Shown here: one piece after another, positions 1-64,000 of the stretch | Layout of the letters: the number at the start of each line of letters is the position of its first letter | Position numbering within the stretch: the stretch's first letter is position 1 | Origin: a virus | Reading direction: 5' to 3' (one strand) | Virus record (IMG/VR): IMGVR_UViG_3300007512_000009 | Span: 62,001-126,000 of that record | DNA: 64,000 nucleotides | Notes under the pieces: generated by a model | Told to the model about the DNA's origin: nothing | Databases searched by the model: none | Seen by the model: the letters and a program-made list of their open reading frames with translations, nothing else | Program-made: the position numbers and the translations under genes

Positions 1-1
1 T

Positions 2-184
2 ACTACTGCATTATTTAAAAGAACATGGGGCAGTAACTTATCGAAATTTGAAGGTGTTCAATTGCCTGGCGGAATCCAATTTAACGGTCAAAGGATTTTG
101 GATGAGGCTAGAGAAGAAATTCAAAAGATAGAAGAAGAGGTGCAAGAAACTTATGAATTACCACCAGACTTCAGTGTAGGATAA
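2..184 (+). CDS. 13: Neck protein gp13, C-terminal end (partial)
   Basis: An open frame runs in from the left edge and stops at 182-184, giving the last 60 residues. It contains the motif LPGGIQFNGQRI followed by a charged helix rich in Glu and a Leu-Pro-Pro-Asp end, which matches the C-terminus of T4-type neck protein gp13 as I know it. Gene 14 follows 19 bases later, the T4 order. Gp13 joins the filled head to the tail together with gp14. The rest of the gene is outside the window. The identity rests mainly on synteny and the short motif. Confidence 0.75.
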   Translation, partial: TTALFKRTWGSNLSKFEGVQLPGGIQFNGQRILDEAREEIQKIEEEVQETYELPPDFSVG

Positions 185-203
185 AAGGGGTTAAATAACA
201 TTT

Positions 204-1076
204 ATGGCTATTAATCCACATTTTAAACCCCAAAAAGGTGAACAAGATATAATTGAAGACTTGACCGTAGAAACGATTAAAATTCACGGTCATGATTTTA
301 TATATTTACCAAGAACACTAGTTAAAGAAGATGAATTGTTTGGTGAAGATGTACTATCTAAATTCACCAATGGGATAGAGTTGGAAATGTATATTGAATC
401 TGTAGACGGATTTGAGGGCGAAGGTGATTTTATCTCTAAATTTGGTCTTGAAATTAGGGATTCGATGAGTTTGGTATTGTCTAAGAAAAGATTTACACAA
501 GAGGTGACACCTGTAGTACCTACTGTTTTAACTCCTAGAGAGGGGGATTTGATTTATTTTCCCAAAACACAGGGTATTTTTGAAATCAAATTCGTAGAAC
601 ATGAAAACCCATTCTACCAATTAAACAAACTATATACCTATAAACTTTCATGTGAGTTATTCCAATACAGTCAAGAAGATATCGATACTGGTTGGACAAA
701 TGTGGATAAAATTGAATCCGACAGGATGGATTTTGTCGTTGAATTAACTATGACTGGTGGTGTAACTGGTACGTTTGAAACTGGTGAATATATATTTGAT
801 AATGCAACGTATGCTACTTCAACCAACACCGCAGAAGTTATCAAATGGACATCTTCTACTAAGGTTATGCAAATTGCAGGTCAATCTGGTAATATCGGAC
901 TGGTTGGGGTCACAGGACAATGTGGTGGATATGCAGTTGTCGGTTCTACAGCATCACCATCAACTACTACTGTCATCCCTACAGACACCTATTCCGATAA
1001 TAGGGATTTCCAAATTGAAGCAGATGATATATTTGACTTTACTGACCAAGACCCATTCTCAGAGGGTAATTATTAA
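204..1076 (+). CDS. 14: Neck / head completion protein gp14
   Basis: A 290-residue protein matching the T4-like gp14 family, which closes the DNA-filled head and forms the neck with gp13. Visible family features are the N-terminal segment with HGHDFIYLPR, the GEDVLSKF stretch and the acidic EMYIESVDGFEGEGDF block near residues 70-90. The C-terminal third (about 180-260) is Gly/Thr/Val-rich, as in cyanophage-type members, and is longer than in T4 (256 residues). The start is preceded by AAGGGG. The stop overlaps the start of gene 15 by one base, so the two are probably translationally coupled. Confidence 0.9.
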   Translation: MAINPHFKPQKGEQDIIEDLTVETIKIHGHDFIYLPRTLVKEDELFGEDVLSKFTNGIELEMYIESVDGFEGEGDFISKFGLEIRDSMSLVLSKKRFTQEVTPVVPTVLTPREGDLIYFPKTQGIFEIKFVEHENPFYQLNKLYTYKLSCELFQYSQEDIDTGWTNVDKIESDRMDFVVELTMTGGVTGTFETGEYIFDNATYATSTNTAEVIKWTSSTKVMQIAGQSGNIGLVGVTGQCGGYAVVGSTASPSTTTVIPTDTYSDNRDFQIEADDIFDFTDQDPFSEGNY

Positions 1077-1914
1077 TGTTTGAGATTTTTTATAACAAAG
1101 CAGTAAGAAAACTCACAGTAGCAATGGGTTCTCTGTTCAACAATATTCATGTTGTAAGAACCGATGCTGATGGTGATATCACATCTCAAATTCGTGTACC
1201 CTTAGGTTACGGGCCGAAAGAAAAATGGATTAGAAGACTTAGAGAATCCAACTCTCTTGCGGATGATACTAATGATGTAGAAATTACTTTACCGAGATTA
1301 AGTTTCGAAATGAATAGTATCCATTATGACCCTGCTAGAAAGAAAAATACCATGCAAAAAAGATGGTATAGACACACCGATAATACTAAATTATATACAA
1401 ACTACATAGAAGTACCCTATGATTTTGAGTTTAGTGTTACTGCTATGGTGAAATTTATGGAAGATGGGTTGTGTATTATGGAGCAAATTTTACCATATTT
1501 CACTCCTGAGTTTACTGTTACTATCAACTTTAATGACATTAATCAATCTGTTGATATCCCTATTATCCTTAACTCTGTAGAAGTGAATGAAGAATATGAA
1601 GGTGATTTTGATGCACGAAGATTGATTACTTTTGACATGTCGTTCACAGCGAAATCCAACGTGTTTGGCCCAACAAAAACAAGCCAACCTATTCAAACAG
1701 CAATTGCTACTATCTGGGAGCCAAATTCATTCTACCACGATGGTACATCTCTTGGTATGTCTGGTACAACTGCAGCCATGTCCAAACTTACTGTCGGTGT
1801 TACGGGACCAAGTGGTGCGTCTTCTGGTGTGGATACCTTCACTGGATTTACTGTGGGAACTAGAGTTTATGGTATGACTGGAGAAGATGGTATAAGTCTT
1901 GATGGAACTAATTT

Positions 1915-1918
<4 letters not shown>
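1076..1918 (+). CDS. 15: Tail sheath stabilizer / completion protein gp15
   Basis: A 280-residue protein of the gp15 family, the ring that caps the tail tube and sheath and lets the tail join the head. The N-terminus starts with MFEIFYNKAVRKLTVAMGSL, and a conserved region with RVPLGYGPKEKWIRR lies near residues 40-55, both typical of the family. The final 50 residues are Gly/Thr/Ser-rich and probably variable. It overlaps gene 16 by four bases (ATGA). Confidence 0.92.
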
Positions 1919-4051
<2,133 letters not shown>

Positions 4052-4063
4052 AAAACTAAAGGG

Positions 4064-4071
4064 TATAAATA
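4064..4071 (+). promoter_or_regulatory. Late promoter TATAAATA before gene 18
   Basis: Exact match to the T4 late -10 consensus TATAAATA, lying 69 bases before the gene 18 start in an 88-base gap. No sigma70 -35 is placed correctly. A ribosome site AGAGGAG lies just before the ATG. In T4 such promoters need gp55, gp33 and the clamp; gp55 and gp45 are encoded in this window. Confidence 0.8.
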
Positions 4072-4139
4072 TTCACATAAAAGTATACTTATTGGTTTAT
4101 ATTATAGACCATAAACAAAGAATTAGAGGAGAATGAAGT

Positions 4140-6005
4140 ATGGCATTTCAAGTAAGCCCTGGCGTAGTAGTCAAGGAAGAAGACCTTTCCAGTTATATAC
4201 CTGCGGTATCTTCAACCATAGCAGGTTTTGCGGGCCACTTTAGGTGGGGACCTGCGGGTGTAATAGTGACTGTAGACAGTGAAAATAACCTAAAACAGTT
4301 GTTTGGTAAACCCACAGAAACAAATTATGAACAATGGTTTACGGCCGCAAACTTTTTGAATTATGGTAGTAATCTTAAAGTGGTAAGAACAGTTAATACT
4401 GATAGCACTGGTGCACATGCCGCCAACGCATCGGGACCATCAGGGGCTGCTTCTTCGGGGGCTGTCAAACTCACAACTAGCACATCCAACGTTGAAGCAT
4501 CCAAAACCACAGCAGGTGGTTCTGGTGGTCAACAATGGCAAGCAAAATATCCTGGCTCAATGGGCGACTCTTTGAAAGTTGTCTGGTGGGACGGTGGTCA
4601 CTCTGGCCCTGCAGGTTCAACACAAGCACCACCACTTGCACATCTTGGTGTATCAGCAGGTGCTTATAAAAACTGGACATATGTGGATTATTTCACTACT
4701 AACATGCCTTTTACAACTGGTTGGGCAAACACCTTAACTGGTAGCGACACTGTTTATGATGGTGTAAATATCGCAATTATAGATGAAGATGGTGAATTCA
4801 CTGGTACTAAAGGTACTGTTGTCGAAACATTTAATGCTGTATCAAAGGCAAGTAATGCCAGAAATGCAGACAATACAAGCAACTACTATTTAGATGTAAT
4901 CAATAATACATCAAAATATGTCTGGTCATTAGCACATCCTTATGAGGCAACACCAAACGTTAACGCAGACCAAGGTGTTTCTGGTGGTTCACAAAACTGG
5001 GGTACAGACCTAACTGTTAGTGGTGGTACTTACGATGTACTTTACACGGGTGCTACCTCAGGTGCTCAATTCAGTCTAGCAGGCGGTTCTGGTGAAACAA
5101 CTGGTACAGTTGGTGCAGGAAGTGGTAGCACAATGGACTTCGGTCTTTTCTATGACACAGAAACAGTTGATGTTAGTGTTTTACTAGGTGGCCCTGCTAA
5201 TAATACTCTTGCAGGTCAACTAGTTGATTTAGCAGATACTAGAAAGGACTGTGTGGTGTTCCTTTCACCAGAAAAGGCAGACACGATTTCAGGTAGTACA
5301 CCACTCGATGAATCAACCGCAGAAACTAACGTTCTCGATTTCAGAAACGCACAACTAAACAAGAATAGTTCTTATGCATTCCTCGATTCTGGTTGGAAGT
5401 ACATGTACGACCGTTATAACGATAAATATCGATGGGTGCCGCTATGTGCTGATACTGCAGGTCTTGCGGTACGTTCTGATGAAGAAACAGAAACGTGGTT
5501 CTCGCCTGCGGGATTCAACCGTGGTCAACTACGAAATGTAGTTAAACTATCATGGAATCCACGTAAAGCACATCGTGACAATCTTTATCAAGACCAAGTT
5601 AACCCAGTAGTTTCCTTCCCTGGCGAAGGTACAGTGTTATGGGGTGACAAAACACTTCTGACTAAACCAAGTGCGTTCGACCGATTGAATGTCAGAAGGT
5701 TGTTCATTGTCCTTGAAAAAGCAATATCAACAGCATCCAAATACCAAATCTTTGAACAAAACGACGAATTTACTCGTTCTAACTTCAAGGGTATGATTGA
5801 ACCATTCCTTCGGGATGTTCAATCGAGAAGGGGTTTATCTGACTTCAAGGTAATCTGTGATGATACTAATAACACATCAGCAGTGGTAGATAGGAATGAA
5901 TTTGTCGCTGACATCTTCATTAAGCCTATTAAATCTATTAACTACATCACTTTGACATTTGTTGCGACTTCACAAGGTGTAGATTTCACAGAGATAGGTT
6001 CATAA
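4140..6005 (+). CDS. 18: Tail sheath protein gp18
   Basis: A 621-residue contractile sheath subunit. The N-terminus MAFQVSPGVVVKEEDLSSYI and the following FAGHFRWGPAG are classic gp18 motifs, and the C-terminal domain with the KYRWVPLCADTAGL, PAGFNRG and RRLFIVLEKAI segments is the most conserved part. Residues about 85-330 are Gly/Ser/Thr-rich, fitting the variable surface domains. It has its own late promoter and a strong AGAGGAG ribosome site, as expected for a high-copy virion protein. T4 gp18 is 659 residues. Confidence 0.97.
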   Translation: MAFQVSPGVVVKEEDLSSYIPAVSSTIAGFAGHFRWGPAGVIVTVDSENNLKQLFGKPTETNYEQWFTAANFLNYGSNLKVVRTVNTDSTGAHAANASGPSGAASSGAVKLTTSTSNVEASKTTAGGSGGQQWQAKYPGSMGDSLKVVWWDGGHSGPAGSTQAPPLAHLGVSAGAYKNWTYVDYFTTNMPFTTGWANTLTGSDTVYDGVNIAIIDEDGEFTGTKGTVVETFNAVSKASNARNADNTSNYYLDVINNTSKYVWSLAHPYEATPNVNADQGVSGGSQNWGTDLTVSGGTYDVLYTGATSGAQFSLAGGSGETTGTVGAGSGSTMDFGLFYDTETVDVSVLLGGPANNTLAGQLVDLADTRKDCVVFLSPEKADTISGSTPLDESTAETNVLDFRNAQLNKNSSYAFLDSGWKYMYDRYNDKYRWVPLCADTAGLAVRSDEETETWFSPAGFNRGQLRNVVKLSWNPRKAHRDNLYQDQVNPVVSFPGEGTVLWGDKTLLTKPSAFDRLNVRRLFIVLEKAISTASKYQIFEQNDEFTRSNFKGMIEPFLRDVQSRRGLSDFKVICDDTNNTSAVVDRNEFVADIFIKPIKSINYITLTFVATSQGVDFTEIGS

Positions 6006-6011
6006 AGTTAA

Positions 6012-6019
6012 TATAAATA
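6012..6019 (+). promoter_or_regulatory. Late promoter TATAAATA before gene 19
   Basis: Exact TATAAATA 21 bases before the gene 19 start, in the 34-base gap after the sheath gene. The ribosome site TAGGAGA sits between it and the ATG. Confidence 0.78.
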
Positions 6020-6039
6020 ATTCTAGGAGAACACAATAA

Positions 6040-6597
6040 ATGCGTATAGATGACTTTAAAAATGCACTAGCAAAAGGTGGTGTAAGAGCAAATCTCTTTA
6101 GGGTGATGGGTAATATTGGGAATACAACTTTACCAAATAAAATAGGATTCCTATGCAAGGCGGCTTCTTTACCTGCATCTACTATCACACCAATCGAGGT
6201 CCCTTATAGAGGACGAAAATTGAAATTACCTGGCGACAGGGAGTATGCTGAATGGACACTAACATTTATCAGTGATGGTGATTTTGAACTTCGTAATGCA
6301 TTTGAAAAATGGATGGACGACCTAAACAAAACAGTCGATAATGTTTCAACTGAACCTTTAAACCTTAAGGGCCCGTTATTCCCAGACTGGAATATAGACC
6401 AACTAGACAGAACTGGAGAACCGATTAAATCATATAGGTTCTTCTCCTGTTGGCCTTCGGAAGTAAGTGCAATTGATGTTACTTATGATAGTACAGACTT
6501 AGTAGAGTTTACAGTTACACTACAGTACGTATACTTTATTACTCAAGACACCGATGAGAGTGTGGAAACAGGTATTGCAGCCTCGCCTGGCAGTTAA
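6040..6597 (+). CDS. 19: Tail tube protein gp19
   Basis: A 185-residue tube subunit following the sheath gene as in T4 (163 residues). Supporting motifs are FLCKAASLPASTITPIEVPY, then GDREYAEWTLTFISDGDF, a pattern typical of the tube fold, and the C-terminal DVTYDSTDLVEFTVTLQYVY. It stacks as hexamers to form the inner tail tube. It has its own late promoter. A second tube-fold protein is encoded at 14361-14918. Confidence 0.95.
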   Translation: MRIDDFKNALAKGGVRANLFRVMGNIGNTTLPNKIGFLCKAASLPASTITPIEVPYRGRKLKLPGDREYAEWTLTFISDGDFELRNAFEKWMDDLNKTVDNVSTEPLNLKGPLFPDWNIDQLDRTGEPIKSYRFFSCWPSEVSAIDVTYDSTDLVEFTVTLQYVYFITQDTDESVETGIAASPGS

Positions 6598-6630
6598 TAA
6601 CATGATATATTGTTATGGTTGGGTAATTAA

Positions 6631-6638
6631 AATAAATA
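6631..6638 (+). promoter_or_regulatory. Probable late promoter variant AATAAATA before gene 20
   Basis: AATAAATA, one base from the late consensus, lies 32 bases before the portal gene in a 72-base gap. The placement is the same as for the exact copies before genes 18 and 19. The same variant occurs at 54161 before a small membrane protein gene. Confidence 0.5.
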
Positions 6639-6669
6639 CTTATTTTTGTTATAGAAAGGAAGTTTAATT

Positions 6670-8190
6670 ATGCCAATTGAGTTATTCGGTTTTAGTATCG
6701 GAAGAAAGAATCAAAAGTCTGAAGAAGACAAAAGGAACGAATTAAAATCCTTTGTTAAGCCTGAACAAGAAGATGGTTCTACAATCATTGATTCTGGTGC
6801 GGGACATTTTGGTACATATATCGATTTTAATAATGAAGTAAAATCGGAAATCGAATTTATTAACAGGTATAGGGAAATGGCATTACATCCAGAAGTGGAA
6901 GGTGCTGTCGAAGACATCGTTAACGAATCAATTGTTTATGACCGTGAAAAGAAAAGCGTTGAGTTATCATTGGAACAAGTGGATTTGTCAGATAACATTA
7001 AAGACAAAATCCATGAAGAATATGACTATCTTTATAATCTTTTAAATTTTCCTAATAAAGGTTTCGAAATATTTAGGAGATGGTTTATTGATGGTAAAAT
7101 TTACTACCATATGGTTGTCGATTCAAAGAGCCCTAAAAAGGGTATTTTAGATATTAGATATGTAGACCCTACTCTTATTAAAAAGGTTATTGAATTAGAA
7201 AAGGGTCTGGACAACCAACAGGGTAAGAATGCCTCTGAGCAAGTAGAAATTGTCAAAAAGGCAGAAGAATACTTCATTTATAAAGAGAAACCAGAACAAT
7301 CTACTGGTATCAAAATCGCTCCAGAAGCGGTATGTTATACAACTTCAGGTTTATATGATGCAAGCAATAGAAAAGTTATTAGTTACCTTCATAAGGCAAT
7401 TAAACCTTTAAACCAACTTCGTATGATTGAGGATGCTGTAGTTATTTATCGGATATCACGTGCTCCTGAAAGAAGAATTTTCTATATTGATGTTGGTAAA
7501 CTCCCTAAGACAAAAGCAGAACAATATGTTCGCTCAATAATGAATAAATATAGAAATAAACTGGTATATGATGCCAGTACAGGCGCTATTCGTGATGATA
7601 AAAAACATATGAATATGCTTGAAGATTTCTGGTTGCCTAGACAGGAAGGTGGTAGAGGAACTGAGATTTCAACCTTAGATGGTGGACAAAATCTGGGTGA
7701 AATGGATGATGTTATATACTTCCAAAAGAAACTATATCAAGCATTAAATGTTCCTAGAACACGATTAGAGTTGGGTGAACAGTTTAATATGGGACGAGCA
7801 TCAGAAATCACTCGTGACGAAGTTAAATTTATGAAATATATTGATAGACTCCGTAACAAGTTCTGTGAAATATTTAAAACAATGCTCAAAACTCAATGCT
7901 TACTAAAAGGTATTATGACTGACCAAGACTGGGAAAAAATATTTGTTGACATTTCCTTTGATTTCATTCGTGATAATCATTTTTCAGAATTGAAAGACTA
8001 TGAAATTATTACTGAAAGAATGAATATTCTTCGTGATGTTAATGACTACATTGGTAAATATTATTCTGTAGAATGGGTAAGAAAGAACATCTTGCAACAA
8101 TCTGAAGAAGAAATGAAAGACCTAGATAAAGAGATAGCAAAGGAAAGGGAAGACGGTATAATTACTGACGACAGTAATGAAGGATATTAA
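6670..8190 (+). CDS. 20: Portal vertex protein gp20
   Basis: A 506-residue portal, the dodecameric ring at the packaging vertex. Recognisable motifs include FINRYREMALHPEVEGAVED near residues 57-76, which is very conserved in the family, GKIYYHMVVD, AVVIYRISRAPERRIFYIDV and RTRLELGEQFNMGRASEITR. T4 gp20 is 524 residues. The ribosome site AAAGGAAG precedes the ATG. The C-terminal end is acidic. The next gene starts four bases after the stop. Confidence 0.97.
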   Translation: MPIELFGFSIGRKNQKSEEDKRNELKSFVKPEQEDGSTIIDSGAGHFGTYIDFNNEVKSEIEFINRYREMALHPEVEGAVEDIVNESIVYDREKKSVELSLEQVDLSDNIKDKIHEEYDYLYNLLNFPNKGFEIFRRWFIDGKIYYHMVVDSKSPKKGILDIRYVDPTLIKKVIELEKGLDNQQGKNASEQVEIVKKAEEYFIYKEKPEQSTGIKIAPEAVCYTTSGLYDASNRKVISYLHKAIKPLNQLRMIEDAVVIYRISRAPERRIFYIDVGKLPKTKAEQYVRSIMNKYRNKLVYDASTGAIRDDKKHMNMLEDFWLPRQEGGRGTEISTLDGGQNLGEMDDVIYFQKKLYQALNVPRTRLELGEQFNMGRASEITRDEVKFMKYIDRLRNKFCEIFKTMLKTQCLLKGIMTDQDWEKIFVDISFDFIRDNHFSELKDYEIITERMNILRDVNDYIGKYYSVEWVRKNILQQSEEEMKDLDKEIAKEREDGIITDDSNEGY

Positions 8191-8194
8191 CTAA

Positions 8195-9619
8195 ATGTTT
8201 AACAGCAAAGACATTATAGAAGCATTATCAAATAAAGAGTTTTCTATAGCAGAAAACATCGCTAAAAAAAGTCTTGCTGAGGTATCTTTGTCGTACATTG
8301 GACATATTAAAAATACCACAGCAAAAACTTCTGTAACAGAAGCAGAAGAACCACCAGATAAAGAAGATGTACAAGGTACTGAAGAAGACCCAATTCTTGA
8401 CCCTGCACTTGACCGTGAGTATTTTTTGAAATCTTTTGAAGAAGATGGTGTACTAATCACAATAAAAACTATAGGTGTTGGTAAAAATAAACCAGTATCC
8501 GTTTATTTTGATGATGTTAGATGGGAGATGTTCCCCGGCCCAATTAATGCTGAAAAGCATGCAAAAGAATTTATCAAAAGCAAGCAATATGACCTATGGA
8601 GAGGACGAAAAGGACTAAAAGACATTGAATCCTCGGAAGAAGAAAATAAAGTTGAGGTAAAAGAATCCGTAAATTTTCTCGAAGCGATTGACATGACTGT
8701 TGGTGGTAAAACTTTTACCGTGTCAATCGCTAATACACCAGAATCACTACAGAAAGGTTTGATGCACGAAAAATCGATGGATAGTAATAAAGGTGTCCTT
8801 CTGGTTTTTGATGAATCAGCACAACATGGTATTTGGATGAAGAATACTCATATTCCTTTAGATGTTATATGGGTTACCGAGTCAGGAACAGTCGTTGAAG
8901 TTCAAAGATTAGAGCCCTACGATGAAGAAATCAAATATCCTCATACACCTGCAAGATACGTACTTGAGTTGAATGCAGGTGAGTTTACTGGTAAAATAGG
9001 TGACCAGATAAAACTTGAAGACCAAATGGTAAATGAGATTACCATTCAGGGTCGGAGAAACATTGCAAGGGCCTCAAGAAAAACTGCAAAACGCCGTGCT
9101 GTTAGTGCAAAAAGAAAAAAGAGGCGACGGAAAACCAAAGAAGAATTAATGACCAAGGCTAGAAAAATGGCTAGGGATAAAATTAAGAAGAAATTTCTTA
9201 AAGGTAGAAATGAAAATGAATTAAGTTTTGCTGCCAGAGAAACCCTTGAAAAGAAAGTTAATACAATGAAGGGTAAAATTGAAAAAATTGCTAATAAAAT
9301 GTTTGTTGTTGCTAAAAAACAAGAAGCAGAAAGACTTAAAGCAATGCAAGGTAGCAAAAAAGATGAATCCGTTTTGAATACCCTTACTAAAATGGTTGAA
9401 TCCCAAAAACCATCTACTATTATTTTCGATGATGGCGATTCGTTAAAAATAAAACCAGAGATAGCAGGGGTGGTTTTAGCAATTCACGAGGCACTAAATA
9501 AAAGAAATAGGATTAAACTTGAAAAGATGATAAATAAAAATAGTTCTGGGTTCAAGGAAGTCATTGAGTTTTCTTATCAGAATTCGATTAGTAATAAAAA
9601 AATAGGACAAAAACTATGA
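8195..9619 (+). CDS. Prohead core-like protein with embedded DUF192 domain
   Basis: A 474-residue mosaic. Residues 1-40 resemble the N-terminus of T4-type prohead core proteins and share the pattern IIExL...N with the next gene. Residues about 165-275 are a complete DUF192 (UPF0127) domain, with KGLMHEKSMD, GIWMKNTHIPLDVIWV and ARYVLELNAG. Residues about 280-390 are very rich in Lys and Arg, followed by a helical tail. It lies between portal and protease, where T4 has core genes 67 and 68, so a scaffold-core role with later proteolysis is likely. SIAE and SLAE near the N-terminus fit the gp21 cleavage rule (Leu/Ile-X-Glu). The role of the DUF192 part is unknown. Confidence 0.7.
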   Translation: MFNSKDIIEALSNKEFSIAENIAKKSLAEVSLSYIGHIKNTTAKTSVTEAEEPPDKEDVQGTEEDPILDPALDREYFLKSFEEDGVLITIKTIGVGKNKPVSVYFDDVRWEMFPGPINAEKHAKEFIKSKQYDLWRGRKGLKDIESSEEENKVEVKESVNFLEAIDMTVGGKTFTVSIANTPESLQKGLMHEKSMDSNKGVLLVFDESAQHGIWMKNTHIPLDVIWVTESGTVVEVQRLEPYDEEIKYPHTPARYVLELNAGEFTGKIGDQIKLEDQMVNEITIQGRRNIARASRKTAKRRAVSAKRKKRRRKTKEELMTKARKMARDKIKKKFLKGRNENELSFAARETLEKKVNTMKGKIEKIANKMFVVAKKQEAERLKAMQGSKKDESVLNTLTKMVESQKPSTIIFDDGDSLKIKPEIAGVVLAIHEALNKRNRIKLEKMINKNSSGFKEVIEFSYQNSISNKKIGQKL

Positions 9620-9972
9620 GTGCTAAATTAATTATAGAAAATCTGCTTAATGATGACGCATATGGCGCCAAAAATAATATAGAAAATATACTATATACGA
9701 AAACTGGGGAGTCTATTAGTAGATTTACACCTAATTCAGTATCAAATAGTTTTAATACAGAAAATGCTGTACCTGTCTTGGGTGAAGCAGAACAAAGCCC
9801 TGAACAAAAAGCGTACCGAGCGTTATTTGACCGAATTTTAGCAAAATATGGTGTTGACAGTCCTAATGACTTAGAAGACAGTAAGAAAGATGATTTCTTT
9901 AACGAAGTAGAAAAAGCATGGAAAAAAGACCCCGCCAACGACAACGAAGGTGAGGGAGAGGAAGACGATTAA
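9616..9972 (+). CDS. Small prohead core protein (gp67/68 position)
   Basis: A 118-residue acidic protein between portal and protease, overlapping the previous gene by four bases. The N-terminus, with KLIIENLLNDD followed by an Ala/Asn-rich helix, resembles the start of the previous protein. The second half contains a conserved-looking RALFDRILAKYG helix and a very acidic end. VLGEAEQ near residue 57 would be cut by the T4-type protease. Position and composition support a prohead core role; the exact T4 counterpart (67 or 68) is not certain. Confidence 0.65.
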   Translation: MSAKLIIENLLNDDAYGAKNNIENILYTKTGESISRFTPNSVSNSFNTENAVPVLGEAEQSPEQKAYRALFDRILAKYGVDSPNDLEDSKKDDFFNEVEKAWKKDPANDNEGEGEEDD

Positions 9973-9975
9973 CCA

Positions 9976-10620
9976 ATGAACATTCAAAATAGACATTTTT
10001 TAAGTAAAATAAACGGTATTGGTTACAATAATAACAACATTGCTGAAGATGGCGGTGATGGAGATGATGGTCATAATCAACTTATTGAATCAATGATGGT
10101 TATGTTAAATGAAAAACAATCAAACCAACCTCTTCGTACATATCCAATACTTAATCCTGATGGTTTAAGTCAACGTGAAATTCAGAAAAGATATCATGAT
10201 GACCCAGCCGGCAAGGAGGCCTGGGAGAGGAGACGCCAACGATTAAATAAAGAACTGGAAGATTTGGGGATTGACCCAATTGCTAACCCAATTGGAGAAA
10301 ATAACCAATTGGGTATGACTAAACAAGCAGGTTCGATGTTTCCAAGTGGTCAAATGTCAAAGGTTCTTGCTGAGCAATTACCATTATCACCACAAATGGC
10401 CGGACCAAGTGGAAGACCTGGCACTCACGCATCCAAAAGTATACGACCTATGGGAACAGGTGTCGGTAATGACCCACCACCTAGTTCAGACCAACAAAGA
10501 TTAGATGAATTGTTAGCGGGATGGGCGGACAACCCTAATGCCATGGCAGACCTACTTGCTCTTCTAGGTCAGTGGGGGGCCAATAGCCCTGCACCAAACT
10601 TGTCTAATTTACCAATATAA
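9976..10620 (+). CDS. Low-complexity protein in head module, candidate internal head protein
   Basis: A 214-residue protein of no family I recognise, directly between the core genes and the protease gene. Its N-terminus MNIQNRHFLSKINGI is followed by Asn repeats and IAEDGGDG, where IAE fits the gp21 protease cleavage rule. The middle is rich in Pro, Gly, Asn and Gln; residues 50-90 form a charged helix. The C-terminal segment QQRLDELLAGWADNPNAMAD plus the following LLALLGQWG resembles the C-terminal segments of the proteins at 55731 and 56379. I infer a protein packaged in, or assembled with, the prohead. Confidence 0.6.
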   Translation: MNIQNRHFLSKINGIGYNNNNIAEDGGDGDDGHNQLIESMMVMLNEKQSNQPLRTYPILNPDGLSQREIQKRYHDDPAGKEAWERRRQRLNKELEDLGIDPIANPIGENNQLGMTKQAGSMFPSGQMSKVLAEQLPLSPQMAGPSGRPGTHASKSIRPMGTGVGNDPPPSSDQQRLDELLAGWADNPNAMADLLALLGQWGANSPAPNLSNLPI

Positions 10621-10635
10621 CACTAAAGGGCAACA

Positions 10636-11289
10636 ATGTTTTTAATAACAGAAACAAATTTAGACAACGTTAAACTTCTTAAAGAAGCCCGTGAAGATGG
10701 TACTCCAGATTACTTCATTGAGGGTATTTTCATGCAGTCTGAAAAGAAGAACAAGAACGGACGTAATTACCCTAAAAACATCCTAATGAAGGAAGTAAAG
10801 CGTTACAACAAAGAGTACGTGAATAACAAACGTGCTTTAGGTGAACTCGGTCATCCAGAGGGACCAACCGTCAATTTAGACCGTGTATCTCACATGATTA
10901 CTGAACTTTATGAAGATGGTAATGACGTTTATGGTCGTGCTAAAATTATGGATACCCCTATGGGTAAAATCGTAAAGAATCTCATCGATGAAGGTGCAAA
11001 TATTGGTGTATCTTCAAGAGGTATGGGTTCATTAAAGAAAAACAATAAGGGTATTAACGAAGTCCAAGATGACTTTATGCTGTCTGCAGTTGACATCGTT
11101 TCAGACCCTTCTGCACCAGATGCCTATGTAAATGGTATCATGGAAGGTAAGGAATGGGTTTGGGATAATGGAATTCTAAAAGCCCAAGATGTCGAACGTC
11201 ATAAAAAACTAGTTGAAGACGCTACTTCTAAGAAAGATAGAGAAGATAGAATCTTATATGCGTTCGTTGATTTTTTGTCAAAGGTGTGA
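10636..11289 (+). CDS. 21: Prohead maturation protease gp21
   Basis: A 217-residue serine protease that cleaves core, scaffold and capsid precursors after Leu/Ile-X-Glu. The catalytic His is in GELGHPEGPTVN (His73) and the Ser in NIGVSSRGMGS (Ser126/127); VDIVSDPSAPDAYV holds the probable Asp. An Asn-Arg pair in KNGRNYPKNIL near the N-terminus is also conserved. T4 gp21 is 212 residues. It sits in its normal place just before the scaffold gene. Confidence 0.95.
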   Translation: MFLITETNLDNVKLLKEAREDGTPDYFIEGIFMQSEKKNKNGRNYPKNILMKEVKRYNKEYVNNKRALGELGHPEGPTVNLDRVSHMITELYEDGNDVYGRAKIMDTPMGKIVKNLIDEGANIGVSSRGMGSLKKNNKGINEVQDDFMLSAVDIVSDPSAPDAYVNGIMEGKEWVWDNGILKAQDVERHKKLVEDATSKKDREDRILYAFVDFLSKV

Positions 11290-11293
11290 TTTT

Positions 11294-11301
11294 TATACAT
11301 A
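11294..11301 (+). promoter_or_regulatory. Late promoter variant TATACATA before gene 22
   Basis: TATACATA, one base from TATAAATA, lies right after the gene 21 stop and 72 bases before gene 22. It forms part of an imperfect palindrome with TGTATA a few bases downstream. The same octamer precedes genes 23, regA and the gene at 55731, which makes chance less likely. Confidence 0.5.
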
Positions 11302-11372
11302 CTAGTGTATATAGAATGTGTATCAATAACACGAAGATGCCTGTAAAATAGGATTAAGAGGAGATATCAATA

Positions 11373-12509
11373 ATGTCCAATCGTAAAAAAGACCCAGTTA
11401 CCCTTGCAAGAGAAATTCTTGAAGGTAAGGGTAAAAAAGTTGAAATAGATGAGGGTCTTAAGAAGGCGCTCAAAGCCGCTTTAGAAAATAAACAAGAAGA
11501 GTTTGATTACGAAGGTAAAATTTATAACGTATCAGACTTCGATGTTGATGAAGCACATGAAGTAATTTATGATGCCGAAAAAGATTCAGGTGGAGAAACA
11601 GTTCCTGCTCCTGAAACTAAGAAGGCACAACAAGCACCCAATGCTAAGAAAAATGTACCAAAACCATCTGATGCGGACGACGAAGATGTAGACGATGCTA
11701 AGAAAGTTAAAGGTCAACCTCAAAAAGAAGGCGTTAAACTTGATATCTATTCAGCAATAGGTAATATTGAAGAATCAGATGATATGGTTGCTTTATTTAG
11801 CGGTGAAGATGGTTTGTCAGAAAGTTTTAAAAATAAAGCAAGAACAATCTTTGAAGTTGCTGTAAAAGCAAAAGTTAAAGATATTGCTGAAGAACTTGAA
11901 AACCAAGCAAACTCAAGAATTTCTGAAATCACAGAAGAAGATAAATCAGATTTAACTGATTCACTCGATGACTACCTATCATACGTAGTAGAAGAATGGG
12001 TTAAAGAAAATCAAGTAGCACTTGACCGTGGTATTAAATCAGATATTGCTGAAAGTTTCATGATGGGTCTTAAGAACCTATTTGAAGCACATTACATCGA
12101 TATGCCAGATGAGAAATTCGATGTAGTTAAGAATCTAGAAGAAAAAGTCGTCACACTTGAAAGCAAGGTGAACGAAGAAATTCAAAGAAATGTTGAACTT
12201 AAGAAAGAACTTAGCAACGCTTCAGTTTCAGAAACATTTACTGAAGTTGCCGAGGGACTTGTTGATACTCAAGCAGAAAAACTGCAAAAACTTGCAGAAG
12301 GTCTTGAATATGACACAGTTGAACAATTTAGAGATAAACTAGAACTTCTTAAAGAGTCATATTTTGGAAGAAATACCTCTTCAAGCGTTAATGTTTTAAA
12401 CGAGGTAGACACCCGACTAGAAGGTGAAAAAGAACCCAAATTTGTTACACCAGATATGAAACGGTATTCACAATACATGAAAAGAGAAGCACAACATAAC
12501 ACGTTTTAA
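11373..12509 (+). CDS. 22: Prohead scaffold protein gp22
   Basis: A 378-residue acidic, highly helical protein between protease and capsid genes, the place of T4 gp22 (269 residues). It has long Glu/Lys-rich helices (about 130-330) compatible with coiled coil, and a DEDVDDAKK linker near residue 100. VLNEVDT near residue 345 fits the protease rule. The N-terminal 60 residues, including NKQEEFDYEGKIYNVSDFD, form an extra domain also seen in marine relatives as far as I recall. A strong AGAGGAG ribosome site precedes it. The scaffold is degraded during maturation. Confidence 0.88.
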   Translation: MSNRKKDPVTLAREILEGKGKKVEIDEGLKKALKAALENKQEEFDYEGKIYNVSDFDVDEAHEVIYDAEKDSGGETVPAPETKKAQQAPNAKKNVPKPSDADDEDVDDAKKVKGQPQKEGVKLDIYSAIGNIEESDDMVALFSGEDGLSESFKNKARTIFEVAVKAKVKDIAEELENQANSRISEITEEDKSDLTDSLDDYLSYVVEEWVKENQVALDRGIKSDIAESFMMGLKNLFEAHYIDMPDEKFDVVKNLEEKVVTLESKVNEEIQRNVELKKELSNASVSETFTEVAEGLVDTQAEKLQKLAEGLEYDTVEQFRDKLELLKESYFGRNTSSSVNVLNEVDTRLEGEKEPKFVTPDMKRYSQYMKREAQHNTF

Positions 12510-12539
12510 TTGTTAATGGCTTTTCAGAAATTTTTTTGT

Positions 12540-12547
12540 TATACATA
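12540..12547 (+). promoter_or_regulatory. Late promoter variant TATACATA before gene 23
   Basis: TATACATA preceded by a T-run lies 47 bases before the major capsid gene in an 84-base gap. No better late promoter is present in the gap, and the capsid gene must be expressed very strongly, so the variant is likely functional. Confidence 0.6.
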
Positions 12548-12593
12548 AATTAGTAGATTAAAAAACTTAATATCAAAAGAGGAGATATTTTAA

Positions 12594-14006
12594 ATGATAC
12601 TTAATGAATTCGCACCCGACCCTACTGCTATTGCTGAGCAGTTAAAGGAAAAATGGTCACCGATTTTGGACCACAATGATGTTGAGCCAATCAAAGACCA
12701 TTATCGGAGAAATGTAACAGCAATATTGCTTGAAAACCAAGAACAAGCAATGATGTCAGATAACATGCTCTTTGAGCAGCCTGCTAATAAAATCGCAGCC
12801 GCACCTACTACTGGTGGTGTTGCAACTTGGGACCCTGTATTAATTTCACTAGTACGTCGTTCAATGCCTAACTTAATGGCATACGATATTTGCGGTGTTC
12901 AACCAATGACTGGACCAACTGGTCTGATTTTTGCTATGAAAGCAAAATACACAAGTCAAGGTGGTACAGAAGCATGGCCAATAAACATTGATACCGACTT
13001 CAGTGGTGCAACTGCAGCCTACGGTGCTGACGGTACAGACCCATTGGGTGCAGGTACAACTCAGGGCCTTGGTGCAACAAATGCCGCTGAGCCTGGAAAT
13101 GGTATGTCAACAACTGCTGTTGAAGGTGAAACTGCATTCAACCAAATGGCATTCGAAATTGCTCGTACATCAGTTACAGCAAAATCACGTGCTTTGAAAG
13201 CAGAATATACAACTGAACTCGCTCAAGATTTGAAAGCAGTTCATGGTCTTGACGCAGAAACTGAACTTGCTAATATTCTTAGCAGTCAAATTCTCTCTGA
13301 AATCAACCGAGAAGTTATTCGTACACTGTATGTAAATGCTAAACTTGGTGCACAAAACAGCGATTTGGTCTACTGCGGTGCTAGTGACTCAGATACATTG
13401 GGTGCAAGTGCAGCCAACTTCGGTGTTAGCACCGCAAGTGGTATCGGTGGTATTTACGACGTGACACTCGACTCAGATGGTCGATGGAGTGCTGAACGAT
13501 TCCGTGGTCTTCTTTTCCAAATCGAAAGAGAATGCAACCAAATCGCTAAAGACACTCGTCGTGGTAAAGGTAACATTGTATTGTGTTCATCAGATGTTGC
13601 ATCTGCACTCGCTATGGGTGGATTCTTGCAACTATCAGGTGGTGATGCAGGTAACTTGAATGTAGACGATATGGGTAATACCCTTGCAGGTACTATCGGT
13701 GGTGGTCGCATTAAAGTTTATGTTGACCCATATGCTACAATTAACTACGTAATTTGTGGTTATCGAGGTTCAGGTGCTTACGATGCTGGAATGTTCTACT
13801 GCCCATACGTCCCACTACAAATGGTACGTGCGGTTGGTGAAAACAGTTTCCAACCTAAGATTGGTTTCAAAACTCGCTACGGATTGGTAAATAACCCATT
13901 CGTTGGTGCGTCATATAGTGACCCAAGTGACAGTACATCAAACCGTCGTAACCAATACTACAGAATTTTCCGAGTTGATTCACTACACGGTGGTCTAACT
14001 GCTTGA
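12594..14006 (+). CDS. 23: Major capsid protein gp23
   Basis: A 470-residue major capsid protein with the HK97 fold. SLVRRSMPNLMAYDICGVQP followed by MTGPTGLIFAMKAKY is the diagnostic gp23 motif and begins near residue 85. Further conserved blocks are TELAQDLKAVHGLDAE and RGKGNIVLCSSDVASAL. The N-terminal propeptide probably ends at MLFE (residues 58-61), which fits the Leu-X-Glu rule and matches the position of cleavage in T4 (Glu65). T4 gp23 is 521 residues. The ribosome site AGAGGAGA is strong. A terminator follows. Confidence 0.98.
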   Translation: MILNEFAPDPTAIAEQLKEKWSPILDHNDVEPIKDHYRRNVTAILLENQEQAMMSDNMLFEQPANKIAAAPTTGGVATWDPVLISLVRRSMPNLMAYDICGVQPMTGPTGLIFAMKAKYTSQGGTEAWPINIDTDFSGATAAYGADGTDPLGAGTTQGLGATNAAEPGNGMSTTAVEGETAFNQMAFEIARTSVTAKSRALKAEYTTELAQDLKAVHGLDAETELANILSSQILSEINREVIRTLYVNAKLGAQNSDLVYCGASDSDTLGASAANFGVSTASGIGGIYDVTLDSDGRWSAERFRGLLFQIERECNQIAKDTRRGKGNIVLCSSDVASALAMGGFLQLSGGDAGNLNVDDMGNTLAGTIGGGRIKVYVDPYATINYVICGYRGSGAYDAGMFYCPYVPLQMVRAVGENSFQPKIGFKTRYGLVNNPFVGASYSDPSDSTSNRRNQYYRIFRVDSLHGGLTA

Positions 14007-14036
14007 TTCTGGTTAATAGTTATTAAATTCAAAATT

Positions 14037-14066
14037 GGGGTGTTCTTTTTGGAACACCCCTTTTTT
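14037..14066 (+). terminator. Intrinsic terminator after gene 23
   Basis: A perfect 9-bp stem (GGGGTGTTC with GAACACCCC) and a small T-rich loop, followed directly by six T residues. It ends the capsid transcript. The late promoter for the next genes begins two bases after the T-run. Confidence 0.93.
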
Positions 14067-14067
14067 G

Positions 14068-14075
14068 TATAAATA
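14068..14075 (+). promoter_or_regulatory. Late promoter TATAAATA after the gene 23 terminator
   Basis: Exact late consensus placed immediately after the terminator T-run, 45 bases before the next start. Terminator and promoter thus fit within 40 bases. Confidence 0.82.
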
Positions 14076-14119
14076 CCTAGTAGCAGTTTTTAGTAAATAT
14101 ATGATAGGAGTTCATAAAA

Positions 14120-14359
14120 ATGGCATATGACATGTATAGTAGAGTAGAAACAATAACCCCGCACGACACTGATGGTGAATATGGGTATAAAGGTTTTATA
14201 GTTAATACTGGTGGCACCGCCTATATTGACCCCATGCACAATGGTAACGGTGGGACAAACTGTAAAATAAACCTGACGGCCGGTATTGTCTATCCGATTG
14301 GAATTTCCAGAATTAGAGCAACTGGTACTAGTGCAGAAGGGTTTTTAGGTCTAAAGTAA
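14120..14359 (+). CDS. Small virion-associated protein downstream of capsid
   Basis: A 79-residue protein with a strong ribosome site (ATAGGAG) and its own late promoter. The pattern KGFIVNTGG, then a beta-rich region ending in RIRATGTSAEGFLGL, resembles small beta-sandwich proteins found after gene 23 in T4-like cyanophages. Late expression and position suggest a minor structural or decoration protein. No specific function can be assigned. Confidence 0.6.
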   Translation: MAYDMYSRVETITPHDTDGEYGYKGFIVNTGGTAYIDPMHNGNGGTNCKINLTAGIVYPIGISRIRATGTSAEGFLGLK

Positions 14360-14360
14360 T

Positions 14361-14918
14361 ATGGCGATAACTGCAGGAATAACTGCAGGTGATTTGCCGG
14401 GCGTTCCACCAACTTTACCTGCTGATATAAACTTAAGACAACCTAGCAACAGTAGTTTTCTTCATCCAACTGCTTTTAGGTTTTATGTTAGCAGAGTACC
14501 TGCTGTTACTTATTTCTGTCAAGCAGTAAATATCCCAAGTCTTGAAATCGAAGAAATACCTTTCACCACAACTATGGCAATACACAAAGAAATAGGGGGT
14601 AACGTAGCATATGGTGCCCTTACTGCACGTGTACTAGTAGATGAAAATATGGAAACTTGGAGAGGTATGCACGACTGGATGAGGGATATATCAAAATTCG
14701 ATAACGACCTAGAAATAATTGATGACGAAGACCATAGATGTGACCTCAGGCTGTTGGTGTTGACTAATGGTATGAATGCTAATGTGGAATTTACTTTCAA
14801 ACAATGCTGGCCGTCCTCACTGGGTGAAATTAATTTTGATAGTGCTGTTACAGACCTTGAAAATCTTAGTTTTGATATAACATTTTCTTACAATTCTTTT
14901 TCAGTTAAGAAATTCTAA
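14361..14918 (+). CDS. Tail-tube-fold structural protein (gp19-like)
   Basis: A 185-residue protein, the same length as gp19 here. The segments FRFYVSRVPAVTYFCQAVNI plus PSLEIEEIPF, GALTARVLVDENMETWRGMH and an aromatic C-terminus are typical of the family of tube-like structural proteins in marine myoviruses (the gp19/gp54-like fold). It is co-transcribed with the small gene before it under a late promoter. It could be a tube initiator, a tail completion protein or a second tube protein; sequence alone does not decide. Confidence 0.62.
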   Translation: MAITAGITAGDLPGVPPTLPADINLRQPSNSSFLHPTAFRFYVSRVPAVTYFCQAVNIPSLEIEEIPFTTTMAIHKEIGGNVAYGALTARVLVDENMETWRGMHDWMRDISKFDNDLEIIDDEDHRCDLRLLVLTNGMNANVEFTFKQCWPSSLGEINFDSAVTDLENLSFDITFSYNSFSVKKF

Positions 14919-14923
14919 CAATA

Positions 14924-14952
14924 TTGATTTAGTCCAGCCATTATGATATAAT
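14924..14952 (+). promoter_or_regulatory. Early sigma70-type promoter for uvsY
   Basis: TTGATT, a 17-base spacer and TATAAT with an extended TGA just before it. AGCC (14936-14939) lies exactly 7 bases before the -10, as in most early promoters of this window. A GGAG ribosome site and the uvsY start follow 31 bases later. Confidence 0.8.
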
Positions 14953-14983
14953 AAAAATCCTAGAAATATTATGGAGAGTGTGT

Positions 14984-15421
14984 ATGGATTTTGATAAATT
15001 GAAAAAAATGGTTGAGAAAGATTCTATTGTGGACGGCACTGAACTTGATATAGAGTCACTAAAGTTACCTCAATTACATAACAAATACCTAAATCTGCTA
15101 CAAGACGAAAAATTGATTTTAAGAAAGTTAGTTTCAGAGAAGAACAATTTGTATCGTCTTAAGTGGGAATATTACACTGGTAAAATGAGCAAGGAAGAAA
15201 TGGATAACCTAGAGTGGGAGCCCTTCCAACTTAACGTTCTTAAAAAAGATATTAACATATATCTAGAATCTGACACAGGGTTGTCTATTATAAGGGACAG
15301 AATTGCTTACCATGAGGTGATATTAGAATTTTTAGAAGAAACTCTTAAAGAATTAAACACAAGACATTGGAAAATTAGAAATGCTATCGAGTGGAGAAAG
15401 TTTACCTCAGGTGGTTTCTAA
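14984..15421 (+). CDS. uvsY: Recombination mediator UvsY
   Basis: A 145-residue helical protein that loads UvsX on single-stranded DNA coated with gp32. The middle LVSEKNNLYRLKWEYYTGKM matches the UvsY helix ending in a Tyr-Tyr-Thr/Ser-Gly motif, and the C-terminal half has the expected long helices. T4 UvsY is 137 residues. I use the ATG at 14984, which is properly spaced from GGAG, rather than the GTG at 14978. UvsW follows after two bases, also as in T4-like genomes. Confidence 0.9.
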   Translation: MDFDKLKKMVEKDSIVDGTELDIESLKLPQLHNKYLNLLQDEKLILRKLVSEKNNLYRLKWEYYTGKMSKEEMDNLEWEPFQLNVLKKDINIYLESDTGLSIIRDRIAYHEVILEFLEETLKELNTRHWKIRNAIEWRKFTSGGF

Positions 15422-15423
15422 CA

Positions 15424-16920
15424 ATGATAAAAATCATTAAAAAAGACGATGTAACATTTAAGGTAGAATGTGAAGAAAGAAGTATTATTAAAGAATTATC
15501 TCAATTTTTCACATTTACAGTGCCTGGTGCTGAATATATGCCGGCATACAGGAGCAGAAAATGGGATGGGAAAATAAAACTATTCAATATCCATACACAA
15601 GAGTTGTATGTCGGTTTGCGTAATTACCTAAAGAGATTTTGTGATGATAGAGGGTATGAGTTTGACGATTTTATACAAACAGAATCTAAAAGAAATGCTA
15701 AATTTGAAACAATACGTTCCTATATAGATAATCATTTAAAACCGAATGCATTAGGTAAACCAATAAAAGCACACGACCATCAAATTGATGCGATTCAACA
15801 TGCAATTAATACAAACCGTTGTTCTCTATTATCACCAACTGGTTCTGGGAAAAGTTTAATTATCTATTCGTTGATGCGTTATTATCTAGATAATATCCCA
15901 GAAAACAAAAAAGTCCTTATTATTGTACCCACAACATCTCTTGTTTCTCAAATGTATTCAGACTTTGAAGAATACTCAGAAAAAAACGGATGGGATGTCA
16001 AAAACAACTGTCATATGGTAATGGCGGGGAGAGATAAAACCCACCCAGAAAGACGAGTAATTATTTCAACGTGGCAATCAATTTATAAATTAGACAAAAA
16101 GTATTTTTCTCAATACAATGCAGTTTTTGGTGACGAGTGTCATTTATTTAAATCCAAATCTTTAACATCAATAATGTCTAAAATGACAAACTGTCCGTAC
16201 CGATTCGGTACTACTGGTACTTTAGATGGAACTAAAGTCCATAGATTAGTAATTGAGGGGTTGTTTGGACCAGTATATAAGGTAACATCAACAGAAAATT
16301 TAATTCAAAAAAACATACTATCAGATTTTGAGATTAATTGTGTTCTACTAAAACACCCAGAGGATTTTAGAAAAAAATATAAGCGAGTAACCTATCAAGA
16401 AGAAATGGATGCACTTTTAGACTGTAAAAAAAGAAACGCATTTATTACAAAATTAACTACTTCTCTTAAAGGGAATACTCTAGTATTATTTCAATATGTT
16501 CAGAAACATGGTAGACCGTTATTCGAATCGATTCAGAATCAAGTAAACAACCGAAAAATATTTTTCGTATATGGCAACACCCCCACAGAAATACGAGAAG
16601 ACATACGCAAAATTGTAGAGGAAGAAAACAATGCAATCATCGTCGCATCATATGGAACTTTTTCAACAGGTATCTCTATTAGGAAACTACACAACATCGT
16701 GTTTGCCTCCCCCTCAAAATCAAGAATCCGTGTACTACAATCAATTGGTAGGCAACTTCGGAAGTCTGAACATAAAGAAAAAGCACGGCTATACGATATC
16801 TCAGATGACATACGATGGAAAAAATATAAAAACCACACTTACCGACACTATGAAGAAAGATTAAAAATATACGATTCCGAAAATTTTTCTATAAAAAAGG
16901 CCTTTATAAATATTAAGTAG
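15424..16920 (+). CDS. uvsW: DNA/RNA helicase UvsW
   Basis: A 498-residue superfamily 2 helicase that unwinds R-loops and branched DNA and helps switch from origin-dependent to recombination-dependent replication. Walker A (SPTGSGKS) is at about 137-144 and DECH at 237-240; VASYGTFSTGIS and QSIGRQLRK are motifs V and VI. The N-terminal part has the family pattern YRSRKWDGKIKLF. Upstream in-frame starts within uvsY were rejected because the family begins near this ATG. Its 3' end contains a late promoter for the next gene. Confidence 0.96.
   Translation: MIKIIKKDDVTFKVECEERSIIKELSQFFTFTVPGAEYMPAYRSRKWDGKIKLFNIHTQELYVGLRNYLKRFCDDRGYEFDDFIQTESKRNAKFETIRSYIDNHLKPNALGKPIKAHDHQIDAIQHAINTNRCSLLSPTGSGKSLIIYSLMRYYLDNIPENKKVLIIVPTTSLVSQMYSDFEEYSEKNGWDVKNNCHMVMAGRDKTHPERRVIISTWQSIYKLDKKYFSQYNAVFGDECHLFKSKSLTSIMSKMTNCPYRFGTTGTLDGTKVHRLVIEGLFGPVYKVTSTENLIQKNILSDFEINCVLLKHPEDFRKKYKRVTYQEEMDALLDCKKRNAFITKLTTSLKGNTLVLFQYVQKHGRPLFESIQNQVNNRKIFFVYGNTPTEIREDIRKIVEEENNAIIVASYGTFSTGISIRKLHNIVFASPSKSRIRVLQSIGRQLRKSEHKEKARLYDISDDIRWKKYKNHTYRHYEERLKIYDSENFSIKKAFINIK
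16905..16912 (+). promoter_or_regulatory. Late promoter TATAAATA inside the 3' end of uvsW
   Basis: Exact consensus, 37 bases before the next gene's ATG, with a CAGGAGG ribosome site in between. It overlaps the last codons of uvsW. Confidence 0.65.
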
Positions 16921-16948
16921 AAGTGTCTAAACAGGAGGCTCTTAACCA

Positions 16949-17518
16949 ATGTCTGAAAACAGAAGTTATAGAATTGTAAGACTGGTAAATGGTGACAAAC
17001 TTATTGCTAAAATTACAGGTTCGAACAAAAGTAAACTATTTTTAGAAAGACCTATGGTTATTGAAGAAATAATCGGTACTCAATCCATTAATTCCCAATT
17101 TGCTATCAAGAGGGAATTCCTTGTATTAGTAAACTGGATAGAATTCTCTAAAAGTAACGTGGTAGGTATACCTAAAGAACACGTACTTACAATATATGAC
17201 CCAGATGAGTTAGTTACAAATGCCTATAATACACAAAAAGAAAGAGAAGACACTGGACTTGATGAGTTAAAATCTCTTCTTTCTGATGAAAACAACGAAT
17301 CATATGATTCCCAGTACCAGTCTGACATTTCAGACATTGTAAACGACATAGTTAATGGTAATATTCAAAATTTCATGATTAAACATGAAGAAAACTCCAA
17401 CGATGAAGATTGGTCTGATATCGATATCGACAAAGGTAGAAATGATTATGGTAATGAATTGAGTGATTGGTCGCCCTATCTCGAAGATTATTTTCGCAAC
17501 GAAGAAGACGAATTTTAA
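16949..17518 (+). CDS. Sm-like domain protein with acidic tail
   Basis: A 189-residue protein. Residues 5-85 show the pattern RIVRLVNGDKLIAKITG and then a Leu-Glu-Arg-Pro motif, the small beta-barrel signature I associate with phage Sm/Hfq-like proteins. The protein at 61066 shares this pattern (KIVRLNSGEEILCKHTL). A very acidic, Asp/Asn-rich tail (about 95-189) is added here. Sm-like proteins usually bind RNA, but that is inference. Late promoter and strong ribosome site; gp55 follows. Confidence 0.5.
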   Translation: MSENRSYRIVRLVNGDKLIAKITGSNKSKLFLERPMVIEEIIGTQSINSQFAIKREFLVLVNWIEFSKSNVVGIPKEHVLTIYDPDELVTNAYNTQKEREDTGLDELKSLLSDENNESYDSQYQSDISDIVNDIVNGNIQNFMIKHEENSNDEDWSDIDIDKGRNDYGNELSDWSPYLEDYFRNEEDEF

Positions 17519-17572
17519 GACTTAAACTTTTTTCACAAAACTACACCAGTATTTATTCATTGTTTCCAAAAT

Positions 17573-17589
17573 TTGTCAAGTATTGACAA
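17573..17589. repeat. Inverted repeat over the -35 of the gene 55 promoter
   Basis: TTGTCAA, three bases, TTGACAA: a perfect 7-base inverted repeat. The right arm contains the -35 hexamer of the gene 55 promoter, so a protein bound here would block it. It is a candidate operator, perhaps for control of sigma 55 timing. I see no second copy at the other early promoters. Confidence 0.45.
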
Positions 17590-17611
17590 CTAGGGTCCGT
17601 TGAGGTACAAT
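17583..17611 (+). promoter_or_regulatory. Early sigma70-type promoter for gene 55
   Basis: Consensus TTGACA, 17-base spacer and TACAAT. Ribosome site AAAGGAG and the ATG follow. The spacer has GTCC rather than AGCC 7 bases before the -10. The promoter lies over in-frame codons upstream of the ATG, which supports the start chosen for gene 55. Confidence 0.82.
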
Positions 17612-17632
17612 AAGTACATAAAAGGAGAAGCA

Positions 17633-18259
17633 ATGAGTAAAAAGAAAAAGACAACTACTAGCAAGAAAAAGAAAAATCCTGCACATTATGTTGACAACCA
17701 AGAATTTCATGCGGCCCTATGTGTATGGAAAGATAAAGTTGTTGAAGCAGATGAATGTGGTGAACCTAGACCACCTATTCCCAACTACATAGGTGAATGT
17801 TTTCTAAAAATGTCTGAAGGTTTATCAAGGAGGGCATGTTTTATTAACTACGATTTTAGAGAAGAAATGGTTGGTGATGCTATTGAAAATTGTATACTCT
17901 ATGCACACAATTTTAAAAAAGAAGGTAAAAATCCCTTTGCATATTTTACCCAGATGATGTATTATGCCTTTTTAAGAAGGATACAAAAAGAAAAGAAGCA
18001 AATGTACATTAAATATAAGTTAGTAGAACAATCGGACGAGATGCACAACTACATGGGGTGGAATGACAAAGACCCACATGAGAGGTTGAGTCCCCAAAAA
18101 GTGTTTGGTGTTACTGAAAACGACATAGATAAATTTTCACCAAAAACTAAAAAGAAAGCCAAAAAGAAAGCCAAAAAGAAAACTACCTCTAGTAAGAAGA
18201 AAGTCACAAAGAAGAAGACTAATAACAAAGGTGGCACTTTAGATGATTTTGCTAGTTAA
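17633..18259 (+). CDS. 55: Late transcription sigma factor gp55
   Basis: A 208-residue sigma factor that directs host RNA polymerase to TATAAATA promoters. The core, with SRRACFINYDFREEMVGDAI, then HNFKKEGKNPFAYFTQMMYY and FLRRIQKEKKQMYIKYK, is the conserved gp55 region 2-like domain. Unlike T4 gp55 (185 residues) it has a Lys/Thr-rich N-terminus (first 18 residues) and a Lys-rich repeat tail (about 170-200). The end TLDDFAS could serve as a clamp-binding tail, as the C-terminus does in T4; that is inference. Translation from the ATG at 17633 fits both promoter and AAAGGAG site. Confidence 0.93.
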   Translation: MSKKKKTTTSKKKKNPAHYVDNQEFHAALCVWKDKVVEADECGEPRPPIPNYIGECFLKMSEGLSRRACFINYDFREEMVGDAIENCILYAHNFKKEGKNPFAYFTQMMYYAFLRRIQKEKKQMYIKYKLVEQSDEMHNYMGWNDKDPHERLSPQKVFGVTENDIDKFSPKTKKKAKKKAKKKTTSSKKKVTKKKTNNKGGTLDDFAS

Positions 18260-18276
18260 TAAGGATATTTTAAAAT

Positions 18277-19341
18277 ATGAAAATTGCTTTAGTCACTGAC
18301 ACCCATTTTGGGGCCCGTAACGATAATCAACTGTTTTTAGATAATTTTACATCGTTTTTTGAAGATATTTTCTTTCCTACCCTGAAAAAATATGACATAA
18401 CTACTGTAATTCATGCGGGAGATTTATTAGATAGAAGAAAATACATTAACTTCAACACTCTTTCAAAAGTTAGAAATAAATTTATGCAACCTTTAAAAGA
18501 CATGAATGTTGAAGTCCACTGTATATTAGGTAATCATGACACCTACTACAAAAATACTAATGATTTGAATTCTATAAAAGAGTTGTTTTCAGACAGATAC
18601 GATAATTTCAAACTTTATGAAAATCCAGTTGCTTTAGAATTTGATGGTATGGAAATAGCATTGTTACCGTGGATAAACAACGAAAATTATAAAAATAGTA
18701 TGGACTTTGTTAATTCAACCAGTGCACAGTGGTTGATTGGACATCTTGAGTTGGATGGATATGAGGTGCTTCGTGGTATCAAATACGACGGTGGAATGAG
18801 TCCCAAGAATTTTAGCAGATTTGAACAAGTTTTAAGCGGTCATTTTCATTGTAAACAAGAAAAAGGTAACATAATATATTTGGGTGCACCTTATCAGATT
18901 ACATTTTCAGATGTGAATGAACCTAAAGGTTTTTGGATTTTAGACACCGACACTAGAGAATTAGAGTTTATTAAAAACGACCAGAAGTTATTTTATACTT
19001 TAAGTTATGATGATATCAAATATGACTATAGTAAATTTATTTCTGAAAATCACCCTAAATATAGGGATACATATGTAAAAATTTATGTAATAAATAAAGA
19101 AAAACCCTACATTTTAGATAGAGTTATAGATTCTTTATATAATAGCGGTGTTTATGATTTAAGTATAGTTGAGGATGTAGATAATACAATAACCAATAGT
19201 ATAGACAGTCAAAAGGTAGACATTACCAAATCTACACTTGAGTTAATTTATGAAGAAGTAGATAATCTTGAAGATATTAAAGATTCTAACACAGTAAAAC
19301 AACTAATTAAAGAACTTTATATGGAATCTTTAACGGTATAA
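18277..19341 (+). CDS. 47: Recombination nuclease subunit gp47 (Mre11/SbcD-like)
   Basis: A 354-residue metallophosphoesterase, the nuclease partner of gp46 in double-strand end resection and host DNA degradation. All phosphoesterase motifs are visible: VTDTHFGAR (Asp8, His10), HAGDLLDRR, ILGNHDTYY, IGHLELDG and LSGHFHCKQ. T4 gp47 is 339 residues. Here purB separates it from gp46, unlike the close 47-46 pairing in T4. Confidence 0.96.
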   Translation: MKIALVTDTHFGARNDNQLFLDNFTSFFEDIFFPTLKKYDITTVIHAGDLLDRRKYINFNTLSKVRNKFMQPLKDMNVEVHCILGNHDTYYKNTNDLNSIKELFSDRYDNFKLYENPVALEFDGMEIALLPWINNENYKNSMDFVNSTSAQWLIGHLELDGYEVLRGIKYDGGMSPKNFSRFEQVLSGHFHCKQEKGNIIYLGAPYQITFSDVNEPKGFWILDTDTRELEFIKNDQKLFYTLSYDDIKYDYSKFISENHPKYRDTYVKIYVINKEKPYILDRVIDSLYNSGVYDLSIVEDVDNTITNSIDSQKVDITKSTLELIYEEVDNLEDIKDSNTVKQLIKELYMESLTV

Positions 19342-19371
19342 TTAAAGAAAAATGGAAAAAGGTAGCAATTA

Positions 19372-20775
19372 ATGAACGAGTATATTTCGCCCCTAAGTAA
19401 CCGATATGGGTCAGATGATATGAAATACATCTGGTCAGAGCAAAACAAAATAATGACTTGGAGACACCTATGGTGTGCTTTAGCAGAAACACAAAAAGAA
19501 CTTGGTGTCAGCATTATCACTGATAATCAACTTAAAGAAATGAAGGATGCAGTAAATAAAATAGACCTTTCTGCAATCCAAAATTACGAATCCAAAACGA
19601 AACACGATGTAGTAGCAAATATTCATGCGTTTGGTGCAATTGCAACTAATGCTAAACCAATTATTCATCTTGGGGCTACTAGTCAATTTGTGGTTGATAA
19701 TGCAGAATCCATTATGGTGAGAGATTCGTTGGTCAAACTCATTATAAAAACAGCAGAAGTAATCGATAGTCTATCGAATTTTGCTCTAGACAATGCAAAT
19801 CTACCAACAGTTGGTTTAACCCATCTACAACCTGCACAACCAACTACAGTTGGAAAAAGAGCAACAATGTGGATTCAAGATTTTGTTACTACAATAGAAG
19901 ACTTGGGTTTTAGACTAGATAAGATTAAGTTCAGAGGCGCAAAAGGTACTACAGGAACACAAGCATCGTTTTTAAATTTGTTTAATGGTGATGCTGAAAA
20001 GGTGCAAATTATGGATGAAATGATTGCATCCAAACTTGGATTTGACCAATCTAGTCTATCAAGAATTATTGGACAATCAGCCCCAAGAATAAACGATGTA
20101 TTATTAGTTTCATCTGTTTGTCTTATTGCATCTGCAGCCAGCAAATTTGCAAACGATATCCGTATTTTGAGTAGCAAAAGGGAAATATCAGAAGGTTTTG
20201 ATTCAAATAACCAAGTTGGTTCGTCTGCAATGGCATATAAGCAAAATCCAATCATCTGTGAAAAAATTTGTTCACTATCACGATATCTAATATCTCTTGT
20301 TCAAAATCCATATCATACTGCAGCCAGCCAATGGATGGAAAGAACTTTGGATGATTCAGCAAATAAGAGATTATTATTACCAGAAGTTTTTATTATAGCA
20401 GATGAGATTTTAGATTCGGTATTTAAGGTGGTAAATAATATGGTAGTAAACACTAATATGATACGTAAACACTATGAAGAAGAGTTACCTTTCTTTATTA
20501 CTGAAAATGTTGTAATTGAAGCAGTCAAAAAGAACGGTGTAGATAGACAGGTAGCACATGAGGAAATTAGAAAATTAGCAATAGATACCAAAGGTCGTGT
20601 TAATGCTGGTAAAACTAACAATTTAATATATAGAATTTCTAGGAAAAAGATTTTTAAAGATATAAATGTTAGAGAGATGTTAGATTTAAAATATACTGGG
20701 CTAGCAGAGGAACAAACTAAATGGTATATTCAAAATATAGTTGCACCAGTTAAAAGGCTATATTTAAACAAATAA
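19372..20775 (+). CDS. purB: Adenylosuccinate lyase PurB
   Basis: A 467-residue enzyme of the fumarase/aspartase superfamily. It would convert SAICAR to AICAR and adenylosuccinate to AMP, releasing fumarate. The N-terminus ISPLSNRYGSDDMKYIWSE is typical of PurB; TKHDVVANIHAF, GLTHLQPAQPTTVGKR and the signature loop GSSAMAYKQNP (residues 283-293) form the active site. In the signature the usual Pro is Ala. Length is normal for a bacterial PurB, and it looks intact. It lies between 47 and 46 with no promoter of its own that I trust, so it is probably read from upstream. Confidence 0.94.
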   Translation: MNEYISPLSNRYGSDDMKYIWSEQNKIMTWRHLWCALAETQKELGVSIITDNQLKEMKDAVNKIDLSAIQNYESKTKHDVVANIHAFGAIATNAKPIIHLGATSQFVVDNAESIMVRDSLVKLIIKTAEVIDSLSNFALDNANLPTVGLTHLQPAQPTTVGKRATMWIQDFVTTIEDLGFRLDKIKFRGAKGTTGTQASFLNLFNGDAEKVQIMDEMIASKLGFDQSSLSRIIGQSAPRINDVLLVSSVCLIASAASKFANDIRILSSKREISEGFDSNNQVGSSAMAYKQNPIICEKICSLSRYLISLVQNPYHTAASQWMERTLDDSANKRLLLPEVFIIADEILDSVFKVVNNMVVNTNMIRKHYEEELPFFITENVVIEAVKKNGVDRQVAHEEIRKLAIDTKGRVNAGKTNNLIYRISRKKIFKDINVREMLDLKYTGLAEEQTKWYIQNIVAPVKRLYLNK

Positions 20776-20778
20776 TAA

Positions 20779-20807
20779 TTGATTGCGATGAGCCTATCTG
20801 ATATAAT
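20779..20807 (+). promoter_or_regulatory. Early sigma70-type promoter for gene 46
   Basis: TTGATT, 17-base spacer and TATAAT with extended TGA. AGCC (20791-20794) is 7 bases before the -10. The gene 46 ATG starts only 10 bases after the -10 and no ribosome site is visible, so the mRNA would have a leader of about 2-3 bases. Confidence 0.78.
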
Positions 20808-20816
20808 GTATTTAAG

Positions 20817-22577
20817 ATGTTAATATTTAAAAAATTATCATGGAAGAATTTTCTATCCACTGGTAATGTACCTATAGAGGTATATTTAGACAAGTATAAT
20901 ACTACTTTAATATCTGGTGATAATGGGGCGGGAAAATCTACGATGCTAGATGCTCTGACCTTTTCTCTATTTGGTAGTTCTTTTAGGGGGATATCACTTA
21001 GTGGTAGAAGAAAAATCGCTAACACAGTAAACAGCGTAAATGAAAAAGATTGTATGGTAGAAGTAGAATTTTATACCAACAATCATGAATATAAAGTCGT
21101 TCGTGGTTTAAAACCAAAGATTTTTGAAATTTATAAAGATGGGGTATTAGTTCCTCAAGAAGCAACTGTATTAGACTACCAAAAAATCCTAGAAGAACAA
21201 ATATTAAAGATGTCATATAAGGCATTTTGTCAAATTGTTATTTTGGGTTCTTCAAATTATACACCGTTTATGAAATTGTCTGCTAAGGATAGACGAAACA
21301 TCGTTGAAGATTTATTAGACATTAATATATTTTCTGTGATGAATAACTTGCTAAGGTCTAGAGTTTCAGAGAATAAAATTAAATTATCGGATGTGGTTAA
21401 TCAAATCAATGTAATCAAATCAAAGATAGATGGTCATAAAAACCTAATAAACAAAATGGAAGAGAAATCTAAAGAATCTGTGCAAGGTTACAAAGAAGAA
21501 TTGGATACGACCAACAATCAAATTGAAGATTTAGAAAAAAATATAAAAGAATATCAAAGTCAAATTGACGAATTTATGAAAGAAATTGGGGATGAAAATT
21601 CTCTTTCTTCTAAACTCCTGAAAGCAGAATCTATAGAAAAGCAACTTGTATTCAGTATAAAAAAGAATAAGAAGGATATAGATTTTTATGAGGATAACAA
21701 CTCATGTCCAGTATGTGACCAAAACATAGATGATGAGATAAAAAAGGATAAGATTGATGCAAAAAATGTCAAAATAAAAGAATTGGAAGATGCAGTAGAC
21801 CAAATCAGTAAAACCATAAATGATACAGGTGAGTTACTGAGCAAAGTAAATTCTACATTGAAAGATGTGAGAGTAGTCGAGGATAAAATATCAGAGTCCA
21901 ATAATAATATATCAGTTTGTAATAGGTATATAACCAAAATAAATGACAACATTAAAGAAATAACAGAAGACAAAGAAGACTTACAAACAGAAAGAGAATC
22001 TTTAGTAAAACTGGAATCAGAACATAATATTTTAGATTTAGAGAGAAGAGAGATGGTAAGTTTTAGAGAGAATCTTGAAACTGTGAGTTCTCTATTAAAA
22101 GATACAGGTATCAAGTCTAAAATAATCGGTTATTATTTACCAATAATGAATAAATTGATTAACCAGTATTTGTCCTCTATGGGGTTTTTTTGTCAGTTTA
22201 CATTAGACGAGAACTTCGATGAAACAATTAAAAGTAGATATAGGGATGACTTTACTTATTTCAACTTTAGTGAAGGTGAAAGATTGAGAATAGACCTCTC
22301 TCTTTTGCTTGCTTGGAGAGAAATAGCAAGACTTAAGAACAGCGTTAACTGCAACCTCTTATTATTGGATGAAGTTTTCGATTCCAGTCTTGATATGGTT
22401 GGTACAGAGGAGTTTTTGAAAATATTGAATAGCCTCGGTAATAAAGCAAATGTGTTTGTTATAACACATAAAGCAGACCAACTTATTGATAAATTCCAAA
22501 ATAATATACATTTTATAAAGAAAGGTAACTTCAGTGAAATCAAATTTAACATGCACAAACCAGAAGACAATGGTTGA
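20817..22577 (+). CDS. 46: Recombination ATPase subunit gp46 (Rad50/SbcC-like)
   Basis: A 586-residue SMC-type ATPase. Walker A GDNGAGKST is at 34-42, a zinc hook CPVC at 297-300 within the coiled-coil arms (about 165-440), and the C-terminal half has the signature FSEGERLRIDLSLLLAWREI and Walker B LLLLDEVFDSSLD. T4 gp46 is 560 residues. The start MLIFKKLSWKNF is set by homology and leaves almost no leader after its promoter. It works with gp47 on DNA ends. Its end overlaps the next gene by eight bases. Confidence 0.96.
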   Translation: MLIFKKLSWKNFLSTGNVPIEVYLDKYNTTLISGDNGAGKSTMLDALTFSLFGSSFRGISLSGRRKIANTVNSVNEKDCMVEVEFYTNNHEYKVVRGLKPKIFEIYKDGVLVPQEATVLDYQKILEEQILKMSYKAFCQIVILGSSNYTPFMKLSAKDRRNIVEDLLDINIFSVMNNLLRSRVSENKIKLSDVVNQINVIKSKIDGHKNLINKMEEKSKESVQGYKEELDTTNNQIEDLEKNIKEYQSQIDEFMKEIGDENSLSSKLLKAESIEKQLVFSIKKNKKDIDFYEDNNSCPVCDQNIDDEIKKDKIDAKNVKIKELEDAVDQISKTINDTGELLSKVNSTLKDVRVVEDKISESNNNISVCNRYITKINDNIKEITEDKEDLQTERESLVKLESEHNILDLERREMVSFRENLETVSSLLKDTGIKSKIIGYYLPIMNKLINQYLSSMGFFCQFTLDENFDETIKSRYRDDFTYFNFSEGERLRIDLSLLLAWREIARLKNSVNCNLLLLDEVFDSSLDMVGTEEFLKILNSLGNKANVFVITHKADQLIDKFQNNIHFIKKGNFSEIKFNMHKPEDNG

Positions 22578-24168
22578 CAATAGTTTTTATGAGCGAAACA
22601 ACTGGGTAATTAATTCTCATATGAATTGTTATTACCAAGATTTAGCAAATATGACTCCTGACGAATTTAGAGAGTGGGTTATCAAAATGCGTAAAATTGT
22701 AAAAGAATCTTGGGATTTATATGGTTGTCCACCACGGATTGGTAAATCTAAAGAAGCAGTTATTGAGCAATTTAATAAAATGGCGGAATTTCCTGTTCAT
22801 GAGTTTACCTACACTGATGAGTTATCAGATATTGAAGATGATGTAATCATAAACAAATCACGTGTTGGTGGAGAAGCAGACCAGTGGTTTAGCAACATGA
22901 TGAAGACTCGTATCAACTACACAGAGAAGGACAACGGTTATTCAATCTATGACCTATTTGCAGAAGACCGATTTTTAGAAAGAATGGTTAAAGCATCAAT
23001 GCGGCATTTCCGCAGAGATTCTCTTTATGAACATGCAAAATCAGCACTATGCAACGATGACAAATATTCGGTAGTAAGTGTAAGCAACGGTGAAGAATGG
23101 ATGGAAGCATTTCATAACAACCCAAAAATCTTCAAGGGTTACGACTTCATGCTTGAACAAACCAAAATGAGGGAAGGTGTGAACAGTGGTTATTATCAAG
23201 TTCAGCAATCCGACATTTTGCACCTAACAAGAGAACAGGTTAAGGAATATAAAGAAAAGGGATGGTTAGAATACCGAAATCACTCAACGTTTGATATTGA
23301 TGAAATGCCCGACAACATGGTATACAATATTCGTGTCTACAAAAAAGATAAAAAGATTTTTCCACGTGGATTTGCTTCCTTTAGGATTGGATATATTCAG
23401 GTGGCTGTTAATTTCCCGTCGATGACTGCTAAATACTTATATGAGAGATTTACTGAAAAAATCAAAGACCAAGAAGTTATTAACATCTATGACCCTTCTG
23501 CTGGCTGGGGTGGTCGCATACTTGGTGCTATGGCTGTTAGGGATGACCGTAGGATTCATTATATTGGTACTGACCCCAATACTGACAATTTCAATAATGA
23601 TGGTGATTACAGCAAGTATGCTTCTCTCGCAGATTTTTACAATACCAAAACTTATCGTGGAAATCCTATATTTTCCGAAACGAATACTTACGATGTTTTC
23701 CAAGAATGCTCAGAAGACATCCACCTCAACCCAGACTTCAAAAAGTACAAAGGAAAACTCGACCTTATCTTTACTTCACCGCCTTATTTCAACAGAGAGG
23801 CGTATAGCGAAGACTTCACTCAGTCGTATAAAAAATTTGGGTCGTCGTATGAAGCGTGGCGACACGGATTCCTAGCACCTACACTGGAAACCTGTGTTGA
23901 ATATTTAAGACCTAACAGATATCTATTATGGAATGTTGCAGACTTACTGGTAGGTAAGAACAAATTTCTACCTCTTGAGAAAGACTCTAGGGACATATTA
24001 GAATCTCTAGGTATGGAATATCAATACACTCTTAAGATGGCAATGGAGTTAATGCCTGGGCAAAATCGTTTAGACGAGAATGGTGTACCTATGTGTAAAA
24101 ATTATTGTAGAGTAAATGGTAAATATCTTAAATACGAACCAGTTTTTATCTTTAAAAAACCATCTTGA
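22570..24168 (+). CDS. SAM-dependent amino-methyltransferase with TSPPY motif
   Basis: A 532-residue protein. The C-terminal half is a methyltransferase: NIYDPSAGWGGRILGA (SAM-binding, from about 306) and DLIFTSPPYFNREAYS (TSPPY at 402-406), the catalytic motif of amino-methyltransferases acting on exocyclic N in DNA or RNA. FDIDEMPDNMVYNIRVYKKD and RGFASFRIGYIQ precede it. The first 230 residues match nothing I know. Phage DNA modification against restriction is the simplest role, but RNA or protein targets are possible. Start ATG at 22570 was chosen over the in-frame one at 22534 to limit overlap with gene 46. Confidence 0.72.
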   Translation: MVDNSFYERNNWVINSHMNCYYQDLANMTPDEFREWVIKMRKIVKESWDLYGCPPRIGKSKEAVIEQFNKMAEFPVHEFTYTDELSDIEDDVIINKSRVGGEADQWFSNMMKTRINYTEKDNGYSIYDLFAEDRFLERMVKASMRHFRRDSLYEHAKSALCNDDKYSVVSVSNGEEWMEAFHNNPKIFKGYDFMLEQTKMREGVNSGYYQVQQSDILHLTREQVKEYKEKGWLEYRNHSTFDIDEMPDNMVYNIRVYKKDKKIFPRGFASFRIGYIQVAVNFPSMTAKYLYERFTEKIKDQEVINIYDPSAGWGGRILGAMAVRDDRRIHYIGTDPNTDNFNNDGDYSKYASLADFYNTKTYRGNPIFSETNTYDVFQECSEDIHLNPDFKKYKGKLDLIFTSPPYFNREAYSEDFTQSYKKFGSSYEAWRHGFLAPTLETCVEYLRPNRYLLWNVADLLVGKNKFLPLEKDSRDILESLGMEYQYTLKMAMELMPGQNRLDENGVPMCKNYCRVNGKYLKYEPVFIFKKPS

Positions 24169-24193
24169 CCGAGTTTAGCCTTTAGAATATAAT
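24165..24193 (+). promoter_or_regulatory. Early promoter fused to the upstream stop codon
   Basis: TTGACC, 17-base spacer and TATAAT, with AGCC (24177-24180) 7 bases before the -10. The TGA stop of the methyltransferase gene (24166-24168) is part of the -35. The next ATG begins exactly 7 bases after the -10, at the expected +1. Confidence 0.85.
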
Positions 24194-24199
24194 ATAAGT

Positions 24200-25324
24200 A
24201 TGAGCAAACAAGTATCAACGATACAACAAGAGCCCAACAGGAATTGGATAAAAATAACTAAGGAAGACGCACCTTTTGAGGTCGTTTCGTGTTTATACTG
24301 GTACAGTGTTTATGCCACACCTAAGCAACTAAAAAAGTGGGTTTTGAACTACGTTAAAAACAACATAGACAAAAAATTGGTTAAAAACTATAGTAATGGT
24401 AACAGAAGCAACTATGAAAAAGTGGGTTCTGCATGTAGAATTTTAGAAAAAGGTTGTCCTATTGAATTCGTTAAGGAAATTATAGATGAAGGTCTTAACG
24501 AAATAAAAAAGAACACAATCTCCTCTAGAAAACGGTCTGCAAAGGCAGCAAAGAATTCTCTTAACAAGGTTAAAATTAATCCTAAGACCAAATTCGATAA
24601 TGAATTAGATGGATATATGTTTAAAATTCATTCTGAGGTAGATAGGTTGATAAACTATCCTAAAATTAAAAAGTCAGAATGGTTTGATGCTGAGAGTTAT
24701 TTTAAATCTAAGCACATAAAACCAGAGTTTGCTGTTGAAATTTTGAATCAGTTAAACCCAACTCTCAATGAATTGAAATTGGCCCTAGAGGGGGAAGATG
24801 AACAATTAGTTGAAGCATACAGTTACCTTAAGAGGAGACACCACACTAGACTAATAGAATTTGTTGGTGATGTAGTAGGGGTCGCTAAAAAATACTCCAA
24901 TAAGAGAACCTTCACCAAAAAAGGCAAGAAAAAGAGAAAGAAATCCACAACACCAGACATGATGGTTAAAAAATTGCCTTATCTAGAAAAATATGATGAG
25001 TTAAATTTAATCTCTGAAGACCCAAAAGATATTATAGGTGCTACAGCACTGTTTATATACAATGTGCAAAGTAGACTGATATACATGTATATAGCAGACA
25101 GTAAGGGGTTATCAGTTAAGGGTGCTTCTATTATAGGATTCGATAAAAAGAAATCATTGATTAAGAAATTAAGGAATCCAAAGCATACTATGCACATGGT
25201 TAGCGGTAATAAGGCTAAATTAACAAAAAAATTCGTGGTGCAACATATCAAAGATGTAAAGACCGTAGAAAAACCAGTTAGGGAAAAACTAAACAAAAAC
25301 TGCATTATAGTTAGGATATTTTAA
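24200..25324 (+). CDS. Conserved-type unknown protein, basic, predicted leaderless
   Basis: A 374-residue basic protein that I do not recognise as a named family, though T4-like marine phages often have a protein of this kind beside rnh. The N-terminal 100 residues are compact with aromatic residues (SCLYWYSVYATPKQLKKWVL); residues about 105-125 and 240-260 are Lys/Arg-rich linkers; the C-terminal 110 residues are beta-rich with LFIYNVQSRLIYMYI and end in an Ile/Val/Arg-rich strand. Nucleic-acid binding is plausible from charge only. Its promoter predicts transcription from the A of the ATG, and no ribosome site is visible. Confidence 0.7.
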   Translation: MSKQVSTIQQEPNRNWIKITKEDAPFEVVSCLYWYSVYATPKQLKKWVLNYVKNNIDKKLVKNYSNGNRSNYEKVGSACRILEKGCPIEFVKEIIDEGLNEIKKNTISSRKRSAKAAKNSLNKVKINPKTKFDNELDGYMFKIHSEVDRLINYPKIKKSEWFDAESYFKSKHIKPEFAVEILNQLNPTLNELKLALEGEDEQLVEAYSYLKRRHHTRLIEFVGDVVGVAKKYSNKRTFTKKGKKKRKKSTTPDMMVKKLPYLEKYDELNLISEDPKDIIGATALFIYNVQSRLIYMYIADSKGLSVKGASIIGFDKKKSLIKKLRNPKHTMHMVSGNKAKLTKKFVVQHIKDVKTVEKPVREKLNKNCIIVRIF

Positions 25325-25326
25325 GG

Positions 25327-26217
25327 GTGATACTTTTAGACACAAACCAAATAATGATTTCAAACCTTTTTGCAACAAAAGGTCAAAAGTTTGATAGTGG
25401 GTTACTTACACTAAATGATATAAGACATGCTGTTCTAAAGGGTATACTTTATTATGAGGGTAGATTTAAAAACAGGTTTGGGGATATAGTATTATGTTAC
25501 GATTCTGGAAACTATTGGAGAACAAAACAGTTTCCCCACTATAAAGCAAATAGAAAAAAGAAACAGAAATCCGATTGTATAGACTGGCACAAAATTTATG
25601 ATTTGTTTAGTACCGTAAGAGAAGAGATAAAAGATAGTTTCCCTTACGTAACCATGCATGTTGAAACTGTAGAGGCAGATGACATTATTTCTGTTTTAGT
25701 AGAAGAATACAATAATAAAAGTTTTGTCGTAAGACAAGATGAAACTCTTATTGTATCTGCAGACAAGGATTTCCAACAACTTCAACGATACGAGGGTGTT
25801 TTTCAGTATAGTCCAAACGCAAAAGATTTTATAAAATGCGATGACCCTGTAGGATTTTTAATCGAACACATTATTAGAGGTGATTCATCAGATGGTATAC
25901 CTAATGTCTTATCTGATGATGATGCGTTGATAAACTCGGACAAAAAACAAACCATTATGTCCGCTAAAAGGTTTAATGCTGTTATGGAAGAGGTAAAAAC
26001 AAGAAAAATAGTAAGTTCGGATTCCAAGTTCAGAAGAAACTGGTTCAGAAACAAAAATCTAATAGATTTGGGTTGCATACCAAAAGATAGCAAAAAAATG
26101 ATTACTAAAGAATATTATAAAGAAATCTCCTCTAGGCATATGAAAAAAACCAATCCAACATCAATGGAATATCTGATATCGAATAGATTGGGTAATTTAA
26201 CTGAGTTTTTGAATTAG
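25327..26217 (+). CDS. rnh: RNase H / 5'-3' exonuclease (T4 Rnh-like)
   Basis: A 296-residue FEN-family nuclease that removes RNA primers from lagging-strand fragments. Conserved acidic motifs are ILLDTNQ at the N-terminus, VLCYDSGNYWRTKQFPHYKA, VEADDIISVLVEE and VSADKDFQQL; IIRGDSSDGIPNV is the helix-hairpin region. T4 Rnh is 305 residues. It begins with GTG two bases after the previous stop, so coupled translation is likely. Confidence 0.94.
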   Translation: MILLDTNQIMISNLFATKGQKFDSGLLTLNDIRHAVLKGILYYEGRFKNRFGDIVLCYDSGNYWRTKQFPHYKANRKKKQKSDCIDWHKIYDLFSTVREEIKDSFPYVTMHVETVEADDIISVLVEEYNNKSFVVRQDETLIVSADKDFQQLQRYEGVFQYSPNAKDFIKCDDPVGFLIEHIIRGDSSDGIPNVLSDDDALINSDKKQTIMSAKRFNAVMEEVKTRKIVSSDSKFRRNWFRNKNLIDLGCIPKDSKKMITKEYYKEISSRHMKKTNPTSMEYLISNRLGNLTEFLN

Positions 26218-26229
26218 GTAACGGTAGGA

Positions 26230-26403
26230 ATGTCCGATAAAAAGAAAAAAGAAAAGACACCACAACAAAAAAAATTGTTTTTTAACGGCAAAAATAAGAA
26301 AAAACAAAGAAAACGTAAGAGTAGACACGGTGCCAATCAGTTTACTAAAGAACATGGTAATGATATTGAATTCACTGACAATTTTGAAAAGTTTGGTAGT
26401 TGA
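26230..26403 (+). CDS. Small basic protein (57 aa)
   Basis: A short open frame between rnh and the clamp gene promoter. The product is extremely Lys-rich for the first 36 residues (MSDKKKKEKTPQQKK and KKKQRKRKSRHG) and more acidic at the end. The upstream AGGA is close to the ATG. Its stop TGA is embedded in the -35 of the next promoter, as at two other early promoters here, which supports it being real. Function unknown; nucleic-acid binding is plausible from charge. Confidence 0.6.
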   Translation: MSDKKKKEKTPQQKKLFFNGKNKKKQRKRKSRHGANQFTKEHGNDIEFTDNFEKFGS

Positions 26404-26428
26404 CCAGTATCCGCCATCATGGTATAAT
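26400..26428 (+). promoter_or_regulatory. Early promoter for gene 45
   Basis: TTGACC, 17-base spacer and TATAAT with extended TGG. CGCC lies 7 bases before the -10, one base from AGCC. The stop codon of the 57-residue gene is within the -35. A GGAG site and the gene 45 ATG follow 24 bases later. Confidence 0.85.
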
Positions 26429-26451
26429 ATATTCAACATGGAGCAACAAAA

Positions 26452-27141
26452 ATGACCACAGCAACAAAAATGAAAATATCAAAAGAAACGATAGGGCTAT
26501 TGAAGAATTTTGCATCTATTAATTCTAACATACTTGTTAAGACTGGTAGCAAAATCAAAACTATATCAAATTACAAGAATGTCTTAGCGGAGGCAACCGT
26601 AGAAGAGTCTTTTGATATCGAATTCGGAATCTGGGATTTAAATAAATTCTTAGGTACTGTGTCGCTATTCGAATCACCAACTTTTGAATTTAATCAAAAA
26701 AACGTAGTTATAGAGGGGAAAAATGGTGCTACAGTCGTGTATTACTATTCAGAACCGAAATTGTTAACAACAGTCAATAAAGAACTGAAGATACCTGAAG
26801 CGGTTGTTCACTGTGAAATCAAGGAAGAAGATTTTAAAGAGATTCAACGGGCGGCAGGTGTACTTCAACTACCAGACCTTAAAATTTCCTCTGAAGGTGA
26901 TAAAATTAACTTGACTGTTCATGATAGGAAAGACCCTTCATCAAATAGTTGGACATTCGAAGTCGGTGATAACATCGAAGATGCAGATTTTTCATTCTTG
27001 TTCAAGGTTGAAAATATGAAGATGTTATCTGGTGATTATAATGTAGAAATTTGCAAAAACAGTGTAGCGAAATTTAGTAACAAAGCGATTGACTTAAGTT
27101 ATTGGGTTGCTATGGAGCCGGATTCAACATACAATGCGTAA
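26452..27141 (+). CDS. 45: Sliding clamp gp45
   Basis: A 229-residue processivity clamp, close to T4 gp45 (228). MKISKETIGLLKNFASINSN, then SFDIEFGIWDLNKFLGTVSL and the C-terminal KFSNKAIDLSYWVAMEPDS are family hallmarks. It tethers DNA polymerase and, in T4, links replication to late transcription through gp55 and gp33. The next gene begins eight bases before this stop. Confidence 0.96.
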   Translation: MTTATKMKISKETIGLLKNFASINSNILVKTGSKIKTISNYKNVLAEATVEESFDIEFGIWDLNKFLGTVSLFESPTFEFNQKNVVIEGKNGATVVYYYSEPKLLTTVNKELKIPEAVVHCEIKEEDFKEIQRAAGVLQLPDLKISSEGDKINLTVHDRKDPSSNSWTFEVGDNIEDADFSFLFKVENMKMLSGDYNVEICKNSVAKFSNKAIDLSYWVAMEPDSTYNA

Positions 27142-27604
27142 TAAAACAATATATATAGCAGGCCCTATGAGGGGAAAACCAAATTGGAATTATGAAGCGT
27201 TTGACAGGACAGAAAAAATGCTTTCTAAAATGGGTTGGAATGTGGTTAATCCTGCCACACTAGACGAAAATTCTAAAGAAACTCAAGGGTTGCATTGCGA
27301 ACCAGACGAGTTTGACCCAGATAGTAATACCCGCCACAGAGATGTAAATAGAAAGATTATGAAGCGTGATTTGGATGCAATATGCGATAATTGTGATGCC
27401 ATCTATATGTTAGAAGGGTGGCAAATGAGTCAAGGTGCTTGTGCAGAATTTTACTTATCTTGTTCTATTGGTCTAACGATTCTCTATGAAAACACTATTG
27501 ACAAAACCATTTCTGCTGATTTTGAGTATGATGATGGGGTTAAATCTCACACTAACCCTAAGTTACCAACAAAAGAGTGGGATAGGTTCACTAGTCCAAA
27601 ATGA
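27134..27604 (+). CDS. DUF4406 protein, nucleoside deoxyribosyltransferase-like fold
   Basis: A 156-residue protein beginning with a strand-loop YIAGPMRGKPNWNYEAFDRT, then KMGWNVVNPATLDE and, later, RDLDAICDNCDAIYMLEGWQ with a following SQGACAEF motif. This is the DUF4406 family, related in fold to nucleoside 2-deoxyribosyltransferases. A nucleotide-salvage or signalling role is possible but unproven. ATG at 27134 overlaps the gene 45 stop and is preferred over the upstream in-frame start. It sits between clamp and clamp loader genes, and its end overlaps gene 44 by four bases. Confidence 0.8.
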   Translation: MRNKTIYIAGPMRGKPNWNYEAFDRTEKMLSKMGWNVVNPATLDENSKETQGLHCEPDEFDPDSNTRHRDVNRKIMKRDLDAICDNCDAIYMLEGWQMSQGACAEFYLSCSIGLTILYENTIDKTISADFEYDDGVKSHTNPKLPTKEWDRFTSPK

Positions 27605-28557
27605 CGATAACAATGACAGAAAACAAATCTTACTTATGGGTTGAAAAATATCGACCCTCTACTATTGATGAATGCATTCTTCCTGAACGATTGAAGAAGA
27701 CATTCAAAGATATGATAAAATCTGGTGAATCCCAAAACCTCCTCTTATCAGGAAGTGCAGGTTGCGGCAAGACTACTGTTGCAAAGGCTCTATGTAGTGA
27801 ACTTGAAACAGACTGGATGGTGATTAACTGCTCTGAAGACGGCAACATCGACACTCTGAGAACAAGAATCCGTAGTTTTGCTAGTACTGTGTCCTTGACA
27901 GGGTCCAAAAAAGTTGTAATTTTGGACGAATTTGATTATGCTAATGCACAGTCTATGCAACCTGCACTTCGTGGATTCATTGAGGAATTTGCTAATAACT
28001 GCAGATTTATCCTCACCTGTAATTTTAAAAACAGAATTATTGAACCTATCCACTCACGGTGCACCTGTATTCATTTCCAATTCGGTAAGAAGGATATGAG
28101 TACAATGTCTGCACAGTTTATGGAGAGAGTAAAGTACATATTGAATGATGAAAATGTTCCCTATGAAGATAAAGTTATAGCAAAATTGATTGTTCGCTAT
28201 ATGCCTGACTTTAGAAGGATAATTAATGAATTGCAACGGTATTCTATTGCAGGTACAATTGATGTCGGTATTCTTGCTGACATTGAAAACATTAAAATTA
28301 ACGACTTAATGACATCAATGAAAAGTAAAAATTTTCAAGAAGTTAGAAAATGGGTAGTTGATAACTTAGACAATGACCAAGTACAAATTTTTAAAAAGAT
28401 TTATGATAATTTATCGGATTGCCTTGAACCACAAAGTATCCCGGCCGCAATTCTCATTATTGCAGAGTATCAATATAAGGCGGCCTTCGTAGCAGACCAA
28501 GAAATAAACATGACTGCGTGTTGCACAGAGTTAATGATGGAGTGTACCTTTAAATGA
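27601..28557 (+). CDS. 44: Clamp loader large subunit gp44
   Basis: A 318-residue AAA+ ATPase that, with gp62, opens the clamp and loads it on primer ends. Motifs: WVEKYRPSTIDECILP, Walker A GSAGCGKT (51-58), Walker B ILDEFD (107-112) and an arginine-finger HSRC near 152. T4 gp44 is 319 residues. A second ATG at 27613 is possible. The gene overlaps groES by four bases. Confidence 0.97.
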   Translation: MTITMTENKSYLWVEKYRPSTIDECILPERLKKTFKDMIKSGESQNLLLSGSAGCGKTTVAKALCSELETDWMVINCSEDGNIDTLRTRIRSFASTVSLTGSKKVVILDEFDYANAQSMQPALRGFIEEFANNCRFILTCNFKNRIIEPIHSRCTCIHFQFGKKDMSTMSAQFMERVKYILNDENVPYEDKVIAKLIVRYMPDFRRIINELQRYSIAGTIDVGILADIENIKINDLMTSMKSKNFQEVRKWVVDNLDNDQVQIFKKIYDNLSDCLEPQSIPAAILIIAEYQYKAAFVADQEINMTACCTELMMECTFK

Positions 28558-28817
28558 TTAGACCAATTAATGACAATTTAACAATTATAAGTGAAACAGA
28601 AAAAGAAAAAACCACTGAATCTGGTATTATTGTAACAGGCAGTGCTGTGGACGATAAGTCTAAACCCAAAGTAGTTATTGTAGCAGGAGTTGGTCCTGAT
28701 GTAAAGTCTGAAATTAAAATCGGTGATACGGTTTTATGGGGTAGACAAGGACTCGGTTCTTATGGTAACGTAGTTATTATACCTGAATCCTCTGTGCTGG
28801 CAATCATAACTACATGA
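28554..28817 (+). CDS. GroES-like co-chaperonin (gp31 role)
   Basis: An 87-residue GroES-type protein: MIRPINDNLTIISETEKEKT is the first strand and start of the mobile loop, ESGIIVTG follows, then VVIVAGVGPDV and IGDTVLWGRQG. T4 uses gp31 instead of host GroES to fold its capsid protein, and this protein probably does the same. It is closer to cellular GroES in length and motifs than T4 gp31 (111 residues). It lies between the two clamp loader genes with four-base overlaps on both sides. Confidence 0.9.
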   Translation: MIRPINDNLTIISETEKEKTTESGIIVTGSAVDDKSKPKVVIVAGVGPDVKSEIKIGDTVLWGRQGLGSYGNVVIIPESSVLAIITT

Positions 28818-29200
28818 AATTAAGCGATTATTTAAACGCCATTAATCATACCAAAGTTCCTATGAACAAACTGGATGATGACTACGAGTTTGTACTCAAA
28901 AGATATGCCCCTTTTATTATTAATAAAGGGGTTTCTTATTTTCCAGATTCAATAATTCAATCCAATAATATGAATTTCTTTTGTGGTATAGACAAGAGGA
29001 TGCACTTTGACTATCTACAGCACTCCATCAGGAAGAGAAAAAGATTCAGTAAATGGATGAAGAAAACGGCTCCTGCTGATTTGCAGGCTGTTAAAGACTA
29101 TTTTGGATATTCAAATTCAAAGTCTTATGAAGCACTTGACATACTTAGCAAAGAGCAAATAAATAATATTAAAGAGGAATTGAACACGGGCGGTTTTTAA
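28814..29200 (+). CDS. 62: Clamp loader small subunit gp62
   Basis: A 128-residue protein in the place of T4 gp62 (187), shorter as in marine relatives. The patterns VSYFPDSIIQSNNMN and FDYLQHSIRKRKRFSKWMKK match gp62 of the cyanophage-type genomes. It forms the 4:1 clamp loader with gp44. A late-type octamer and regA follow. Confidence 0.9.
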   Translation: MKLSDYLNAINHTKVPMNKLDDDYEFVLKRYAPFIINKGVSYFPDSIIQSNNMNFFCGIDKRMHFDYLQHSIRKRKRFSKWMKKTAPADLQAVKDYFGYSNSKSYEALDILSKEQINNIKEELNTGGF

Positions 29201-29212
29201 TAATATCTCCAT

Positions 29213-29220
29213 TATACATA
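29213..29220 (+). promoter_or_regulatory. Possible late promoter variant TATACATA before regA
   Basis: The octamer TATACATA, as before genes 22 and 23, lies 36 bases before the regA start in a 56-base gap. Downstream TATAATGGAG provides the ribosome site. Use in late infection would also drive the sugar cassette behind regA, which has no other clear promoter. Confidence 0.4.
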
Positions 29221-29256
29221 AAGGTGTAAATAAGCCGTATATAATGGAGTTTAATA

Positions 29257-29664
29257 ATGGAAGATACAAAAGTCACAGTCGATGACTTAATTGAAATAAC
29301 ATTGGCAACCGACGAAGATTTTCTTAAGGTTAAAGAAACATTAACAAGGATTGGTGTTTCTTCAAGGAAAGAAAATAAACTTTACCAATCATGTCACATT
29401 CTTCATAAAAGAGGAAAATATTACATTGTTCATTTTAAAGAATTGTTTGGGTTGGATGGTTTACCGAGTGACATGTCTGACAACGATATCGCAAGAAGAA
29501 ATACTATTGTAAATCTTTTAGAAGAATGGGAACTGGTTAATATAGTACATAAAGATAAGACCAAAGAACCTATTGCATCAGTAGGTCAGATAAAAATCAT
29601 TTCCCATAGGGATAAATCAGACTGGGAACTAATACCTAAATACCATATAGGTACTAAAAAATAA
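29257..29664 (+). CDS. regA: Translational repressor RegA
   Basis: A 135-residue RNA-binding repressor of early mRNAs. The middle FLKVKETLTRIGVSSRKENK plus LYQSCHILHKRGKYYIVHFK is nearly identical to T4 RegA (122 residues), and the end WELIPKYHIG is also conserved. It has about ten extra residues at the N-terminus. RegA acts at ribosome sites, so leaderless early mRNAs in this genome might escape it; that is my inference. Confidence 0.95.
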   Translation: MEDTKVTVDDLIEITLATDEDFLKVKETLTRIGVSSRKENKLYQSCHILHKRGKYYIVHFKELFGLDGLPSDMSDNDIARRNTIVNLLEEWELVNIVHKDKTKEPIASVGQIKIISHRDKSDWELIPKYHIGTKK

Positions 29665-29680
29665 AAAAAAGGCTTTTGTT

Positions 29681-30337
29681 ATGAAAATTGATATTCGTGA
29701 TGTAAGATGTTGTTGGATTAATCTAGATAAAGACAAAAACAACGCTGATGCGATGGTTAAGCAGTTCGAGGATATCGGAATTGAAAACCATGAAAGGTTA
29801 TCTGCTAGAGTCATAGAACCACATGAAGGTGCTGACGTAACAATAAAACACTACAGAGGATGTGCACAGTCCCACATTGATATTTTAGATAATGAAGATA
29901 ATGAATTACCTCTTTTAATTCTAGAAGATGATGCTAAGATTACAGAGGATTTCAACCCAATATTAGAAATTCCAGATAATACAGATGCTGTTTATCTAGG
30001 AACATCCCATGGTGATGGACGTTATCTATCGGTAGATATTGGTGGTGGGTTTGCTAGGATTGGAAAAGTCTTTGCAACTCATGCTATTTTGTACCTAACG
30101 GATAGTTACAGAAAGGCTGTGTCTGAAACAGCAAAAGACATAGTATATAACCACAATACTCCTTTTGATTTGGGTTGTGCCGTTTTACAAACAAAAAATT
30201 TTGTTGTAACACCGCATAAACCTTACTTTTATCAAGCAGATGAAAGGGATAGTGCAAATAAATGGGAAAATCTAACAAAAACTCCCCTTACAATTTTTAA
30301 TCAACTAGGACAACGTATTGAAGACCCACTATTATAA
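29681..30337 (+). CDS. GT25-family glycosyltransferase
   Basis: A 218-residue protein of the glycosyltransferase 25 type (LPS sugar transferases). It shows CCWINLDKDKNNADAM at the N-terminus, then a GCAQSHIDIL motif and LLILEDDAKI, the metal-binding acidic motif. It is the first gene of the 16-gene sugar cassette after regA. The sugar and acceptor cannot be read from sequence. Confidence 0.8.
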   Translation: MKIDIRDVRCCWINLDKDKNNADAMVKQFEDIGIENHERLSARVIEPHEGADVTIKHYRGCAQSHIDILDNEDNELPLLILEDDAKITEDFNPILEIPDNTDAVYLGTSHGDGRYLSVDIGGGFARIGKVFATHAILYLTDSYRKAVSETAKDIVYNHNTPFDLGCAVLQTKNFVVTPHKPYFYQADERDSANKWENLTKTPLTIFNQLGQRIEDPLL

Positions 30338-30340
30338 ATT

Positions 30341-31615
30341 ATGACATATACTAACCCCAAAAATTTATTAAAATTCAACAGGTTTGATGTTGCAGCCAAG
30401 CATTTAATGTTAAAGCATGCACAAAGAGGTTATCAGACCACTTTTGGTCTGAATGTTTATTCAGAACACATTAAAGTGTGGAATGGTTTTAAAGAATATG
30501 ACAACCCAAAAAAGAATAGCCTAGAATCTTATATTAAAGAATTTTTTAAAATCAATGACTCTATAAGAAAAAACGGTTATAATCCTAAATTACCCCCAGT
30601 ACCAATTAATAAAGATGGTTATCTCTTAAACGGTGCACATAGATTAGCAAGTTGTATTCTTAATAATAAAAATATAAATTTTGAAGAAACCGATGACCCT
30701 AAAGCAGGACAGGAAGACTGTACATCTTATTTTTTTAGAAATCTTGGTTTGGATAATAAAATTTGCGATTCAATCGCTTTAGAATATGCTAAACTGAAAG
30801 AAAACTCATTTATTGTAACTTTATTCCCTGCTGCCACGGTTAAGGACAACATTGGTGATATTAGAAGAATAATAATGGAAAACGGAGATGTTGTTTATGA
30901 AAAAGGTGCAATACTTTGTAATCAAGGGCCTCTAAACTTAATTAGACAAATATATGACGGTGAATCTTGGGGTGGTGATTTTAACAATGGTTTTAGTGGA
31001 TTCCGTCTTAAGGAAAATTATTGTTTTTCCCCATCACCCAAAAGTCCAGTTTATGCTTTCCTAGCGGAGTTCGACTCAGTGGAAAAAGCACATGAGGTGA
31101 AAAGACTAATCAGAGATGTCTATGATATTAGCAATCACTCTGTTCACATTAACGACACTCACGAAGAAACGCTAAGACTAGCAAAGGTTTTCTTTAACAA
31201 CAATAGCCTCCACTATCTAAACAATGCGGTTATTCAAAATTATTCTAAATATAACCATCTTATAGGGGAGTTGAAAGATTGGATGGCTAAAAATAAATAT
31301 GATAGTGATGATGTTTGTGTAACTGCTAGTTCGGTTATGTCAGCGTTCGGTATGAGAGAGGGACAAGACCTAGACTATCTTTATGGTGGTAATGTTAAAC
31401 CAATACAAGGTAATCCTCTAATACACGAACATAACAAAGAGATTGATAACTATACCGTTGGTAAAGATGAAATCATGTATAATGATAACAACCATTTTTA
31501 TTTTAATGGTGTTAAGTTTGCAAGCATAGGTGTTATTCACGAATTAAAGAACAAGCGTTCAGAACCCAAAGATATTAGAGATATCGAATTAATGGAAGGT
31601 ATGTTAAAAGTATGA
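30341..31615 (+). CDS. Two-domain protein: ParB-like N-part and nucleotidyltransferase-like C-part
   Basis: A 424-residue protein. Around residues 85-110 the pattern PVPINKDGYLLNGAHRLASC resembles the ParB/sulfiredoxin fold (a strand, then Gly-Ala-His-Arg). The C-terminal 100 residues (about 325-424) contain TASSVMSAFGMREGQDLDYL and then YFYFNGVKFASIGVI followed by EPKDIRDIELM, a pattern I associate with nucleotidyltransferase-like proteins in surface sugar clusters. The assignment is tentative. It overlaps the next gene by four bases. Confidence 0.5.
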   Translation: MTYTNPKNLLKFNRFDVAAKHLMLKHAQRGYQTTFGLNVYSEHIKVWNGFKEYDNPKKNSLESYIKEFFKINDSIRKNGYNPKLPPVPINKDGYLLNGAHRLASCILNNKNINFEETDDPKAGQEDCTSYFFRNLGLDNKICDSIALEYAKLKENSFIVTLFPAATVKDNIGDIRRIIMENGDVVYEKGAILCNQGPLNLIRQIYDGESWGGDFNNGFSGFRLKENYCFSPSPKSPVYAFLAEFDSVEKAHEVKRLIRDVYDISNHSVHINDTHEETLRLAKVFFNNNSLHYLNNAVIQNYSKYNHLIGELKDWMAKNKYDSDDVCVTASSVMSAFGMREGQDLDYLYGGNVKPIQGNPLIHEHNKEIDNYTVGKDEIMYNDNNHFYFNGVKFASIGVIHELKNKRSEPKDIRDIELMEGMLKV

Positions 31616-32475
31616 AAATAGCAATTTGTTTACATGGACTGGCATCAGGATTTAATGATAAAGGTGTACCAGTTTCTTTTGAAGAAGGTATTGAAAGTTT
31701 AAAGCAGAACGTATTTGGTGACCATGATGTGGATATATTTTTTCACACTTGGAGCGAGGATTCAGAAAAAGATTTAATAGAAAAATATAATCCAAAAAGA
31801 CATCTAGTTGAAAAACAAATTATATTTGAACATCCATATGATGTAAGTTCTAGCCAGTATAGTTTTACACCTGATATTCAAACCAAACTTCAAAGCACAT
31901 ACAGTAGATGGTATTCCTTAGATAAGTGCATCAGTTTAAAGAAAGAAGAAGAAGATGCTAATGATTTCAAATACGACTTTGTATTAGCATTAAGATTTGA
32001 TATGGTTTTCTACGATTCTTTCATCAAATTTGAAAATCTAAACCCCAATGTATTCTACGTATCTAACTGGTGGCACAATAGGTTTAACTTTGGTTATAAT
32101 GACCCTTGGTTTATCACTGGTTCAGAAAACGCAGATAAAGTTGGTAACCTATATGATAATATCAATAGTTATCTAGCAGAAGATAGTGATTATGAAAAAT
32201 ACTTAATGTCCCTGAGGGAGATTTCTCCGAGAGAAGCACCCGAACGTGATAGCAAAATTTCAAACCACGGTCTTCTCAGATGGCATGTTAAGACTGATGA
32301 AATTGAATCGGGGTTTATAGGTCTTGAATATAATTCTTGGTCTTTGATTAGAAAAATACCTCATGGTAGAATAAATCCATACTTTCCTAGAGGATTCCCA
32401 TTTCCATTAGACCAACCTTTACCAGAAGATAGAGCGTGTACCCTAGCAGAAGGGCCTAGAGGTGCTGGCTGGTGA
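31612..32475 (+). CDS. Putative glycosyltransferase
   Basis: A 287-residue protein starting with MKIAICLHGLASGF, followed by HDVDIFFHTWSEDSE and YDFVLALRFDMVFY, an order typical of a GT-A-like family in phage and bacterial surface-sugar clusters. WFITGSENADKVGNLYDNI is also characteristic. Catalytic residues are not certain. It overlaps both neighbours by four bases. Confidence 0.62.
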   Translation: MKIAICLHGLASGFNDKGVPVSFEEGIESLKQNVFGDHDVDIFFHTWSEDSEKDLIEKYNPKRHLVEKQIIFEHPYDVSSSQYSFTPDIQTKLQSTYSRWYSLDKCISLKKEEEDANDFKYDFVLALRFDMVFYDSFIKFENLNPNVFYVSNWWHNRFNFGYNDPWFITGSENADKVGNLYDNINSYLAEDSDYEKYLMSLREISPREAPERDSKISNHGLLRWHVKTDEIESGFIGLEYNSWSLIRKIPHGRINPYFPRGFPFPLDQPLPEDRACTLAEGPRGAGW

Positions 32476-33272
32476 GAATAATCATACCAACATGTGACCC
32501 ACACTTGTTCGTACTTAAAGGTTTCTCATATTTTTTTAACAAGTATTGGGGTGATGACTTCAACGTTACGATTCTGGGTTTTAGCGAACCAGACTTCGAA
32601 TTACCTGAGAATTTCGAATTCATATCAATGGCGGATGAACAAGTGGGTAAGGCTAAAGGATGGTCTAACTATGTGTTGGAATATGTTAATTCAATTGATG
32701 ATGAATACTTTATTTTCGGTATTGACGATTTTTGTCTAGCAAGACCTTTAGATAGAGAGTTGTATTATATTTTAGAAAGCATACCCAGTTGGAAAGGTGA
32801 TATGGGGGATAAAATTGGTAGAATAGATTTGCAACCATCTCTACAATATGCAAGGAATCCTAGAGATGTAACAACCTACAAGAAATTCGATGATTTTGAA
32901 ATTATAGAATTAGCACAGAGGTCTACACAAGAATTTATCTATAGAATAACTGGTCAATTTTCTATATGGAATAGAGAATACTTTTTAAAAAATCTTAAAC
33001 CAGACTGGAGTCCACATGATTGGGAACTAATAGGTGGTAAGATGGCAGAAGGTGACGGTTATAAGATTTTAGGTACTAGAGGAAGACACTGTGTGAAGAA
33101 AGTGGAATTAGTTAGTGAGAAACAATACCCAAATAAGATTAATGTGAAGGGTATGAGAAAGGAAGATATAGAAAAAGTCAAGGAAATCTACTCTGATAGA
33201 CCAGAAGAAATAGGTGAATTTAAGGAAGAGTGGCCCTTCGAAAATTGGATTGATATAGTCTATGGAAAATAA
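32472..33272 (+). CDS. Putative glycosyltransferase
   Basis: A 266-residue protein beginning with GTG that overlaps the previous stop. MRIIIPTCDPHLFVLKGFSY and, later, YFIFGIDDFCLARPLD suggest a GT-A fold with an acidic metal-binding loop. YRITGQFSIWNREYFLKNLK fits the acceptor-side part of this type of enzyme. The donor sugar is unknown. Confidence 0.62.
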   Translation: MRIIIPTCDPHLFVLKGFSYFFNKYWGDDFNVTILGFSEPDFELPENFEFISMADEQVGKAKGWSNYVLEYVNSIDDEYFIFGIDDFCLARPLDRELYYILESIPSWKGDMGDKIGRIDLQPSLQYARNPRDVTTYKKFDDFEIIELAQRSTQEFIYRITGQFSIWNREYFLKNLKPDWSPHDWELIGGKMAEGDGYKILGTRGRHCVKKVELVSEKQYPNKINVKGMRKEDIEKVKEIYSDRPEEIGEFKEEWPFENWIDIVYGK

Positions 33273-33276
33273 AATA

Positions 33277-34134
33277 ATGATTGATAAAAATAAGAGATAC
33301 TTAATTACTGGTGCAGCCGGATTTCTGGGTGTAGCATTGTTAGATAGACTGGAAAGTATGGGTGTTACAAATGTGGTCACTGTATCTAGAAATGAAGGTA
33401 AACTAGTTGAGATTGCTCAAAAATATCCATGGTTAGAAATAATTCCAGGCGACATCTCTAACATTCATTGCTTACATAAAGGGTTAAAGGATGTTGATGG
33501 TGTGTTCCACCTTGCGGCATTCAAACACGTTGGTTTAGCAGAAACTCACTGTAGGGAATGTATTGCAAGCAACACCATCGGTTCAATGAACCTGTTAGAC
33601 CTTACAAGGGGCATGGATTTAGATTTTATTATTGGTATTAGCACCGATAAGGCAGCCCAAGTTGTGGGTGTTTATGGTGCATCAAAACTCTTAATGGAGA
33701 GTTTATTCGGTGAATATGAACGAATCAATCCTAACACCAAGTACAGAATCGTACGGTATGGGAATGTGTTGTATTCAACAGGTTCTGTGTTATGCAAATG
33801 GAAAGACCTGCTATCAAATAATGAAGAGGTTATCGTGACAGATGCAGAAGCAACACGTTTCTTTTGGACTAGAGAACAAGCAATCGATTTGATTTTTTCC
33901 TGCTTAGAAAATGCGACTGATACAACACCATATTGTCCAGACATGAAATCAATGAAAATTAGTGATATGCTTAAAGCGATGGCTAACAACTATCTACCTG
34001 AGGGTGGGAAGTTGAAAATTAAAACCATCGGTATACAAAAAGGTGAAAATCTTCATGAAAAGATTTTAGAAGAAGGGCCATATTCAAACGAAGTGGAATT
34101 ATATACGGTATCTGAGATTGAGGATATGGTTTGA
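33277..34134 (+). CDS. Nucleotide-sugar 4,6-dehydratase (CapD/PseB-like)
   Basis: A 285-residue short-chain dehydrogenase-type enzyme. The NAD-binding motif GAAGFLG is near residue 12, and GISTDKAAQVVGVYGASKLL is the CapD/PseB-type active site with the YxxxK pair. Such enzymes make 4-keto-6-deoxy sugars, commonly from UDP-GlcNAc. An aminotransferase (36859) and a cupin epimerase (37991) in the cassette could use the product. I prefer the ATG at 33277 because the family starts near it; one at 33262 is also possible. Confidence 0.82.
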   Translation: MIDKNKRYLITGAAGFLGVALLDRLESMGVTNVVTVSRNEGKLVEIAQKYPWLEIIPGDISNIHCLHKGLKDVDGVFHLAAFKHVGLAETHCRECIASNTIGSMNLLDLTRGMDLDFIIGISTDKAAQVVGVYGASKLLMESLFGEYERINPNTKYRIVRYGNVLYSTGSVLCKWKDLLSNNEEVIVTDAEATRFFWTREQAIDLIFSCLENATDTTPYCPDMKSMKISDMLKAMANNYLPEGGKLKIKTIGIQKGENLHEKILEEGPYSNEVELYTVSEIEDMV

Positions 34135-34760
34135 GAAAATCAAACAAAATAAAAGCAATTTTATATGATTTAGATGGGGTATTGGTTGATGCCTGTGACT
34201 GGCATTATCACTCTTTAAATCGTGCACTGGAAGAAGTTGCCGGTTTCGAAATCAGCAGAGAAGAACATTTAAGCACTTATAATGGTTTACCAACCAAAAA
34301 GAAACTTGCTATGTTGGAAATAACTGGTGACAAAGCAAACCAAGTGTGGGAAAAGAAACAACAATATACTGTAGATGTCATCAATGAGATGGCACACAAT
34401 TTACCACAAAAAAGAAGATTACATGAATTTACTAAAATGTTGGGTATCAAATCTTGTTGTGTAACAAATTCAATCAGAAAAACAGCAGAGTTGATGTTAA
34501 AAAATACTGGACAACTTGAATACATGGATTTTGTTGTTACCAATGAAGATGTTGAAAATAATAAACCAAGCCCAGAATGTTATATACTAGCAATGGGAAA
34601 ACTGGGTTTTCTACCAACTGAGTGTCTTATCGTAGAAGACTCACCTAAAGGAATCGAATCAGCAGAAGCAACAGGGGCATATGTTTTTGAGGTAGATAAC
34701 TCTACGCAGGTTCATTTTAACACAATAAAAAGAGAACTAATGGGAATATTACAACTATGA
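34131..34760 (+). CDS. HAD-family phosphatase (beta-phosphoglucomutase type)
   Basis: A 209-residue HAD hydrolase. AILYDLDGVLVDACDWHYHS holds the nucleophile Asp, CVTNS is motif II, KPSPECY has the motif III Lys, and IVEDSPKGIESAEATG is motif IV. It starts at a TTG within TTGA, overlapping the previous stop. With the nucleotidyltransferase next to it, a role in making or recycling a sugar phosphate before activation is plausible. Confidence 0.82.
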   Translation: MRKSNKIKAILYDLDGVLVDACDWHYHSLNRALEEVAGFEISREEHLSTYNGLPTKKKLAMLEITGDKANQVWEKKQQYTVDVINEMAHNLPQKRRLHEFTKMLGIKSCCVTNSIRKTAELMLKNTGQLEYMDFVVTNEDVENNKPSPECYILAMGKLGFLPTECLIVEDSPKGIESAEATGAYVFEVDNSTQVHFNTIKRELMGILQL

Positions 34761-35467
34761 ATATATTAATACCAATGGCAGGTGAGGGTAGTAGATTTGC
34801 TAAGGAAGGTTACACTTTCCCCAAGCCTTTAATTGATGTGAACGGTAAACCAATGATTCAAGCAGTGGTTGAAAATTTGGATTTCAATGCAAATTATATT
34901 TTTTTAGTAAGAAAAGAACATCTTGAAAAATATGAAGGTCTAGAGGACACATTGAATAGAATCACTAACGGTAGATGTACTATTGTTAAAGTAGATGGCT
35001 TAACAGAAGGTGCAGCCTGTACAGCACTTTTAGCAAAAGAATATATTGATAACGATGAAGATTTGCTAATTGCTAACTCAGACCAAATTATTGAATACTC
35101 ACCAGAGAATTTTAACCTAATGAAGGAATTAACTAGTTTTGATGCTATGGTCTATACTTTCGAAGCGGTACACCCAAAGTGGTCATTTGTTAAAACGAAT
35201 TCTAGAGGTGTAGTAACAGAAGTCGCTGAGAAAAGACCAATATCTAATATTGCAACATGTGGGATATATTGGTATAGAAGGGGTTCTGATTTTGTAAAAT
35301 ATGCAAAACAAATGGTTGAGAAAGATATTCGTGTTAATAACGAATTTTATATCGCTCCAGTTTATAATGAACTTATTCAAGACGGTTATACTCTAGTTCC
35401 TTTTTATGTGCATAGCATGAATGGGATAGGAACACCAGAAGACTTGCGGTCGTTTTTGGAGAAATAA
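34757..35467 (+). CDS. Sugar-phosphate nucleotidyltransferase
   Basis: A 236-residue NTP-transferase. IPMAGEGSRFAKEGYTFPKP is the nucleotide-binding loop, LLIANSDQIIEY carries the metal-binding Asp, and the end GIGTPEDLRSFL is typical. It would couple NTP and a sugar phosphate to form an activated sugar. It overlaps the HAD phosphatase gene by four bases, and a pairing of the two enzymes in one pathway is likely. Confidence 0.85.
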   Translation: MNILIPMAGEGSRFAKEGYTFPKPLIDVNGKPMIQAVVENLDFNANYIFLVRKEHLEKYEGLEDTLNRITNGRCTIVKVDGLTEGAACTALLAKEYIDNDEDLLIANSDQIIEYSPENFNLMKELTSFDAMVYTFEAVHPKWSFVKTNSRGVVTEVAEKRPISNIATCGIYWYRRGSDFVKYAKQMVEKDIRVNNEFYIAPVYNELIQDGYTLVPFYVHSMNGIGTPEDLRSFLEK

Positions 35468-35470
35468 ATT

Positions 35471-35980
35471 ATGGTTAAGTTAATATCACATAGAGGTAAT
35501 TTGAAGGGAAAAAACCCAGATAGGGAGAACCATCCAGACTATATCATGGAGGCCTTGAACAAAGGATATCATGTAGAAGTTGATGTTCACTATAAAGATG
35601 GGGACTTGTATCTTGGACACAATGAACCTAAATATAAAGTAAGACAAAACCTTCTCAGATGTAATAGAATCATCTGTCATGCTAAGGACAAAGAAGCATT
35701 ACAGGTGATGCTAGAAAGTAGTGAAATTCATTGTTTTTGGCATGATGGTGATGACTACACGATAACATCTAATGGTTTAGTTTGGGTGCATCCAACCAAA
35801 GAATTGCTACCCAAATCTGTGTGTGTCTTACCAGAAAATCCTGGCAGTAAATTAAAAGGGATAGAAGACTGTTATGCAATTTGTAGTGACTATATTGAAG
35901 AATTTAGTGGTGAAAAACCAATAGGTGATGTTTTAAGAAGACTTAAGTCTTCTTTTGAAAAAAGTGAAAGTAATGCGTAA
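35471..35980 (+). CDS. Glycerophosphodiesterase-like protein
   Basis: A 169-residue protein with the GDPD-type N-terminal pattern LISHRGNLKGKNPDRENHPD (His-Arg), then HVEVDVHYKDGDLYLGHNEP, giving the expected Glu-Asp and His residues. It is shorter than full GDPD enzymes (about 240), so the C-terminal part of the barrel is reduced. Its substrate in this cassette is unclear; a sugar-phosphate or glycerol-phosphate diester is possible. Confidence 0.7.
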   Translation: MVKLISHRGNLKGKNPDRENHPDYIMEALNKGYHVEVDVHYKDGDLYLGHNEPKYKVRQNLLRCNRIICHAKDKEALQVMLESSEIHCFWHDGDDYTITSNGLVWVHPTKELLPKSVCVLPENPGSKLKGIEDCYAICSDYIEEFSGEKPIGDVLRRLKSSFEKSESNA

Positions 35981-36899
35981 AATTTATTTTGTTCCAAACT
36001 GGGGTTTAACATCAGAGCAAATGGTGGATGATTATAGGAATCAGACGCCTGGCTGTTCAGGAGTTTGGGAAGATATTGAATACACGTTAAATCCTGATGA
36101 AGCAGATTATTTAATCATCCAAGATGAATGCAGTAAAGACTTATGGGATAAGTTTGAACCAGAACAGAGATTATATTTTTCTAGAGAGGCATTAACACCA
36201 AATTCGATAGACAACTTTCCAGAAGATGAATGTCAACATTTTTCATTTTGGGATGAAACTGGGTATCTTTGGACAAAATGGTGGTATCCAAACAGATTTA
36301 GTGGTGGTGTAAATATGACTTATGACGAGTTGGTTGCCCTTGAACCAATGGGTGAAAAATTGTATAATATAAGTTGTATTTTGTCCAACAAAGAAATGTG
36401 TTATGGACATGCAAGAAGAAAAAGATTTGTATTTGAATTTTCATCACGAAAACGACATTTTATGGACATTTATGGTTCTATTCCTTGTAATAATAAAACT
36501 TTAGAAAATGACGATAAAAGAAGCGGTTTATTAAATTATAACTACCATCTTGCATTTGATAACCAAGACAACCTTAAAGATTTCTTCGGTACTCAATTTA
36601 CAGATGCATTATTATGTTGGACAGTACCTATCTTTTGGGGTGGGGGAGATGGAAATAAATACTTCCCAGAGGGGTCTTATGAAACCTTTGATGTCGATAA
36701 CTATGATGAAATTGACAGGATAGTTGATATTGTTGAAAGTGGTGATTACCTTTCAAGACTCCCTGCAATAAAAGAAGCAAGAGAATTAATTTTAAACAAA
36801 TATAACATGTGGCCTACTATCAAGAATGCAATTGATAGTCTAGAAAGTGAGGAAGACTATGAAAGTTCCCCAATTCATGCCGTTCGTGGACTTGACTGA
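35973..36899 (+). CDS. GT10-like (fucosyltransferase-type) glycosyltransferase
   Basis: A 308-residue protein. The C-terminal half has YHLAFDNQDNLKDFFGTQFT followed by DALLCWTVPIFWGG, which is the GT10 donor-binding pattern (Phe-x-x-x-Phe-Asn/Asp-Asn, then a Val-Pro-x-x-x-Gly turn). GT10 enzymes usually move fucose from GDP-fucose. Start ATG 35973 overlaps the previous stop and is preferred over 35955. A 5-residue Asp/Glu cluster precedes the end. Confidence 0.75.
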   Translation: MRKIYFVPNWGLTSEQMVDDYRNQTPGCSGVWEDIEYTLNPDEADYLIIQDECSKDLWDKFEPEQRLYFSREALTPNSIDNFPEDECQHFSFWDETGYLWTKWWYPNRFSGGVNMTYDELVALEPMGEKLYNISCILSNKEMCYGHARRKRFVFEFSSRKRHFMDIYGSIPCNNKTLENDDKRSGLLNYNYHLAFDNQDNLKDFFGTQFTDALLCWTVPIFWGGGDGNKYFPEGSYETFDVDNYDEIDRIVDIVESGDYLSRLPAIKEARELILNKYNMWPTIKNAIDSLESEEDYESSPIHAVRGLD

Positions 36900-37998
36900 T
36901 TACGACGCATTAAAAGAATCTTTTGAAATCAACTGGATTACAGAGGGTCCAAAATCTCATAAATTCAATGAAGAAATTCGTGCGAAGGTAAACACCTATC
37001 ATGGTTCGTTCGCTCCTAACGGAACTCTAGCACTATATCTTGCTCTCAAAGCGTGTGGTATTGGTGAAGGTGATGAGGTTATTGTACCAAATTTCACATT
37101 TATTGCGACAGCAAATGCTGTGGAAATGGTAGGTGCTACTCCAGTGTTTGCTGATATTAACACTTATGATTTTCAGTTAGATGTTGGTGCCTGTGAAGGT
37201 TTGGTTACTGAGAAAACCAAAGCAATTATGCCTGCACATCTATATGGTTTTGCATGCGATATGGATGCAGTTATGGAATTCTCTGAAAGACACGGCATCT
37301 TGGTTATTGAAGACGCAGCCCAGGCACTAGGTGTGGAATGGAAAGGTAAAAGATGTGGTGGTATAGGTGATGTTGGATGTTTCTCGTTCTTCGCTGACAA
37401 AACAATAACAACTGGTGAGGGTGGATTCGTTGCTACCAACAATCCAGTTATACATGAGAAGGTTAAATACCTTAGAAATCAAGGTAGACAAGACAGAGGT
37501 ACGTTCATCCATCCAAAAATTGGTTATAACTTTAGGATGACAGATATCCAAGCATCCCTCGGACTGTCACAACTAAAGAAATTTAACACCATTGTGGAGA
37601 ACAAAACACGAATCCATAAGTTGTATACCGAGTTGCTGAAAGATGTGACTGAGGTAACAGTGGTACAGCCGACAGATGAAATTACTTCATTCATTCCTTT
37701 TAGGGTCGTGTTGACAGTAGACAATGAAAATACCTCAGAAGGGGTTATGAACTATATGAAAGAACATGAAATAGAACCCAGAACATTTTTCTACCCTTTA
37801 CATAAACAACCTTGTTTTAAAAAATATGTAGAAAATGATAAACGATATGAAGGTGATGTTTTCAGAAATTCAAATTATGCTTACGATAGAGGGGTTTGTT
37901 TGCCATCGTTTGCATCAATGACTGAAGACCAAGTGGAGTTTGTTTGTGACACCATTAAATCTTATTATGCTAATAAAAAGGTAACTGTTGATGTATAA
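36859..37998 (+). CDS. DegT/DnrJ/EryC1-type sugar aminotransferase
   Basis: A 379-residue PLP enzyme that puts an amino group on a keto sugar, usually from glutamate. VPNFTFIATANAVEMVGATP, HLYGFACDMDAV, VIEDAAQALGVEW and CFSFFADKTITTGEGG are the family motifs; Lys181 is the likely PLP-binding residue. ATG 36859 has GAGGAAG before it and is chosen over a GTG 12 bases upstream. It overlaps the GT10 gene by 41 bases. Confidence 0.9.
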   Translation: MKVPQFMPFVDLTDYDALKESFEINWITEGPKSHKFNEEIRAKVNTYHGSFAPNGTLALYLALKACGIGEGDEVIVPNFTFIATANAVEMVGATPVFADINTYDFQLDVGACEGLVTEKTKAIMPAHLYGFACDMDAVMEFSERHGILVIEDAAQALGVEWKGKRCGGIGDVGCFSFFADKTITTGEGGFVATNNPVIHEKVKYLRNQGRQDRGTFIHPKIGYNFRMTDIQASLGLSQLKKFNTIVENKTRIHKLYTELLKDVTEVTVVQPTDEITSFIPFRVVLTVDNENTSEGVMNYMKEHEIEPRTFFYPLHKQPCFKKYVENDKRYEGDVFRNSNYAYDRGVCLPSFASMTEDQVEFVCDTIKSYYANKKVTVDV

Positions 37999-38494
37999 AA
38001 TAGATGCTAGTATTACTGAACCAACTTTATTAAAAATCCAGTCGATTTCAGACGATAGGGGTTATTTAATACCAATAACAGATGATATCGACCATGATTT
38101 GTTCCATAGGTGCTATATTGTAAGCGATTATGGTAAAGGAGTCATAAGAGGTCTTCACTATCATAAACTGGAAACGAAAGTGTTTACAATAGTCAATGGG
38201 GCTGCTAAATTTATAACCCTTAAAATTTCGGAAGACATGGCAGACAGAAATGACCCATGTGAAATTTCTGATTTTATAGATGATAACCCAGATAGCGTAC
38301 AAACTTTTGTTTTAAGTAGCAGACATCACGGAGTTTTGGTGATTCCACCTTATTATGCTAATGGTTGGGTAAGTCTAGAAGATAATACCACATTAACTTC
38401 TCTCAGCAATCTTCGTTATGAAGAAGCAATGGATGATGACATTAGAATAGACCCTTATATTGTGTGCGAAGCGTGGGAAACAATAGGTAGATAA
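37991..38494 (+). CDS. RmlC-like cupin, sugar 3,5-epimerase type
   Basis: A 167-residue cupin of the dTDP-4-dehydrorhamnose epimerase type. DDRGYLIPITDD, GVIRGLHYHKLETKVFTIVN and GVLVIPPYYANGWVSLEDNT fit the RmlC fold, with the His of RGLHYH as the likely active base. It would epimerise or isomerise the 4-keto sugar. The stop overlaps the next start by one base. Confidence 0.78.
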   Translation: MYKIDASITEPTLLKIQSISDDRGYLIPITDDIDHDLFHRCYIVSDYGKGVIRGLHYHKLETKVFTIVNGAAKFITLKISEDMADRNDPCEISDFIDDNPDSVQTFVLSSRHHGVLVIPPYYANGWVSLEDNTTLTSLSNLRYEEAMDDDIRIDPYIVCEAWETIGR

Positions 38495-38703
38495 TGTCTT
38501 TTAAAGAAACAAAGACCAGAAGTGTTACTAAAACCATAGTTTGGAGATTAATTGCAATCCTGAACAGTTATTTAATTTTGATTTTAATGATATCGGATAA
38601 ACCAATGCATAATGCTTTATTAATGAATTTAACTGGATTTATTGTTTATTATTTTTACGAAAGAACTTGGGATAAAATTAAAAAAGGAAGGTACGAAGAA
38701 TGA
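38494..38703 (+). CDS. DUF2061-type small membrane protein
   Basis: A 69-residue protein. It shows ETKTRSVTKTIVWRLIAILN followed by a hydrophobic stretch with a second one ending in YERTWDKIKKG. This is the DUF2061 pattern: two membrane helices, with an Arg/Ser-rich N-terminal motif. In bacteria, small proteins of this kind sit in surface-sugar clusters. Overlaps both neighbours. Confidence 0.75.
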   Translation: MSFKETKTRSVTKTIVWRLIAILNSYLILILMISDKPMHNALLMNLTGFIVYYFYERTWDKIKKGRYEE

Positions 38704-39626
38704 AAATACTAGTGACAGGTGGTGCAGGTTACATTGGCAGTATGTTAGTACCAGAACTTTTGAAAGCGGGACATGAAGTGTGCGTTTACGATTCATTGTT
38801 GTTTGGTGGAAATAGCATGCTTCCACATTTTAGAAATTCCAATTTTACTTTTATAAAAGGTGACATTAGGGATACTGGTAAGTTGAAACAATCTGTTAAG
38901 GGTAAGGATGTTATTATTCACTTAGCCGCAATAGTTGGATATCCTGCCTGTGAGCAAGACCACAAAATCACGACAGAAGTAAACTTGGAAGCGACCAAGA
39001 AGTTAGTAGATATGCTTGATAGCAATCAAATAATTTTGTTTGGTTCTACTGGTAGCAACTACGGAAGGGTAGAAGGAGTTTGTACAGAAGAAACACCTTT
39101 AAATCCTCTAAGTCTATATGGCACAACAAAAACTGAAGCAGAGCAGTATATTATGAAAAATTGTAAAGCGGTTGCTTACAGATTTGCTACTGCATTTGGT
39201 CTTTCTCCAAGGTTAAGACTCGACCTTTTAGTTAACGATTTTACTAATAAAGCAATAAATGACAAGTATATTGTTGTTTATGAATCTCATTTTATGAGGA
39301 CTTTTATTCATGTACACGATATAGCAAGGTCTTTTTTATTTGCTTTAAATAATTTAGATAAAATGGTTGGAAACGTGTATAATGTGGGATGCGATACTAT
39401 GAATTTCAGCAAAAGAGAAGTGTGCGAAAAAATTCAAGCAGTTACCCCTTACTTTTTACATTTAGCGGATATCGGTAGTGATGCAGACCAAAGAGATTAT
39501 GTGGTGTCTTACGACAAGATTTCATCTCTTGGATTTGAAGTACATGTTGGGTTAGATGAAGGAATTCAAGAGTTGTCGGATGGAATTAAAGTTATTAAAA
39601 TACAAAACCCCTACGCAAATGTTTGA
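38700..39626 (+). CDS. NAD-dependent sugar epimerase/dehydratase
   Basis: A 308-residue extended short-chain dehydrogenase. GGAGYIGSMLVPELL is the NAD-binding motif, IIHLAAIVGYPACEQ follows, then GSTGSNYGRVEG and SLYGTTKTEAEQYI with the YxxxK pair. RTFIHVHDIARSFLFAL and GNVYNVGCDTMNFSK are typical C-terminal sugar-binding segments. The exact sugar is not decided by sequence. Confidence 0.85.
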   Translation: MKILVTGGAGYIGSMLVPELLKAGHEVCVYDSLLFGGNSMLPHFRNSNFTFIKGDIRDTGKLKQSVKGKDVIIHLAAIVGYPACEQDHKITTEVNLEATKKLVDMLDSNQIILFGSTGSNYGRVEGVCTEETPLNPLSLYGTTKTEAEQYIMKNCKAVAYRFATAFGLSPRLRLDLLVNDFTNKAINDKYIVVYESHFMRTFIHVHDIARSFLFALNNLDKMVGNVYNVGCDTMNFSKREVCEKIQAVTPYFLHLADIGSDADQRDYVVSYDKISSLGFEVHVGLDEGIQELSDGIKVIKIQNPYANV

Positions 39627-40359
39627 AGAAAAATACAAAAATAAAATGGCTGCTATTTATGATTTAATACATGAAAATAAAGATTATAAATCAGAGGTAG
39701 ACTATATAGACCATATTTACAATAGGATTAGTCCTAAAAACAAAGAAGTATTAGATGTTGGTTGTGGTACTGGTAGACATCTGGAAGTGTTTAAAGAATA
39801 TGGATATAACGCTAATGGTGTAGACCCATCAGAAGATATGATAAATGAAGCAAGGAAAAGACTGGGTGAAGATGTTAATTTGGTATGTGGTAATGCTGAT
39901 GACATTAAAGGTAAATTTGATTTAGTTGTTAGTATGTTCAATGTGGTCAATCATGTAACTGGTGAGTATGAAAACCTAGAAAATTTCTTTAAGTCTGTTT
40001 CAAGAAGGCTCAACAAGAAAGGTCTTTTTATATTTGATTGTTTTAACCGTTCTGCTTATGTTAAAGACGCACCTGATAGAATAACTAAGAAATTGATTAA
40101 CGGTGCTACTCTTACGGTAGAACCTAAAACAGATTATTATGAATCCACATTAAATTTGGAATGCAAATATAAAAGTAATAATGAAGAATTTAGTTATGAA
40201 ATTAACCATAAGATATGGCATATTAACACCATAATAGTTGCACTTTTGAAAAGCGGTCTTAGTCCAACCAATATGTACAAACATTTTAAATGTGAAGAAG
40301 CAACTCCAGAAGACTATAAGGTGGTATTTGTTTGTAAGAAAGTGAAGGCCATAAGATGA
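39619..40359 (+). CDS. SAM-dependent methyltransferase (sugar cassette)
   Basis: A 246-residue class I methyltransferase. VLDVGCGTGRHLEVFKEYGY is motif I, GVDPSEDMINEARKRL motif II and FDLVVSMFNVVNHV motif IV. It resembles the methyltransferases that decorate sugars or terminate O-antigens. ATG 39619 overlaps the previous stop by eight bases and is preferred to the longer in-frame start. Confidence 0.82.
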   Translation: MFEEKYKNKMAAIYDLIHENKDYKSEVDYIDHIYNRISPKNKEVLDVGCGTGRHLEVFKEYGYNANGVDPSEDMINEARKRLGEDVNLVCGNADDIKGKFDLVVSMFNVVNHVTGEYENLENFFKSVSRRLNKKGLFIFDCFNRSAYVKDAPDRITKKLINGATLTVEPKTDYYESTLNLECKYKSNNEEFSYEINHKIWHINTIIVALLKSGLSPTNMYKHFKCEEATPEDYKVVFVCKKVKAIR

Positions 40360-41255
40360 AATTTTTAGTTACAGGGGCAGCAGGATTTATAGGTTCACAC
40401 TTGGTAGACACTCTTATTAAAGAAGGTCATAGGGTAATCGCTGTTGATGACGAATCAGCAGACAACAAATTTTATTGGAACAAAAAAGCAACAAATCATA
40501 AAACAAGTGTTAACTGCTATGATTGTTTATTTTATATTATGAAAGATGTAGATGTTGTCTTCCATTTGGCAGCCGAGTCAAGGGTGCAAAAATGTTTGCA
40601 TAATCCGATACAAGCGGCCAAAACCAATGTAGTTGGTATATGCAATGTATTGCAGTCTGCTTCCGATAACGGAGTAAAAAGAGTGGTTTATTCTTCTACA
40701 TCTTCTGCCTATGGTCTTTCAGAGGATGTGCCCAATAAAGAAGATGCTAAGGTAGACTGTATCAACCCATATGCCTCTACTAAGGTAGCAGGTGAACTAC
40801 TATGCAAAAATTACTCCGAGTTGTTTGGTCTAGAAACAGTTATATTTAGATATTTCAACGTGTACGGTGATAGGTCACCAGTCAAAGGTCAATATGCACC
40901 GCTAGTGGGTAGGTTTTTAGACCAACATAAAAAAGGTGAATTATTGACCATTGTACCCGATGGTAGTCAAAGAAGAGATTATATTCATGTTTCTGATGTA
41001 GTTGAAGCAAACATGGTCGCAGGATTCAAGAAAGATATTAACTCTGGTGAAATATATAATGTTGGAACAGGTGTTAACCACTCTGTTTCAGAAATAGCAG
41101 ATATGGTTTCTAACAAACAGAAATGGATTGAACCCAGAGATGGTGAGGCAAAGGAAACCCTTGCAGACATCTATAAGATTAAAAATGATTTAGGTTGGAG
41201 TCCTAAAATAGAACTTAAAAATTGGATTGAAAATCAAATAAGGATTAAGAAATAA
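40356..41255 (+). CDS. UDP-sugar 4-epimerase-like enzyme
   Basis: A 299-residue NAD-dependent epimerase: GAAGFIGSHLVDTLIKEGHR, VDVVFHLAAESRVQKC, VYSSTSSAYG, NPYASTKVAGELL (YxxxK) and FRYFNVYGDRSP followed by RDYIHVSDVVEA. These match the GalE/WbpP-type group. It probably converts gluco and galacto forms of a UDP-sugar. The next gene starts on its last base. Confidence 0.88.
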   Translation: MKFLVTGAAGFIGSHLVDTLIKEGHRVIAVDDESADNKFYWNKKATNHKTSVNCYDCLFYIMKDVDVVFHLAAESRVQKCLHNPIQAAKTNVVGICNVLQSASDNGVKRVVYSSTSSAYGLSEDVPNKEDAKVDCINPYASTKVAGELLCKNYSELFGLETVIFRYFNVYGDRSPVKGQYAPLVGRFLDQHKKGELLTIVPDGSQRRDYIHVSDVVEANMVAGFKKDINSGEIYNVGTGVNHSVSEIADMVSNKQKWIEPRDGEAKETLADIYKIKNDLGWSPKIELKNWIENQIRIKK

Positions 41256-42559
41256 TGCATAAACTGACATTAGCAATGATTGTAAAAAATGAGAACGTTG
41301 ACCATTTTAGGCAGTGTTTGGAATCAGTATCACCATATATTGACTATTATATAATAGCAGATAACGGCTCCACTGACGGAACTCAAGAATTTATTAAAGA
41401 GTTTTTTGATGCTAAAGGTATAGAAGGTGAAGTTCATGACGTACCTTGGGTTGATTTTGGTCATAACAGGTCAGAAGTCCTCTCTATGTGTAAAGGCAAG
41501 GCTCATTACGCACTTATGATAGATGCGGATGACTATATTGAAGGTACTTTAGACCTTGATATGGATAAAATAATTGAAGAAGGTTATCATGGCCACGCAT
41601 TAAGAATCCATAGAGGCGACTTTACTTGGTGGAGAAACCAAATTTTTAAAACGGATGCTGATTGGAAATATGTTGGTGTTCTGCATGAATATGCAGCCTG
41701 TGATGCACCACAACCACATAATTTAGGTAGGATAGACGGTAAATATCATATTGATGCTAGAACTTTAGGTGCTAGAAATAAAAATCATGAAACAGGCGAA
41801 TCACTTGAGGGTATAGAAAAATATTCTAAAGATGCTGAAGTGCTTTTAAGTGCGTTAACTAATCCAGAAGACCCTGCATATGAACCAGACAATTCACGAT
41901 ATCAATTCTACCTAGCACAGTCGTATTTCGACTCTCAACAATGGGAGCAAGCAGAAGAAGCATACTCCCAAAGAGCAAATATGGGTGGGTGGAAAGAAGA
42001 GGTATTTTACTCAGTGTTTAGAACAGCAATTTGCAAATTACTTCAGGAAAAACCATGGCCTGATGCACAAGATACTATGCTCCAAGCATGGAATATTAAA
42101 CCAGATAGGGCAGAACCTCTATACCAAATTGCCAAGGTTCATCGGATGAATGGTAATCCGCATCTTGGTTATTTGTTTGCAAAACAAGCAACTGAAATAC
42201 CTTATCCTAAAGATGACATCCTGTTTATTAGTGATGATGTCTATAAGTGGAAAATTCTGGACGAATTTGCTGCCTCGGCATATTATATCGGTGATTACTA
42301 TAATGGTTATGAGGCAAGTAAAATATTGATAGAGTTGTTAGAGAAGGGAGAAATCCCTGAAGAAAACAGACAAAGATTCTATGATAATATTACTTATTAT
42401 GAATCCGCCATAAAGGAAGAAGATAAAAAGAAAGAAAAATGGCTAAAGGCAAAATCGGAAAAAGAAGAAGAAGAAAGACAAAAGAAACTGCAAAAAACAA
42501 AAAATATGCAAAATAAAAAGAATAAGAAAAAGAAGAAGAAGAAGAAATCTAAAGTATAA
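41255..42559 (+). CDS. GT2 glycosyltransferase with TPR-like C-terminal region
   Basis: A 434-residue protein. Residues 1-175 are a GT2 domain: LAMIVKNENVDHFRQCLESV, IIADNGSTDGTQEF and ALMIDADDYIEG (the acidic metal motif). Residues about 200-390 are helical with TPR-like repeats such as YQFYLAQSYFDSQQWEQAEE. The last 45 residues are almost only Lys, Glu and Gln, ending in a poly-Lys run. It closes the cassette; a late promoter lies over its last codons. Confidence 0.85.
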   Translation: MHKLTLAMIVKNENVDHFRQCLESVSPYIDYYIIADNGSTDGTQEFIKEFFDAKGIEGEVHDVPWVDFGHNRSEVLSMCKGKAHYALMIDADDYIEGTLDLDMDKIIEEGYHGHALRIHRGDFTWWRNQIFKTDADWKYVGVLHEYAACDAPQPHNLGRIDGKYHIDARTLGARNKNHETGESLEGIEKYSKDAEVLLSALTNPEDPAYEPDNSRYQFYLAQSYFDSQQWEQAEEAYSQRANMGGWKEEVFYSVFRTAICKLLQEKPWPDAQDTMLQAWNIKPDRAEPLYQIAKVHRMNGNPHLGYLFAKQATEIPYPKDDILFISDDVYKWKILDEFAASAYYIGDYYNGYEASKILIELLEKGEIPEENRQRFYDNITYYESAIKEEDKKKEKWLKAKSEKEEEERQKKLQKTKNMQNKKNKKKKKKKKSKV

Positions 42560-42562
42560 ATA
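42555..42562 (+). promoter_or_regulatory. Late promoter TATAAATA after the sugar cassette
   Basis: Exact consensus that overlaps the stop of the GT2 gene, 18 bases before the next ATG; ribosome site TAGGAGA. It shows that the following gene is a late, probably virion, gene. Confidence 0.82.
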
Positions 42563-42580
42563 ATACTTAGGAGATTATAT

Positions 42581-43054
42581 ATGGGCAGAGCAGGAAATTA
42601 CGACATTGTAGCAGAGCAGGGTTCAGACTTTTCTCTTTATTTACAATATTTAGAAAATGGCGGGACGGGTGTTACTCTAAATGCATACCAAGCAAGGATG
42701 CAGGTTAGAAGGTCAACAATCGATACTGGGGCTCTTTTATGGGTAACTGGTTCAACGTTAGTAAACTCTTCCACATCCCACACTAGGTCTGTTACTGGTG
42801 GAGGTTCTACTGGAGAATTTACCCCCACTGATGCAACTGCTGACCAAGTACTTGGTACAGGTGGGATAAGGTTAGATGTTTCTTCTGCAGGTGCATCTGG
42901 TACTACAGGTGGAATATTAATTACAATTGGTGCTGATACAATGGCTAATGTACCAATTGGTAGACATATCTACGATTTAGAAATTAATAGCGGGTCTTCA
43001 GCAGAGAAGATTGTCAAAGGTAGATTTGAAGTACAAGGTGAGGTTACTAGATGA
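42581..43054 (+). CDS. Late virion protein, probably fibre- or baseplate-associated
   Basis: A 157-residue protein with an exact late promoter. YDIVAEQGSDFSLYLQYLEN followed by AYQARMQVRRS, and a C-terminus with GRHIYDLEINSGSSAEKIV and VQGEVTR, match a group of structural proteins that recur in T4-like marine phages. Thr/Gly/Ser-rich beta regions lie in the middle. Attachment to fibre or baseplate is likely but not proven. Confidence 0.65.
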   Translation: MGRAGNYDIVAEQGSDFSLYLQYLENGGTGVTLNAYQARMQVRRSTIDTGALLWVTGSTLVNSSTSHTRSVTGGGSTGEFTPTDATADQVLGTGGIRLDVSSAGASGTTGGILITIGADTMANVPIGRHIYDLEINSGSSAEKIVKGRFEVQGEVTR

Positions 43055-43158
43055 CCAAAATAAAAGTATATGACCAACAACCACATAAAGTAACTCCAAC
43101 TGGTCAAAACCAAATTAAAGTAGTTAAACAACCAAACCAAGTTAAAGTTGTTAGGTAA
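43051..43158 (+). CDS. Short repeat peptide (35 aa), fibre-associated type
   Basis: A 35-residue frame whose ATG overlaps the previous stop (ATGA). Its sequence has two imperfect repeats, QNQIKVVK and PNQVKVVR, so it is not random. In related phages short peptides with this Val-Lys-Val-Val pattern follow the same structural gene, as far as I recall. Co-expressed from the late promoter at 42555. Confidence 0.5.
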   Translation: MTKIKVYDQQPHKVTPTGQNQIKVVKQPNQVKVVR

Positions 43159-43159
43159 A

Positions 43160-43188
43160 TTGACTTGATTCAGCCTTTCTGATATAAT
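43160..43188 (+). promoter_or_regulatory. Early promoter for dut
   Basis: TTGACT, 17-base spacer and TATAAT with extended TGA; AGCC (43172-43175) is 7 bases before the -10. The dut ATG with a GGAG site is 32 bases downstream. Confidence 0.85.
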
Positions 43189-43220
43189 ACTTTATACAAA
43201 CACAATTGGAGATTTATATT

Positions 43221-43817
43221 ATGAGTAAACCTACACTTAGGTACTATAGAACACACGACAACGTAATACCACCAGAAGCAGGAACTGATGAAGCGGCTTG
43301 TTATGATTTGCACTCCCATTTATTTTACACAGAGAAATTTGACGACACTTCACCCAAAAGTTATTCAGATACACCACGTAAAGTAACAATAATTACACCA
43401 GATAATGTTGCATCAACTGTTCTTCCAGTAAAACAACATAGCGGATATCATGGGTCAGAGTCCACTCATACAGTTACAATTCCTGCTCATCATAGAGCAA
43501 TTGTACCAACAGGGATTGTATTTGACATTCCAAAGGGTTATTCTGTCAGACTGCATCCACGTTCAGGGTTATCAATCAACAAAGCATTCATCGTTGCAAA
43601 CTGTGAAGGTATAATTGATTCCGATTATTTTCATGAAATCAAAGCACTCATGGTCAATAATAGCAATAAAGACATTGTTGTCGAACACGGTGATAGGATT
43701 TGCCAAGCAGAAATCGTAAAGTGCATTGAACACACAATTGAAGAAACCTTTGACGAACCGCAACAACGAACAGACAGAGTTGGTGGTCTTGGTAGCACTG
43801 GGGTTAAAACATTATGA
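43221..43817 (+). CDS. dut: dUTPase
   Basis: A 198-residue trimeric-type dUTPase that turns dUTP into dUMP. Motifs in order: AGTDEAACYDL, LHPRSGLSI, NCEGIIDSDY, GDRICQAEI and RVGGLGSTG, the phosphate loop. It is about 50 residues longer than the usual enzyme because of a Ser/Thr/Asp-rich insertion (about residues 35-80). ATG 43221 has a GGAG site; the TTG further up is not used. It overlaps the next gene by four bases. Confidence 0.94.
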   Translation: MSKPTLRYYRTHDNVIPPEAGTDEAACYDLHSHLFYTEKFDDTSPKSYSDTPRKVTIITPDNVASTVLPVKQHSGYHGSESTHTVTIPAHHRAIVPTGIVFDIPKGYSVRLHPRSGLSINKAFIVANCEGIIDSDYFHEIKALMVNNSNKDIVVEHGDRICQAEIVKCIEHTIEETFDEPQQRTDRVGGLGSTGVKTL

Positions 43818-44161
43818 ATCAAGAAAAATTGTTAGAACATCATAAAGAACTTTGTAGTACTGCTTATGAATTGATGAAAAAGAAAAACCACGACTATGCA
43901 GGTAAAGACGGAACTACACCATTTGCAAATTTTGAAAAAGCAGAAATGATGGGTCTTTGTAGTACAGAATCAGGAATGATGGTTAGAATTTTAGACAAAA
44001 TTTCTAGAATTACAACTTATATTGATTCAGGTGAACTAAAGGTAGAAAACGAAGGCTACAATGATGCTGTTATTGACCTAATTAATTACCTTGTTCTGTT
44101 TAGTGGGTATATTAAATCAAAAGAAAAGAAATTGGCTAAATTCCCACTGAGGAATGGTTGA
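43814..44161 (+). CDS. DUF1599 protein (nucleotide modification-associated domain 1)
   Basis: A 115-residue helical protein with KKKNHDYAGKDGTTPFANFE, then GMMVRILDKISRITTYIDSG and NDAVIDLINYLVLFSGYI. This is the DUF1599 family, known from phages that modify or control their nucleotides; its fold is related to MazG-like nucleotide hydrolases. Co-transcribed with dut, which suggests pyrimidine nucleotide work. The stop TGA is part of the -35 of the gene 43 promoter. Confidence 0.82.
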   Translation: MNQEKLLEHHKELCSTAYELMKKKNHDYAGKDGTTPFANFEKAEMMGLCSTESGMMVRILDKISRITTYIDSGELKVENEGYNDAVIDLINYLVLFSGYIKSKEKKLAKFPLRNG

Positions 44162-44186
44162 CAACTATCAGCCCTAGTGATATAAT
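44158..44186 (+). promoter_or_regulatory. Early promoter for gene 43, fused to stop and start codons
   Basis: TTGACA, 17-base spacer and TATAAT; AGCC (44170-44173) is 7 bases before the -10. The upstream TGA stop (44159-44161) lies in the -35, and the polymerase ATG begins exactly 7 bases after the -10. Confidence 0.9.
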
Positions 44187-44192
44187 ACAACT

Positions 44193-46745
44193 ATGAGTAA
44201 GCGATTCTATACCGATGTATTGACCAGAGGGAATAACATACTGTATAGAGGTTACGATGAAAATGGTGACCAAGTAAAAGAAAAAATTGCATATAATCCC
44301 GCTTACTTTGTACCCACACACAAAGATACAAAATATAAAACATTGGATGGTGTTTATGTAGAAAAGATTCGTACAGGCTCTGTTAAAGAGTCGATGGATT
44401 TCTTTAAACAATATAAAGGTGTTGGTGGTATAGAAATTTACGGTGATATTAATTATCAATATCAATTTATAGGTGAAGAATTTAACGGTGATATAGAATA
44501 TGATATTAACAAAATTAAAATTACTACAATCGATATCGAAACCACATCAGAACACGGATTCCCAGATATGGAGAACCCAATTGAAAAAATTAATGCGATT
44601 ACTATTAAGATGGACGGTAAGACTTATAGTCTTGGTTTGGGTGATTTTGATGTTGTGGGTGTTCGCTGTTATCCTTGTTCTACCGAGATAGAATTAATTG
44701 AGAAATTCCTAGATTTATGGGAACAACTCAAACCAGACATTGTTACTGGTTGGCACGTCAGGTTTTTTGATATACCGTATCTTCACAATAGAATCAAACA
44801 CGTCATGAATAAAAAGACCGCAGAACGTCTTAGTCCATGGGGTGTAATAAAAGAAGTACAAATTCATAGACAAAACAGAATACAAAAAGTGTTCAACATT
44901 TATGGTGTTGCTGTTATGGACTACCTTGATTTATACTCAATGTTTACCTATGTGAATCAGGAATCTTACAGTCTAAATCATATATCATATGTTGAACTTG
45001 GTGAAGAAAAACTGTCCTATGATGAGTATGACTCTATTACCGAATTCTATAAGAACGATTTCCAGAAATTTATGGAATATAACATTAAAGATGTGGAACT
45101 CGTTTATAAACTTGAAGAAAAGTTAAAATTAATGGAGTTAGCGATTGCTCTCGCTTACTCCGCAAAAGTGAACTTTGAAGATGTATTCAGTCAGGTAAGG
45201 ATGTGGGATTGTATCATCTACCACTATTTGTTAGAGCATAACATTGTTATCCCACCCAGAAAGGTGGAACACAAATCTACCAAATATGAAGGTGCTTATG
45301 TTATGGAGCCGATAACAGGGATGCATGATTGGGTGATGTCGTTCGACTTGAACTCACTTTATCCTCACCTTATAATGCAGTATAACATTAGCACGGAAAC
45401 AAAACTCACTAATTTTAATAATGCACCTACTAGGGGTACTATTTCACCAAACGGTATTTTGGATGAAAACGAATTCACGTTGAAAAGAATGAAACCTTGG
45501 AAGGAAGCAAACCTTTCCATTGCCGCTAACGGTGTTCTTTTCGACAACTCACGAAGAGGGTTCTTACCTTCTCTAATGGAGAGGTTGTATGAAGAGAGAA
45601 AAGTAAGCAAATCGAAAATGATTGAAGCACAAAAAAGAATGGAAGAAATTCCGAAAATGAATATGCCTACAGTCGCAAGAGGTGCTTTACACAATAAATT
45701 AAAAAACGAAATTTCTAAATATAAAAACCAACAATTAGTTAGAAAAGTGCAATTGAACTCCGCATATGGTGCTATTGGAAACCAATATTGTCGATATTAT
45801 GATGTAGAGATTGCTGAAGCGGTAACAATATCTGGACAACTTAGCATCCGATGGATTGAGAGTAAACTAAATGACTTTTTAAATAAAACATTCAAGACAG
45901 AGGATTTCATCTATGTTATTGCTTCTGATACAGATTCTGTTTATATTCGGTTTGGGGATATTGTGGACAAATTTTGTCCCAACAAGGAGAAGCAGGAGGT
46001 GGTGGACTTCCTCGACAAATGTGCGGGAGAAATCATCGAACCGTTCATCAACAAAAAATACGATGAATTAGCAGAAAAAATGAACGCTTTTGATAACAAG
46101 ATGTTCATGAAAAGAGAGGTTATCGCAGACAAAGGGATATGGACTGCTAAAAAGAGATATATTTTAAATGTTCTTGATAACGAAGGTGTTAGATATGACG
46201 AACCGAAAATTAAGGTTACGGGCATTGAAACAACAAGAGCATCAACACCCGAAGTGGTAAGAAAAGAACTCAAGAAGGCAATTAATCTAATATTAACCAC
46301 CGATGAAGACACGGTGATTGATTTTATTGATGGATTCAAGACCAAGTTTTTCTCTCTACCACCAGAAGACATAGCATTTCCTAGAGGAATACGAGGTCTT
46401 ACTAAATATGAAGACGGAACTAGAATTTATGCAAGCGGTACACCGATTGCAACGAAGGGCGCATTAATTTATAACCATATTATTAAGAAAGAAAAACTAG
46501 ATAGGAAACATCAATTAATTAGAGAGAATGATAAAGCAAAATTTGTGTATTTAAAAACACCAAATACTATTAGAGAAAGAGTGATAACCTTCCCTAACGG
46601 ATTACCTAAAGAATTAGGATTATCAGAATACGTGGATTATGAGATGCAGTTTGAAAGAGGCTTTTTAAGACCTTTAGAGATGATACTCAAGACCATAGGA
46701 TGGCAAAATGAAAGAAAATCCAATCTTGAGGACTTGTTTTGTTGA
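44193..46745 (+). CDS. 43: DNA polymerase gp43 (family B)
   Basis: An 850-residue replicative polymerase with proofreading. Exonuclease motif I TIDIETTSEHG (Asp114, Glu116), exonuclease motif WHVRFFDIPYL, polymerase motif A SFDLNSLYPHL (Asp385), motif B KVQLNSAYGAIGNQYCRYYD and motif C IASDTDSVYIRF (Asp579). The C-terminal end, with a Leu-Glu-Asp-Leu-Phe motif, fits a clamp-binding tail. T4 gp43 is 898 residues. No ribosome site lies before the ATG and its promoter predicts a leaderless mRNA. Confidence 0.98.
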   Translation: MSKRFYTDVLTRGNNILYRGYDENGDQVKEKIAYNPAYFVPTHKDTKYKTLDGVYVEKIRTGSVKESMDFFKQYKGVGGIEIYGDINYQYQFIGEEFNGDIEYDINKIKITTIDIETTSEHGFPDMENPIEKINAITIKMDGKTYSLGLGDFDVVGVRCYPCSTEIELIEKFLDLWEQLKPDIVTGWHVRFFDIPYLHNRIKHVMNKKTAERLSPWGVIKEVQIHRQNRIQKVFNIYGVAVMDYLDLYSMFTYVNQESYSLNHISYVELGEEKLSYDEYDSITEFYKNDFQKFMEYNIKDVELVYKLEEKLKLMELAIALAYSAKVNFEDVFSQVRMWDCIIYHYLLEHNIVIPPRKVEHKSTKYEGAYVMEPITGMHDWVMSFDLNSLYPHLIMQYNISTETKLTNFNNAPTRGTISPNGILDENEFTLKRMKPWKEANLSIAANGVLFDNSRRGFLPSLMERLYEERKVSKSKMIEAQKRMEEIPKMNMPTVARGALHNKLKNEISKYKNQQLVRKVQLNSAYGAIGNQYCRYYDVEIAEAVTISGQLSIRWIESKLNDFLNKTFKTEDFIYVIASDTDSVYIRFGDIVDKFCPNKEKQEVVDFLDKCAGEIIEPFINKKYDELAEKMNAFDNKMFMKREVIADKGIWTAKKRYILNVLDNEGVRYDEPKIKVTGIETTRASTPEVVRKELKKAINLILTTDEDTVIDFIDGFKTKFFSLPPEDIAFPRGIRGLTKYEDGTRIYASGTPIATKGALIYNHIIKKEKLDRKHQLIRENDKAKFVYLKTPNTIRERVITFPNGLPKELGLSEYVDYEMQFERGFLRPLEMILKTIGWQNERKSNLEDLFC

Positions 46746-46762
46746 TGCCCCTAAGGTATAAT
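46734..46762 (+). promoter_or_regulatory. Probable early promoter for uvsX
   Basis: TATAAT with an AGG before it and TGCC exactly 7 bases upstream (one base from AGCC). The -35 at the 17-base distance is TTGTTT; a TTGATG nearer to the -10 is too close. Ribosome site TGGAGA and ATG follow. Confidence 0.6.
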
Positions 46763-46787
46763 AAACAAAATAATGGAGAAACAATAA

Positions 46788-47852
46788 ATGTCAAGTAATA
46801 GTTTTTTGGATTCAATTATTAAAGATTCTGGTAATGAATACGCAGGTATTGTGTCTGACGGAGTAGAAGGTAGTGATGTAACAGGATTCGTGGACACTGG
46901 CAGCCTTGCATTAAACGCACTTTTATCTGGTAGCATTTATAACGGTATGCCAGATAATAAAATCATTGCACTTGCAGGTGAGTCAGCAACAGGTAAAACT
47001 TATTTTGCTATCGATATATGTAAAACATTTTTGAAAGATAGCCCCGATGGGATTGTTTTATATTTTGACTCTGAACAAGCAATCACCTCTCAAATGATAA
47101 ATGAAAGAGGGATGGACCCAAATAGGGTTGCTATTTTCCCAGTTGCCACTGTTGAAGATTTCAGATTCCAATGTATAAAAATAGTAGACAAAGTTTTAGA
47201 ACAAAATAAAAAAGATAGAAAACCAATGATTATTGTATTGGATTCACTTGGTATGTTGTCTACTAACAAAGAAATGACAGACACCGCAGAGGGCAAAGAC
47301 ACAAGAGATATGACTAGGGCACAAATGGTAAAATCGACATTCCGTGTTCTTACTCTAAAACTCGGTAAAGCACACATACCTCTTATTATGACTAACCACA
47401 CATATGATGCAGTTGGTTCGTATGTTCCAATGAAGGTTATGGGTGGGGGTTCTGGTTTAAAATATGCTGCCTCAACAATTTTATATCTTTCAAAGAAGAA
47501 AATCAAAGATGGTACTGAAATTGTAGGTAACATTATCAAGTGCAAACTTTTCAAAAGCAGACTCACAAAAGAAAACAAACAAGTTGAAGTTGAACTAAAT
47601 TATGAAACAGGTCTGAATAAGTATTTTGGTTTAGTAGACCTAGCAACCAAATATAATATTTTTAAAAAGGTGTCCACAAGGATAGAGTTACCAGACGGTC
47701 GGAAAGTTTACGAAAAGAACATTAATACCGAACCTGAAAAATACTACACAAAAGAAATATTAAGTCAAATAGACAAGGCTGCAGCCGAAGAGTTTAAATA
47801 TGGAAGTAGCACAAATATTAACCAAGAAACTGAATTAGAAGAAAATGGGTAA
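46788..47852 (+). CDS. uvsX: Recombinase UvsX (RecA-like)
   Basis: A 354-residue strand-exchange protein. Walker A GESATGKT is at 64-71; [16 protein letters not shown] is the Walker B region; [16 protein letters not shown] and [12 protein letters not shown] follow, as in T4 UvsX (391). It works with UvsY, UvsW and gp46/47 in recombination-dependent replication. Its stop overlaps the next start by eight bases. Confidence 0.97.
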
Positions 47853-48156
47853 AATCGAATTACCAGAATACAGATTTGCTGAAAACCCAAGTGATGACAA
47901 AACTGGTGCAATTCGCATATCTAATGGTAAATTTAAAGGTTTTACCTATCAATATGGTGTTGTCAGTCTTGATGAAGTGGACGGTTCACTTAAAGTTAAC
48001 TTTACATATGATATAGTTGACAACGAAAAATGTTACCCAATAAATCAAGAGTTGACTAATATAATGGGTGGCATTTTAACAGAACTCATTAACGAAAGAT
48101 ATGATGATGGAAGCGACTACAGAGATAATTATCCTGACGAATCTGATTCAGAGTGA
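47845..48156 (+). CDS. Unknown small protein between uvsX and gene 41
   Basis: A 103-residue acidic protein. The segment [20 protein letters not shown] and then [20 protein letters not shown] suggest a beta-rich domain; the end is Asp/Ser-rich. A protein of this type sits between uvsX and 41 in T4-like cyanophage genomes as I recall. It overlaps gene 41 by 56 bases in another frame. Function unknown. Confidence 0.75.
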
Positions 48157-49519
48157 TGTCTACATGAGAAAGGTTATTCCTTTCTTAAAAGAAGACTACT
48201 TTTCTGACAGGATTGAACGCAAGATTTTTGAAGTTGTAAAAGACTTCATTGACAAATATAATAAAGCACCAAACAAGGATGCCTTGTCTGTCTGTTTATC
48301 TAACTTAACCAATGTTTCGGAGTCTGAATATAAAGAGGCAAAAGAAATAATAGAGGAGATTACAGTTAAGAGTGAATCTTCCCCAGACGATAAATGGTTA
48401 TTAGATACCACTGAGTCTTTTTGCAAAGATAAATCGATTTATAATGCAATATTGGAATCTATACAAATTATTGATGGTAAATCTGAGCAGAGTAAAAACC
48501 ACCTACCTACACTTCTGCAAGAAGCACTTTCAGTTTCATTTGATGTATCTGTGGGTCATGACTATATAGAAGATTCTGATGAACGATATGATTTTTACCA
48601 CAAGAAAGAAGATAAAATCCCATTTGATTTAGATTTTTTCAATAAAATCACAAATAATGGTACTCCACAAAAAACACTAAATGTTATACTTGCAGGAACA
48701 GGCGTTGGTAAATCACTATTCATGTGTCATCATGCGGCCAACTGTTTAACCCAAAATAAGAATGTATTGTATATTACCTGTGAAATGGCGGAAGAGAGAA
48801 TTGCAGAACGAATTGATGCTAATTTAATGGATATCACTATGGATGAACTACGAGAACTTCCAAAAGAAATATATTCAAAGAAGGTATCAACAGCAACAAA
48901 AAAGATTGATGGTAAACTAATTATCAAAGAATATCCAACTGCAACAGCAAATGTGAACCACTTTAGAGCATTATTAGAAGAACTTAGTTTAAAAAAGAGG
49001 TTTGTACCAGACATAATATTTGTTGATTACTTAAATATTTGTGCGGCAGCAAGATTTAAAAATGGTGCAAATGTAAATTCTTATATGTATATAAAAGCAA
49101 TAGCAGAAGAACTTAGAGGTTTTGCAGTAGAAAACGATGTACCCATATTTACGGCAACCCAAACAAACAGAGGTGGTTTTGCAAATACGGATGTTGGACT
49201 TGAAGATACCTCTGAATCATTTGGTTTACCTGCAACTGCCGATTTTATGTTTGCGGTCATCTCTACTGAAGAACTGGATGAGGTGAATCAAGTTTTAATA
49301 AAACAACTGAAAAATAGGTATAATGATACTGCTATTAATAGAAAATTTGTAGTGGGGATAAACAGGTCTAAAATGAAACTATATGATGTATCTAAAGGTG
49401 AACAAACAGATTTAATATGTTCTGGACAATCTACATATAGTAGAGATGACTTGGATGAAAAATTCAGTAAACAAACCGCCACTAAAGTTGGCGAACCATT
49501 TTCCGATTGGAATATTTAA
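48101..49519 (+). CDS. 41: Replicative helicase gp41 (DnaB-like)
   Basis: A 472-residue hexameric helicase that works with primase gp61. Walker A AGTGVGKS is at 198-205, then NVLYITCEMAEERIAERIDA, PDIIFVDYLNIC (Walker B) and PIFTATQTNRGGF (motif H3). T4 gp41 is 475 residues. The start lies inside the preceding gene; three ATGs in a row (48101, 48104, 48107) are all possible, and [19 protein letters not shown] shortly after them matches the family N-terminus. Confidence 0.95.
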   Translation: MMMEATTEIIILTNLIQSDVYMRKVIPFLKEDYFSDRIERKIFEVVKDFIDKYNKAPNKDALSVCLSNLTNVSESEYKEAKEIIEEITVKSESSPDDKWLLDTTESFCKDKSIYNAILESIQIIDGKSEQSKNHLPTLLQEALSVSFDVSVGHDYIEDSDERYDFYHKKEDKIPFDLDFFNKITNNGTPQKTLNVILAGTGVGKSLFMCHHAANCLTQNKNVLYITCEMAEERIAERIDANLMDITMDELRELPKEIYSKKVSTATKKIDGKLIIKEYPTATANVNHFRALLEELSLKKRFVPDIIFVDYLNICAAARFKNGANVNSYMYIKAIAEELRGFAVENDVPIFTATQTNRGGFANTDVGLEDTSESFGLPATADFMFAVISTEELDEVNQVLIKQLKNRYNDTAINRKFVVGINRSKMKLYDVSKGEQTDLICSGQSTYSRDDLDEKFSKQTATKVGEPFSDWNI

Positions 49520-49530
49520 AGGAGATAAGC

Positions 49531-49701
49531 ATGGACGAAAAAGAACTTAAAGACTGGTCAGACTGGGCAAAAGCGTATGAAATAAGTATCGATGAAGAAC
49601 ATGGTGCAGGCGAAAAAGGTACTGATGAATTAAAAGGTAAGTACGCCAAAGAAACACCAGGCCAAACATCAGATACAGATGAGGAATCCTTACAAAAATG
49701 A
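49531..49701 (+). CDS. Small acidic protein between genes 41 and 61
   Basis: A 56-residue acidic protein with a very good ribosome site (AAAGGAGATAAGC) before the ATG. MDEKELKDWSDWAKAYEISI is the only structured-looking part; the rest is rich in Glu, Asp, Gly and Lys. It overlaps gene 61 by four bases. Unknown function; a link to the helicase-primase pair is only suggested by position. Confidence 0.7.
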   Translation: MDEKELKDWSDWAKAYEISIDEEHGAGEKGTDELKGKYAKETPGQTSDTDEESLQK

Positions 49702-50786
49702 GCATGATTGTTGATAAAAAATTTATCAACTTAATTTCTATTGAACTTAGAAACTTCAAATGGAAAAAAGAATCTCAGGCACAGTGTTCATGTCCAATCT
49801 GTGGTGATAGTAAAAAAGATGCAAAAAAAGCGAGAGGTTATTTTTATCAGAAACATGGACGTTTTTTCTATAAGTGTTTTAACTGTGGATACTGGTCTAA
49901 CATATATAAATTTTTATCTCAAGTTTCCCCAGATTTATGTAAAGAGTATGGACTTGAATCTTTTAAGGGAAACATCAATAACAACCGATTGGTAAAAAAG
50001 AATAAAATTAATAGAAGAAATGATGGAGAAGAAATTGTGAAAGGACTGTTTGGTAAAAATCCCTCTAGTATTAAAAAGATAAGGGACGGATATAAAATTC
50101 TTGGTGATTTGGTAAAATTAAAAGACTTACCAAGCGACCATAATGCTGTAAAATTTGCTAATATGAGGTTAATCCCCAAAGAATATTGGGATTTGCTTTA
50201 CTATACTGAAGATTTTGGTAAATTTTCTAAGGGTCTAGACCCAGAAACTAATTACAGAGAATCAGAAGAAAGATTAGTTATTCCATTCTTTAATAGTAAA
50301 GGTGACGTAGTGGCAGCACAAGGTAGAGCATTGAGTATGTCTAGTGAGGTGAATGCTAGGAACACTCTTAAATATCTTACTGTAAAAGCGGATAAGAGTA
50401 TAGACAGGCTGTTTTATGGTCTTTGGAGATGCAATCCTGAAAAGAGAGTTTATGTAGTAGAGGGGCCGATTGATAGTTTATTCATCAAGAATGCAATTGC
50501 AATGGTTGGTGCCAGTTCTATAAATAAACTTCCTGAAAGATTGCGTGATAAAGATGTAGTATTTGTGCTTGATAATGAACCAAGAAATGAACAGATTGTC
50601 AAATTCAATGAAGAACTCATTAAGCAAGGAAGACAAGTTTGCATCTGGCCTGAATCTTTAAAAGAAAAAGATATTAATGACATGTCGTACAGGATTTCGA
50701 CTCGTAAAATCCAAAAAATGATTGATGAGAACACATTTCGTGGTCTTGAAGCAACAATAAAACTTAATAAATGGAAGAGAATATGA
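49698..50786 (+). CDS. 61: DNA primase gp61
   Basis: A 362-residue primase. A zinc ribbon is at residues 30-63 (Cys30/32/35 and Cys60/63, in CPICGDSKKD and YKCFNCGYW). The catalytic Toprim part has RLVIPFFNSKGDVVAAQGRA, VYVVEGPIDSLFIKN and VVFVLDNEPRN. T4 gp61 is 342 residues. It makes primers together with gp41. Its stop overlaps the glutamine synthetase ATG (ATGA). Confidence 0.95.
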   Translation: MSMIVDKKFINLISIELRNFKWKKESQAQCSCPICGDSKKDAKKARGYFYQKHGRFFYKCFNCGYWSNIYKFLSQVSPDLCKEYGLESFKGNINNNRLVKKNKINRRNDGEEIVKGLFGKNPSSIKKIRDGYKILGDLVKLKDLPSDHNAVKFANMRLIPKEYWDLLYYTEDFGKFSKGLDPETNYRESEERLVIPFFNSKGDVVAAQGRALSMSSEVNARNTLKYLTVKADKSIDRLFYGLWRCNPEKRVYVVEGPIDSLFIKNAIAMVGASSINKLPERLRDKDVVFVLDNEPRNEQIVKFNEELIKQGRQVCIWPESLKEKDINDMSYRISTRKIQKMIDENTFRGLEATIKLNKWKRI

Positions 50787-51844
50787 ACAACTGTAAACTT
50801 GAATATTTGTGGTTAGACGGTTACAAAACACCCAACGTTAGAAGTAAAACTAAGTATTGTAATATAAACCCCTCTGCTGATGGTAGACTAACCTTAAACG
50901 ATGTTCCTGAATGGGGATTTGATGGGTCTAGTACGGAACAAGCAGTGGATAGTGATAGTGACTGTGTTTTAAAACCAGTATCAATCTATAATAACACCGT
51001 TGATAGTATAATAGGTAATAATTCATACATTATATTATGTGAAGTAATGAATTCTGATGGTACACCACACAAATCCAATACACGTGCTAAACTCCGAAAA
51101 CTAGAAAAGAAGTTTGACAACCAAAACTTTTGGTTCGGTATTGAACAAGAATACACTATAATAAACAACGCCAATAATAAACCCTACGGATGGCCCGAAA
51201 ATGGGTATCCACCACCACAAGGTAGATACTACTGTGGTGTAGGTGGTGATGTAGTCACAATGAGGGAGTTAGCACACGAACATGCGATGGCCTGTAATAC
51301 AGCAGGTATTCCTCTGTGTGGTACAAACGCTGAAGTAATGTTAGGTCAATGGGAGTACCAAATTGGTACTGCAGGAATCCTAGAAATATGCGACTATCTA
51401 TGGGTTGCTCGTTATATGTTGGAAGTTTTAGCAGAAACAAAAGATGTAAGTATTAGTTTAGACCCCAAACCTATTATGGGCGACTGGAATGGTTCAGGTG
51501 CACACATCAATTTCTCAACAGAAAGACTTCGTGAAGAAGGTGGAAAAAGATACATCACTGGTATTATAAAAAATTTGATGGACAAACATGAAGAACATAT
51601 TGAAGAATATGGTATTGGAAATGAAGATAGATTAACAGGAGAACATGAAACTCAACATATTGATGTTTTTTCTTCTGGTGATTCAGACAGAGGTGCATCT
51701 ATTCGTATCCCCCCAATTACTTCTAAAACATTGAAGGGATATCTTGAAGATAGAAGACCATCCGCAAATATGGACCCCTATCGTGCAGTAGCAAAATTGG
51801 TTGAAACAGTTGGTAATGTTAGTATGGTTGTTAATGCGTTATGA
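50783..51844 (+). CDS. Glutamine synthetase, type II-like
   Basis: A 353-residue glutamine synthetase: glutamate plus ammonia plus ATP gives glutamine. LEYLWLDGYKTPNVRSKTK at the N-terminus, VPEWGFDGSSTEQA, FWFGIEQEYTII, GIPLCGTNAEVMLGQWEYQI, GDWNGSGAHINFS and RGASIRIPP match the eukaryote-type GSII form, both in motif and in length (about 350 instead of about 470 for GSI). The Tyr adenylylation segment of bacterial GSI is absent, as expected for GSII, so host GlnE would not switch it off. ATG 50783 overlaps the primase stop and has GGAAGAG upstream. Confidence 0.95.
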   Translation: MNNCKLEYLWLDGYKTPNVRSKTKYCNINPSADGRLTLNDVPEWGFDGSSTEQAVDSDSDCVLKPVSIYNNTVDSIIGNNSYIILCEVMNSDGTPHKSNTRAKLRKLEKKFDNQNFWFGIEQEYTIINNANNKPYGWPENGYPPPQGRYYCGVGGDVVTMRELAHEHAMACNTAGIPLCGTNAEVMLGQWEYQIGTAGILEICDYLWVARYMLEVLAETKDVSISLDPKPIMGDWNGSGAHINFSTERLREEGGKRYITGIIKNLMDKHEEHIEEYGIGNEDRLTGEHETQHIDVFSSGDSDRGASIRIPPITSKTLKGYLEDRRPSANMDPYRAVAKLVETVGNVSMVVNAL

Positions 51845-52014
51845 ATAAAAAAGACATTAAAAAAACCTTTGAGGAAATTCTTCAATATGGTTGGATGTGG
51901 GGACATCCAAAATATATAAATCGTTGGCCTTTACTTTACCAATACTATAAAGAAGAATTAAATAACGGTAAAGACTTTAAGCCAGATGAAAATAACAAAG
52001 CATCAGCAAAATGA
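51841..52014 (+). CDS. Small protein (57 aa) after glutamine synthetase
   Basis: An open frame whose ATG overlaps the glutamine synthetase stop (ATGA). The product has many aromatic residues in the middle (FEEILQYGWMWGHPKYINRW) and a Lys/Asn-rich end. Coupling and composition support a real gene; I do not recognise it. Confidence 0.6.
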   Translation: MNKKDIKKTFEEILQYGWMWGHPKYINRWPLLYQYYKEELNNGKDFKPDENNKASAK

Positions 52015-52020
52015 AAAAGA

Positions 52021-52203
52021 ATGTACACTGAATGGTATTGGAGTGGGTTAATGGCAGTATTTGGAAGATTTTATAAATTAAAAATCGAATCCCACTCCCA
52101 GTGGGAAATTCAACAACATGCTAAAAATATAGGCAACATTTTTGGAAATGGAAATATCTTGCTAAGAGTGAAAAATAAAAATAAATATGGTCGTGTAGTT
52201 TAA
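52021..52203 (+). CDS. Small protein (60 aa) before nrdJ
   Basis: A 60-residue frame fitting the gap between the previous small gene and nrdJ. The stretch SQWEIQQHAKNIGNIFGNGN is followed by a basic end. The start could be 52021 or 52051 (ATG); neither has a strong ribosome site. No known family. Confidence 0.45.
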   Translation: MYTEWYWSGLMAVFGRFYKLKIESHSQWEIQQHAKNIGNIFGNGNILLRVKNKNKYGRVV

Positions 52204-52215
52204 AAAGGAATTTTT

Positions 52216-54156
52216 ATGTGTGAATATTTACCAACCGATTACCAGTCATTTATCCATAGAAGTAGATATGCTAGATGGATAGAAGACTTAGACAGAAGAG
52301 AAACTTGGGAAGAAACAGTTGATAGATATATAAATTTCTTTAAGGAACATCTTGGAAAAACCTTGGGTTATAAGATGAGTCCAAACGTGAAGAACGAAAT
52401 TAAAAACTCAATATTGAATCTAGAAATCATGCCTTCTATGCGTTCACTAATGACAGCAGGAGAGGCACTAAAGACGGATGCAGTATCAGGCTATAACTGT
52501 GCATACCTTGCTATTAATAGAGTACGAGCATTTGACGAAGTTCTTTATACTTTAATGTGCGGAACAGGCGTTGGTTTTAGTGTTGAACGTAACTATGTTA
52601 ACAAATTACCTACTATTGCTGAAGAGTTTGAGGATTCTGACACTACTATTGTTGTTAAAGATAGCAGAATAGGTTGGTGCAAAGCATACAAAGAACTTAT
52701 ATCATTGCTTATAACAGGTCAAATTCCAAAATGGGATATGACTAAAATAAGACCTTCTGGTTCTAGACTTAAGACATTCGGTGGTAGGTCTTCTGGACCA
52801 GAGAGTTTAGAAGAATTATTCAATTTTACAATTGCAACATTTAGAAAAGCAAATGGACGAAAATTAACTACAATTGAATGTCATGACTTAGTATGTAAAA
52901 TTGCAGAGATTGTAGTTGTTGGTGGTGTTCGTCGTAGTGCATTGTTATCTTTATCTTCATTAACTGATGAAAGAATGAGAGTAGCAAAAACTGGACAATG
53001 GTGGGCTATTGAACCACAACGTGCCTTATCAAACAATTCTGTTTGTTATAAAGAAAAACCAGAAATTGGTACGTTCATGGACGAATGGATTTCCCTTTAT
53101 AAGTCAAAATCTGGAGAGCGTGGTATCTTTAATAGAGAATCAGCAGAAAGAACAATTGAAAATATTGAAGGACAACGACGAGAACTAGGACATGATTGGG
53201 GATGTAATCCTTGTTCCGAAATCATACTTAGAGATAGAGAGTTCTGTAATCTTTCTGAGGTTGTGGTTAGAGAAGATGATACTGAAGAAACACTAATTAG
53301 GAAAGTTCAACTTGCTACAATTTTAGGAACATGGCAAGCAACACTAACAGACTTCCGCTATTTATCTAAAGAGTGGAAAAACAACTGTGAAGAAGAGAGA
53401 TTGCTTGGTGTATCAATGACTGGTATTATGGATTGTAAACTTACTAATGGTGATAAGAAAACAGTTGGTAAACTACCAGAGTTATTAGCAAATCTAAGAA
53501 AGACAGCAATCAAGACAAATAAAGAATGGTCTGACAGGTTGGGTGTTAACCAGTCTGTTGCAATTACTTGTGTTAAACCTAGTGGTACAGTGTCACAGTT
53601 AGTGGATTCTGCATCAGGAATTCATGCTCGTCATTCTGAGCATTACATTAGAACAGTACGTGCAAACACAAAAGACCCGCTATGTCAGTTTATGATAGAT
53701 GAAGGTTTTCCCCATGAACCTTGCCACATGAAACCAGACTCCACCATTGTTTTTTCATTCCCGATTAAATCTCCCAAAAACGCAATATTTAGAAAAGACA
53801 AAGATGCATTAGAGCAACTTGAATTATGGTTATTATATCAAAAGTATTGGTGCGAACACAAACCCAGTGTTACAATCACTGTTAAAGAACATGAATGGCT
53901 AAAAGTTGGTGCTTGGGTTTATAGTAATTTCAATAATATTTGTGGTATTTCATTTCTTCCTTATTCTGACCACAGTTACAAGCAAGCACCCTATCAAGAA
54001 TGTAATAAAAAAGAATTCAACAAACTTTGCAAACAAATGCCAAAGGATGTTAACTGGACAAAACTTAGTCATTATGAGCAGGAAGATAACACGGCAGGGT
54101 CACAAACGATGGCCTGCAGTGGTGGCTCTTGTGAGGTAGTTGATTTAACAAATTAA
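52216..54156 (+). CDS. nrdJ: B12-dependent class II ribonucleotide reductase, monomeric type
   Basis: A 646-residue enzyme converting ribonucleotides to deoxyribonucleotides with adenosylcobalamin. SGYNCAYLAINRVRAFDEVL, MCGTGVGFSVE, VVGGVRRSALLSLSSL and WGCNPCSEIIL (catalytic Cys region) fit the monomeric, Lactobacillus/cyanophage-type class II enzyme. The end MACSGGSCEVVDL holds the redox-active Cys pair. It needs no NrdB partner, and none is seen. The ribosome site is AAAAGGAA. The host must supply B12. Confidence 0.94.
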   Translation: MCEYLPTDYQSFIHRSRYARWIEDLDRRETWEETVDRYINFFKEHLGKTLGYKMSPNVKNEIKNSILNLEIMPSMRSLMTAGEALKTDAVSGYNCAYLAINRVRAFDEVLYTLMCGTGVGFSVERNYVNKLPTIAEEFEDSDTTIVVKDSRIGWCKAYKELISLLITGQIPKWDMTKIRPSGSRLKTFGGRSSGPESLEELFNFTIATFRKANGRKLTTIECHDLVCKIAEIVVVGGVRRSALLSLSSLTDERMRVAKTGQWWAIEPQRALSNNSVCYKEKPEIGTFMDEWISLYKSKSGERGIFNRESAERTIENIEGQRRELGHDWGCNPCSEIILRDREFCNLSEVVVREDDTEETLIRKVQLATILGTWQATLTDFRYLSKEWKNNCEEERLLGVSMTGIMDCKLTNGDKKTVGKLPELLANLRKTAIKTNKEWSDRLGVNQSVAITCVKPSGTVSQLVDSASGIHARHSEHYIRTVRANTKDPLCQFMIDEGFPHEPCHMKPDSTIVFSFPIKSPKNAIFRKDKDALEQLELWLLYQKYWCEHKPSVTITVKEHEWLKVGAWVYSNFNNICGISFLPYSDHSYKQAPYQECNKKEFNKLCKQMPKDVNWTKLSHYEQEDNTAGSQTMACSGGSCEVVDLTN

Positions 54157-54160
54157 AAAT

Positions 54161-54168
54161 AATAAATA
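54161..54168 (+). promoter_or_regulatory. Possible late promoter variant AATAAATA
   Basis: AATAAATA just after the nrdJ stop and 101 bases before the next start, the same variant as before gene 20. If used, the mRNA carries the two hairpins at 54209-54242. Confidence 0.4.
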
Positions 54169-54208
54169 TAAAGACTACCTGAAATCGGAGTTGATTTAGG
54201 GAGTCAAA

Positions 54209-54242
54209 GGTGCAATTACGCACCAACCTCTTTTGCCAGAGG
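54209..54242 (+). promoter_or_regulatory. Two tandem small hairpins in the leader of the membrane protein/porin genes
   Basis: GGTGC-aattac-GCACC (54209-54224) and CCTCT-tttgcc-AGAGG (54227-54242) are two adjacent 5-bp stems with six-base loops. No T-run follows, so they are not a normal terminator. They may form a leader structure for the two genes behind them. Confidence 0.4.
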
Positions 54243-54269
54243 AATAATTCTTTTAAAAGGAGAAATATA

Positions 54270-54443
54270 ATGGCTAAATGTACAGACAGTTGCGGAACAG
54301 ATGTCGTGACAAATGCGTTAGGTAAAATCGGTGTATGCCGTAGTATGCTAATCACATTAGCACTTCTTCCATTTGCGTGGAACGGTGTTACTTGGGTTGG
54401 TAGTGCAGTTCGTGAACTTTGGGAATTGATTCAAGGCGTTTAA
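54270..54443 (+). CDS. Small membrane protein upstream of porin
   Basis: A 57-residue protein with a strong AAAGGAGA site. Three Cys residues lie in the first 25 residues (MAKCTDSCGTDVV and GVCRS), then a hydrophobic segment SMLITLALLPFAWNGVTWVG that may cross or sit in the membrane. Unknown function. Co-transcription with the porin suggests a shared role in the envelope. Confidence 0.65.
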   Translation: MAKCTDSCGTDVVTNALGKIGVCRSMLITLALLPFAWNGVTWVGSAVRELWELIQGV

Positions 54444-54476
54444 TCGTCTTGAACCTAATAAAAAGGAGATACCATT

Positions 54477-55616
54477 ATGAATATCTCAAAAATTACAAAG
54501 TTCGGTATTGCTTCATTGCTTGCAGGGATTGCATGTGGTGCGGCAGGTGCTGACACAAACACAGAACTGCAAGAACGACTTGCACGTGCAGAAGCAAGGA
54601 TTGATGAACTCACTGCATCAAAAGATTCAAACTGGCTAAACGATACTCGTTCCGACGAAATTCGTTCATTAGTCCGTGATGTTCTTGCAGACGCAGACGC
54701 TCGCTCAAGCATGATTGGTAATGGTTCACCTGTTACCTTGAATGTTCATGGTTTTTTGCAAACTCGTTGGTCGTACAATGACATCAAAACAGATGGCGTT
54801 GATACTACTCACGGTTTCAATGTTCCACGAACACGACTTGAAGTTTCTGGTGACCTCTATGATTGGGGTTACATGGTAAGTGGTCAGTGGAATGATGGTG
54901 GAAACTTTACCCTAATGGATGCATATGCAGATTGGGGTAACTTCCGAGTTGGTCAATTCAAGAGTCCTTTTATGAAGGAAGTTTTGACCGCACAAACAGA
55001 TACACTCGCAACCGAGCGTTCTGTTATCTCAAATCAGTTCGGTCAAGGTCGTAGTCAAGGTATTCAATACGGATACGACACCTCATTCGGTGGCGTTAGT
55101 GTTGCATATACCGATGGATTTAATACTGCAAATGGTGCAGGAGTCCAAAATGGTTACGCACTTACTGGTCGTGTTGATTTCAGTCCTACTAATTGGTTGA
55201 GTGCTGGCGTTGCTGTTTCACACAACGACCTAGACACAACTGATTATAACACGTGGACTGCTGATGCAACATTTAGTGCAGGTGGATTTGATTTCACTGG
55301 TGCTTATGTAGCAACAATGGATGACACTAATGGCGATGATTGGGGTACAGTCTGGACAGCATCATATGATGTAACAGACAAAGCACAATTGTTCGGTCAA
55401 TATGAAGTTGGACACCTTGAAGGTGTTGCAACTGATTTGAAAATTGCCACATTTGGTGTTAATTATGCATTCAATAGCAATGTTAAATGGACAACCGACG
55501 TAGGTTATGCATTTGACAGCGTTGATGCAGGATGGAACTTGGGAACTAGTGGTTGGAATACAACCGCAAATGAAGGTGAAACCCTTATTCGCTCCCAACT
55601 CCAAGTTAAATTTTAA
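54477..55616 (+). CDS. Outer-membrane porin (phosphate-porin O/P-like)
   Basis: A 379-residue beta-barrel protein. Residues 1-25 are a signal peptide with cleavage after GAAGA; 28-44 form a short coiled coil (ELQERLARAEARIDELT); residues 53-80 (WLNDTRSDEIRSLVRDVL and following Ala/Asp) are a periplasmic helix that, from memory, resembles Planctomycetota porins. Then come alternating strands such as VNVHGFLQTR-type and RTRLEVSGDLYDWGYMVSG, with FRVGQFKSPFMKEVLT typical of OprO/OprP barrels. The end LQVKF has the terminal Phe needed for barrel assembly. GC content looks higher than in neighbouring genes. Ribosome site AAAGGAGAT and own terminator. Confidence 0.9.
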   Translation: MNISKITKFGIASLLAGIACGAAGADTNTELQERLARAEARIDELTASKDSNWLNDTRSDEIRSLVRDVLADADARSSMIGNGSPVTLNVHGFLQTRWSYNDIKTDGVDTTHGFNVPRTRLEVSGDLYDWGYMVSGQWNDGGNFTLMDAYADWGNFRVGQFKSPFMKEVLTAQTDTLATERSVISNQFGQGRSQGIQYGYDTSFGGVSVAYTDGFNTANGAGVQNGYALTGRVDFSPTNWLSAGVAVSHNDLDTTDYNTWTADATFSAGGFDFTGAYVATMDDTNGDDWGTVWTASYDVTDKAQLFGQYEVGHLEGVATDLKIATFGVNYAFNSNVKWTTDVGYAFDSVDAGWNLGTSGWNTTANEGETLIRSQLQVKF

Positions 55617-55645
55617 TATAACAGGAAATTCCTGATAATAAATTA

Positions 55646-55679
55646 CAGCCCCTTAGATTCGTCTGGGGGCTGTTTTTTT
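55646..55679 (+). terminator. Intrinsic terminator after the porin gene
   Basis: Stem CAGCCCC with GGGGCTG (7 bp) and a 13-base loop, followed by seven T residues. The T-run merges with the TATACATA octamer of the next transcription unit, the same terminator-promoter arrangement as after gene 23. Confidence 0.9.
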
Positions 55680-55686
55680 ATACATA
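55679..55686 (+). promoter_or_regulatory. Late promoter variant TATACATA before the 55731 gene
   Basis: Octamer immediately after a terminator and 45 bases before the next start, exactly the distance seen for the exact late promoter at 14068. This supports TATACATA as an active variant. Confidence 0.6.
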
Positions 55687-55730
55687 ATGTATATGACCTT
55701 ATAAACTACTAATATAAAGAAGAACGATTT

Positions 55731-56342
55731 ATGAAAGACCCTATGAAAGACCCTAACAAACAACTTAGAAATCTAACTGAAGCAGTTAATAACCTTTATG
55801 AGGCAATCCCTGTGCACCCAACAGCACCATATGGGCCGGGAAACGGTTATGAGTATGACCCAATACGAAAGCAATCAGTACCAATTGACCCAGACGACGG
55901 TGGGGATGGTAATGGTGATGGCGGTTGCCAAACTCAAGCATGTTGGGATGAAATACTTGCTGAAATTGACGAAATTGTTCGATTAGCCTGTGCTAACGGT
56001 GAAACAGCACAATGTCAACAAGCAAGGGCTGCACAGAAAGAGGCGTGGATGGCATATTATAATTGGTTATTGGGTGGTGGCGGTGGTGACCCACCTGCAC
56101 CCACGGATATTACAGAAACACCGATTATAACCCCCAATACCGTGGATTATTTACAAAATAATCCTATGCCTGAACGGCCGCATCTATATCACCCAACAGG
56201 TCGCAGACCAAAAGATTTGCAGTATAATGATGATTTAATGGATTGGTTTCAAGGTTGGGTTGATTCAATGTCTGAAGACCAGAAAGAAATGTTACTATGG
56301 ATTATTCCTAAATTAATCACATTACAAAATATAGCGCCATAA
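55731..56342 (+). CDS. Candidate internal head protein A (low complexity)
   Basis: A 203-residue protein of no known family. The N-terminus has KQLRNLTEAVNNLYEA, where LTE fits the head protease rule; the middle is rich in Pro, Gly and Asp (including a run of Gly/Asp with two Cys); the C-terminal helix pattern NDDLMDWFQGWVDSMSEDQK and following LLWIIPKLI aligns without gaps with those of the proteins at 9976 and 56379. Likely late expressed. A second ATG at 55743 is possible. Confidence 0.6.
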   Translation: MKDPMKDPNKQLRNLTEAVNNLYEAIPVHPTAPYGPGNGYEYDPIRKQSVPIDPDDGGDGNGDGGCQTQACWDEILAEIDEIVRLACANGETAQCQQARAAQKEAWMAYYNWLLGGGGGDPPAPTDITETPIITPNTVDYLQNNPMPERPHLYHPTGRRPKDLQYNDDLMDWFQGWVDSMSEDQKEMLLWIIPKLITLQNIAP

Positions 56343-56378
56343 TGTACGAATATACCCACAATTTAAGGTTAAAATTTT

Positions 56379-57092
56379 ATGACTCTACAAAACAAAATTT
56401 ATCAACAACGAATCACTGAGGCACTAGGTGCAGGTGGCAATGCAGGAATTGGTCAACAAGAACCAAACTTTTTCCAACAGGCACCAAAACCTACTAGACC
56501 AAATTGGGAATTCCCAAGTCCTAGAGGGCCAGCAAATCAAACAAGAGGGTTGTATAGCGGTGGTGGTTTGTCTGGTATAGATGGACTACCAGTTACTGAA
56601 GAATGGCAAAACCAATGGGATAAATGGATAAACTCTGGTGCGGCAAGTGGTGCACCAATGCCTTGGCCACCACAATTCCAAGGTATGTTTGAAAACAATG
56701 ATGCCTTTGATTTCCACCCAGATAACCCACACTCTGGGAATATGTATTGGAATTCCGTTTTTAACTGGTTATTTGGGGAAACTGGTGGTGACAATGCATC
56801 ATGGGGTAATGGGGCATTACAACAGATGATTGATGCAGGATACACTGATTTAGGTCAATACGGTGGGAATATAGACTGGGATATTGTTCAAGACTTACTG
56901 GGCGGTTCAAATCTTTACAGTGCTTGGTTTGTTATGTTAATGTTTGGTGACCCAAACAATCCACAGTATGCAATACTCGAAAATTGGTTTAACCAAATGT
57001 TGAGCCAAAACCCAACGTATCATCATTTGCTGATGATATGGACATATCTGGGACAGCAATTGCCTGACTTATTCAACCCACAAAATATATAA
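56379..57092 (+). CDS. Candidate internal head protein B (Trp/Asn/Gly-rich)
   Basis: A 237-residue protein with at least twelve Trp and many Asn, Gly and Pro. The N-terminus MTLQNKIYQQRITEALGAGG looks like a T4 capsid-targeting sequence, with ITE as a cleavage site. The C-terminal helix pattern YAILENWFNQMLSQNPTYHH plus LLMIWTYLGQQ resembles the proteins at 9976 and 55731. No family recognised. Behind the late promoter at 55679. Confidence 0.62.
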   Translation: MTLQNKIYQQRITEALGAGGNAGIGQQEPNFFQQAPKPTRPNWEFPSPRGPANQTRGLYSGGGLSGIDGLPVTEEWQNQWDKWINSGAASGAPMPWPPQFQGMFENNDAFDFHPDNPHSGNMYWNSVFNWLFGETGGDNASWGNGALQQMIDAGYTDLGQYGGNIDWDIVQDLLGGSNLYSAWFVMLMFGDPNNPQYAILENWFNQMLSQNPTYHHLLMIWTYLGQQLPDLFNPQNI

Positions 57093-57114
57093 GAAAATCA
57101 TATGCCCAAACCCC

Positions 57115-57158
57115 CTTCCTGATATCAGGGAAGCATATACTGACGACTGTATGTCAGT
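57115..57158. repeat. Two inverted repeats in the gap before the VWA gene
   Basis: CTTCCTGATATCAGGGAAG (57115-57133) is a near-palindrome with one bulge; ACTGAC (57139-57144) pairs with GTCAGT (57153-57158). No T-run follows either. They lie between the end of a late unit and an early promoter, so they may be a weak terminator or a protein-binding site. Confidence 0.4.
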
Positions 57159-57176
57159 GGATATAGATTATATGGG

Positions 57177-57205
57177 TTGACAGAAAACGTCAGGCATGGT
57201 ATAAT
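57177..57205 (+). promoter_or_regulatory. Early promoter, leaderless type, for the VWA gene
   Basis: Consensus TTGACA, 17-base spacer and TATAAT with extended TGG. The spacer lacks AGCC at the usual place. The ATG begins exactly 7 bases after the -10. Confidence 0.87.
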
Positions 57206-57211
57206 GGGTGT

Positions 57212-59524
57212 ATGAGAAAAACTACAAACACTATTAATACCGCCTCCAAAGATATTCTTGCTAAAGCCATGGCTATGGAAGGGATATCTGTCCAACATAG
57301 CGTAAACGCTGAAACAGCATACTTTGATACCAAAGCCCGTGTACTCGTTCTTCCAGTTTGGGAAGATATGACCAACGACATATATGATATGCTAGTTGGT
57401 CACGAAGTGTCACATGCACTTCATACACCTGCAGATGGTTGGTCTGACTTTGTTGGTAAAGACAAATTTTCAGGTATGCGTCATCAATTCTTAAATGTAG
57501 TTGAAGATGCTCGTATCGAACGATTAATCAAAGATAAATTTCCCGGCATTCGTCGCAACTTTTCAAATGCATACAAGCAATTTGCTGACCGTGACATGTT
57601 CGAAATTGAAGGTAAAGACCTTACAACACTACCACTTCTTGACCGATTGAACATCGAGTTCAAACTTGGTCTATATGGTCATGCTGATGTTGAATTCTCT
57701 GCAGACGAGCAACAATATGTTGAGCGAATGCGGGACACCAAGACAATGGAAGAAGTAGTCGCACTTTCAAGCGATTTGTTCGACCTATGGTTGGAACAAC
57801 AACCACTTGAACCAGACCAAGATGGTCAACACCAAATGGAAAGTGGTGCTGATAGCGAATCTGGTGATTCTGCTGAGTCTGGTTCAGAAGATTGGCAAGA
57901 TGCAATGAATCAACAAGACGAATCGCAATCACAATCTGGTGAAGGTGACGAATCAACCGATGCTTCTGGTGACAGCACTGAATCGGGTGACGAAGATGGT
58001 GAAGAAACTGGTGGTTCATCCAACACTGGTGAAGGTGAAGATTCTGGTGAGTCAATGGAAGATGATACTGATGATGGTGAAAGTGCTGACTCTGAGCAAA
58101 GCGATTCATCTGATGATGGTGCTGAACAAAATGACCTAGGTTATGATGACTACAGCAGTGACCCATGTGGTCAAACACAACGTGCCTTCGACCAAGGTGT
58201 TAAAGACATGCGTGACCAAGAGCAAACTAGAGAATACGAATATCACAAACTTCCTGAGTTTAAACTTGAAAACGTTATTATAGACTACCCTGAAATTGAC
58301 CGTCAATTTGTTGAATTCAATGCAGACAACGCTGATAGAATTTCACATTGTCGTGTTCAAGGGGAATGTCTTACCAAATGTGATGAATTCCTTCGCAAAT
58401 CACGACCAGTTGTAAACCATATGGTTCAACAATTCATGATGAAGCAAGCAGCCGAAGCAAACAAGAAGACTGAAATCTCAAAGACTGGTATTCTTGACAC
58501 AGTTTCAATGATTAATTACCGTTGGAGTGAAGATATCTTCGTAAAGAATGAAACTCATCCAGACGGTAAAAGTCACGGACTAGTAATGTTCCTTGATTGG
58601 TCTGGTTCAATGTCTAACATCCTTGAAGATACAGTCGAGCAAATGCTAGTTCTTACTGAATTCTGCAACAAGATGCAAATTCCGTTTGAAGTCTACGCAT
58701 TTTCATCATCATATAGTAGCAGAAATGAAGACAAACCACAACCACAATATGTTGCGAGTGATGACGATTCAGTTCTTAGACCTCACCATTTCAACCTACT
58801 CAACTTCCTCTCAAGCAGAATGAACAAGCGAGAGTACAAGCAAGCAGTACACAACCTATGGTTGTTGGGTGCATCAAACGCTTACAATAGTACATACAGG
58901 TACGTTAGAACCCCTCGCCAATTCTCCACTGGTTGCACACCTTTAAACGAAGCAATCATTGCAGGATTGGAAATCATCCCTGCATTCCAACGACAAAATG
59001 ACATTCAAATCGTAAATACAGTTGTCCTTTCAGACGGTGACGGTCACTCAATGGGTGCATACGGTTACTGTAGTGGTAAATCTTTCATTACTGAACCAAA
59101 TACTCGAAAAAACATTGAAATTAAAAATAACCACGGTAGGTCTGAAACAGCCGCATACCTTCAAATTTTGAAGAGTCAAACTGGTTGCAACATCATCGGA
59201 ATTAAATTGTATGATGGTCGAAGAATTGACAACATGCGATACCGATACTTCATCACTGACGGTGTTGTGGATGAAAAAGCAATGAACAAAGCAGCCGGAC
59301 TATGGAAGACACAAAACTTCTTTAGCATTAAAGGTGAAAATGCAGAAGGTTGTGACGAGTTGTTCGTAGTACAAGGTAGTCTTAAAGTTGAAACAGATGT
59401 CCTTGCTAAACTTGATGAAGATGCAAGTCTTGCAAAAGTACGCAACGCATTCGTTAAAGGTAACAGCACGAAGAAATCCTCACGAGTTATCGCAACTAAA
59501 CTGATTGACCTAATCGCAGTATAA
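57212..59524 (+). CDS. VWA-domain protein with HExxH metalloprotease-like N-part
   Basis: A 770-residue protein. The N-terminal domain has GHEVSHALHTPADGW (HExxH at 64-68) and VEDARIERLIKDKFPGIRRN, resembling CobT-type/peptidase proteins of T4-like marine phages. Residues about 190-320 are a Ser/Asp/Glu/Gly-rich linker. The C-terminal VWA domain has the MIDAS motif LDWSGSMSN (Asp462-Ser466) and VLSDGDGHSMG. Such proteins usually work with a MoxR/CobS-like AAA ATPase, which would be outside this window. Cobalt chelation is not supported; the true substrate is unknown. Predicted leaderless mRNA. Confidence 0.8.
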   Translation: MRKTTNTINTASKDILAKAMAMEGISVQHSVNAETAYFDTKARVLVLPVWEDMTNDIYDMLVGHEVSHALHTPADGWSDFVGKDKFSGMRHQFLNVVEDARIERLIKDKFPGIRRNFSNAYKQFADRDMFEIEGKDLTTLPLLDRLNIEFKLGLYGHADVEFSADEQQYVERMRDTKTMEEVVALSSDLFDLWLEQQPLEPDQDGQHQMESGADSESGDSAESGSEDWQDAMNQQDESQSQSGEGDESTDASGDSTESGDEDGEETGGSSNTGEGEDSGESMEDDTDDGESADSEQSDSSDDGAEQNDLGYDDYSSDPCGQTQRAFDQGVKDMRDQEQTREYEYHKLPEFKLENVIIDYPEIDRQFVEFNADNADRISHCRVQGECLTKCDEFLRKSRPVVNHMVQQFMMKQAAEANKKTEISKTGILDTVSMINYRWSEDIFVKNETHPDGKSHGLVMFLDWSGSMSNILEDTVEQMLVLTEFCNKMQIPFEVYAFSSSYSSRNEDKPQPQYVASDDDSVLRPHHFNLLNFLSSRMNKREYKQAVHNLWLLGASNAYNSTYRYVRTPRQFSTGCTPLNEAIIAGLEIIPAFQRQNDIQIVNTVVLSDGDGHSMGAYGYCSGKSFITEPNTRKNIEIKNNHGRSETAAYLQILKSQTGCNIIGIKLYDGRRIDNMRYRYFITDGVVDEKAMNKAAGLWKTQNFFSIKGENAEGCDELFVVQGSLKVETDVLAKLDEDASLAKVRNAFVKGNSTKKSSRVIATKLIDLIAV

Positions 59525-59535
59525 TTTTCTCATCG

Positions 59536-59571
59536 CAGGGTAGGTGGATGTTCCACCTGCTCTGTGTTTTT
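59536..59571 (+). terminator. Probable terminator after the VWA gene
   Basis: Stem built on AGGTGG/CCACCT with an atgtt loop, extended by CAG/CTG at the base with mismatches, followed by a GTGTTTTTT-like T-run. Confidence 0.75.
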
Positions 59572-59588
59572 AAAAAAAGGACAACATA

Positions 59589-59726
59589 ATGCTTACAGCA
59601 ACAGAAATATCAATAGTTCTCATGTTAATTGAAAGATATAATAATATTGACAGTGAATGGGACAACACAATAAAAGAAATAAAAAGAAAACTGGAAACAA
59701 TGCAAATAGCCAGTTCTGAAGGATGA
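59589..59726 (+). CDS. Small helical protein (45 aa)
   Basis: MLTATEISIVLMLIERYNNI followed by a charged helix, after AAAGGACAACATA, which is an acceptable ribosome site. Its stop lies within the ribosome site of the next gene. Unknown function. Confidence 0.55.
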   Translation: MLTATEISIVLMLIERYNNIDSEWDNTIKEIKRKLETMQIASSEG

Positions 59727-59728
59727 TA

Positions 59729-59989
59729 ATGAATACCCCAGAAATACATCCAACATTAACACTAATCCACCCTAAAGATGGGTCTACCATAGATGCAGTA
59801 TTTCAAAATGTACCAATGACTGATGTTCCCTTTTGGAATGTCGATGTTTATGTTGATGAAGACTACCAACACAAGTCTAGTCAAAAAGAATTAACTATAG
59901 AAGAAGCAAGAAAGTGGTGGAACACGTTAGTGAAAAAAGGGTACACCCGAAAAACCAAAGGACAATGGACGGAGTTACGTTTACCATGA
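59729..59989 (+). CDS. Small protein with C-terminal ARxxW...VKKG motif (86 aa)
   Basis: An 86-residue protein. Residues about 30-50 are acidic and aromatic; the C-terminal ELTIEEARKWWNTLVKKGYT is shared in pattern with the next gene. ATG 59729 is well spaced from AAGGA; 59723 is also possible. The family is common as small proteins in T4-like marine phages as I recall; function unknown. Confidence 0.68.
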   Translation: MNTPEIHPTLTLIHPKDGSTIDAVFQNVPMTDVPFWNVDVYVDEDYQHKSSQKELTIEEARKWWNTLVKKGYTRKTKGQWTELRLP

Positions 59990-60246
59990 ACCCTTATTAT
60001 CCCAAAGACTATAGACAAGCATGTGCAGAAGGTAGGGGATGCGTACCAAAAGCGAGATATCTATTAGTACACGACTCCTGTGAAGAAGCAGGTATATGGA
60101 AGGTAGTATTTGAGGTTTATAACGGTAATACAGTTGCGATACGCAAATATGAGAATGATGAGTTATGCTCTACTTCCAACCATACCCATAAAGATGCACG
60201 ACGAATTTGGAAAAATGAAGTTAAAAAAGGTTTTATAAAAGCATGA
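59986..60246 (+). CDS. Paralogue of the preceding small protein (86 aa)
   Basis: An 86-residue protein, the same length as the gene before it, with a matching C-terminal helix KDARRIWKNEVKKGFIKA. The middle RYLLVHDSCEEAGIWKVVFE followed by NGNTVAIRKYENDEL looks like a small beta domain. It overlaps the previous gene by four bases, suggesting tandem duplication. Unknown function. Confidence 0.7.
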   Translation: MNPYYPKDYRQACAEGRGCVPKARYLLVHDSCEEAGIWKVVFEVYNGNTVAIRKYENDELCSTSNHTHKDARRIWKNEVKKGFIKA

Positions 60247-60833
60247 AAGAAATAAAAGCAAAATTTGCAATAGGAATACTAGTCGTACTTATCGGGTATA
60301 TATTTTATCTGTTTGTAATGGTCGGGTGTTCAAGTAAAACAGAAAAACCTATTGAACACCAACCGATTGACACGGTGAGTCAAAAACAAGAAAAACCGCA
60401 AATGGTAGTGAACTATGAAGCACTAAGGGAGTTTTATCCTGAGGAGTTTGACACAATAATGGAGGCTGCTAAAGCAAATGGTTGTACCAGACCTGAGTTA
60501 ATATGTATTTTATTTGCAATACGTACTGCTGAAAACGGACGAAAAGGTATTGAATTCGGTGTATTACACCCAAGAGCAGTAGACCAACCGAATTCTTTAA
60601 GAGTGCAAGCAGGTTGGTGTGCCGCAACTATATCTAAAAATTATAAAAGGTGGATTGAATCCACACAAAATCCTCCTAATGCAATTCTAAAACCATACAG
60701 TGATTTTATAACTTTTTTGGGTAACCGATATTGTCCAGTAGGAGCAGATAATGACCCCAATGGTTTAAACAAGCATTGGATTCCTAATGTTTGGGAAATT
60801 ACTATTCGGAATGTTTATGCCATATATAAATAA
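60243..60833 (+). CDS. Membrane-anchored lysozyme/transglycosylase-like protein (putative)
   Basis: A 196-residue protein. A hydrophobic N-terminal helix (about 8-28) ends in VGCSS, a lipobox-like site, followed by a Pro/Lys/Gln-rich linker. The C-terminal domain (about 60-196) contains ICILFAIRTAENGRKGIEFG, AGWCAATISKNYKRW and TFLGNRYCPVGADNDPNGLN. The pattern Ala-Ile-Arg-x-Ala-Glu-Asn-Gly followed later by a Pro-x-Gly-Ala-x-Asn-Asp-Pro block resembles a lysozyme-like group I have seen in phages and bacteria; the Glu of AENG is the possible catalytic residue. A lysis or cell-wall role is inferred. Confidence 0.55.
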   Translation: MKEIKAKFAIGILVVLIGYIFYLFVMVGCSSKTEKPIEHQPIDTVSQKQEKPQMVVNYEALREFYPEEFDTIMEAAKANGCTRPELICILFAIRTAENGRKGIEFGVLHPRAVDQPNSLRVQAGWCAATISKNYKRWIESTQNPPNAILKPYSDFITFLGNRYCPVGADNDPNGLNKHWIPNVWEITIRNVYAIYK

Positions 60834-60862
60834 TTTTAAGAAAAAAGCCTCTGTGATACAAT
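60825..60862 (+). promoter_or_regulatory. Late octamer plus early -10 with AGCC, before the 60884 gene
   Basis: TATAAATA (60825-60832) overlaps the end of the previous gene. Further on, AGCC (60846-60849) is exactly 7 bases before TACAAT (60857-60862) with extended TGA, as in the early promoters, though the -35 place holds only TTTTAA. Both signals could serve the cluster of small genes behind. Confidence 0.55.
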
Positions 60863-60883
60863 AAACAAAAAAGGAATGATACC

Positions 60884-61069
60884 ATGTCAAAGACAAAATA
60901 TTATGACAGTAAAAAAGACCCATTATTAAATACTAATGAAAATATTGAGAACTGGAATAAAAATTCAGCAGGTAAGGGTAGCAAACGTAGACTAACTGAC
61001 GAGCAAAAGTATAGAAATAATTATGATAAAATTTTTAACAAAGATAAGATGAAAGCGAGTAAAAAATGA
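60884..61069 (+). CDS. Small GKGSKRR-type protein (61 aa)
   Basis: A 61-residue polar protein with NSAGKGSKRRLTDEQKYRNN, a motif found in many small phage proteins of unknown role. The ribosome site is AAAGGAA. It overlaps the next start by four bases. Confidence 0.72.
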   Translation: MSKTKYYDSKKDPLLNTNENIENWNKNSAGKGSKRRLTDEQKYRNNYDKIFNKDKMKASKK

Positions 61070-61437
61070 GTGAAATTAAAATAGTAAGACTAAATTCAGG
61101 TGAAGAAATACTGTGCAAACACACACTAAAAGATGGTATGCATACCCTTGAAAAACCATTGGTCATTATTCCAACTGGTGAGGGTAAGATTGGATTTATG
61201 GGATGGATGCCTTATGCTGATATTGAAAAAACAGGAGTTAATATATCCGATTCTTTTGTTGCTTTTGTAGTAGACCCTGATAAGGAACTTAAGCAAGATT
61301 ATGTAGGATTTACTACTGGAGTTGTTGCTCCTGTTAAAAATAATAAAAAAGTTGTTGTTCCTTCTTTAAACCCCACGTGGGACGAAGAAGATAATGATAA
61401 CATGGTTCTAAAGGGGCCACAAGGACGGTCTAAGTAA
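61066..61437 (+). CDS. Sm-like domain protein
   Basis: A 123-residue protein with KIVRLNSGEEILCKHTLKDG at the N-terminus, a Leu-Glu-Lys-Pro motif, and MGWMPYADIEKTGVNISDSF. This agrees with the small Sm-like fold known structurally for a putative cyanophage protein. It lacks the acidic tail of the paralogue at 16949. RNA binding is possible but not shown. Confidence 0.6.
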   Translation: MSEIKIVRLNSGEEILCKHTLKDGMHTLEKPLVIIPTGEGKIGFMGWMPYADIEKTGVNISDSFVAFVVDPDKELKQDYVGFTTGVVAPVKNNKKVVVPSLNPTWDEEDNDNMVLKGPQGRSK

Positions 61438-61438
61438 T

Positions 61439-61585
61439 ATGGCAAAGAAAAACGTAGCACAACAACAAGCACATGTTGGTAACATGATAAAAATTGGTAA
61501 AGGACGAACTTCTAAGGTTTTTAAAAAGAAAGGTAATGCACCTGCTAGAACATCTAGTAAAGGAAACGGTTCTAAAATTAGATGA
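61439..61585 (+). CDS. Small basic protein (48 aa)
   Basis: MAKKNVAQQQAHVGNMIKIG and a Lys/Arg/Gly/Ser-rich remainder, two bases after the Sm-like gene and overlapping the next gene by four bases. It is highly basic, so nucleic-acid binding is possible. No family recognised. Confidence 0.62.
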   Translation: MAKKNVAQQQAHVGNMIKIGKGRTSKVFKKKGNAPARTSSKGNGSKIR

Positions 61586-61938
61586 TAAAGAATAAAACCA
61601 AACTTACAACTCCATATAGGGGCCAAAGAATAATCGCACTGAAAGTGATTGATTGGTGTTTGGAAGAATTTGGAATCTATGCGTCCATCAAACTGAAGTT
61701 AGGTGATTACAGCGATTTCAAATGTTGGGGTCAGTGTTATGAAGGACACAGTGAGCATCGCTACACCATAGAGATAGCAAAAAACCAAACACTTCGTGAC
61801 TTTGTTGCTACGGTTGTGCATGAAATGGTTCATGTGAAACAGTGGGAAACTGGTAGTTGGAAAGGTGAAGGTGAGGCAGAGGCCAATAGACTACAATATA
61901 AACTCACAGACAAACTGTGGAAAGACAATGTATTATGA
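61582..61938 (+). CDS. SprT-like zinc metalloprotease
   Basis: A 118-residue protein with FVATVVHEMVHVKQWETGSW, an HExxH zinc site (His80, Glu81, His84), followed by GEAEANRLQYKL, which may supply the third ligand (Glu/His). The fold is SprT/DUF-like minimal protease. In cells SprT-type enzymes act on DNA-protein crosslinks; here the substrate is unknown. Confidence 0.75.
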   Translation: MIKNKTKLTTPYRGQRIIALKVIDWCLEEFGIYASIKLKLGDYSDFKCWGQCYEGHSEHRYTIEIAKNQTLRDFVATVVHEMVHVKQWETGSWKGEGEAEANRLQYKLTDKLWKDNVL

Positions 61939-62144
61939 ATGAATCAAAACCAACAATATCACACGGAACATCACTACCTACACTACTCACAGTATTGTTT
62001 ATCGCACTGAAACTATGTGGGGTTATTGACTGGTCTTGGTGGTGGGTGTTATCACCAATTCCTATTACACTTGGTATAGCATTGGTGGTATTTGCAGTAG
62101 TCATTAGTGTTCTAATGTATAAAAATCGAAAGGATAAAACATGA
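61935..62144 (+). CDS. Small phage membrane protein with WSWWWVLSP motif
   Basis: A 69-residue protein with two membrane helices (about 14-32 and 44-62) joined by GVIDWSWWWVLSPIPI, a motif widespread in small phage membrane proteins. It ends in a basic tail (KNRKDKT). Overlaps both neighbours by four bases. Unknown role. Confidence 0.8.
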   Translation: MNESKPTISHGTSLPTLLTVLFIALKLCGVIDWSWWWVLSPIPITLGIALVVFAVVISVLMYKNRKDKT

Positions 62145-63202
62145 AAGAAGCGATTACCTACGATGATGTTTTATTGACACCCAGATATAGTGAATGCACA
62201 CCAGACATGGTAGATGTTTCTACAGTATTGGGTATTATGAAATTGGATATACCAATAATTTCAGCACCTATGGATACTGTTACAGAGAAATCTATGGCAG
62301 AAGGAATGTCTAAACTTGGTGGTCTTGGTATAATTCATAAAAATATGGATGAGGTGACTCAGTTATCACAGATTAAAGCAGTTATGGCTGGTTGTAACAA
62401 GGTCGGTGTTGCTGTCAGTCCTACTAAATTTAAAAAAGACCACATTAGAAAAATGGTTGATACTGGTGTTTCAACAATAGTTGTTGACTCTGCACATGGT
62501 GATTCTCTTAATGTCATTAAAGCAGTGGAAGAAATATCAATGATGGGTGATGATGTCATTATCATTGCGGGCAATGTTGCAACTGGACTTGGTGCAAAAA
62601 GACTGGTAAGTGCGGGTGCTGATGTAATAAAAGTGGGAATTGGGCCGGGCTCTATTTGCACAACCAGAATTGTTGCAGGTGTTGGTATACCACAGTTGAC
62701 TGCTATTATGGATGTGAGAGAGGAAATCAAAGGTTCAGCAGACATTATCGCAGATGGTGGAATTCGATGCAGTGGTGATATTGCAAAAGCACTAGCAGCC
62801 GGTGCATCTGCTGTGATGCTAGGTTCAATGCTTGCGGGTCACGACGAATCTCCCAACTTTAAGGAAGTTGTCTGGATAAACGACAAAAGATATGTATCTT
62901 ATCGTGGAATGGGAAGTGAAGGTGCAATGAACGAAGGTTCTGCCGACCGATACAACCAAGATGGTTCTAAAAAATTCGTACCAGAAGGTGTTGAAGGTTG
63001 TGTTCCTTATAGAGGTAAACTTGAAAATACTATATATCAACTAATAGGTGGTTTGAAATCGTCAATGGGATACCTTGGTGCAGGGAATCTGACAAGTTTC
63101 AGAAGGAATGCAGAATTTGTAAAAGTCAGTTCTGCTTCTCTTAGAGAAAATCATCCTCACAACATACATAATATGAAGGAATCAGCGAATTATGCAAACT
63201 AA
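62141..63202 (+). CDS. guaB: IMP dehydrogenase without CBS domains
   Basis: A 353-residue enzyme that oxidises IMP to XMP, the first step to GMP. TYDDVLLTPRYSE, ISAPMDTVTEKSMAEGMSKL, VVDSAHGDSLNV, GIGPGSICTTR (catalytic Cys173), IADGGIRCSGDIAKALAAGA and YRGMGSEGAM fit IMPDH. The RYNQ at 270-273 corresponds to the Arg-Tyr flap dyad; GMP reductase lacks this and has a different flap. HKNM is followed directly by the rest of the barrel, so the two CBS modules (about 120 residues) are missing, and with them the nucleotide control. Confidence 0.95.
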   Translation: MKEAITYDDVLLTPRYSECTPDMVDVSTVLGIMKLDIPIISAPMDTVTEKSMAEGMSKLGGLGIIHKNMDEVTQLSQIKAVMAGCNKVGVAVSPTKFKKDHIRKMVDTGVSTIVVDSAHGDSLNVIKAVEEISMMGDDVIIIAGNVATGLGAKRLVSAGADVIKVGIGPGSICTTRIVAGVGIPQLTAIMDVREEIKGSADIIADGGIRCSGDIAKALAAGASAVMLGSMLAGHDESPNFKEVVWINDKRYVSYRGMGSEGAMNEGSADRYNQDGSKKFVPEGVEGCVPYRGKLENTIYQLIGGLKSSMGYLGAGNLTSFRRNAEFVKVSSASLRENHPHNIHNMKESANYAN

Positions 63203-63428
63203 AGAAGAACCCTACATCTACGCAGACGGTTTTGATGATGCTATGGTTGGTCACGGTCTAAGTTTTGAAGGTAAATGTGTTGTATATGATTATGAAAAAG
63301 TCATTGAAATCTTGATGAAAGATATGACTCGTGAAGAAGCAGAAGAATATTTTGACTTCAATATAGTAGGTGCTTATGTGGGTAAAAACATGCCTGTCTT
63401 TGTGAAAAAGGTGGAACATTTTTCATGA
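63192..63428 (+). CDS. Conserved-type small protein (78 aa)
   Basis: A 78-residue protein: YIYADGFDDAMVGHGLSFEG, then VVYDYEKVIEILMKDM and AEEYFDFNIVGAYVGKNMPV. This matches a family of small uncharacterised proteins found in many phages. It overlaps the guaB stop by 11 bases and the next gene by four. Unknown function. Confidence 0.8.
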   Translation: MQTKEEPYIYADGFDDAMVGHGLSFEGKCVVYDYEKVIEILMKDMTREEAEEYFDFNIVGAYVGKNMPVFVKKVEHFS

Positions 63429-63580
63429 GTAGACCATTTAGAAACATATATGAAAAGAGAGAAACATCTTCAACGTTAAAAGAAAAACAGCGTCAACACA
63501 GAGTTAAAATAATATCAATTGTTATGATAACCATAGAATGTATTATAGGGATTTCAGTAATAATGTACTTTGCACTGTAA
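63425..63580 (+). CDS. Small single-helix membrane protein (51 aa)
   Basis: A 51-residue protein: a basic N-terminus (about 28 residues) followed by one hydrophobic helix VKIISIVMITIECIIGISV and beyond. ATG overlaps the previous stop (ATGA). Such positive-inside small proteins are common in phages; role unknown. Confidence 0.65.
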   Translation: MSRPFRNIYEKRETSSTLKEKQRQHRVKIISIVMITIECIIGISVIMYFAL

Positions 63581-63590
63581 TAAATAAATT

Positions 63591-63860
63591 ATGAAACCAA
63601 AACTAACTGATTTTATCTCGGTAATGTCTGCACTGGTTACAGGAAAATATGTAAGCAAAGAAAGACAATTAAAAAGGTTAAACATATGCCATGGTTGTGA
63701 AGAATTTGTCGTTAACGATGATGGTAGAGCAGAATGTAATGTTTGTGGGTGTAAACTGGACGGAGATAAAAAACTTATCCAGTTGACGGCATATGAAGAA
63801 ACCGAAAGGTATGGATGCAAACACGACGACGGCAGCCAGTGGAAAAAACATGGTGTTTGA
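63591..63860 (+). CDS. Zinc-ribbon protein (89 aa)
   Basis: An 89-residue protein with a four-Cys pattern: RLNICHGCEEFVVNDDGRAE then CNVCGCKLDGDKK, and a final Cys-His pair in RYGCKHDDG. It resembles short zinc-ribbon proteins of T4-like phages (DUF6171-like). The TGA stop lies in a TTGACA just before the next promoter. Confidence 0.75.
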   Translation: MKPKLTDFISVMSALVTGKYVSKERQLKRLNICHGCEEFVVNDDGRAECNVCGCKLDGDKKLIQLTAYEETERYGCKHDDGSQWKKHGV

Positions 63861-63863
63861 CAT

Positions 63864-63892
63864 TTGACAGAAGATAGCCATTCTGATACAAT
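63864..63892 (+). promoter_or_regulatory. Early promoter, leaderless type, at right end
   Basis: TTGACA, 17-base spacer, TACAAT with extended TGA; AGCC (63876-63879) is 7 bases before the -10. A second TTGACA at 63857 overlaps the upstream stop. The next ATG begins exactly 7 bases after the -10. Confidence 0.87.
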
Positions 63893-63898
63893 ACACTT

Positions 63899-64000
63899 AT
63901 GGACAATAACTGGACAAACCCCCAAATAGTATACAACGGAATTCAAACGCCAGATGGTTCAATCATCTGCTCTAACTACCGACACGATTTTGTAACACAC
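63899..64000 (+). CDS. Partial gene at right edge, unknown
   Basis: Starts at ATG 63899 and stays open to the window end (34 codons): MDNNWTNPQIVYNGIQTPDG followed by SIICSNYRHDFV. The start is fixed by the promoter, which predicts transcription from the A of the ATG. The family cannot be told from this fragment. Confidence 0.65.
   Translation, partial: MDNNWTNPQIVYNGIQTPDGSIICSNYRHDFVTH

Follow-up and report, generated by a model that had tools for sequence, protein, structure and literature searches.

A sugar cassette between regA and a late gene

The window analysed here is the 64,000-nucleotide stretch at positions 62,001 to 126,000 of the 126-kb virus record IMGVR_UViG_3300007512_000009. 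Its source is a marine-type T4-like phage. The T4-like core around the locus includes regA, clamp loader gp62 and dUTPase, assigned by Pfam, and the gp23 of the record matches 2,501 phage records; further core genes were named by eye. Positions 29681-42559 are filled by 16 consecutive, tightly packed ORFs (C1 to C16), all on the + strand, with spacings of -41 to +3 bp if alternative starts are assumed for C10, C11 and C14. The cassette begins 16 bp after regA, the left border, whose identity is certain from its sequence match, and the next gene (D1) follows after 21 bp. The original prediction of a sixteen-gene cassette running from regA to a late gene was thus borne out at both ends. The features are as follows.

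26400..26428, +: early promoter (sigma70-like, extended -10) before gp45; TTGACC-N17-TATAAT, 11/12
29207..29249, +: RNA hairpin in the gp62-regA gap; -13.6 kcal/mol, z -2.65, equalled by 4 of 200 shuffled sequences
29257..29664, +: regA, left border; PF01818, E 5.6e-45
29681..30337, +: C1, GT25-like glycosyltransferase (weak call); PF01755 19.4 bits, under the cut-off of 24
30341..31615, +: C2, unnamed family; putative ParB/sulfiredoxin-like N-domain, predicted NDP-kinase-fold core (154-289, His269), putative nucleotidyltransferase-like C-domain
31612..32475, +: C3, putative glycosyltransferase (DUF7796-like, weak call); PF25072 19.3 bits, under the cut-off of 27; phrog_13607 E 7e-21
32472..33272, +: C4, GT-A-fold glycosyltransferase by predicted structure, pLDDT 87.5
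33262..34134, +: C5, UDP-GlcNAc-type 4,6-dehydratase (PseB/FlaA1-like); PF02719 Polysacc_synt_2, 203 bits
34131..34760, +: C6, HAD phosphatase; PF13419 106.6 bits
34757..35467, +: C7, sugar nucleotidyltransferase; PF00483 40 bits; PDB 4evw E 2e-20
35471..35980, +: C8, GDPD-like protein; phrog_34507 E 6e-30
35955..36899, +: C9, GT10-like glycosyltransferase; PF00852 33.5 bits
36847..37998 (probable start ATG 36859), +: C10, PLP sugar aminotransferase; PF01041 (DegT) 367 bits
37988..38494, +: C11, RmlC/FdtA-like cupin isomerase or epimerase; PF00908 38.4 bits, PF05523 31.1 bits
38494..38703, +: C12, DUF2061 small membrane protein; PF09834 24.2 bits, cut-off 23.1
38700..39626, +: C13, SDR epimerase/dehydratase; PF01370 126.9 bits
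39556..40359 (probable start ATG 39619), +: C14, methyltransferase; PF13649 63.3 bits
40356..41255, +: C15, SDR epimerase/dehydratase; PF01370 197.6 bits
41255..42559, +: C16, GT2 glycosyltransferase with TPR-like region and Lys-rich tail; PF00535 39.9 bits
42555..42562, +: late promoter TATAAATA at the right border; exact T4-type, 26 bp upstream of the next gene
42581..43054, +: D1, late gene adjoining the cassette; phrog_1084 E 5e-14; phrog_3304 (tail) E 9e-7

The cassette is real and under purifying selection. The same gene order, which the original prediction had proposed to seek elsewhere, is complete with the same content in two other contigs (3300008050_005587 and 3300020438_004021), and a third (3300009605_000287) carries C1-C7 in this order before the contig end cuts it off. 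All 16 genes have dN/dS values of 0.00-0.15 against 3300008050_005587. The cassette occupies the gap between regA and dUTPase/gp43, within the replication cluster. In 18 relatives this regA-gp43 gap measures 1.6-8.9 kb (median 2.7 kb), a range from which larger islands are censored because each locus extends no more than 10 kb downstream. At least three glycosyltransferase or sugar-gene homologues are present in 6 of 60 other relatives whose locus stops before gp43.

Promoters and the adjoining late gene

A scan of 126,000 bases found 17 early-type promoter sites, eight of them within 80 bp upstream of a start, compared with a mean of 5.4 sites and 0.5 near a start (maximum 2) for 28 permuted controls. 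Early promoters precede gp45, dUTPase and gp43. No strong promoter lies closer upstream of the cassette than the one before gp45, where the early transcript is proposed to begin. Late-promoter sites lay within 80 bp upstream of a start in 18 of 23 cases (mean 3.0 for 55 permuted 8-mers, none of which reached 18). Inside the cassette the scan found neither an early nor a late promoter. The cassette therefore appears to be read early, together with the replication genes. The product of D1 contains 21.7% Ser/Thr and ranks third in this respect among 122 ORFs, making it a candidate acceptor for a glycan.

Sugar-synthesis genes and glycosyltransferases

The gene families had been read correctly from the sequence, with some calls weak: C1 and C3 fall under their cut-offs, and C8 has no match in Pfam or among PDB sequences. 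C5 aligns with PDB 2gn4 (E 3e-39), including the STDKA...YGA.K residues, and scores 170 bits on the PseB model, under the cut-off of 408. C10 aligns with perosamine synthetase 3bn1 (E 3e-69), including the Lys, and scores 264 bits on the PseC model (cut-off 423.5) and 274 on LegC (cut-off 420); none of the 16 cassette genes matches a NeuB family. These scores bear on a pseudaminic or legionaminic acid pathway, which would pair a dehydratase and aminotransferase of PseB/PseC grade with a NeuB-type synthase. C11 resembles QdtA 4zu7 (E 9e-8). Homologues of C8 occur in 16 of 50,697 phage records, every one a Synechococcus phage, and one cyanophage homologue is annotated as a glycerophosphodiester phosphodiesterase.

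At least five glycosyltransferases had been predicted, and five proteins of this type are present (C1, C3, C4, C9 and C16). C1 matches phrog_24091 (E 3e-30) and phrog_2835, a glucosyltransferase group (E 1e-9), and C3 is a putative glycosyltransferase. C4 has no Pfam or PHROG match, and its model superimposes on B4GALNT1 (VIA Z 14.2, rmsd 3.2, 180 aa). C16 matches phrog_13126 across residues 3-420, and its TPR-like region scores below the cut-offs (TPR_19 19.3 bits, cut-off 25; ANAPC3 20.4, cut-off 27.2; E 6e-4 to 1.5e-3). The suggestion that an activated amino-deoxy sugar could be made and attached agrees with the presence of a dehydratase, cupin, aminotransferase, nucleotidyltransferase and glycosyltransferases and with the aligned catalytic residues of C5 and C10, its substrates being putative. 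The reported absence of a flippase and a polymerase also held, in that PF01943 and PF04932, in searches whose controls worked, had no match in the 126-kb record. A Wzx/Wzy pathway was rejected or weakened on this result, with the reservation that the record may be incomplete.

C2, a recurring family linked to glycosyltransferases

Neither Pfam, nor PHROGs, nor a collection of 50,697 phage records yields a match to C2, its profile finds nothing among PDB sequences at E<=10, and 26 aligned members searched against Pfam at E<=10 have no family common to more than two of them. It had been called a two-domain unknown; it is indeed outside these family collections, but looks like a three-domain protein. 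Its predicted structure (pLDDT 93.7) contains a core that looks like a nucleoside-diphosphate kinase (NDK) fold (VIA Z 13.6, rmsd 2.7, 120 aa). NDKs were returned in five of five Foldseek matches at E<=0.001, in a search that covered residues 154-287 well. The catalytic His is kept in 87 of 93 sequences.

When C2 was compared by profile with 16 trimmed NDKs, E was 1.7e-4 and His269 fell on the NDK His; with five NDKs, E was 0.003 (off-diagonal controls, 0.13-0.88). The comparison failed when the whole protein was set against a single E. coli NDK sequence, with an untrimmed NDK set and with a set containing wrong reading frames. Because the profile comparisons were all single ones chosen in sequence, the fold match carries more weight for the core. 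The readings of the outer domains are weak: the N-domain matched a ParB profile at E 0.0016, from a set that included wrong frames, and then at 0.028, and the C-domain matched NTP_transf_5 at E 0.035 and then 0.015.

C2 shares with NDK the fold and the catalytic-His motif, but carries extra N- and C-domains. The lysine of the NDK KPD motif binds nucleotide phosphates, whereas the corresponding position in C2, placed by offset from the aligned range ends, reads Phe162 (TLFP). Giant-virus proteins (Mimivirus LCMiAC01, Catovirus and Yasminevirus) match the fold across most of C2 (E 8e-15 to 1e-12), and two of the three are annotated as glycosyltransferases. These proteins belong to eukaryotic viruses, share 15-19% identity with C2 and were compared by fold.

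The family was found in 103 viral and 34 bacterial stretches. It is near or fused to a glycosyltransferase in 64 of 69 distinct viral loci (a C2-GT2 fusion in 11) and in 17 of 32 bacterial loci, the latter an undercount since giant proteins with Pfam glycosyltransferase domains (as in L130) scored as misses. Neighbours were counted from BLAST or HMM matches to genes of the window and to seed genes, a method that unrelated glycosyltransferases escape. The bacterial giant proteins contain GT10, GT2 and TPR domains. Seven of nine genomes with a giant protein have flagellin no more than 30 kb from C2, compared with 1 of 38 control places and none of ten genomes with a shorter or stand-alone C2; the giant/short split was set after the first flagellins had been seen. 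The stand-alone form is the architecture closest to phage C2. Two islands with giant proteins, L130 and L134, also contain homologues of C13 and C10 (46-51%).

Candidate acceptors of the glycan

The original prediction left the target as either the virion or a host polysaccharide, and the flagellin-island context of bacterial C2 tilts this choice toward a protein. We tentatively favour, ahead of LPS editing, an early phage pathway in which a glycan is built in the cytosol directly on protein, because the giant bacterial C2 glycosyltransferases lie near flagellin. In the scheme that we infer, with its substrates, order of steps, C2 activity and acceptor, the cassette would be co-transcribed with gp45-gp44-gp62-regA. 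C7 would activate a hexose, which C5 would oxidise to a 4-keto-6-deoxy sugar; C11, C13 and C15 might isomerise, epimerise or reduce this product, C10 would aminate and C14 methylate the sugar. C1, C3, C4, C9 and C16 would then build a short glycan, and C2 would act on this glycan or on its donors, with phosphoryl transfer as the most likely activity. The glycan would be assembled directly on protein in the cytosol, as happens in the flagellin-glycosylation islands of bacteria, so that a flippase and polymerase would be unneeded, and the likeliest acceptor would be a phage virion protein. Cytoplasmic O-glycosylation of flagellin by a TPR-glycosyltransferase protein is established (PMC7591256).

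Several observations run against a protein acceptor. The TPR match of C16 is below cut-off, and stand-alone bacterial C2 lacks flagellin within 30 kb. Genes of the GT25, GT10 and cupin types would fit an LPS cluster just as well, early expression is also compatible with host-surface editing, and the host could supply a flippase or ligase.

It is also quite possible that the target is an envelope polysaccharide of the host (LPS O-chain or capsule), which the cassette would modify at an early stage of infection, using the host lipid carrier, flippase and ligase and masking receptors from other phages or grazers. PMC7029224 and PMC9602691 give this reading for LPS-type genes of pelagimyophages and cyanophages, respectively. 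The early-type promoter layout, the small membrane protein C12 and the HAD, nucleotidyltransferase and GDPD-like genes, which are common to Synechococcus T4-like phages, are consistent with it. However, no flippase, polymerase or recognised ligase was found in the record, and the bacterial proteins most closely related to C2 are encoded in the vicinity of flagellin genes.

It is improbable that the product is a sugar that stays soluble or is secreted, or that the cassette feeds host metabolism, without a fixed acceptor: the presence of several nucleotide-sugar enzymes would fit this, but five glycosyltransferase-type genes are under purifying selection and therefore imply transfer to an acceptor. 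Least probable of all is that the glycan goes onto the DNA of the phage, in the manner of T-even phages. The T4-like lineage and a PurZ-like gene that hints at modified bases (NF038379 208.9 bits, under the cut-off of 300) might argue for this; DNA glucosylation would not need amino-deoxy-sugar and methyl genes, and it is rejected or weakened by the lack of a thymidylate synthase/dCMP hydroxymethylase (PF00303) match in the possibly incomplete record (control found in 9 of 14 genomes).

Relation to known systems

Sugar cassettes are known in marine T4-like phages, and authors usually propose host LPS alteration. The LPS-type clusters of cyanophages and pelagimyophages share with this cassette a T4-like core, several glycosyltransferases, nucleotide-sugar genes and the HAD-nucleotidyltransferase-GDPD-like set. 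However, pelagimyophage clusters usually lie among tail-fibre and host-recognition genes, whereas this one lies in the regA-gp43 replication region; tail-fibre placement is common rather than strictly defining, because clusters outside that region are also reported (PMC7029224). Unlike those clusters, the cassette holds C2. The regA-gp43 site and the C2 family are what sets it apart from known phage cassettes, and a search of open-licence PMC papers returned none tied to either.

Flagellin glycosylation islands likewise combine glycosyltransferases with sugar biosynthesis genes, and islands L130, L131, L134 and L143 each partly share the C2, GT10, GT2+TPR, aminotransferase, epimerase and methyltransferase content. 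Such islands also use a cytosolic transferase that contains TPRs and binds the acceptor protein; in C16 the TPR-like region scores below cut-off. The bacterial island proteins have 1,200-2,700 aa, whereas the phage genes are single-domain or simple fusions. Flagellin (PF00669) had no match in the 126-kb record, which counts against a flagellin-like reading, and the cassette is for that reason not classed as a flagellin island proper; by analogy, it may work like one.

The label "LPS genes" is commonly given to phage sugar cassettes on resemblance, and tests of the acceptor are rare. A conserved, selected cassette carrying C2, whose family in bacteria is found within giant glycosyltransferases close to flagellin, thus offers a concrete alternative, namely cytosolic protein glycosylation, possibly of virions. 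More speculatively, and in our view unlikely as a whole, C2 could define a glycosyltransferase-coupled phosphotransferase family of T4-like and other phages, giant viruses and diverse bacteria that places phosphoryl or phosphodiester groups on cytosol-made, protein-linked glycans, with phages decorating their own virions. C2 occurs in phages and bacteria and, judged by fold, in giant viruses, and has no Pfam or PHROG model; its function, once established, would annotate well over 100 loci.

The regA-gp43 sugar cassette

The cassette lies in an IMG/VR virus record of 126,210 bases, of which the window covers 62001-126000. The record is a T4-like phage. Its major capsid protein matched 2,501 phage records in a search of the phage collection, all at <60% identity; among the best matches are Stenotrophomonas phage DLP6, Pelagibacter phage HTVC008M and Methylophilales phage Melnitz. 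The original prediction of a sixteen-gene sugar cassette was borne out, as positions 29681-42559 are filled by sixteen tightly packed + strand genes (C1 to C16) with intergenic gaps of -41 to +3 bp. Gene names in the window were assigned by eye, except for regA, gp62 and dUTPase.

Five cassette genes are glycosyltransferase-like (C1, C3, C4, C9 and C16). C9 and C16 score above Pfam cut-offs, and C1 and C3 below them. C4 has no family match, and its structure model has a GT-A fold (VIA Z 14.2, rmsd 3.2, 180 residues). The STDKA...YGA.K stretch is retained when C5 is aligned to the UDP-GlcNAc C6 dehydratase of H. pylori. Similarly, C10 retains the PLP lysine stretch of perosamine synthetase.

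All sixteen genes are present in the same order in contigs 3300008050_005587 (locus L094; protein identity 87-100%) and 3300020438_004021 (44-88%), and contig 3300009605_000287 carries C1 to C7 before its end interrupts the remainder. In all three contigs, gp44-gp62-regA precedes the cassette. Relative to L094, dN/dS is 0.00-0.15 across the cassette genes and 0.05-0.08 for regA, gp44 and gp45. Because cassette divergence parallels that of core genes, the cassette was probably inherited within this lineage and not freshly acquired. In less closely related contigs, the site is occupied by mosaic forms of the cassette. The order in one viral locus, L102, is as follows:

regA, five ~240-aa genes, C2-C4-C5-C9-C14-C10-C11-C12-C13-C14-C15-C16, dUTPase, Nmad-like gene, gp43

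The regA-gp43 gap is 14.5 kb here, versus 1.6-8.9 kb (median 2.7 kb) in 18 relatives showing both genes. A small gene before gp43 (43814-44161) occupies the same place in L038, L050, L102, L106 and L108. By eye its product resembles a nucleotide-modification-associated domain, and an NCBIfam search gave no match.

Transcription of the cassette

The T4 late promoter word, TATAAATA, occurs 23 times in 126,000 bases scanned, and 18 copies lie ≤80 bp upstream of a same-strand start. Permuted words (n = 55) average 3.0 copies near starts, and none reaches 18. A scan for strong sigma70-like sites found 17, of which 8 are near starts; 28 permuted controls averaged 5.4 sites and 0.5 near starts. Sites near the cassette are:

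26400, sigma70-like site upstream of gp45
42555, late promoter word upstream of the gene after the cassette (42581-43054)
43160, sigma70-like site upstream of dUTPase
44158, sigma70-like site upstream of gp43

No late promoter word was found in 29681-42540, and the same sigma70 scan found no strong site inside the cassette. The simplest reading is that an early transcript would start at 26400 and proceed through regA and the whole cassette. Directly upstream of regA, the gp62-regA gap holds a stable RNA hairpin (29207-29249; z -2.65) that might be a RegA operator.

Possible acceptors

Neither a flippase nor Wzy was found in the 126-kb record, which agrees with the earlier observation of no sign of flippase or polymerase genes. 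Cytosolic O-glycosylation of flagellin requires neither (PMC7591256). In the flagellin islands of enterobacteria, GT2, GT25 or GT41 transferases occur alongside aminotransferases of the DegT type and methyltransferases, FkbM among them (PMC4875605), and the cassette's kit is similar. This similarity and the lack of a detected flippase or Wzy lead us to favor a mechanism in which the cassette would glycosylate a protein directly, most plausibly a virion protein. Virion glycosylation has been described in mycobacteriophages (cited in PMC12619734). Candidate acceptors are the late gene next door (42581-43054; 21.7% Ser+Thr) and a 744-aa fibre-like protein (23.3%), against a median of 12.1%. Editing of host LPS by the cassette is a close rival, and is the published reading for marine T4-like phages (PMC7029224 and PMC9602691).

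Weak homologues (22-27%) of the Ser/Thr-rich late gene directly follow regA in six relatives (L036, L038, L039, L041, L056 and L063), whose fetched DNA lacks the cassette.

The phage also encodes a PurZ-like adenylosuccinate synthetase (locus L003:10406-11497; record bases 26406-27497). It scores 208.9 bits with NF038379 (cut-off 300), exceeding its scores with purA models, and has GSTGKGK in place of the PurA motif GDEGKGK. Together with an adenylosuccinate lyase (19372-20775), an IMP dehydrogenase (62141-63202) and a B-family-type polymerase recognized by eye, this gene hints that the phage DNA may be purine-modified. Elsewhere, a GlnII-type glutamine synthetase gene (50771-51844; 402 bits, cut-off 500) adjoins a gp61 primase-like gene.

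The C2 family

C2 had been described as a two-domain unknown. It indeed has no match in Pfam, PHROG, the phage collection or PDB sequences, but the confident structure model (pLDDT 93.7) has an N-domain, a core and a C-domain. The core (residues 154-289) has a nucleoside diphosphate kinase (NDK) fold (VIA Z 13.6, rmsd 2.7, 120 residues), and all five Foldseek matches at E ≤0.001 are NDKs. A profile comparison aligns His269 with the catalytic His of NDK (E 1.7e-4, taken as a single comparison); with the poorer sets of NDK sequences used before it, the result was no match or E 0.003. The outer domains have weak likenesses, the N-domain to ParB/sulfiredoxin (NGxHR stretch, with ParB-like rows also in the fold search) and the C-domain to nucleotidyltransferases.

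The family is common all the same. Scans with an alignment of 26 members detected 103 encoding stretches in viral contigs, the best 80 of which represent 79 loci, and 34 stretches (33 loci) in bacterial genomes. The fetched loci yielded 134 domain hits, 113 near full length and 93 distinct. Arg14, Asp16, Lys20, Tyr40, Lys58, His100 and Arg101 are invariant in all 93, whereas His269 and Asp343 are each retained in 87 and Asp345 in 88.

A recognized glycosyltransferase is fused to C2 or lies within three genes in 64 of 69 distinct viral loci; in 11 of the 69, C2 is fused to GT2. By fold, C2 is matched along its whole length by proteins of three giant viruses (Mimivirus LCMiAC01, Catovirus and Yasminevirus), with E between 8e-15 and 1e-12, and annotation calls two of these proteins glycosyltransferases. 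C2 (34-36% identity) also occurs in a second phage group that is not obviously T4-like (L120-L124, L126, L184-L207), surrounded by many 190-270-aa genes, at least one of them GT8-like by eye.

Bacterial C2 is often a portion of a giant protein. Examples are a 2,583-aa protein (L130) with GT10, GT2 and TPR, and a 2,450-aa protein (L134) that adds a group 1 transferase and an FkbM methyltransferase domain to these. Both genes adjoin homologues of C13 (48%) and C10 (51% in L130, 46% in L134). FkbM domains are also fused to C2 in L136, L140 and L142.

Pfam identified flagellin within the fetched DNA of three bacterial loci, one of which (L143) also has FliD. Flagellin and C2 positions were determined in the genomes of 24 of the 33 loci, and 19 have flagellin. 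Where the C2 reading frame exceeds 1,200 aa, flagellin lies within 30 kb in seven of nine genomes (3.9, 7.2, 9.2, 9.3, 16.7, 18.3 and 28.9 kb); in the other two, it is 117 kb away or on other contigs. This compares with none of ten genomes with shorter C2 (one-sided chance ~7e-4 by our own arithmetic, with the giant/short split chosen after the first cases were seen) and 1 of 38 NDK and ParB control places.

T4-like phages are already known to carry sugar cassettes. The open-licence literature searched yielded no report of the regA-gp43 placement and conserved sixteen-gene form, nor of the link between C2 and glycosyltransferases that extends across phages, bacteria and giant viruses. C2 is the part of the cassette worth pursuing.

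Follow-up and report, generated by a model that had tools for sequence, protein, structure and literature searches.

The stretch of viral DNA analysed here (the window; 64,000 nucleotides, bases 62001–126000 of a 126,210-base IMG/VR record) encodes, on sequence grounds, an intact type II glutamine synthetase (GSII), the one copy in the record, among the replication genes of a T4-like phage. The enzyme as such is ordinary, its location is what makes it informative: it belongs to a conserved and probably functional lineage of GSII in marine T4-like phages. With some reserve, we favor the interpretation that a working GSII, translated with the replication genes, would boost glutamine for nucleotide synthesis, and that it represents an old T4-like lineage residing among replication and recombination genes.

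The enzyme and its gene neighborhood

The GSII reading frame contains no internal stop codons. An alternative in-frame ATG is found upstream, at 50771; the start at 50783 yields an ATGA overlap with the primase stop codon (50786), and the matches in two related IMG/VR loci (L010 and L047) begin there. The product scores above the cut-off for the Pfam domain Gln-synt_C (E value 8.7e-16; 58.3 bits, cut-off 24) and slightly under it for Gln-synt_N (27.7 bits, cut-off 33.4). With the NCBIfam family GlnII (NF041605) it reaches 402.3 bits, compared with 58 bits for GlnA (type I) and 47 bits for type III; the curated GlnII cut-off of 500 bits, which is not attained, is a naming threshold and no structural feature. 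The top PDB match is the Streptomyces GSII 4bax (E value 2.7e-99), and by both the NCBIfam scores and the PDB ranking the protein is nearer to type II than to types I and III. The catalytic and beta-grasp domains are both present, and the predicted model aligns to the solved GSII over 356 columns. The sequence-only reading had called the gene an intact type II GS, and the uninterrupted frame agrees with the family, domain and PDB matches on this point. Being of cellular type, metabolic, carried by a viral genome and under purifying selection, it has the attributes of an auxiliary metabolic gene.

The AlphaFold2 model, for which 33 aligned sequences served as input, has a mean pLDDT of 91.7 and a pTM of 0.92, and its best Foldseek match is 4bax (TM 0.94, rmsd 1.6). 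The protein includes the motifs FDGSS, EQEY, NAEVM, GQWEYQ, NGSGAH, HET, SDRGASIRIP and EDRRP. In an alignment of 33 sequences (24 viral and 9 cellular), the columns D47, E121, E123, E184, E191, H241, R283, E289, R303, R308, E322 and R324 are invariant; the roles of the single residues are presumably those assigned in plant and human GS. Loss of active-site residues had earlier been named as the outcome that would speak against the enzyme, and the motifs, the invariant columns and the fold match to 4bax indicate that they are kept. The GSII dN/dS is 0.077 against L002 (dS 0.42), the sole pair far from saturation; values of 0.092 (L003), 0.048 (L010) and 0.078 (L004) come from pairs near saturation (dS 2.3–2.8), and the other six pairs are saturated. 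The corresponding values for the primase are 0.059 (L002) and 0.064 (L010). In GC3, GSII (0.257) resembles its neighbors gp61 (0.262) and gp41 (0.247). A pseudogene is ruled out by the intact frame and the low dN/dS, and the predicted fold, the active-site motifs and the purifying selection indicate that the product would be a working enzyme.

The gene order is dUTPase, DUF1599 protein, gp43, UvsX, a small ORF, gp41, a small ORF, gp61, GSII, a small ORF and ribonucleotide reductase (RNR), and the polymerase identified in the record is of the gp43 type (Table 1). The four bases ATGA are common to the gp61 stop and the GSII start. It had been claimed from the letters alone that GSII is located inside the replication operon with a four-base primase overlap; this is borne out, the primase (phrog_47) following gp41 and UvsX, and a second ATGA overlap, with the small ORF at the 3’ end of GSII, had been overlooked. 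Because such overlaps flank GSII on both sides, co-translation with its neighbors appears likely. No Rfam match to a glutamine riboswitch was found at gathering scores in the 64-kb window.

Table 1. Replication and nucleotide-metabolism features of the window, in window positions
Feature	Position	Strand	Evidence
dUTPase	43212–43817	+	PF00692, E value 3.3e-20; TIGR00576 over cut-off
DUF1599 'nucleotide modification associated' protein, weak	43814–44161	+	PF07659, E value 8.4e-4, under cut-off
gp43-type DNA polymerase	44193–46745	+	phrog_262, 1037 bits
UvsX-like recombinase	46788–47852	+	phrog_97, E value 1.3e-84
gp41-type replicative helicase	48101–49519	+	phrog_19, E value 1.2e-122
gp61-type DNA primase	49698–50786	+	phrog_47, E value 1.8e-74
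GSII, 353 aa	50783–51844	+	domain, family, PDB and model matches
Small conserved ORF, 57 aa	51841–52014	+	ATGA overlap with GSII stop
RNR, closest to adenosylcobalamin-dependent triphosphate type	52216–54156	+	phrog_367, E value 1.1e-187; TIGR02505, 308.7 bits, cut-off 340
IMP dehydrogenase / GMP reductase family protein	62141–63202	+	PF00478, E value 2.9e-122; TIGR01302, 375.7 bits, cut-off 481.5

The RNR encoded 3’ of gp61/GSII in L005, L012, L097, L101, L104, L109, L130, L179 and L190 is only 28–30% identical to that of the window, which suggests that enzymes are also swapped at the RNR position. After the RNR gene, a porin-like outer-membrane protein is encoded (54477–55616; PF13609, E value 2.3e-9), which has no match in the phage collection and homologues in many IMG/VR relatives. 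A GroES-like co-chaperonin (28554–28817; phrog_3188, E value 4.9e-12) is located between the clamp-loader genes gp44 and gp62. Genes like those for PseB, RmlC and GalE of sugar-nucleotide metabolism (33262–34134, 37988–38494 and 38700–39626) all score under the NCBIfam cut-offs.

Placements and history of the phage GSII

GSII relatives are encoded in 247 IMG/VR stretches, the best 80 of which were kept for gene-order work; all records are possibly fragments. By gene order, 14 of these 80 are of the window type, with GSII in the gp61 slot (L001–L012, L042 and L047); the L012 match starts inside GSII, so that its upstream side is unseen. The gene stands directly 3’ of the primase (gap 0–30 bases) in L001, L002, L010 and L003, in which the GSII identity is 100, 93, 81 and 69%, respectively; L001 does not differ from the window and could stem from the same sample or a sister sample. 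As the same adjacency recurs in other metagenome records, misassembly is unlikely, and the earlier concern about an assembly break at the gene is eased.

At least 113 distinct gp61 loci were found: GSII is adjacent in 13, elsewhere in 3, absent from the available DNA in 79, and 18 are too short. Thus, among the matches listed, GSII occupies the gp61 slot in 13 of 95 scorable loci and 79 have no GSII match, which implies that most relatives do without GSII there. In L091 (and L092, which has the same gp61), primase and RNR are 75% and 86% identical to those of the window; no GSII is present, and the primase directly overlaps the homologue of the small ORF that follows GSII in the window. The window and L091 are therefore a clean with/without pair at the gp61 slot.

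Elsewhere in T4-like phages, GSII lies between gp43 and uvsX (L223 and L232/L233, from the primase and helicase scans, among the matches listed), between the gp46 block and RNaseH/gp45/gp44 (L016, L022, L062, L064, L066, L021 and L067) or after regA (L025); the gp46 and regA types together make up 8 of the best 80. In L016, L021, L022, L062 and L066, GSII comes after a homologue (68–81% identical) of a phrog_12517 protein of the window (22534–24168) with weak DNA-methyltransferase similarity. A distant T4-like group (16 of the 80) has RNR upstream of GSII, and in 14 of these 16 a gp43 or family-B polymerase is found downstream, up to 7.6 kb away. The remaining 42 loci belong to other viruses. 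For 41 of them the window replication genes are unmatched in the available DNA, the exception being L031 with weak gp43 and gp61 matches; 13 of the 42 match any window protein besides GSII, and one of these 13 loci matches a replication gene.

In a careful GSII tree of 61 rows, the gp61-slot enzymes form one group (support 100/98), the other marine T4-like types a second (99/93), and the 18 GSII of the gp61, gp43/uvsX, gp46 and regA placements lie on one side of a 100/97 branch. The distant group with RNR upstream is separate (100/97). No cellular row of this tree falls inside the T4-like group. The phylogeny that the sequence-only reading had called for accordingly sets the 18 T4-like enzymes apart, as one group, from the sampled cellular ones. 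Recent capture of GSII from a host is not supported by this arrangement, read with a one-sided cellular sample: the cellular set comprises the 80 nearest among the matches listed, distant proteobacterial, actinobacterial and eukaryotic GSII are left out, and the root is undefined.

Independent captures at each slot were also considered and set aside, since the 61-row tree unites the gp61-slot and gp43/uvsX types and their joint grouping is not rejected by the AU test (p-AU 0.625, with a higher likelihood under the constraint). Joining the gp61-slot type with the distant RNR group is likewise not rejected (p-AU 0.433), so that the AU tests decide nothing on GSII grouping. On a gp41 tree of 85 rows, the gp61-slot label requires 5 changes, at least 4 of which are forced by well-supported branches; if gp41 and gp61 have recombined, this count could be too high. 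The simplest reading of these sequences is that one old phage GSII lineage may have gone through repeated loss or exchange and changed its slot. We hold back from a firm claim of a single lineage because L223, the only gp43/uvsX row in the trees, sits on a long branch, because of the undecided AU tests and because of the one-sided cellular sample.

Proposed role of the enzyme in infection

GSII would convert glutamate, ammonia and ATP to glutamine. Expressed from the replication operon together with primase, helicase and recombinase, the enzyme may raise the level of glutamine, which donates nitrogen in the synthesis of purines, GMP and CTP, during genome replication; this supply would lie upstream of the IMP dehydrogenase family protein and the RNR that the phage itself encodes. 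Glutamine feeds PurF, PurL, GMP synthase, CTP synthase and carbamoyl phosphate synthase. Through losses, exchanges and changes of slot, the lineage would have stayed among replication and recombination genes, and the recurrence of the same enzyme at several spots among DNA-copying genes suggests that it probably helps to make DNA building blocks fast enough. A link to nucleotide synthesis, which had been proposed from the window alone, is a plausible one, for which the IMP dehydrogenase family, RNR and PurZ-like genes of the record speak indirectly; its purine part does not hold generally, as set out below.

Alternatively, GSII might serve general nitrogen assimilation, the glutamine going into amino acids and protein in nitrogen-poor water and the operon place reflecting early timing only. 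The passages of published accounts that deal with viral GS class it as a nitrogen-metabolism gene, and 41 of the 42 other viral loci lack a matched window replication gene nearby, which moves slight weight from the nucleotide to the nitrogen reading; against it, T4-like phages repeatedly place GSII in replication, recombination or RNR surroundings, and we consider it possible but doubtful. GSII is not known to be subject to adenylylation, and it had been suggested earlier that the phage enzyme stands in for the type I enzyme of the host once adenylylation would shut that down. The protein is a GSII by sequence and predicted fold, but the idea presupposes that the host has both type I GS and an adenylyltransferase, and the nearest cellular GSII among the matches listed are in Neomarinimicrobiota, where a host would itself use GSII; such a bypass is improbable. 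In several bacteria GS interacts with regulators, and the phage protein could by analogy be non-catalytic or moonlighting, e.g. a glutamine-sensing regulator or decoy, but invariant active-site motif columns and a low dN/dS make this very hard to credit.

A bolder version of the nucleotide role involves a PurZ-like gene at record bases 26406–27497 (L086:6406–7497), outside the window, in a phage with a gp43-type polymerase. Its product matches 6fko (E value 3.6e-52; deposited as adenylosuccinate synthetase), which we take to be the PurZ of phage VC8, and 7odx (PurZ; E value 6.9e-31). The best NCBIfam match is PurZ, at 208.9 bits and below the cut-off of 300. The catalytic Asp of PurA is replaced with Ser, within a GSTGKG motif that is identical in 6fko and 7odx. 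This replacement distinguishes PurZ according to passages of PMC12884076, and 6FM1, of the same structure set as 6fko, is named phage VC8 PurZ in those of PMC8342488; words beginning with 'myovir' are absent from the passages of both Z-DNA papers. Close relatives occur at 10 IMG/VR loci, and an adenylate-kinase-like P-loop gene homologue lies 3’ of the gene in all 8 loci with DNA beyond it. The PurZ-like protein matches 206 records of the named-phage collection, all with less than 60% identity; among the 40 of these listed, identity is at most 39% and no record exceeds 90 kb, so no T4-like phage is evident among them. As a partner, PurZ would call for an enzyme that removes dATP or dGTP (DatZ, MazZ, DutZ or DUF5664). 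No HD-domain match was found in the record, the controls being detected in 14 of 14 cases; PF04447 also has no match in the record, but is silent in 14 of 14 controls as well. The record also encodes the dUTPase and the DUF1599 protein, as possible enzymes of this kind. A DUF4406 / nucleoside deoxyribosyltransferase-like (NDT-like) gene (window 27137–27601) accompanies PurZ in all three long records but in none of seven fragments with PurZ, and two records have it without PurZ; in G112 and G115 its homologue is at most 300 bases from an IMP dehydrogenase-like gene.

Within 20 records, the PurZ-like gene is present in three of the six with GSII of the window type (those of at least 126 kb) and in none of the 14 without GSII. 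The same three have a close IMP dehydrogenase (60–61% identity), a 102-kb GSII record lacks both, and a distant IMP dehydrogenase (35–37%) is found in three GSII-less records. Among 14 further GSII records (6 T4-like with other placements, 8 other viruses), the only match is in a 270-kb other virus, at 30% identity, and could be an ordinary PurA. Eight other PurZ-bearing records have no GSII, being fragments of 5–48 kb and too short to settle the matter. With none of the six other T4-like placements carrying the PurZ-like gene, a general GSII–PurZ link is rejected, and the counts of 3/6 and 0/6 leave a 2-aminoadenine genome only a bold option. We give little credence to the proposal that GSII, the IMP dehydrogenase family protein, the PurZ-like protein and the adenylate-kinase-like protein constitute one purine line and that this T4-like phage has a 2-aminoadenine genome. 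The line would lead from IMP via XMP to GMP, using glutamine, and from dGMP to the 2-aminoadenine nucleotide; if true, each 2-aminoadenine base would cost one extra glutamine at the GMP step, which would explain GSII.

Comparison with known glutamine synthetases

Only 11 of 50,697 phage records match GSII: 4 are unannotated huge-phage records (46–50% identity) and 7 are from Listeria or Enterococcus phages (23–25%). The statement of the sequence-only reading that no established T4-like phage has this gene stands insofar as none was found in a named T4-like phage, and needs amending insofar as the gene is common in uncultured viruses (the 247 stretches) and phage GS is in print. The titles and abstract openings of the open-licence literature yielded no T4-like phage with GSII, and 'type II glutamine synthetase' was not found paired with phage in that literature. 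In the passages concerned, GS is reported from jumbo phages (PMC13037316), from viruses putatively infecting SAR86 (PMC10721903), from Microcystis viruses (PMC12542629) and, as cited by PMC9083009, from oxygen-minimum-zone viromes. It was called an auxiliary metabolic gene in nine moraphages of 25 new genomes (PMC12619734); these phages likewise carry a GS, but they are jumbo phages whose hosts are mostly predicted to be Bacteroidota, and the passages on them state no GS class and no location in a replication operon.

The huge uncultured phages LR756501, LR756503, LR745206 and LR756502 (records of 635–735 kb) encode the GSII homologues of 46–50% identity. Unlike the window, three huge-phage stretches (6 kb on each side of GSII) have no gp43, gp41 or gp61 match; two have a weak gp44 match (31–33%) 3–4 kb from GSII. 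By gp41, the nearest named phages are T4-like cyanophages and the methylophage Melnitz (55–60% identity), which are absent from the 11 GSII-matching records; the passages on Melnitz record it without glnA (PMC9004378).

As to the host, no tRNA genes were found that could serve as a clue, and the porin-like gene has weak matches in 2 of 100 genomes from the same phylum as G005, a Neomarinimicrobiota genome, and on two plasmids. The nearest cellular GSII among the matches listed, from Neomarinimicrobiota (SAR406) and Patescibacteria, share up to 55–57% identity and fall outside the T4-like group (100/97 branch).

In the published passages, viral GS appears as a nitrogen-metabolism gene without genomic context, whereas here one phage GSII lineage may be traced across related T4-like phages, where it occupies four or more positions amid replication and recombination genes. 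These traceable placements, together with the with/without pair, make the purpose of GSII testable. They raise the questions of whether nitrogen supply limits DNA synthesis in infected cells and whether it is nucleotides, and not protein, that the enzyme provides for. The record is also an indication that a T4-like phage can carry a PurZ-like cassette. The Streptomyces coelicolor GSII (4bax) has the same fold and motifs, at 47% identity in the structural alignment, but is the product of a cellular gene, while that of the window is viral and lies inside a replication operon; the finding is new in context, not in kind.

Follow-up and report, generated by a model that had tools for sequence, protein, structure and literature searches.

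Why would a T4-like virus encode a full-size outer-membrane porin, is the gene truly a part of the viral genome, and what could it contribute to infection? These questions are raised by a gene at 54477..55616 (+ strand) of a 64,000-nucleotide stretch of DNA (hereafter the window, to which all coordinates refer), representing bases 62001-126000 of the 126,210-base IMG/VR virus record IMGVR_UViG_3300007512_000009.

The window contains the T4-like genes gp17, gp18, gp19, gp20, gp21, gp23, gp43, uvsX, gp41 and gp61, several of these T4-type names being assigned from gene order and inspection. The T4-like character of the genome is evident from its gp23 capsid protein (PF07068, E=2e-129) and from PHROG matches of the terminase (gp17) and the DNA polymerase (gp43). 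Among the matches listed, no deposited phage has a major capsid protein more than 54% identical to that of this genome, and the lineage is therefore one without a close isolate. The porin stands not in the late region but at the end of the gene order gp43-uvsX-gp41-gp61-glnA-RNR-sm57-porin, a replication and nucleotide-metabolism cluster that includes a glutamine synthetase gene (glnA; 50771..51844, + strand; Pfam Gln-synt_C, E=9e-16) and a ribonucleotide reductase gene (RNR; 52216..54156, + strand; phrog_367, E=1e-187), the latter being by synteny the usual upstream neighbour of the sm57-porin pair. Along with RNR and glutamine synthetase, the same genome encodes the nucleotide and nitrogen genes PurB and IMPDH, and relatives encode ThyX. 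Between glnA and RNR, only 60 aa of a ThyX (Thy1) gene remain (52021-52203), at a site where related phages have a full ThyX of ~230 aa (e.g., L012:6939-7646). Among deposited phages, the glutamine synthetase is best matched by huge uncultured ones (46-50% identity).

The porin protein and its viral family

The gene is an intact ORF of 379 aa with an ATG start, preceded by a ribosome binding site (AAGGAG, 54463-54468). Its product begins with a putative signal peptide of about residues 1-25 (54477..54551, + strand), recognized by a basic and then hydrophobic N-terminus ending in AAGAD, with the cleavage site placed by inspection. Residues 53-77 (54633..54707, + strand) are predicted to form the N-terminal helix of the mature porin, modeled at low confidence, that carries a motif common to planctomycete porins. 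This is followed by a predicted 16-strand barrel at residues 89-379 (54741..55613, + strand), delineated from the AlphaFold2 model and Foldseek matches, and the protein terminates in RSQLQVKF with a terminal Phe. Pfam Porin_4 (PF13609) was matched with E=2.3e-9 and 37.9 bits against a gathering cut-off of 27, while PHROGs and NCBIfam yielded nothing meaningful and the GenBank phages contained no match to this protein. The AlphaFold2 model, moderately confident at a pLDDT of 73, places 16 strands within residues 89-378; Foldseek matched it to Omp32, OmpT/OmpU, chitoporin, BpsOmp38 and other 16-strand porins with TM of 0.54-0.71. The predicted model and the sequence together present the hallmarks of the Gram-negative porin superfamily, namely a 16-strand barrel, a long loop past strand 5 and a C-terminal Phe. 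The description of the gene in an earlier note, made from the sequence, as a complete porin with signal peptide, barrel and terminal Phe is thus borne out.

The long loop that connects strand 5 to strand 6 (residues 163-191; 54963..55049, + strand) is, from its position in the model, the likely constriction loop L3 and may fold inward into the barrel. Its 29 residues are constant in length across the viral porins, with a mean column identity of 76%. If the model follows the usual topology of porins, the putative surface loops L1, L2, L4, L5, L6 and L7 would comprise 3-12 residues each, with L4 the best conserved element of all.

Relatives of the porin are encoded by 70 IMG/VR loci on viral contigs, with identities of 33-100%. 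An alignment of 35 divergent viral porins retains 40 invariant columns, and each of five long related records encodes one porin. The dN/dS among ten viral copies is ~0.16-0.31, and the porin is therefore kept by purifying selection. The window holds a true phage gene for a porin, maintained by selection.

The sm57-porin cassette, its leader and its timing

Directly upstream of the porin lies sm57 (54270..54443, + strand), a conserved 57-aa protein that is moderately hydrophobic (hydropathy maximum of 1.52 over 19 residues) and possibly membrane-associated. Almost every viral locus of sufficient length has it next to the porin: both genes occur in 123 loci, a count that includes several extracts of the same contigs, with sm57 just upstream in 111 at a median gap of 31 nt and the reverse order porin-sm57 in about ten. 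When loci were sampled by gp61 instead, 15 of the 19 with enough downstream sequence carry both genes after RNR and 4/19 carry neither there; one of these four (L134) belongs to the same contig as L027, which has the cassette elsewhere. sm57 and the porin thus form a cassette of two genes, which a marine T4-like lineage carries close to its replication and nucleotide genes.

A single scan with sm57 itself retrieved 191 viral relatives, of which 80 were kept; it was not found in GenBank phages. Since sm57 also occurs without this porin (24 loci), it is probably a membrane-associated helper that has its own role. In the related phages L218, L227, L234, L236, L238 and L246, the gene after sm57 encodes another barrel-like protein, of 257-279 aa, that starts with a leader and ends in Phe; no significant Pfam or PHROG match was obtained for it, and the one structure model made was of too low confidence to use (pLDDT 40). 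In another group of loci (L225, L232, L235, L240, L247 and L251-L253), the sm57 homologues lie between lipoprotein-like and PD-(D/E)XK exonuclease-like genes, and the other genes of these loci do not match the window phage.

Between RNR and sm57 lies a putative structured mRNA leader (54181..54269, + strand), consisting of a row of three hairpins and then the ribosome binding site AAGGAG (54257-54262). Across 26 leaders, compensatory changes were observed in 12 of the 20 proposed pairs, and 92.7% of cells were paired as compared with 34-40% in slid controls, a figure favoured by the structure having been drawn from the consensus. Bases in the final hairpin loop complement the start region of sm57, as AGCCA/UGGCU in many loci and, where the sm57 start differs, as AGUCA/UGACU, AGGC/GCCU, GCUCA/UGAGC or CUUAGA/UCUAAG. 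In the window the match comprises 4 bases, the anti-start GCCA at 54235..54238 (+ strand) being predicted to pair with UGGC at 54271-54274 in the start codon region. This match across 41 distinct loci falls when leaders are swapped, and 0/2000 permutations reach the observed value, which is no strict probability as the loci are related. Comparison of the loci thus establishes a leader that has covarying pairs and also pairs with the sm57 start region, of which a start-site pseudoknot that would gate translation is the natural reading. A similar pairing was not seen over 54 genes of the window, which sets aside a genome-wide trait. No Rfam family reaches its gathering threshold for the leader, the best being freshwater-2 with 23 bits against 49.9; assignment to freshwater-2 or preQ1-II was rejected, the below-threshold signal coming mainly from the ribosome binding site.

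A sigma-70-like site (TTGACA-N16/17-TATAAT) with at least 11 of 12 matches is present in 31 of 40 distinct upstream regions of the cassette, where 0.14 would be expected; the window's own upstream region has no such site with at least 10 matches. The T4 late promoter TATAAATA occurs 7 times in the window against 8.3 expected, and none of these stands beside the cassette. Past the porin, a pattern scan detected a terminator-like hairpin followed by a T run (55650..55669, + strand). The sigma-70 promoters of the relatives and the position in the replication cluster therefore favour early expression driven by the host polymerase over late expression, and the same two observations speak against the earlier placement of the gene in the late part of a myovirus.

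Cellular relatives and known phage porins

Sampled genomes from three phyla were searched with a profile built on the viral porins. The profile matched 156 of 392 genomes of Planctomycetota, with a best E of 1.4e-74 over the full length, 21 of 198 genomes of Bacteroidota (best E 3e-14, partial) and 74 of 189 genomes of the phylum of a 'Deltaproteobacteria' MAG (best E 1.9e-24, partial). The best planctomycete porin, L083, is 36% identical over 408 aa and has the N-terminal helix motif of the window porin (in L083, AAEIRSLVQDVLADADTR), in agreement with the likeness to planctomycete porins that the earlier note had proposed for this helix. In a tree of 69 proteins, for which no root was inferred, the viral porins group together as a single clade (SH-aLRT 98), which in turn is united with 20 planctomycete porins (99), and the other phyla together with one planctomycete protein (L072) fall outside the combined viral and planctomycete group. 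Profile, identity and tree thus support Planctomycetota porins as clearly the nearest cellular relatives among the three phyla sampled, as the earlier note had anticipated.

The likeness to the planctomycete Porin_O_P-type porins such as L083, which take the sister side in the tree, extends from the helix motif to a C-terminus of the RTQLQ-x-x-F type. The planctomycete proteins differ in being cellular and in having barrels of 325-388 aa as compared with a near-constant 287-296 aa in the viral clade. They differ also in the partner gene: sm57 was not found in 384 planctomycete genomes, the 29 matches at E<=0.1 being about chance level.

Other candidate indicators of the host were set aside. 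The best matches of glnA are equally distant in Planctomycetota (53%), Bacteroidota (53%) and the G003 phylum (53-54%) and carry no host signal. A T4-like contig of 18.8 kb in a planctomycete species genome (G189:C205, L259) is pelagimyophage-like and probably misbinned, its gp23 being 80% identical to that of Pelagibacter phage Mosig. Neither the window nor bases 1-62500 of the record yielded any tRNA gene, and a phrase search of the literature on planctomycete phages returned nothing. A broader proposal can be put forward only tentatively and, taken as a whole, is rather unlikely: an uncultured but widespread marine T4-like lineage would infect Planctomycetota and, among its first acts, would make a loop-trimmed porin of the host type and a small membrane protein peculiar to the phage, under an RNA element that pairs with the start codon and matches no Rfam family, a lytic phage thereby rebuilding the permeability or the identity of the outer membrane of its host. 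If true, remodelling of the outer membrane by a full-size porin would be standard in a marine T4-like lineage, as in the 15/19 gp61-sampled loci, and not an oddity of lambdoid phages, and the porin would provide a testable lead to the host of uncultured phages. Two further objects emerge alongside, an orphan small-protein family and a covarying mRNA leader.

The earlier note had regarded a porin of this size as unusual, which holds for a T4-like phage and not for phages at large, as full-size phage porins are known from GenBank phages with OmpC-like porins, from marine viral contigs (PMC8115048) and from BFVD entries. An OmpC query of the GenBank phages returned 42 records with OmpC-like porins, including lc of PA-2 (J02580), in the same collection in which the window porin has no match; among the matches listed, the Lc-type porins are 64-66% identical to E. 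coli OmpC. The Lc/NmpC porins of lambdoid phages are likewise phage-coded full-size outer-membrane porins, but they are OmpC relatives in Escherichia, Salmonella and enterobacterial phages, whereas the present family is not OmpC-like, resides in T4-like phages and is accompanied by sm57 and a structured leader. The one relevant precedent that searches of the phage-porin literature found is viral ompL of oxygen-depleted ocean viruses, likewise a porin gene on marine viral contigs with a predicted beta-barrel (PMC8115048). There, ompL lies behind glnK-amtB and is ascribed to Bacteroidetes, with no sm57 mentioned in the text consulted. The virus-labelled BFVD models A0A8S5S2G8, A0A6J5L4P1 and A0A6J5LP82 are also full-size porin folds but, with 13-16% identity, belong to another family. 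As far as tested, the porin family is new, as are its affinity to planctomycete porins, its almost fixed position in one T4-like lineage, its partner sm57 and the RNA leader.

Possible roles during infection

The observations suggest that these marine T4-like viruses rebuild the outer membrane of their host early in infection. The most likely reading, although we hold it at somewhat below even confidence, is that of a working general porin with short loops, through which small-solute entry would be kept up or enhanced during takeover. Host RNA polymerase would transcribe the cassette early from the consensus sigma-70 promoter present in most relatives, and the leader would gate translation. 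With less certainty, the host machinery may then export the porin and insert it as a short-loop general channel that may maintain or increase small-solute entry while the phage takes over the cell, and the solutes could feed the phage nucleotide and nitrogen genes (RNR, ThyX in relatives, glutamine synthetase, PurB and IMPDH), with sm57 probably assisting at a membrane. In favour of this reading are the porin identity, the purifying selection, the conservation of the pore-side features (loop L3 and strands, with L4 as the most conserved loop) on barrels of near-constant length, the planctomycete affinity, the linkage in a cassette, the covariation of the leader, the sigma-70 promoters of the relatives and the nucleotide and nitrogen genes that the genome also carries. 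Against it stand the window copy without a promoter of 10 or more matches, the 24 loci with sm57 but without this porin, the moderate confidence of the model and an origin judged from three phyla.

Superinfection exclusion is known for phage-coded envelope proteins, by Lc of phage PA-2 on the outer side and by Imm of T4 on the inner side. By analogy, the compact short-loop porin could replace or dilute host porins that serve as phage receptors, with sm57 acting at the inner membrane. Masking or replacement of the phage receptor, which the earlier note had also put forward, may take place. This main rival to the general-porin reading is possible but on the whole unlikely. The occurrence of Lc-type porins in 42 GenBank phages agrees with it, as do the short surface loops on barrels trimmed relative to planctomycete porins, the early promoters and the different barrel-like protein that follows sm57 in some related phages, a difference compatible with an arms race. 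However, host porins inserted before infection would persist through the lytic cycle, and L4 is the most conserved element instead of being diversified.

Early over-production of a barrel and a small membrane protein could otherwise weaken the envelope or drive vesicles, for egress or as decoys. The moderate hydrophobicity of sm57 and its adjacency to a lipoprotein-like gene in one group of loci would suit such a perturbation, yet the replication-cluster position and the early-type promoters do not fit egress and the pore region is conserved, which renders it improbable.

The leading suggestion of the earlier note, an OprP-like phosphate-selective channel raising phosphate uptake, now appears very improbable. 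Porin_O_P (PF07396, OprO/OprP) is matched by 11 of 35 viral relatives and by all 8 planctomycete relatives tested, and a fair case can accordingly be made for a putative OprO/OprP family link of the window porin by transitivity; to this extent the proposed OprO/OprP likeness stands, while the window protein itself is a Porin_4 match with no match to PF07396. Its barrel has a net charge of -19 with 15 Lys+Arg in 291 residues, and net acidity extends to each of the 35 viral barrels (-10 to -28), so that the basic, arginine-rich pore of the OprP/OprO type is not indicated by charge as reckoned over the whole barrel. OprP/OprO are also absent from the 50 best Foldseek folds of the model.

Finally, an assembly chimera or a recent stray bacterial gene, to which a GC of ~0.41 around 54-58 kb against ~0.35 nearby could point, can practically be discounted because the 70 viral contigs encode relatives with the same neighbours, the arrangement recurring in independent contigs at 33-100% identity (including L002, whose porin is 100% identical), because purifying selection acts within the viral clade, and because only three weak relatives of the porin turned up when 84,980 species genomes were scanned by pattern.

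Directly past the porin, two Gly/Pro/Asn-rich proteins are encoded at 55731-56342 and 56379-57092; neither has a PHROG match, and the former has one weak Pfam match below the cut-off while the latter has none. Further on, a perfect sigma-70 consensus promoter (TTGACA-17-TATAAT) is situated at 57177-57205, just 5' of the gene at 57212 for a 770-aa phrog_459 'peptidase'.
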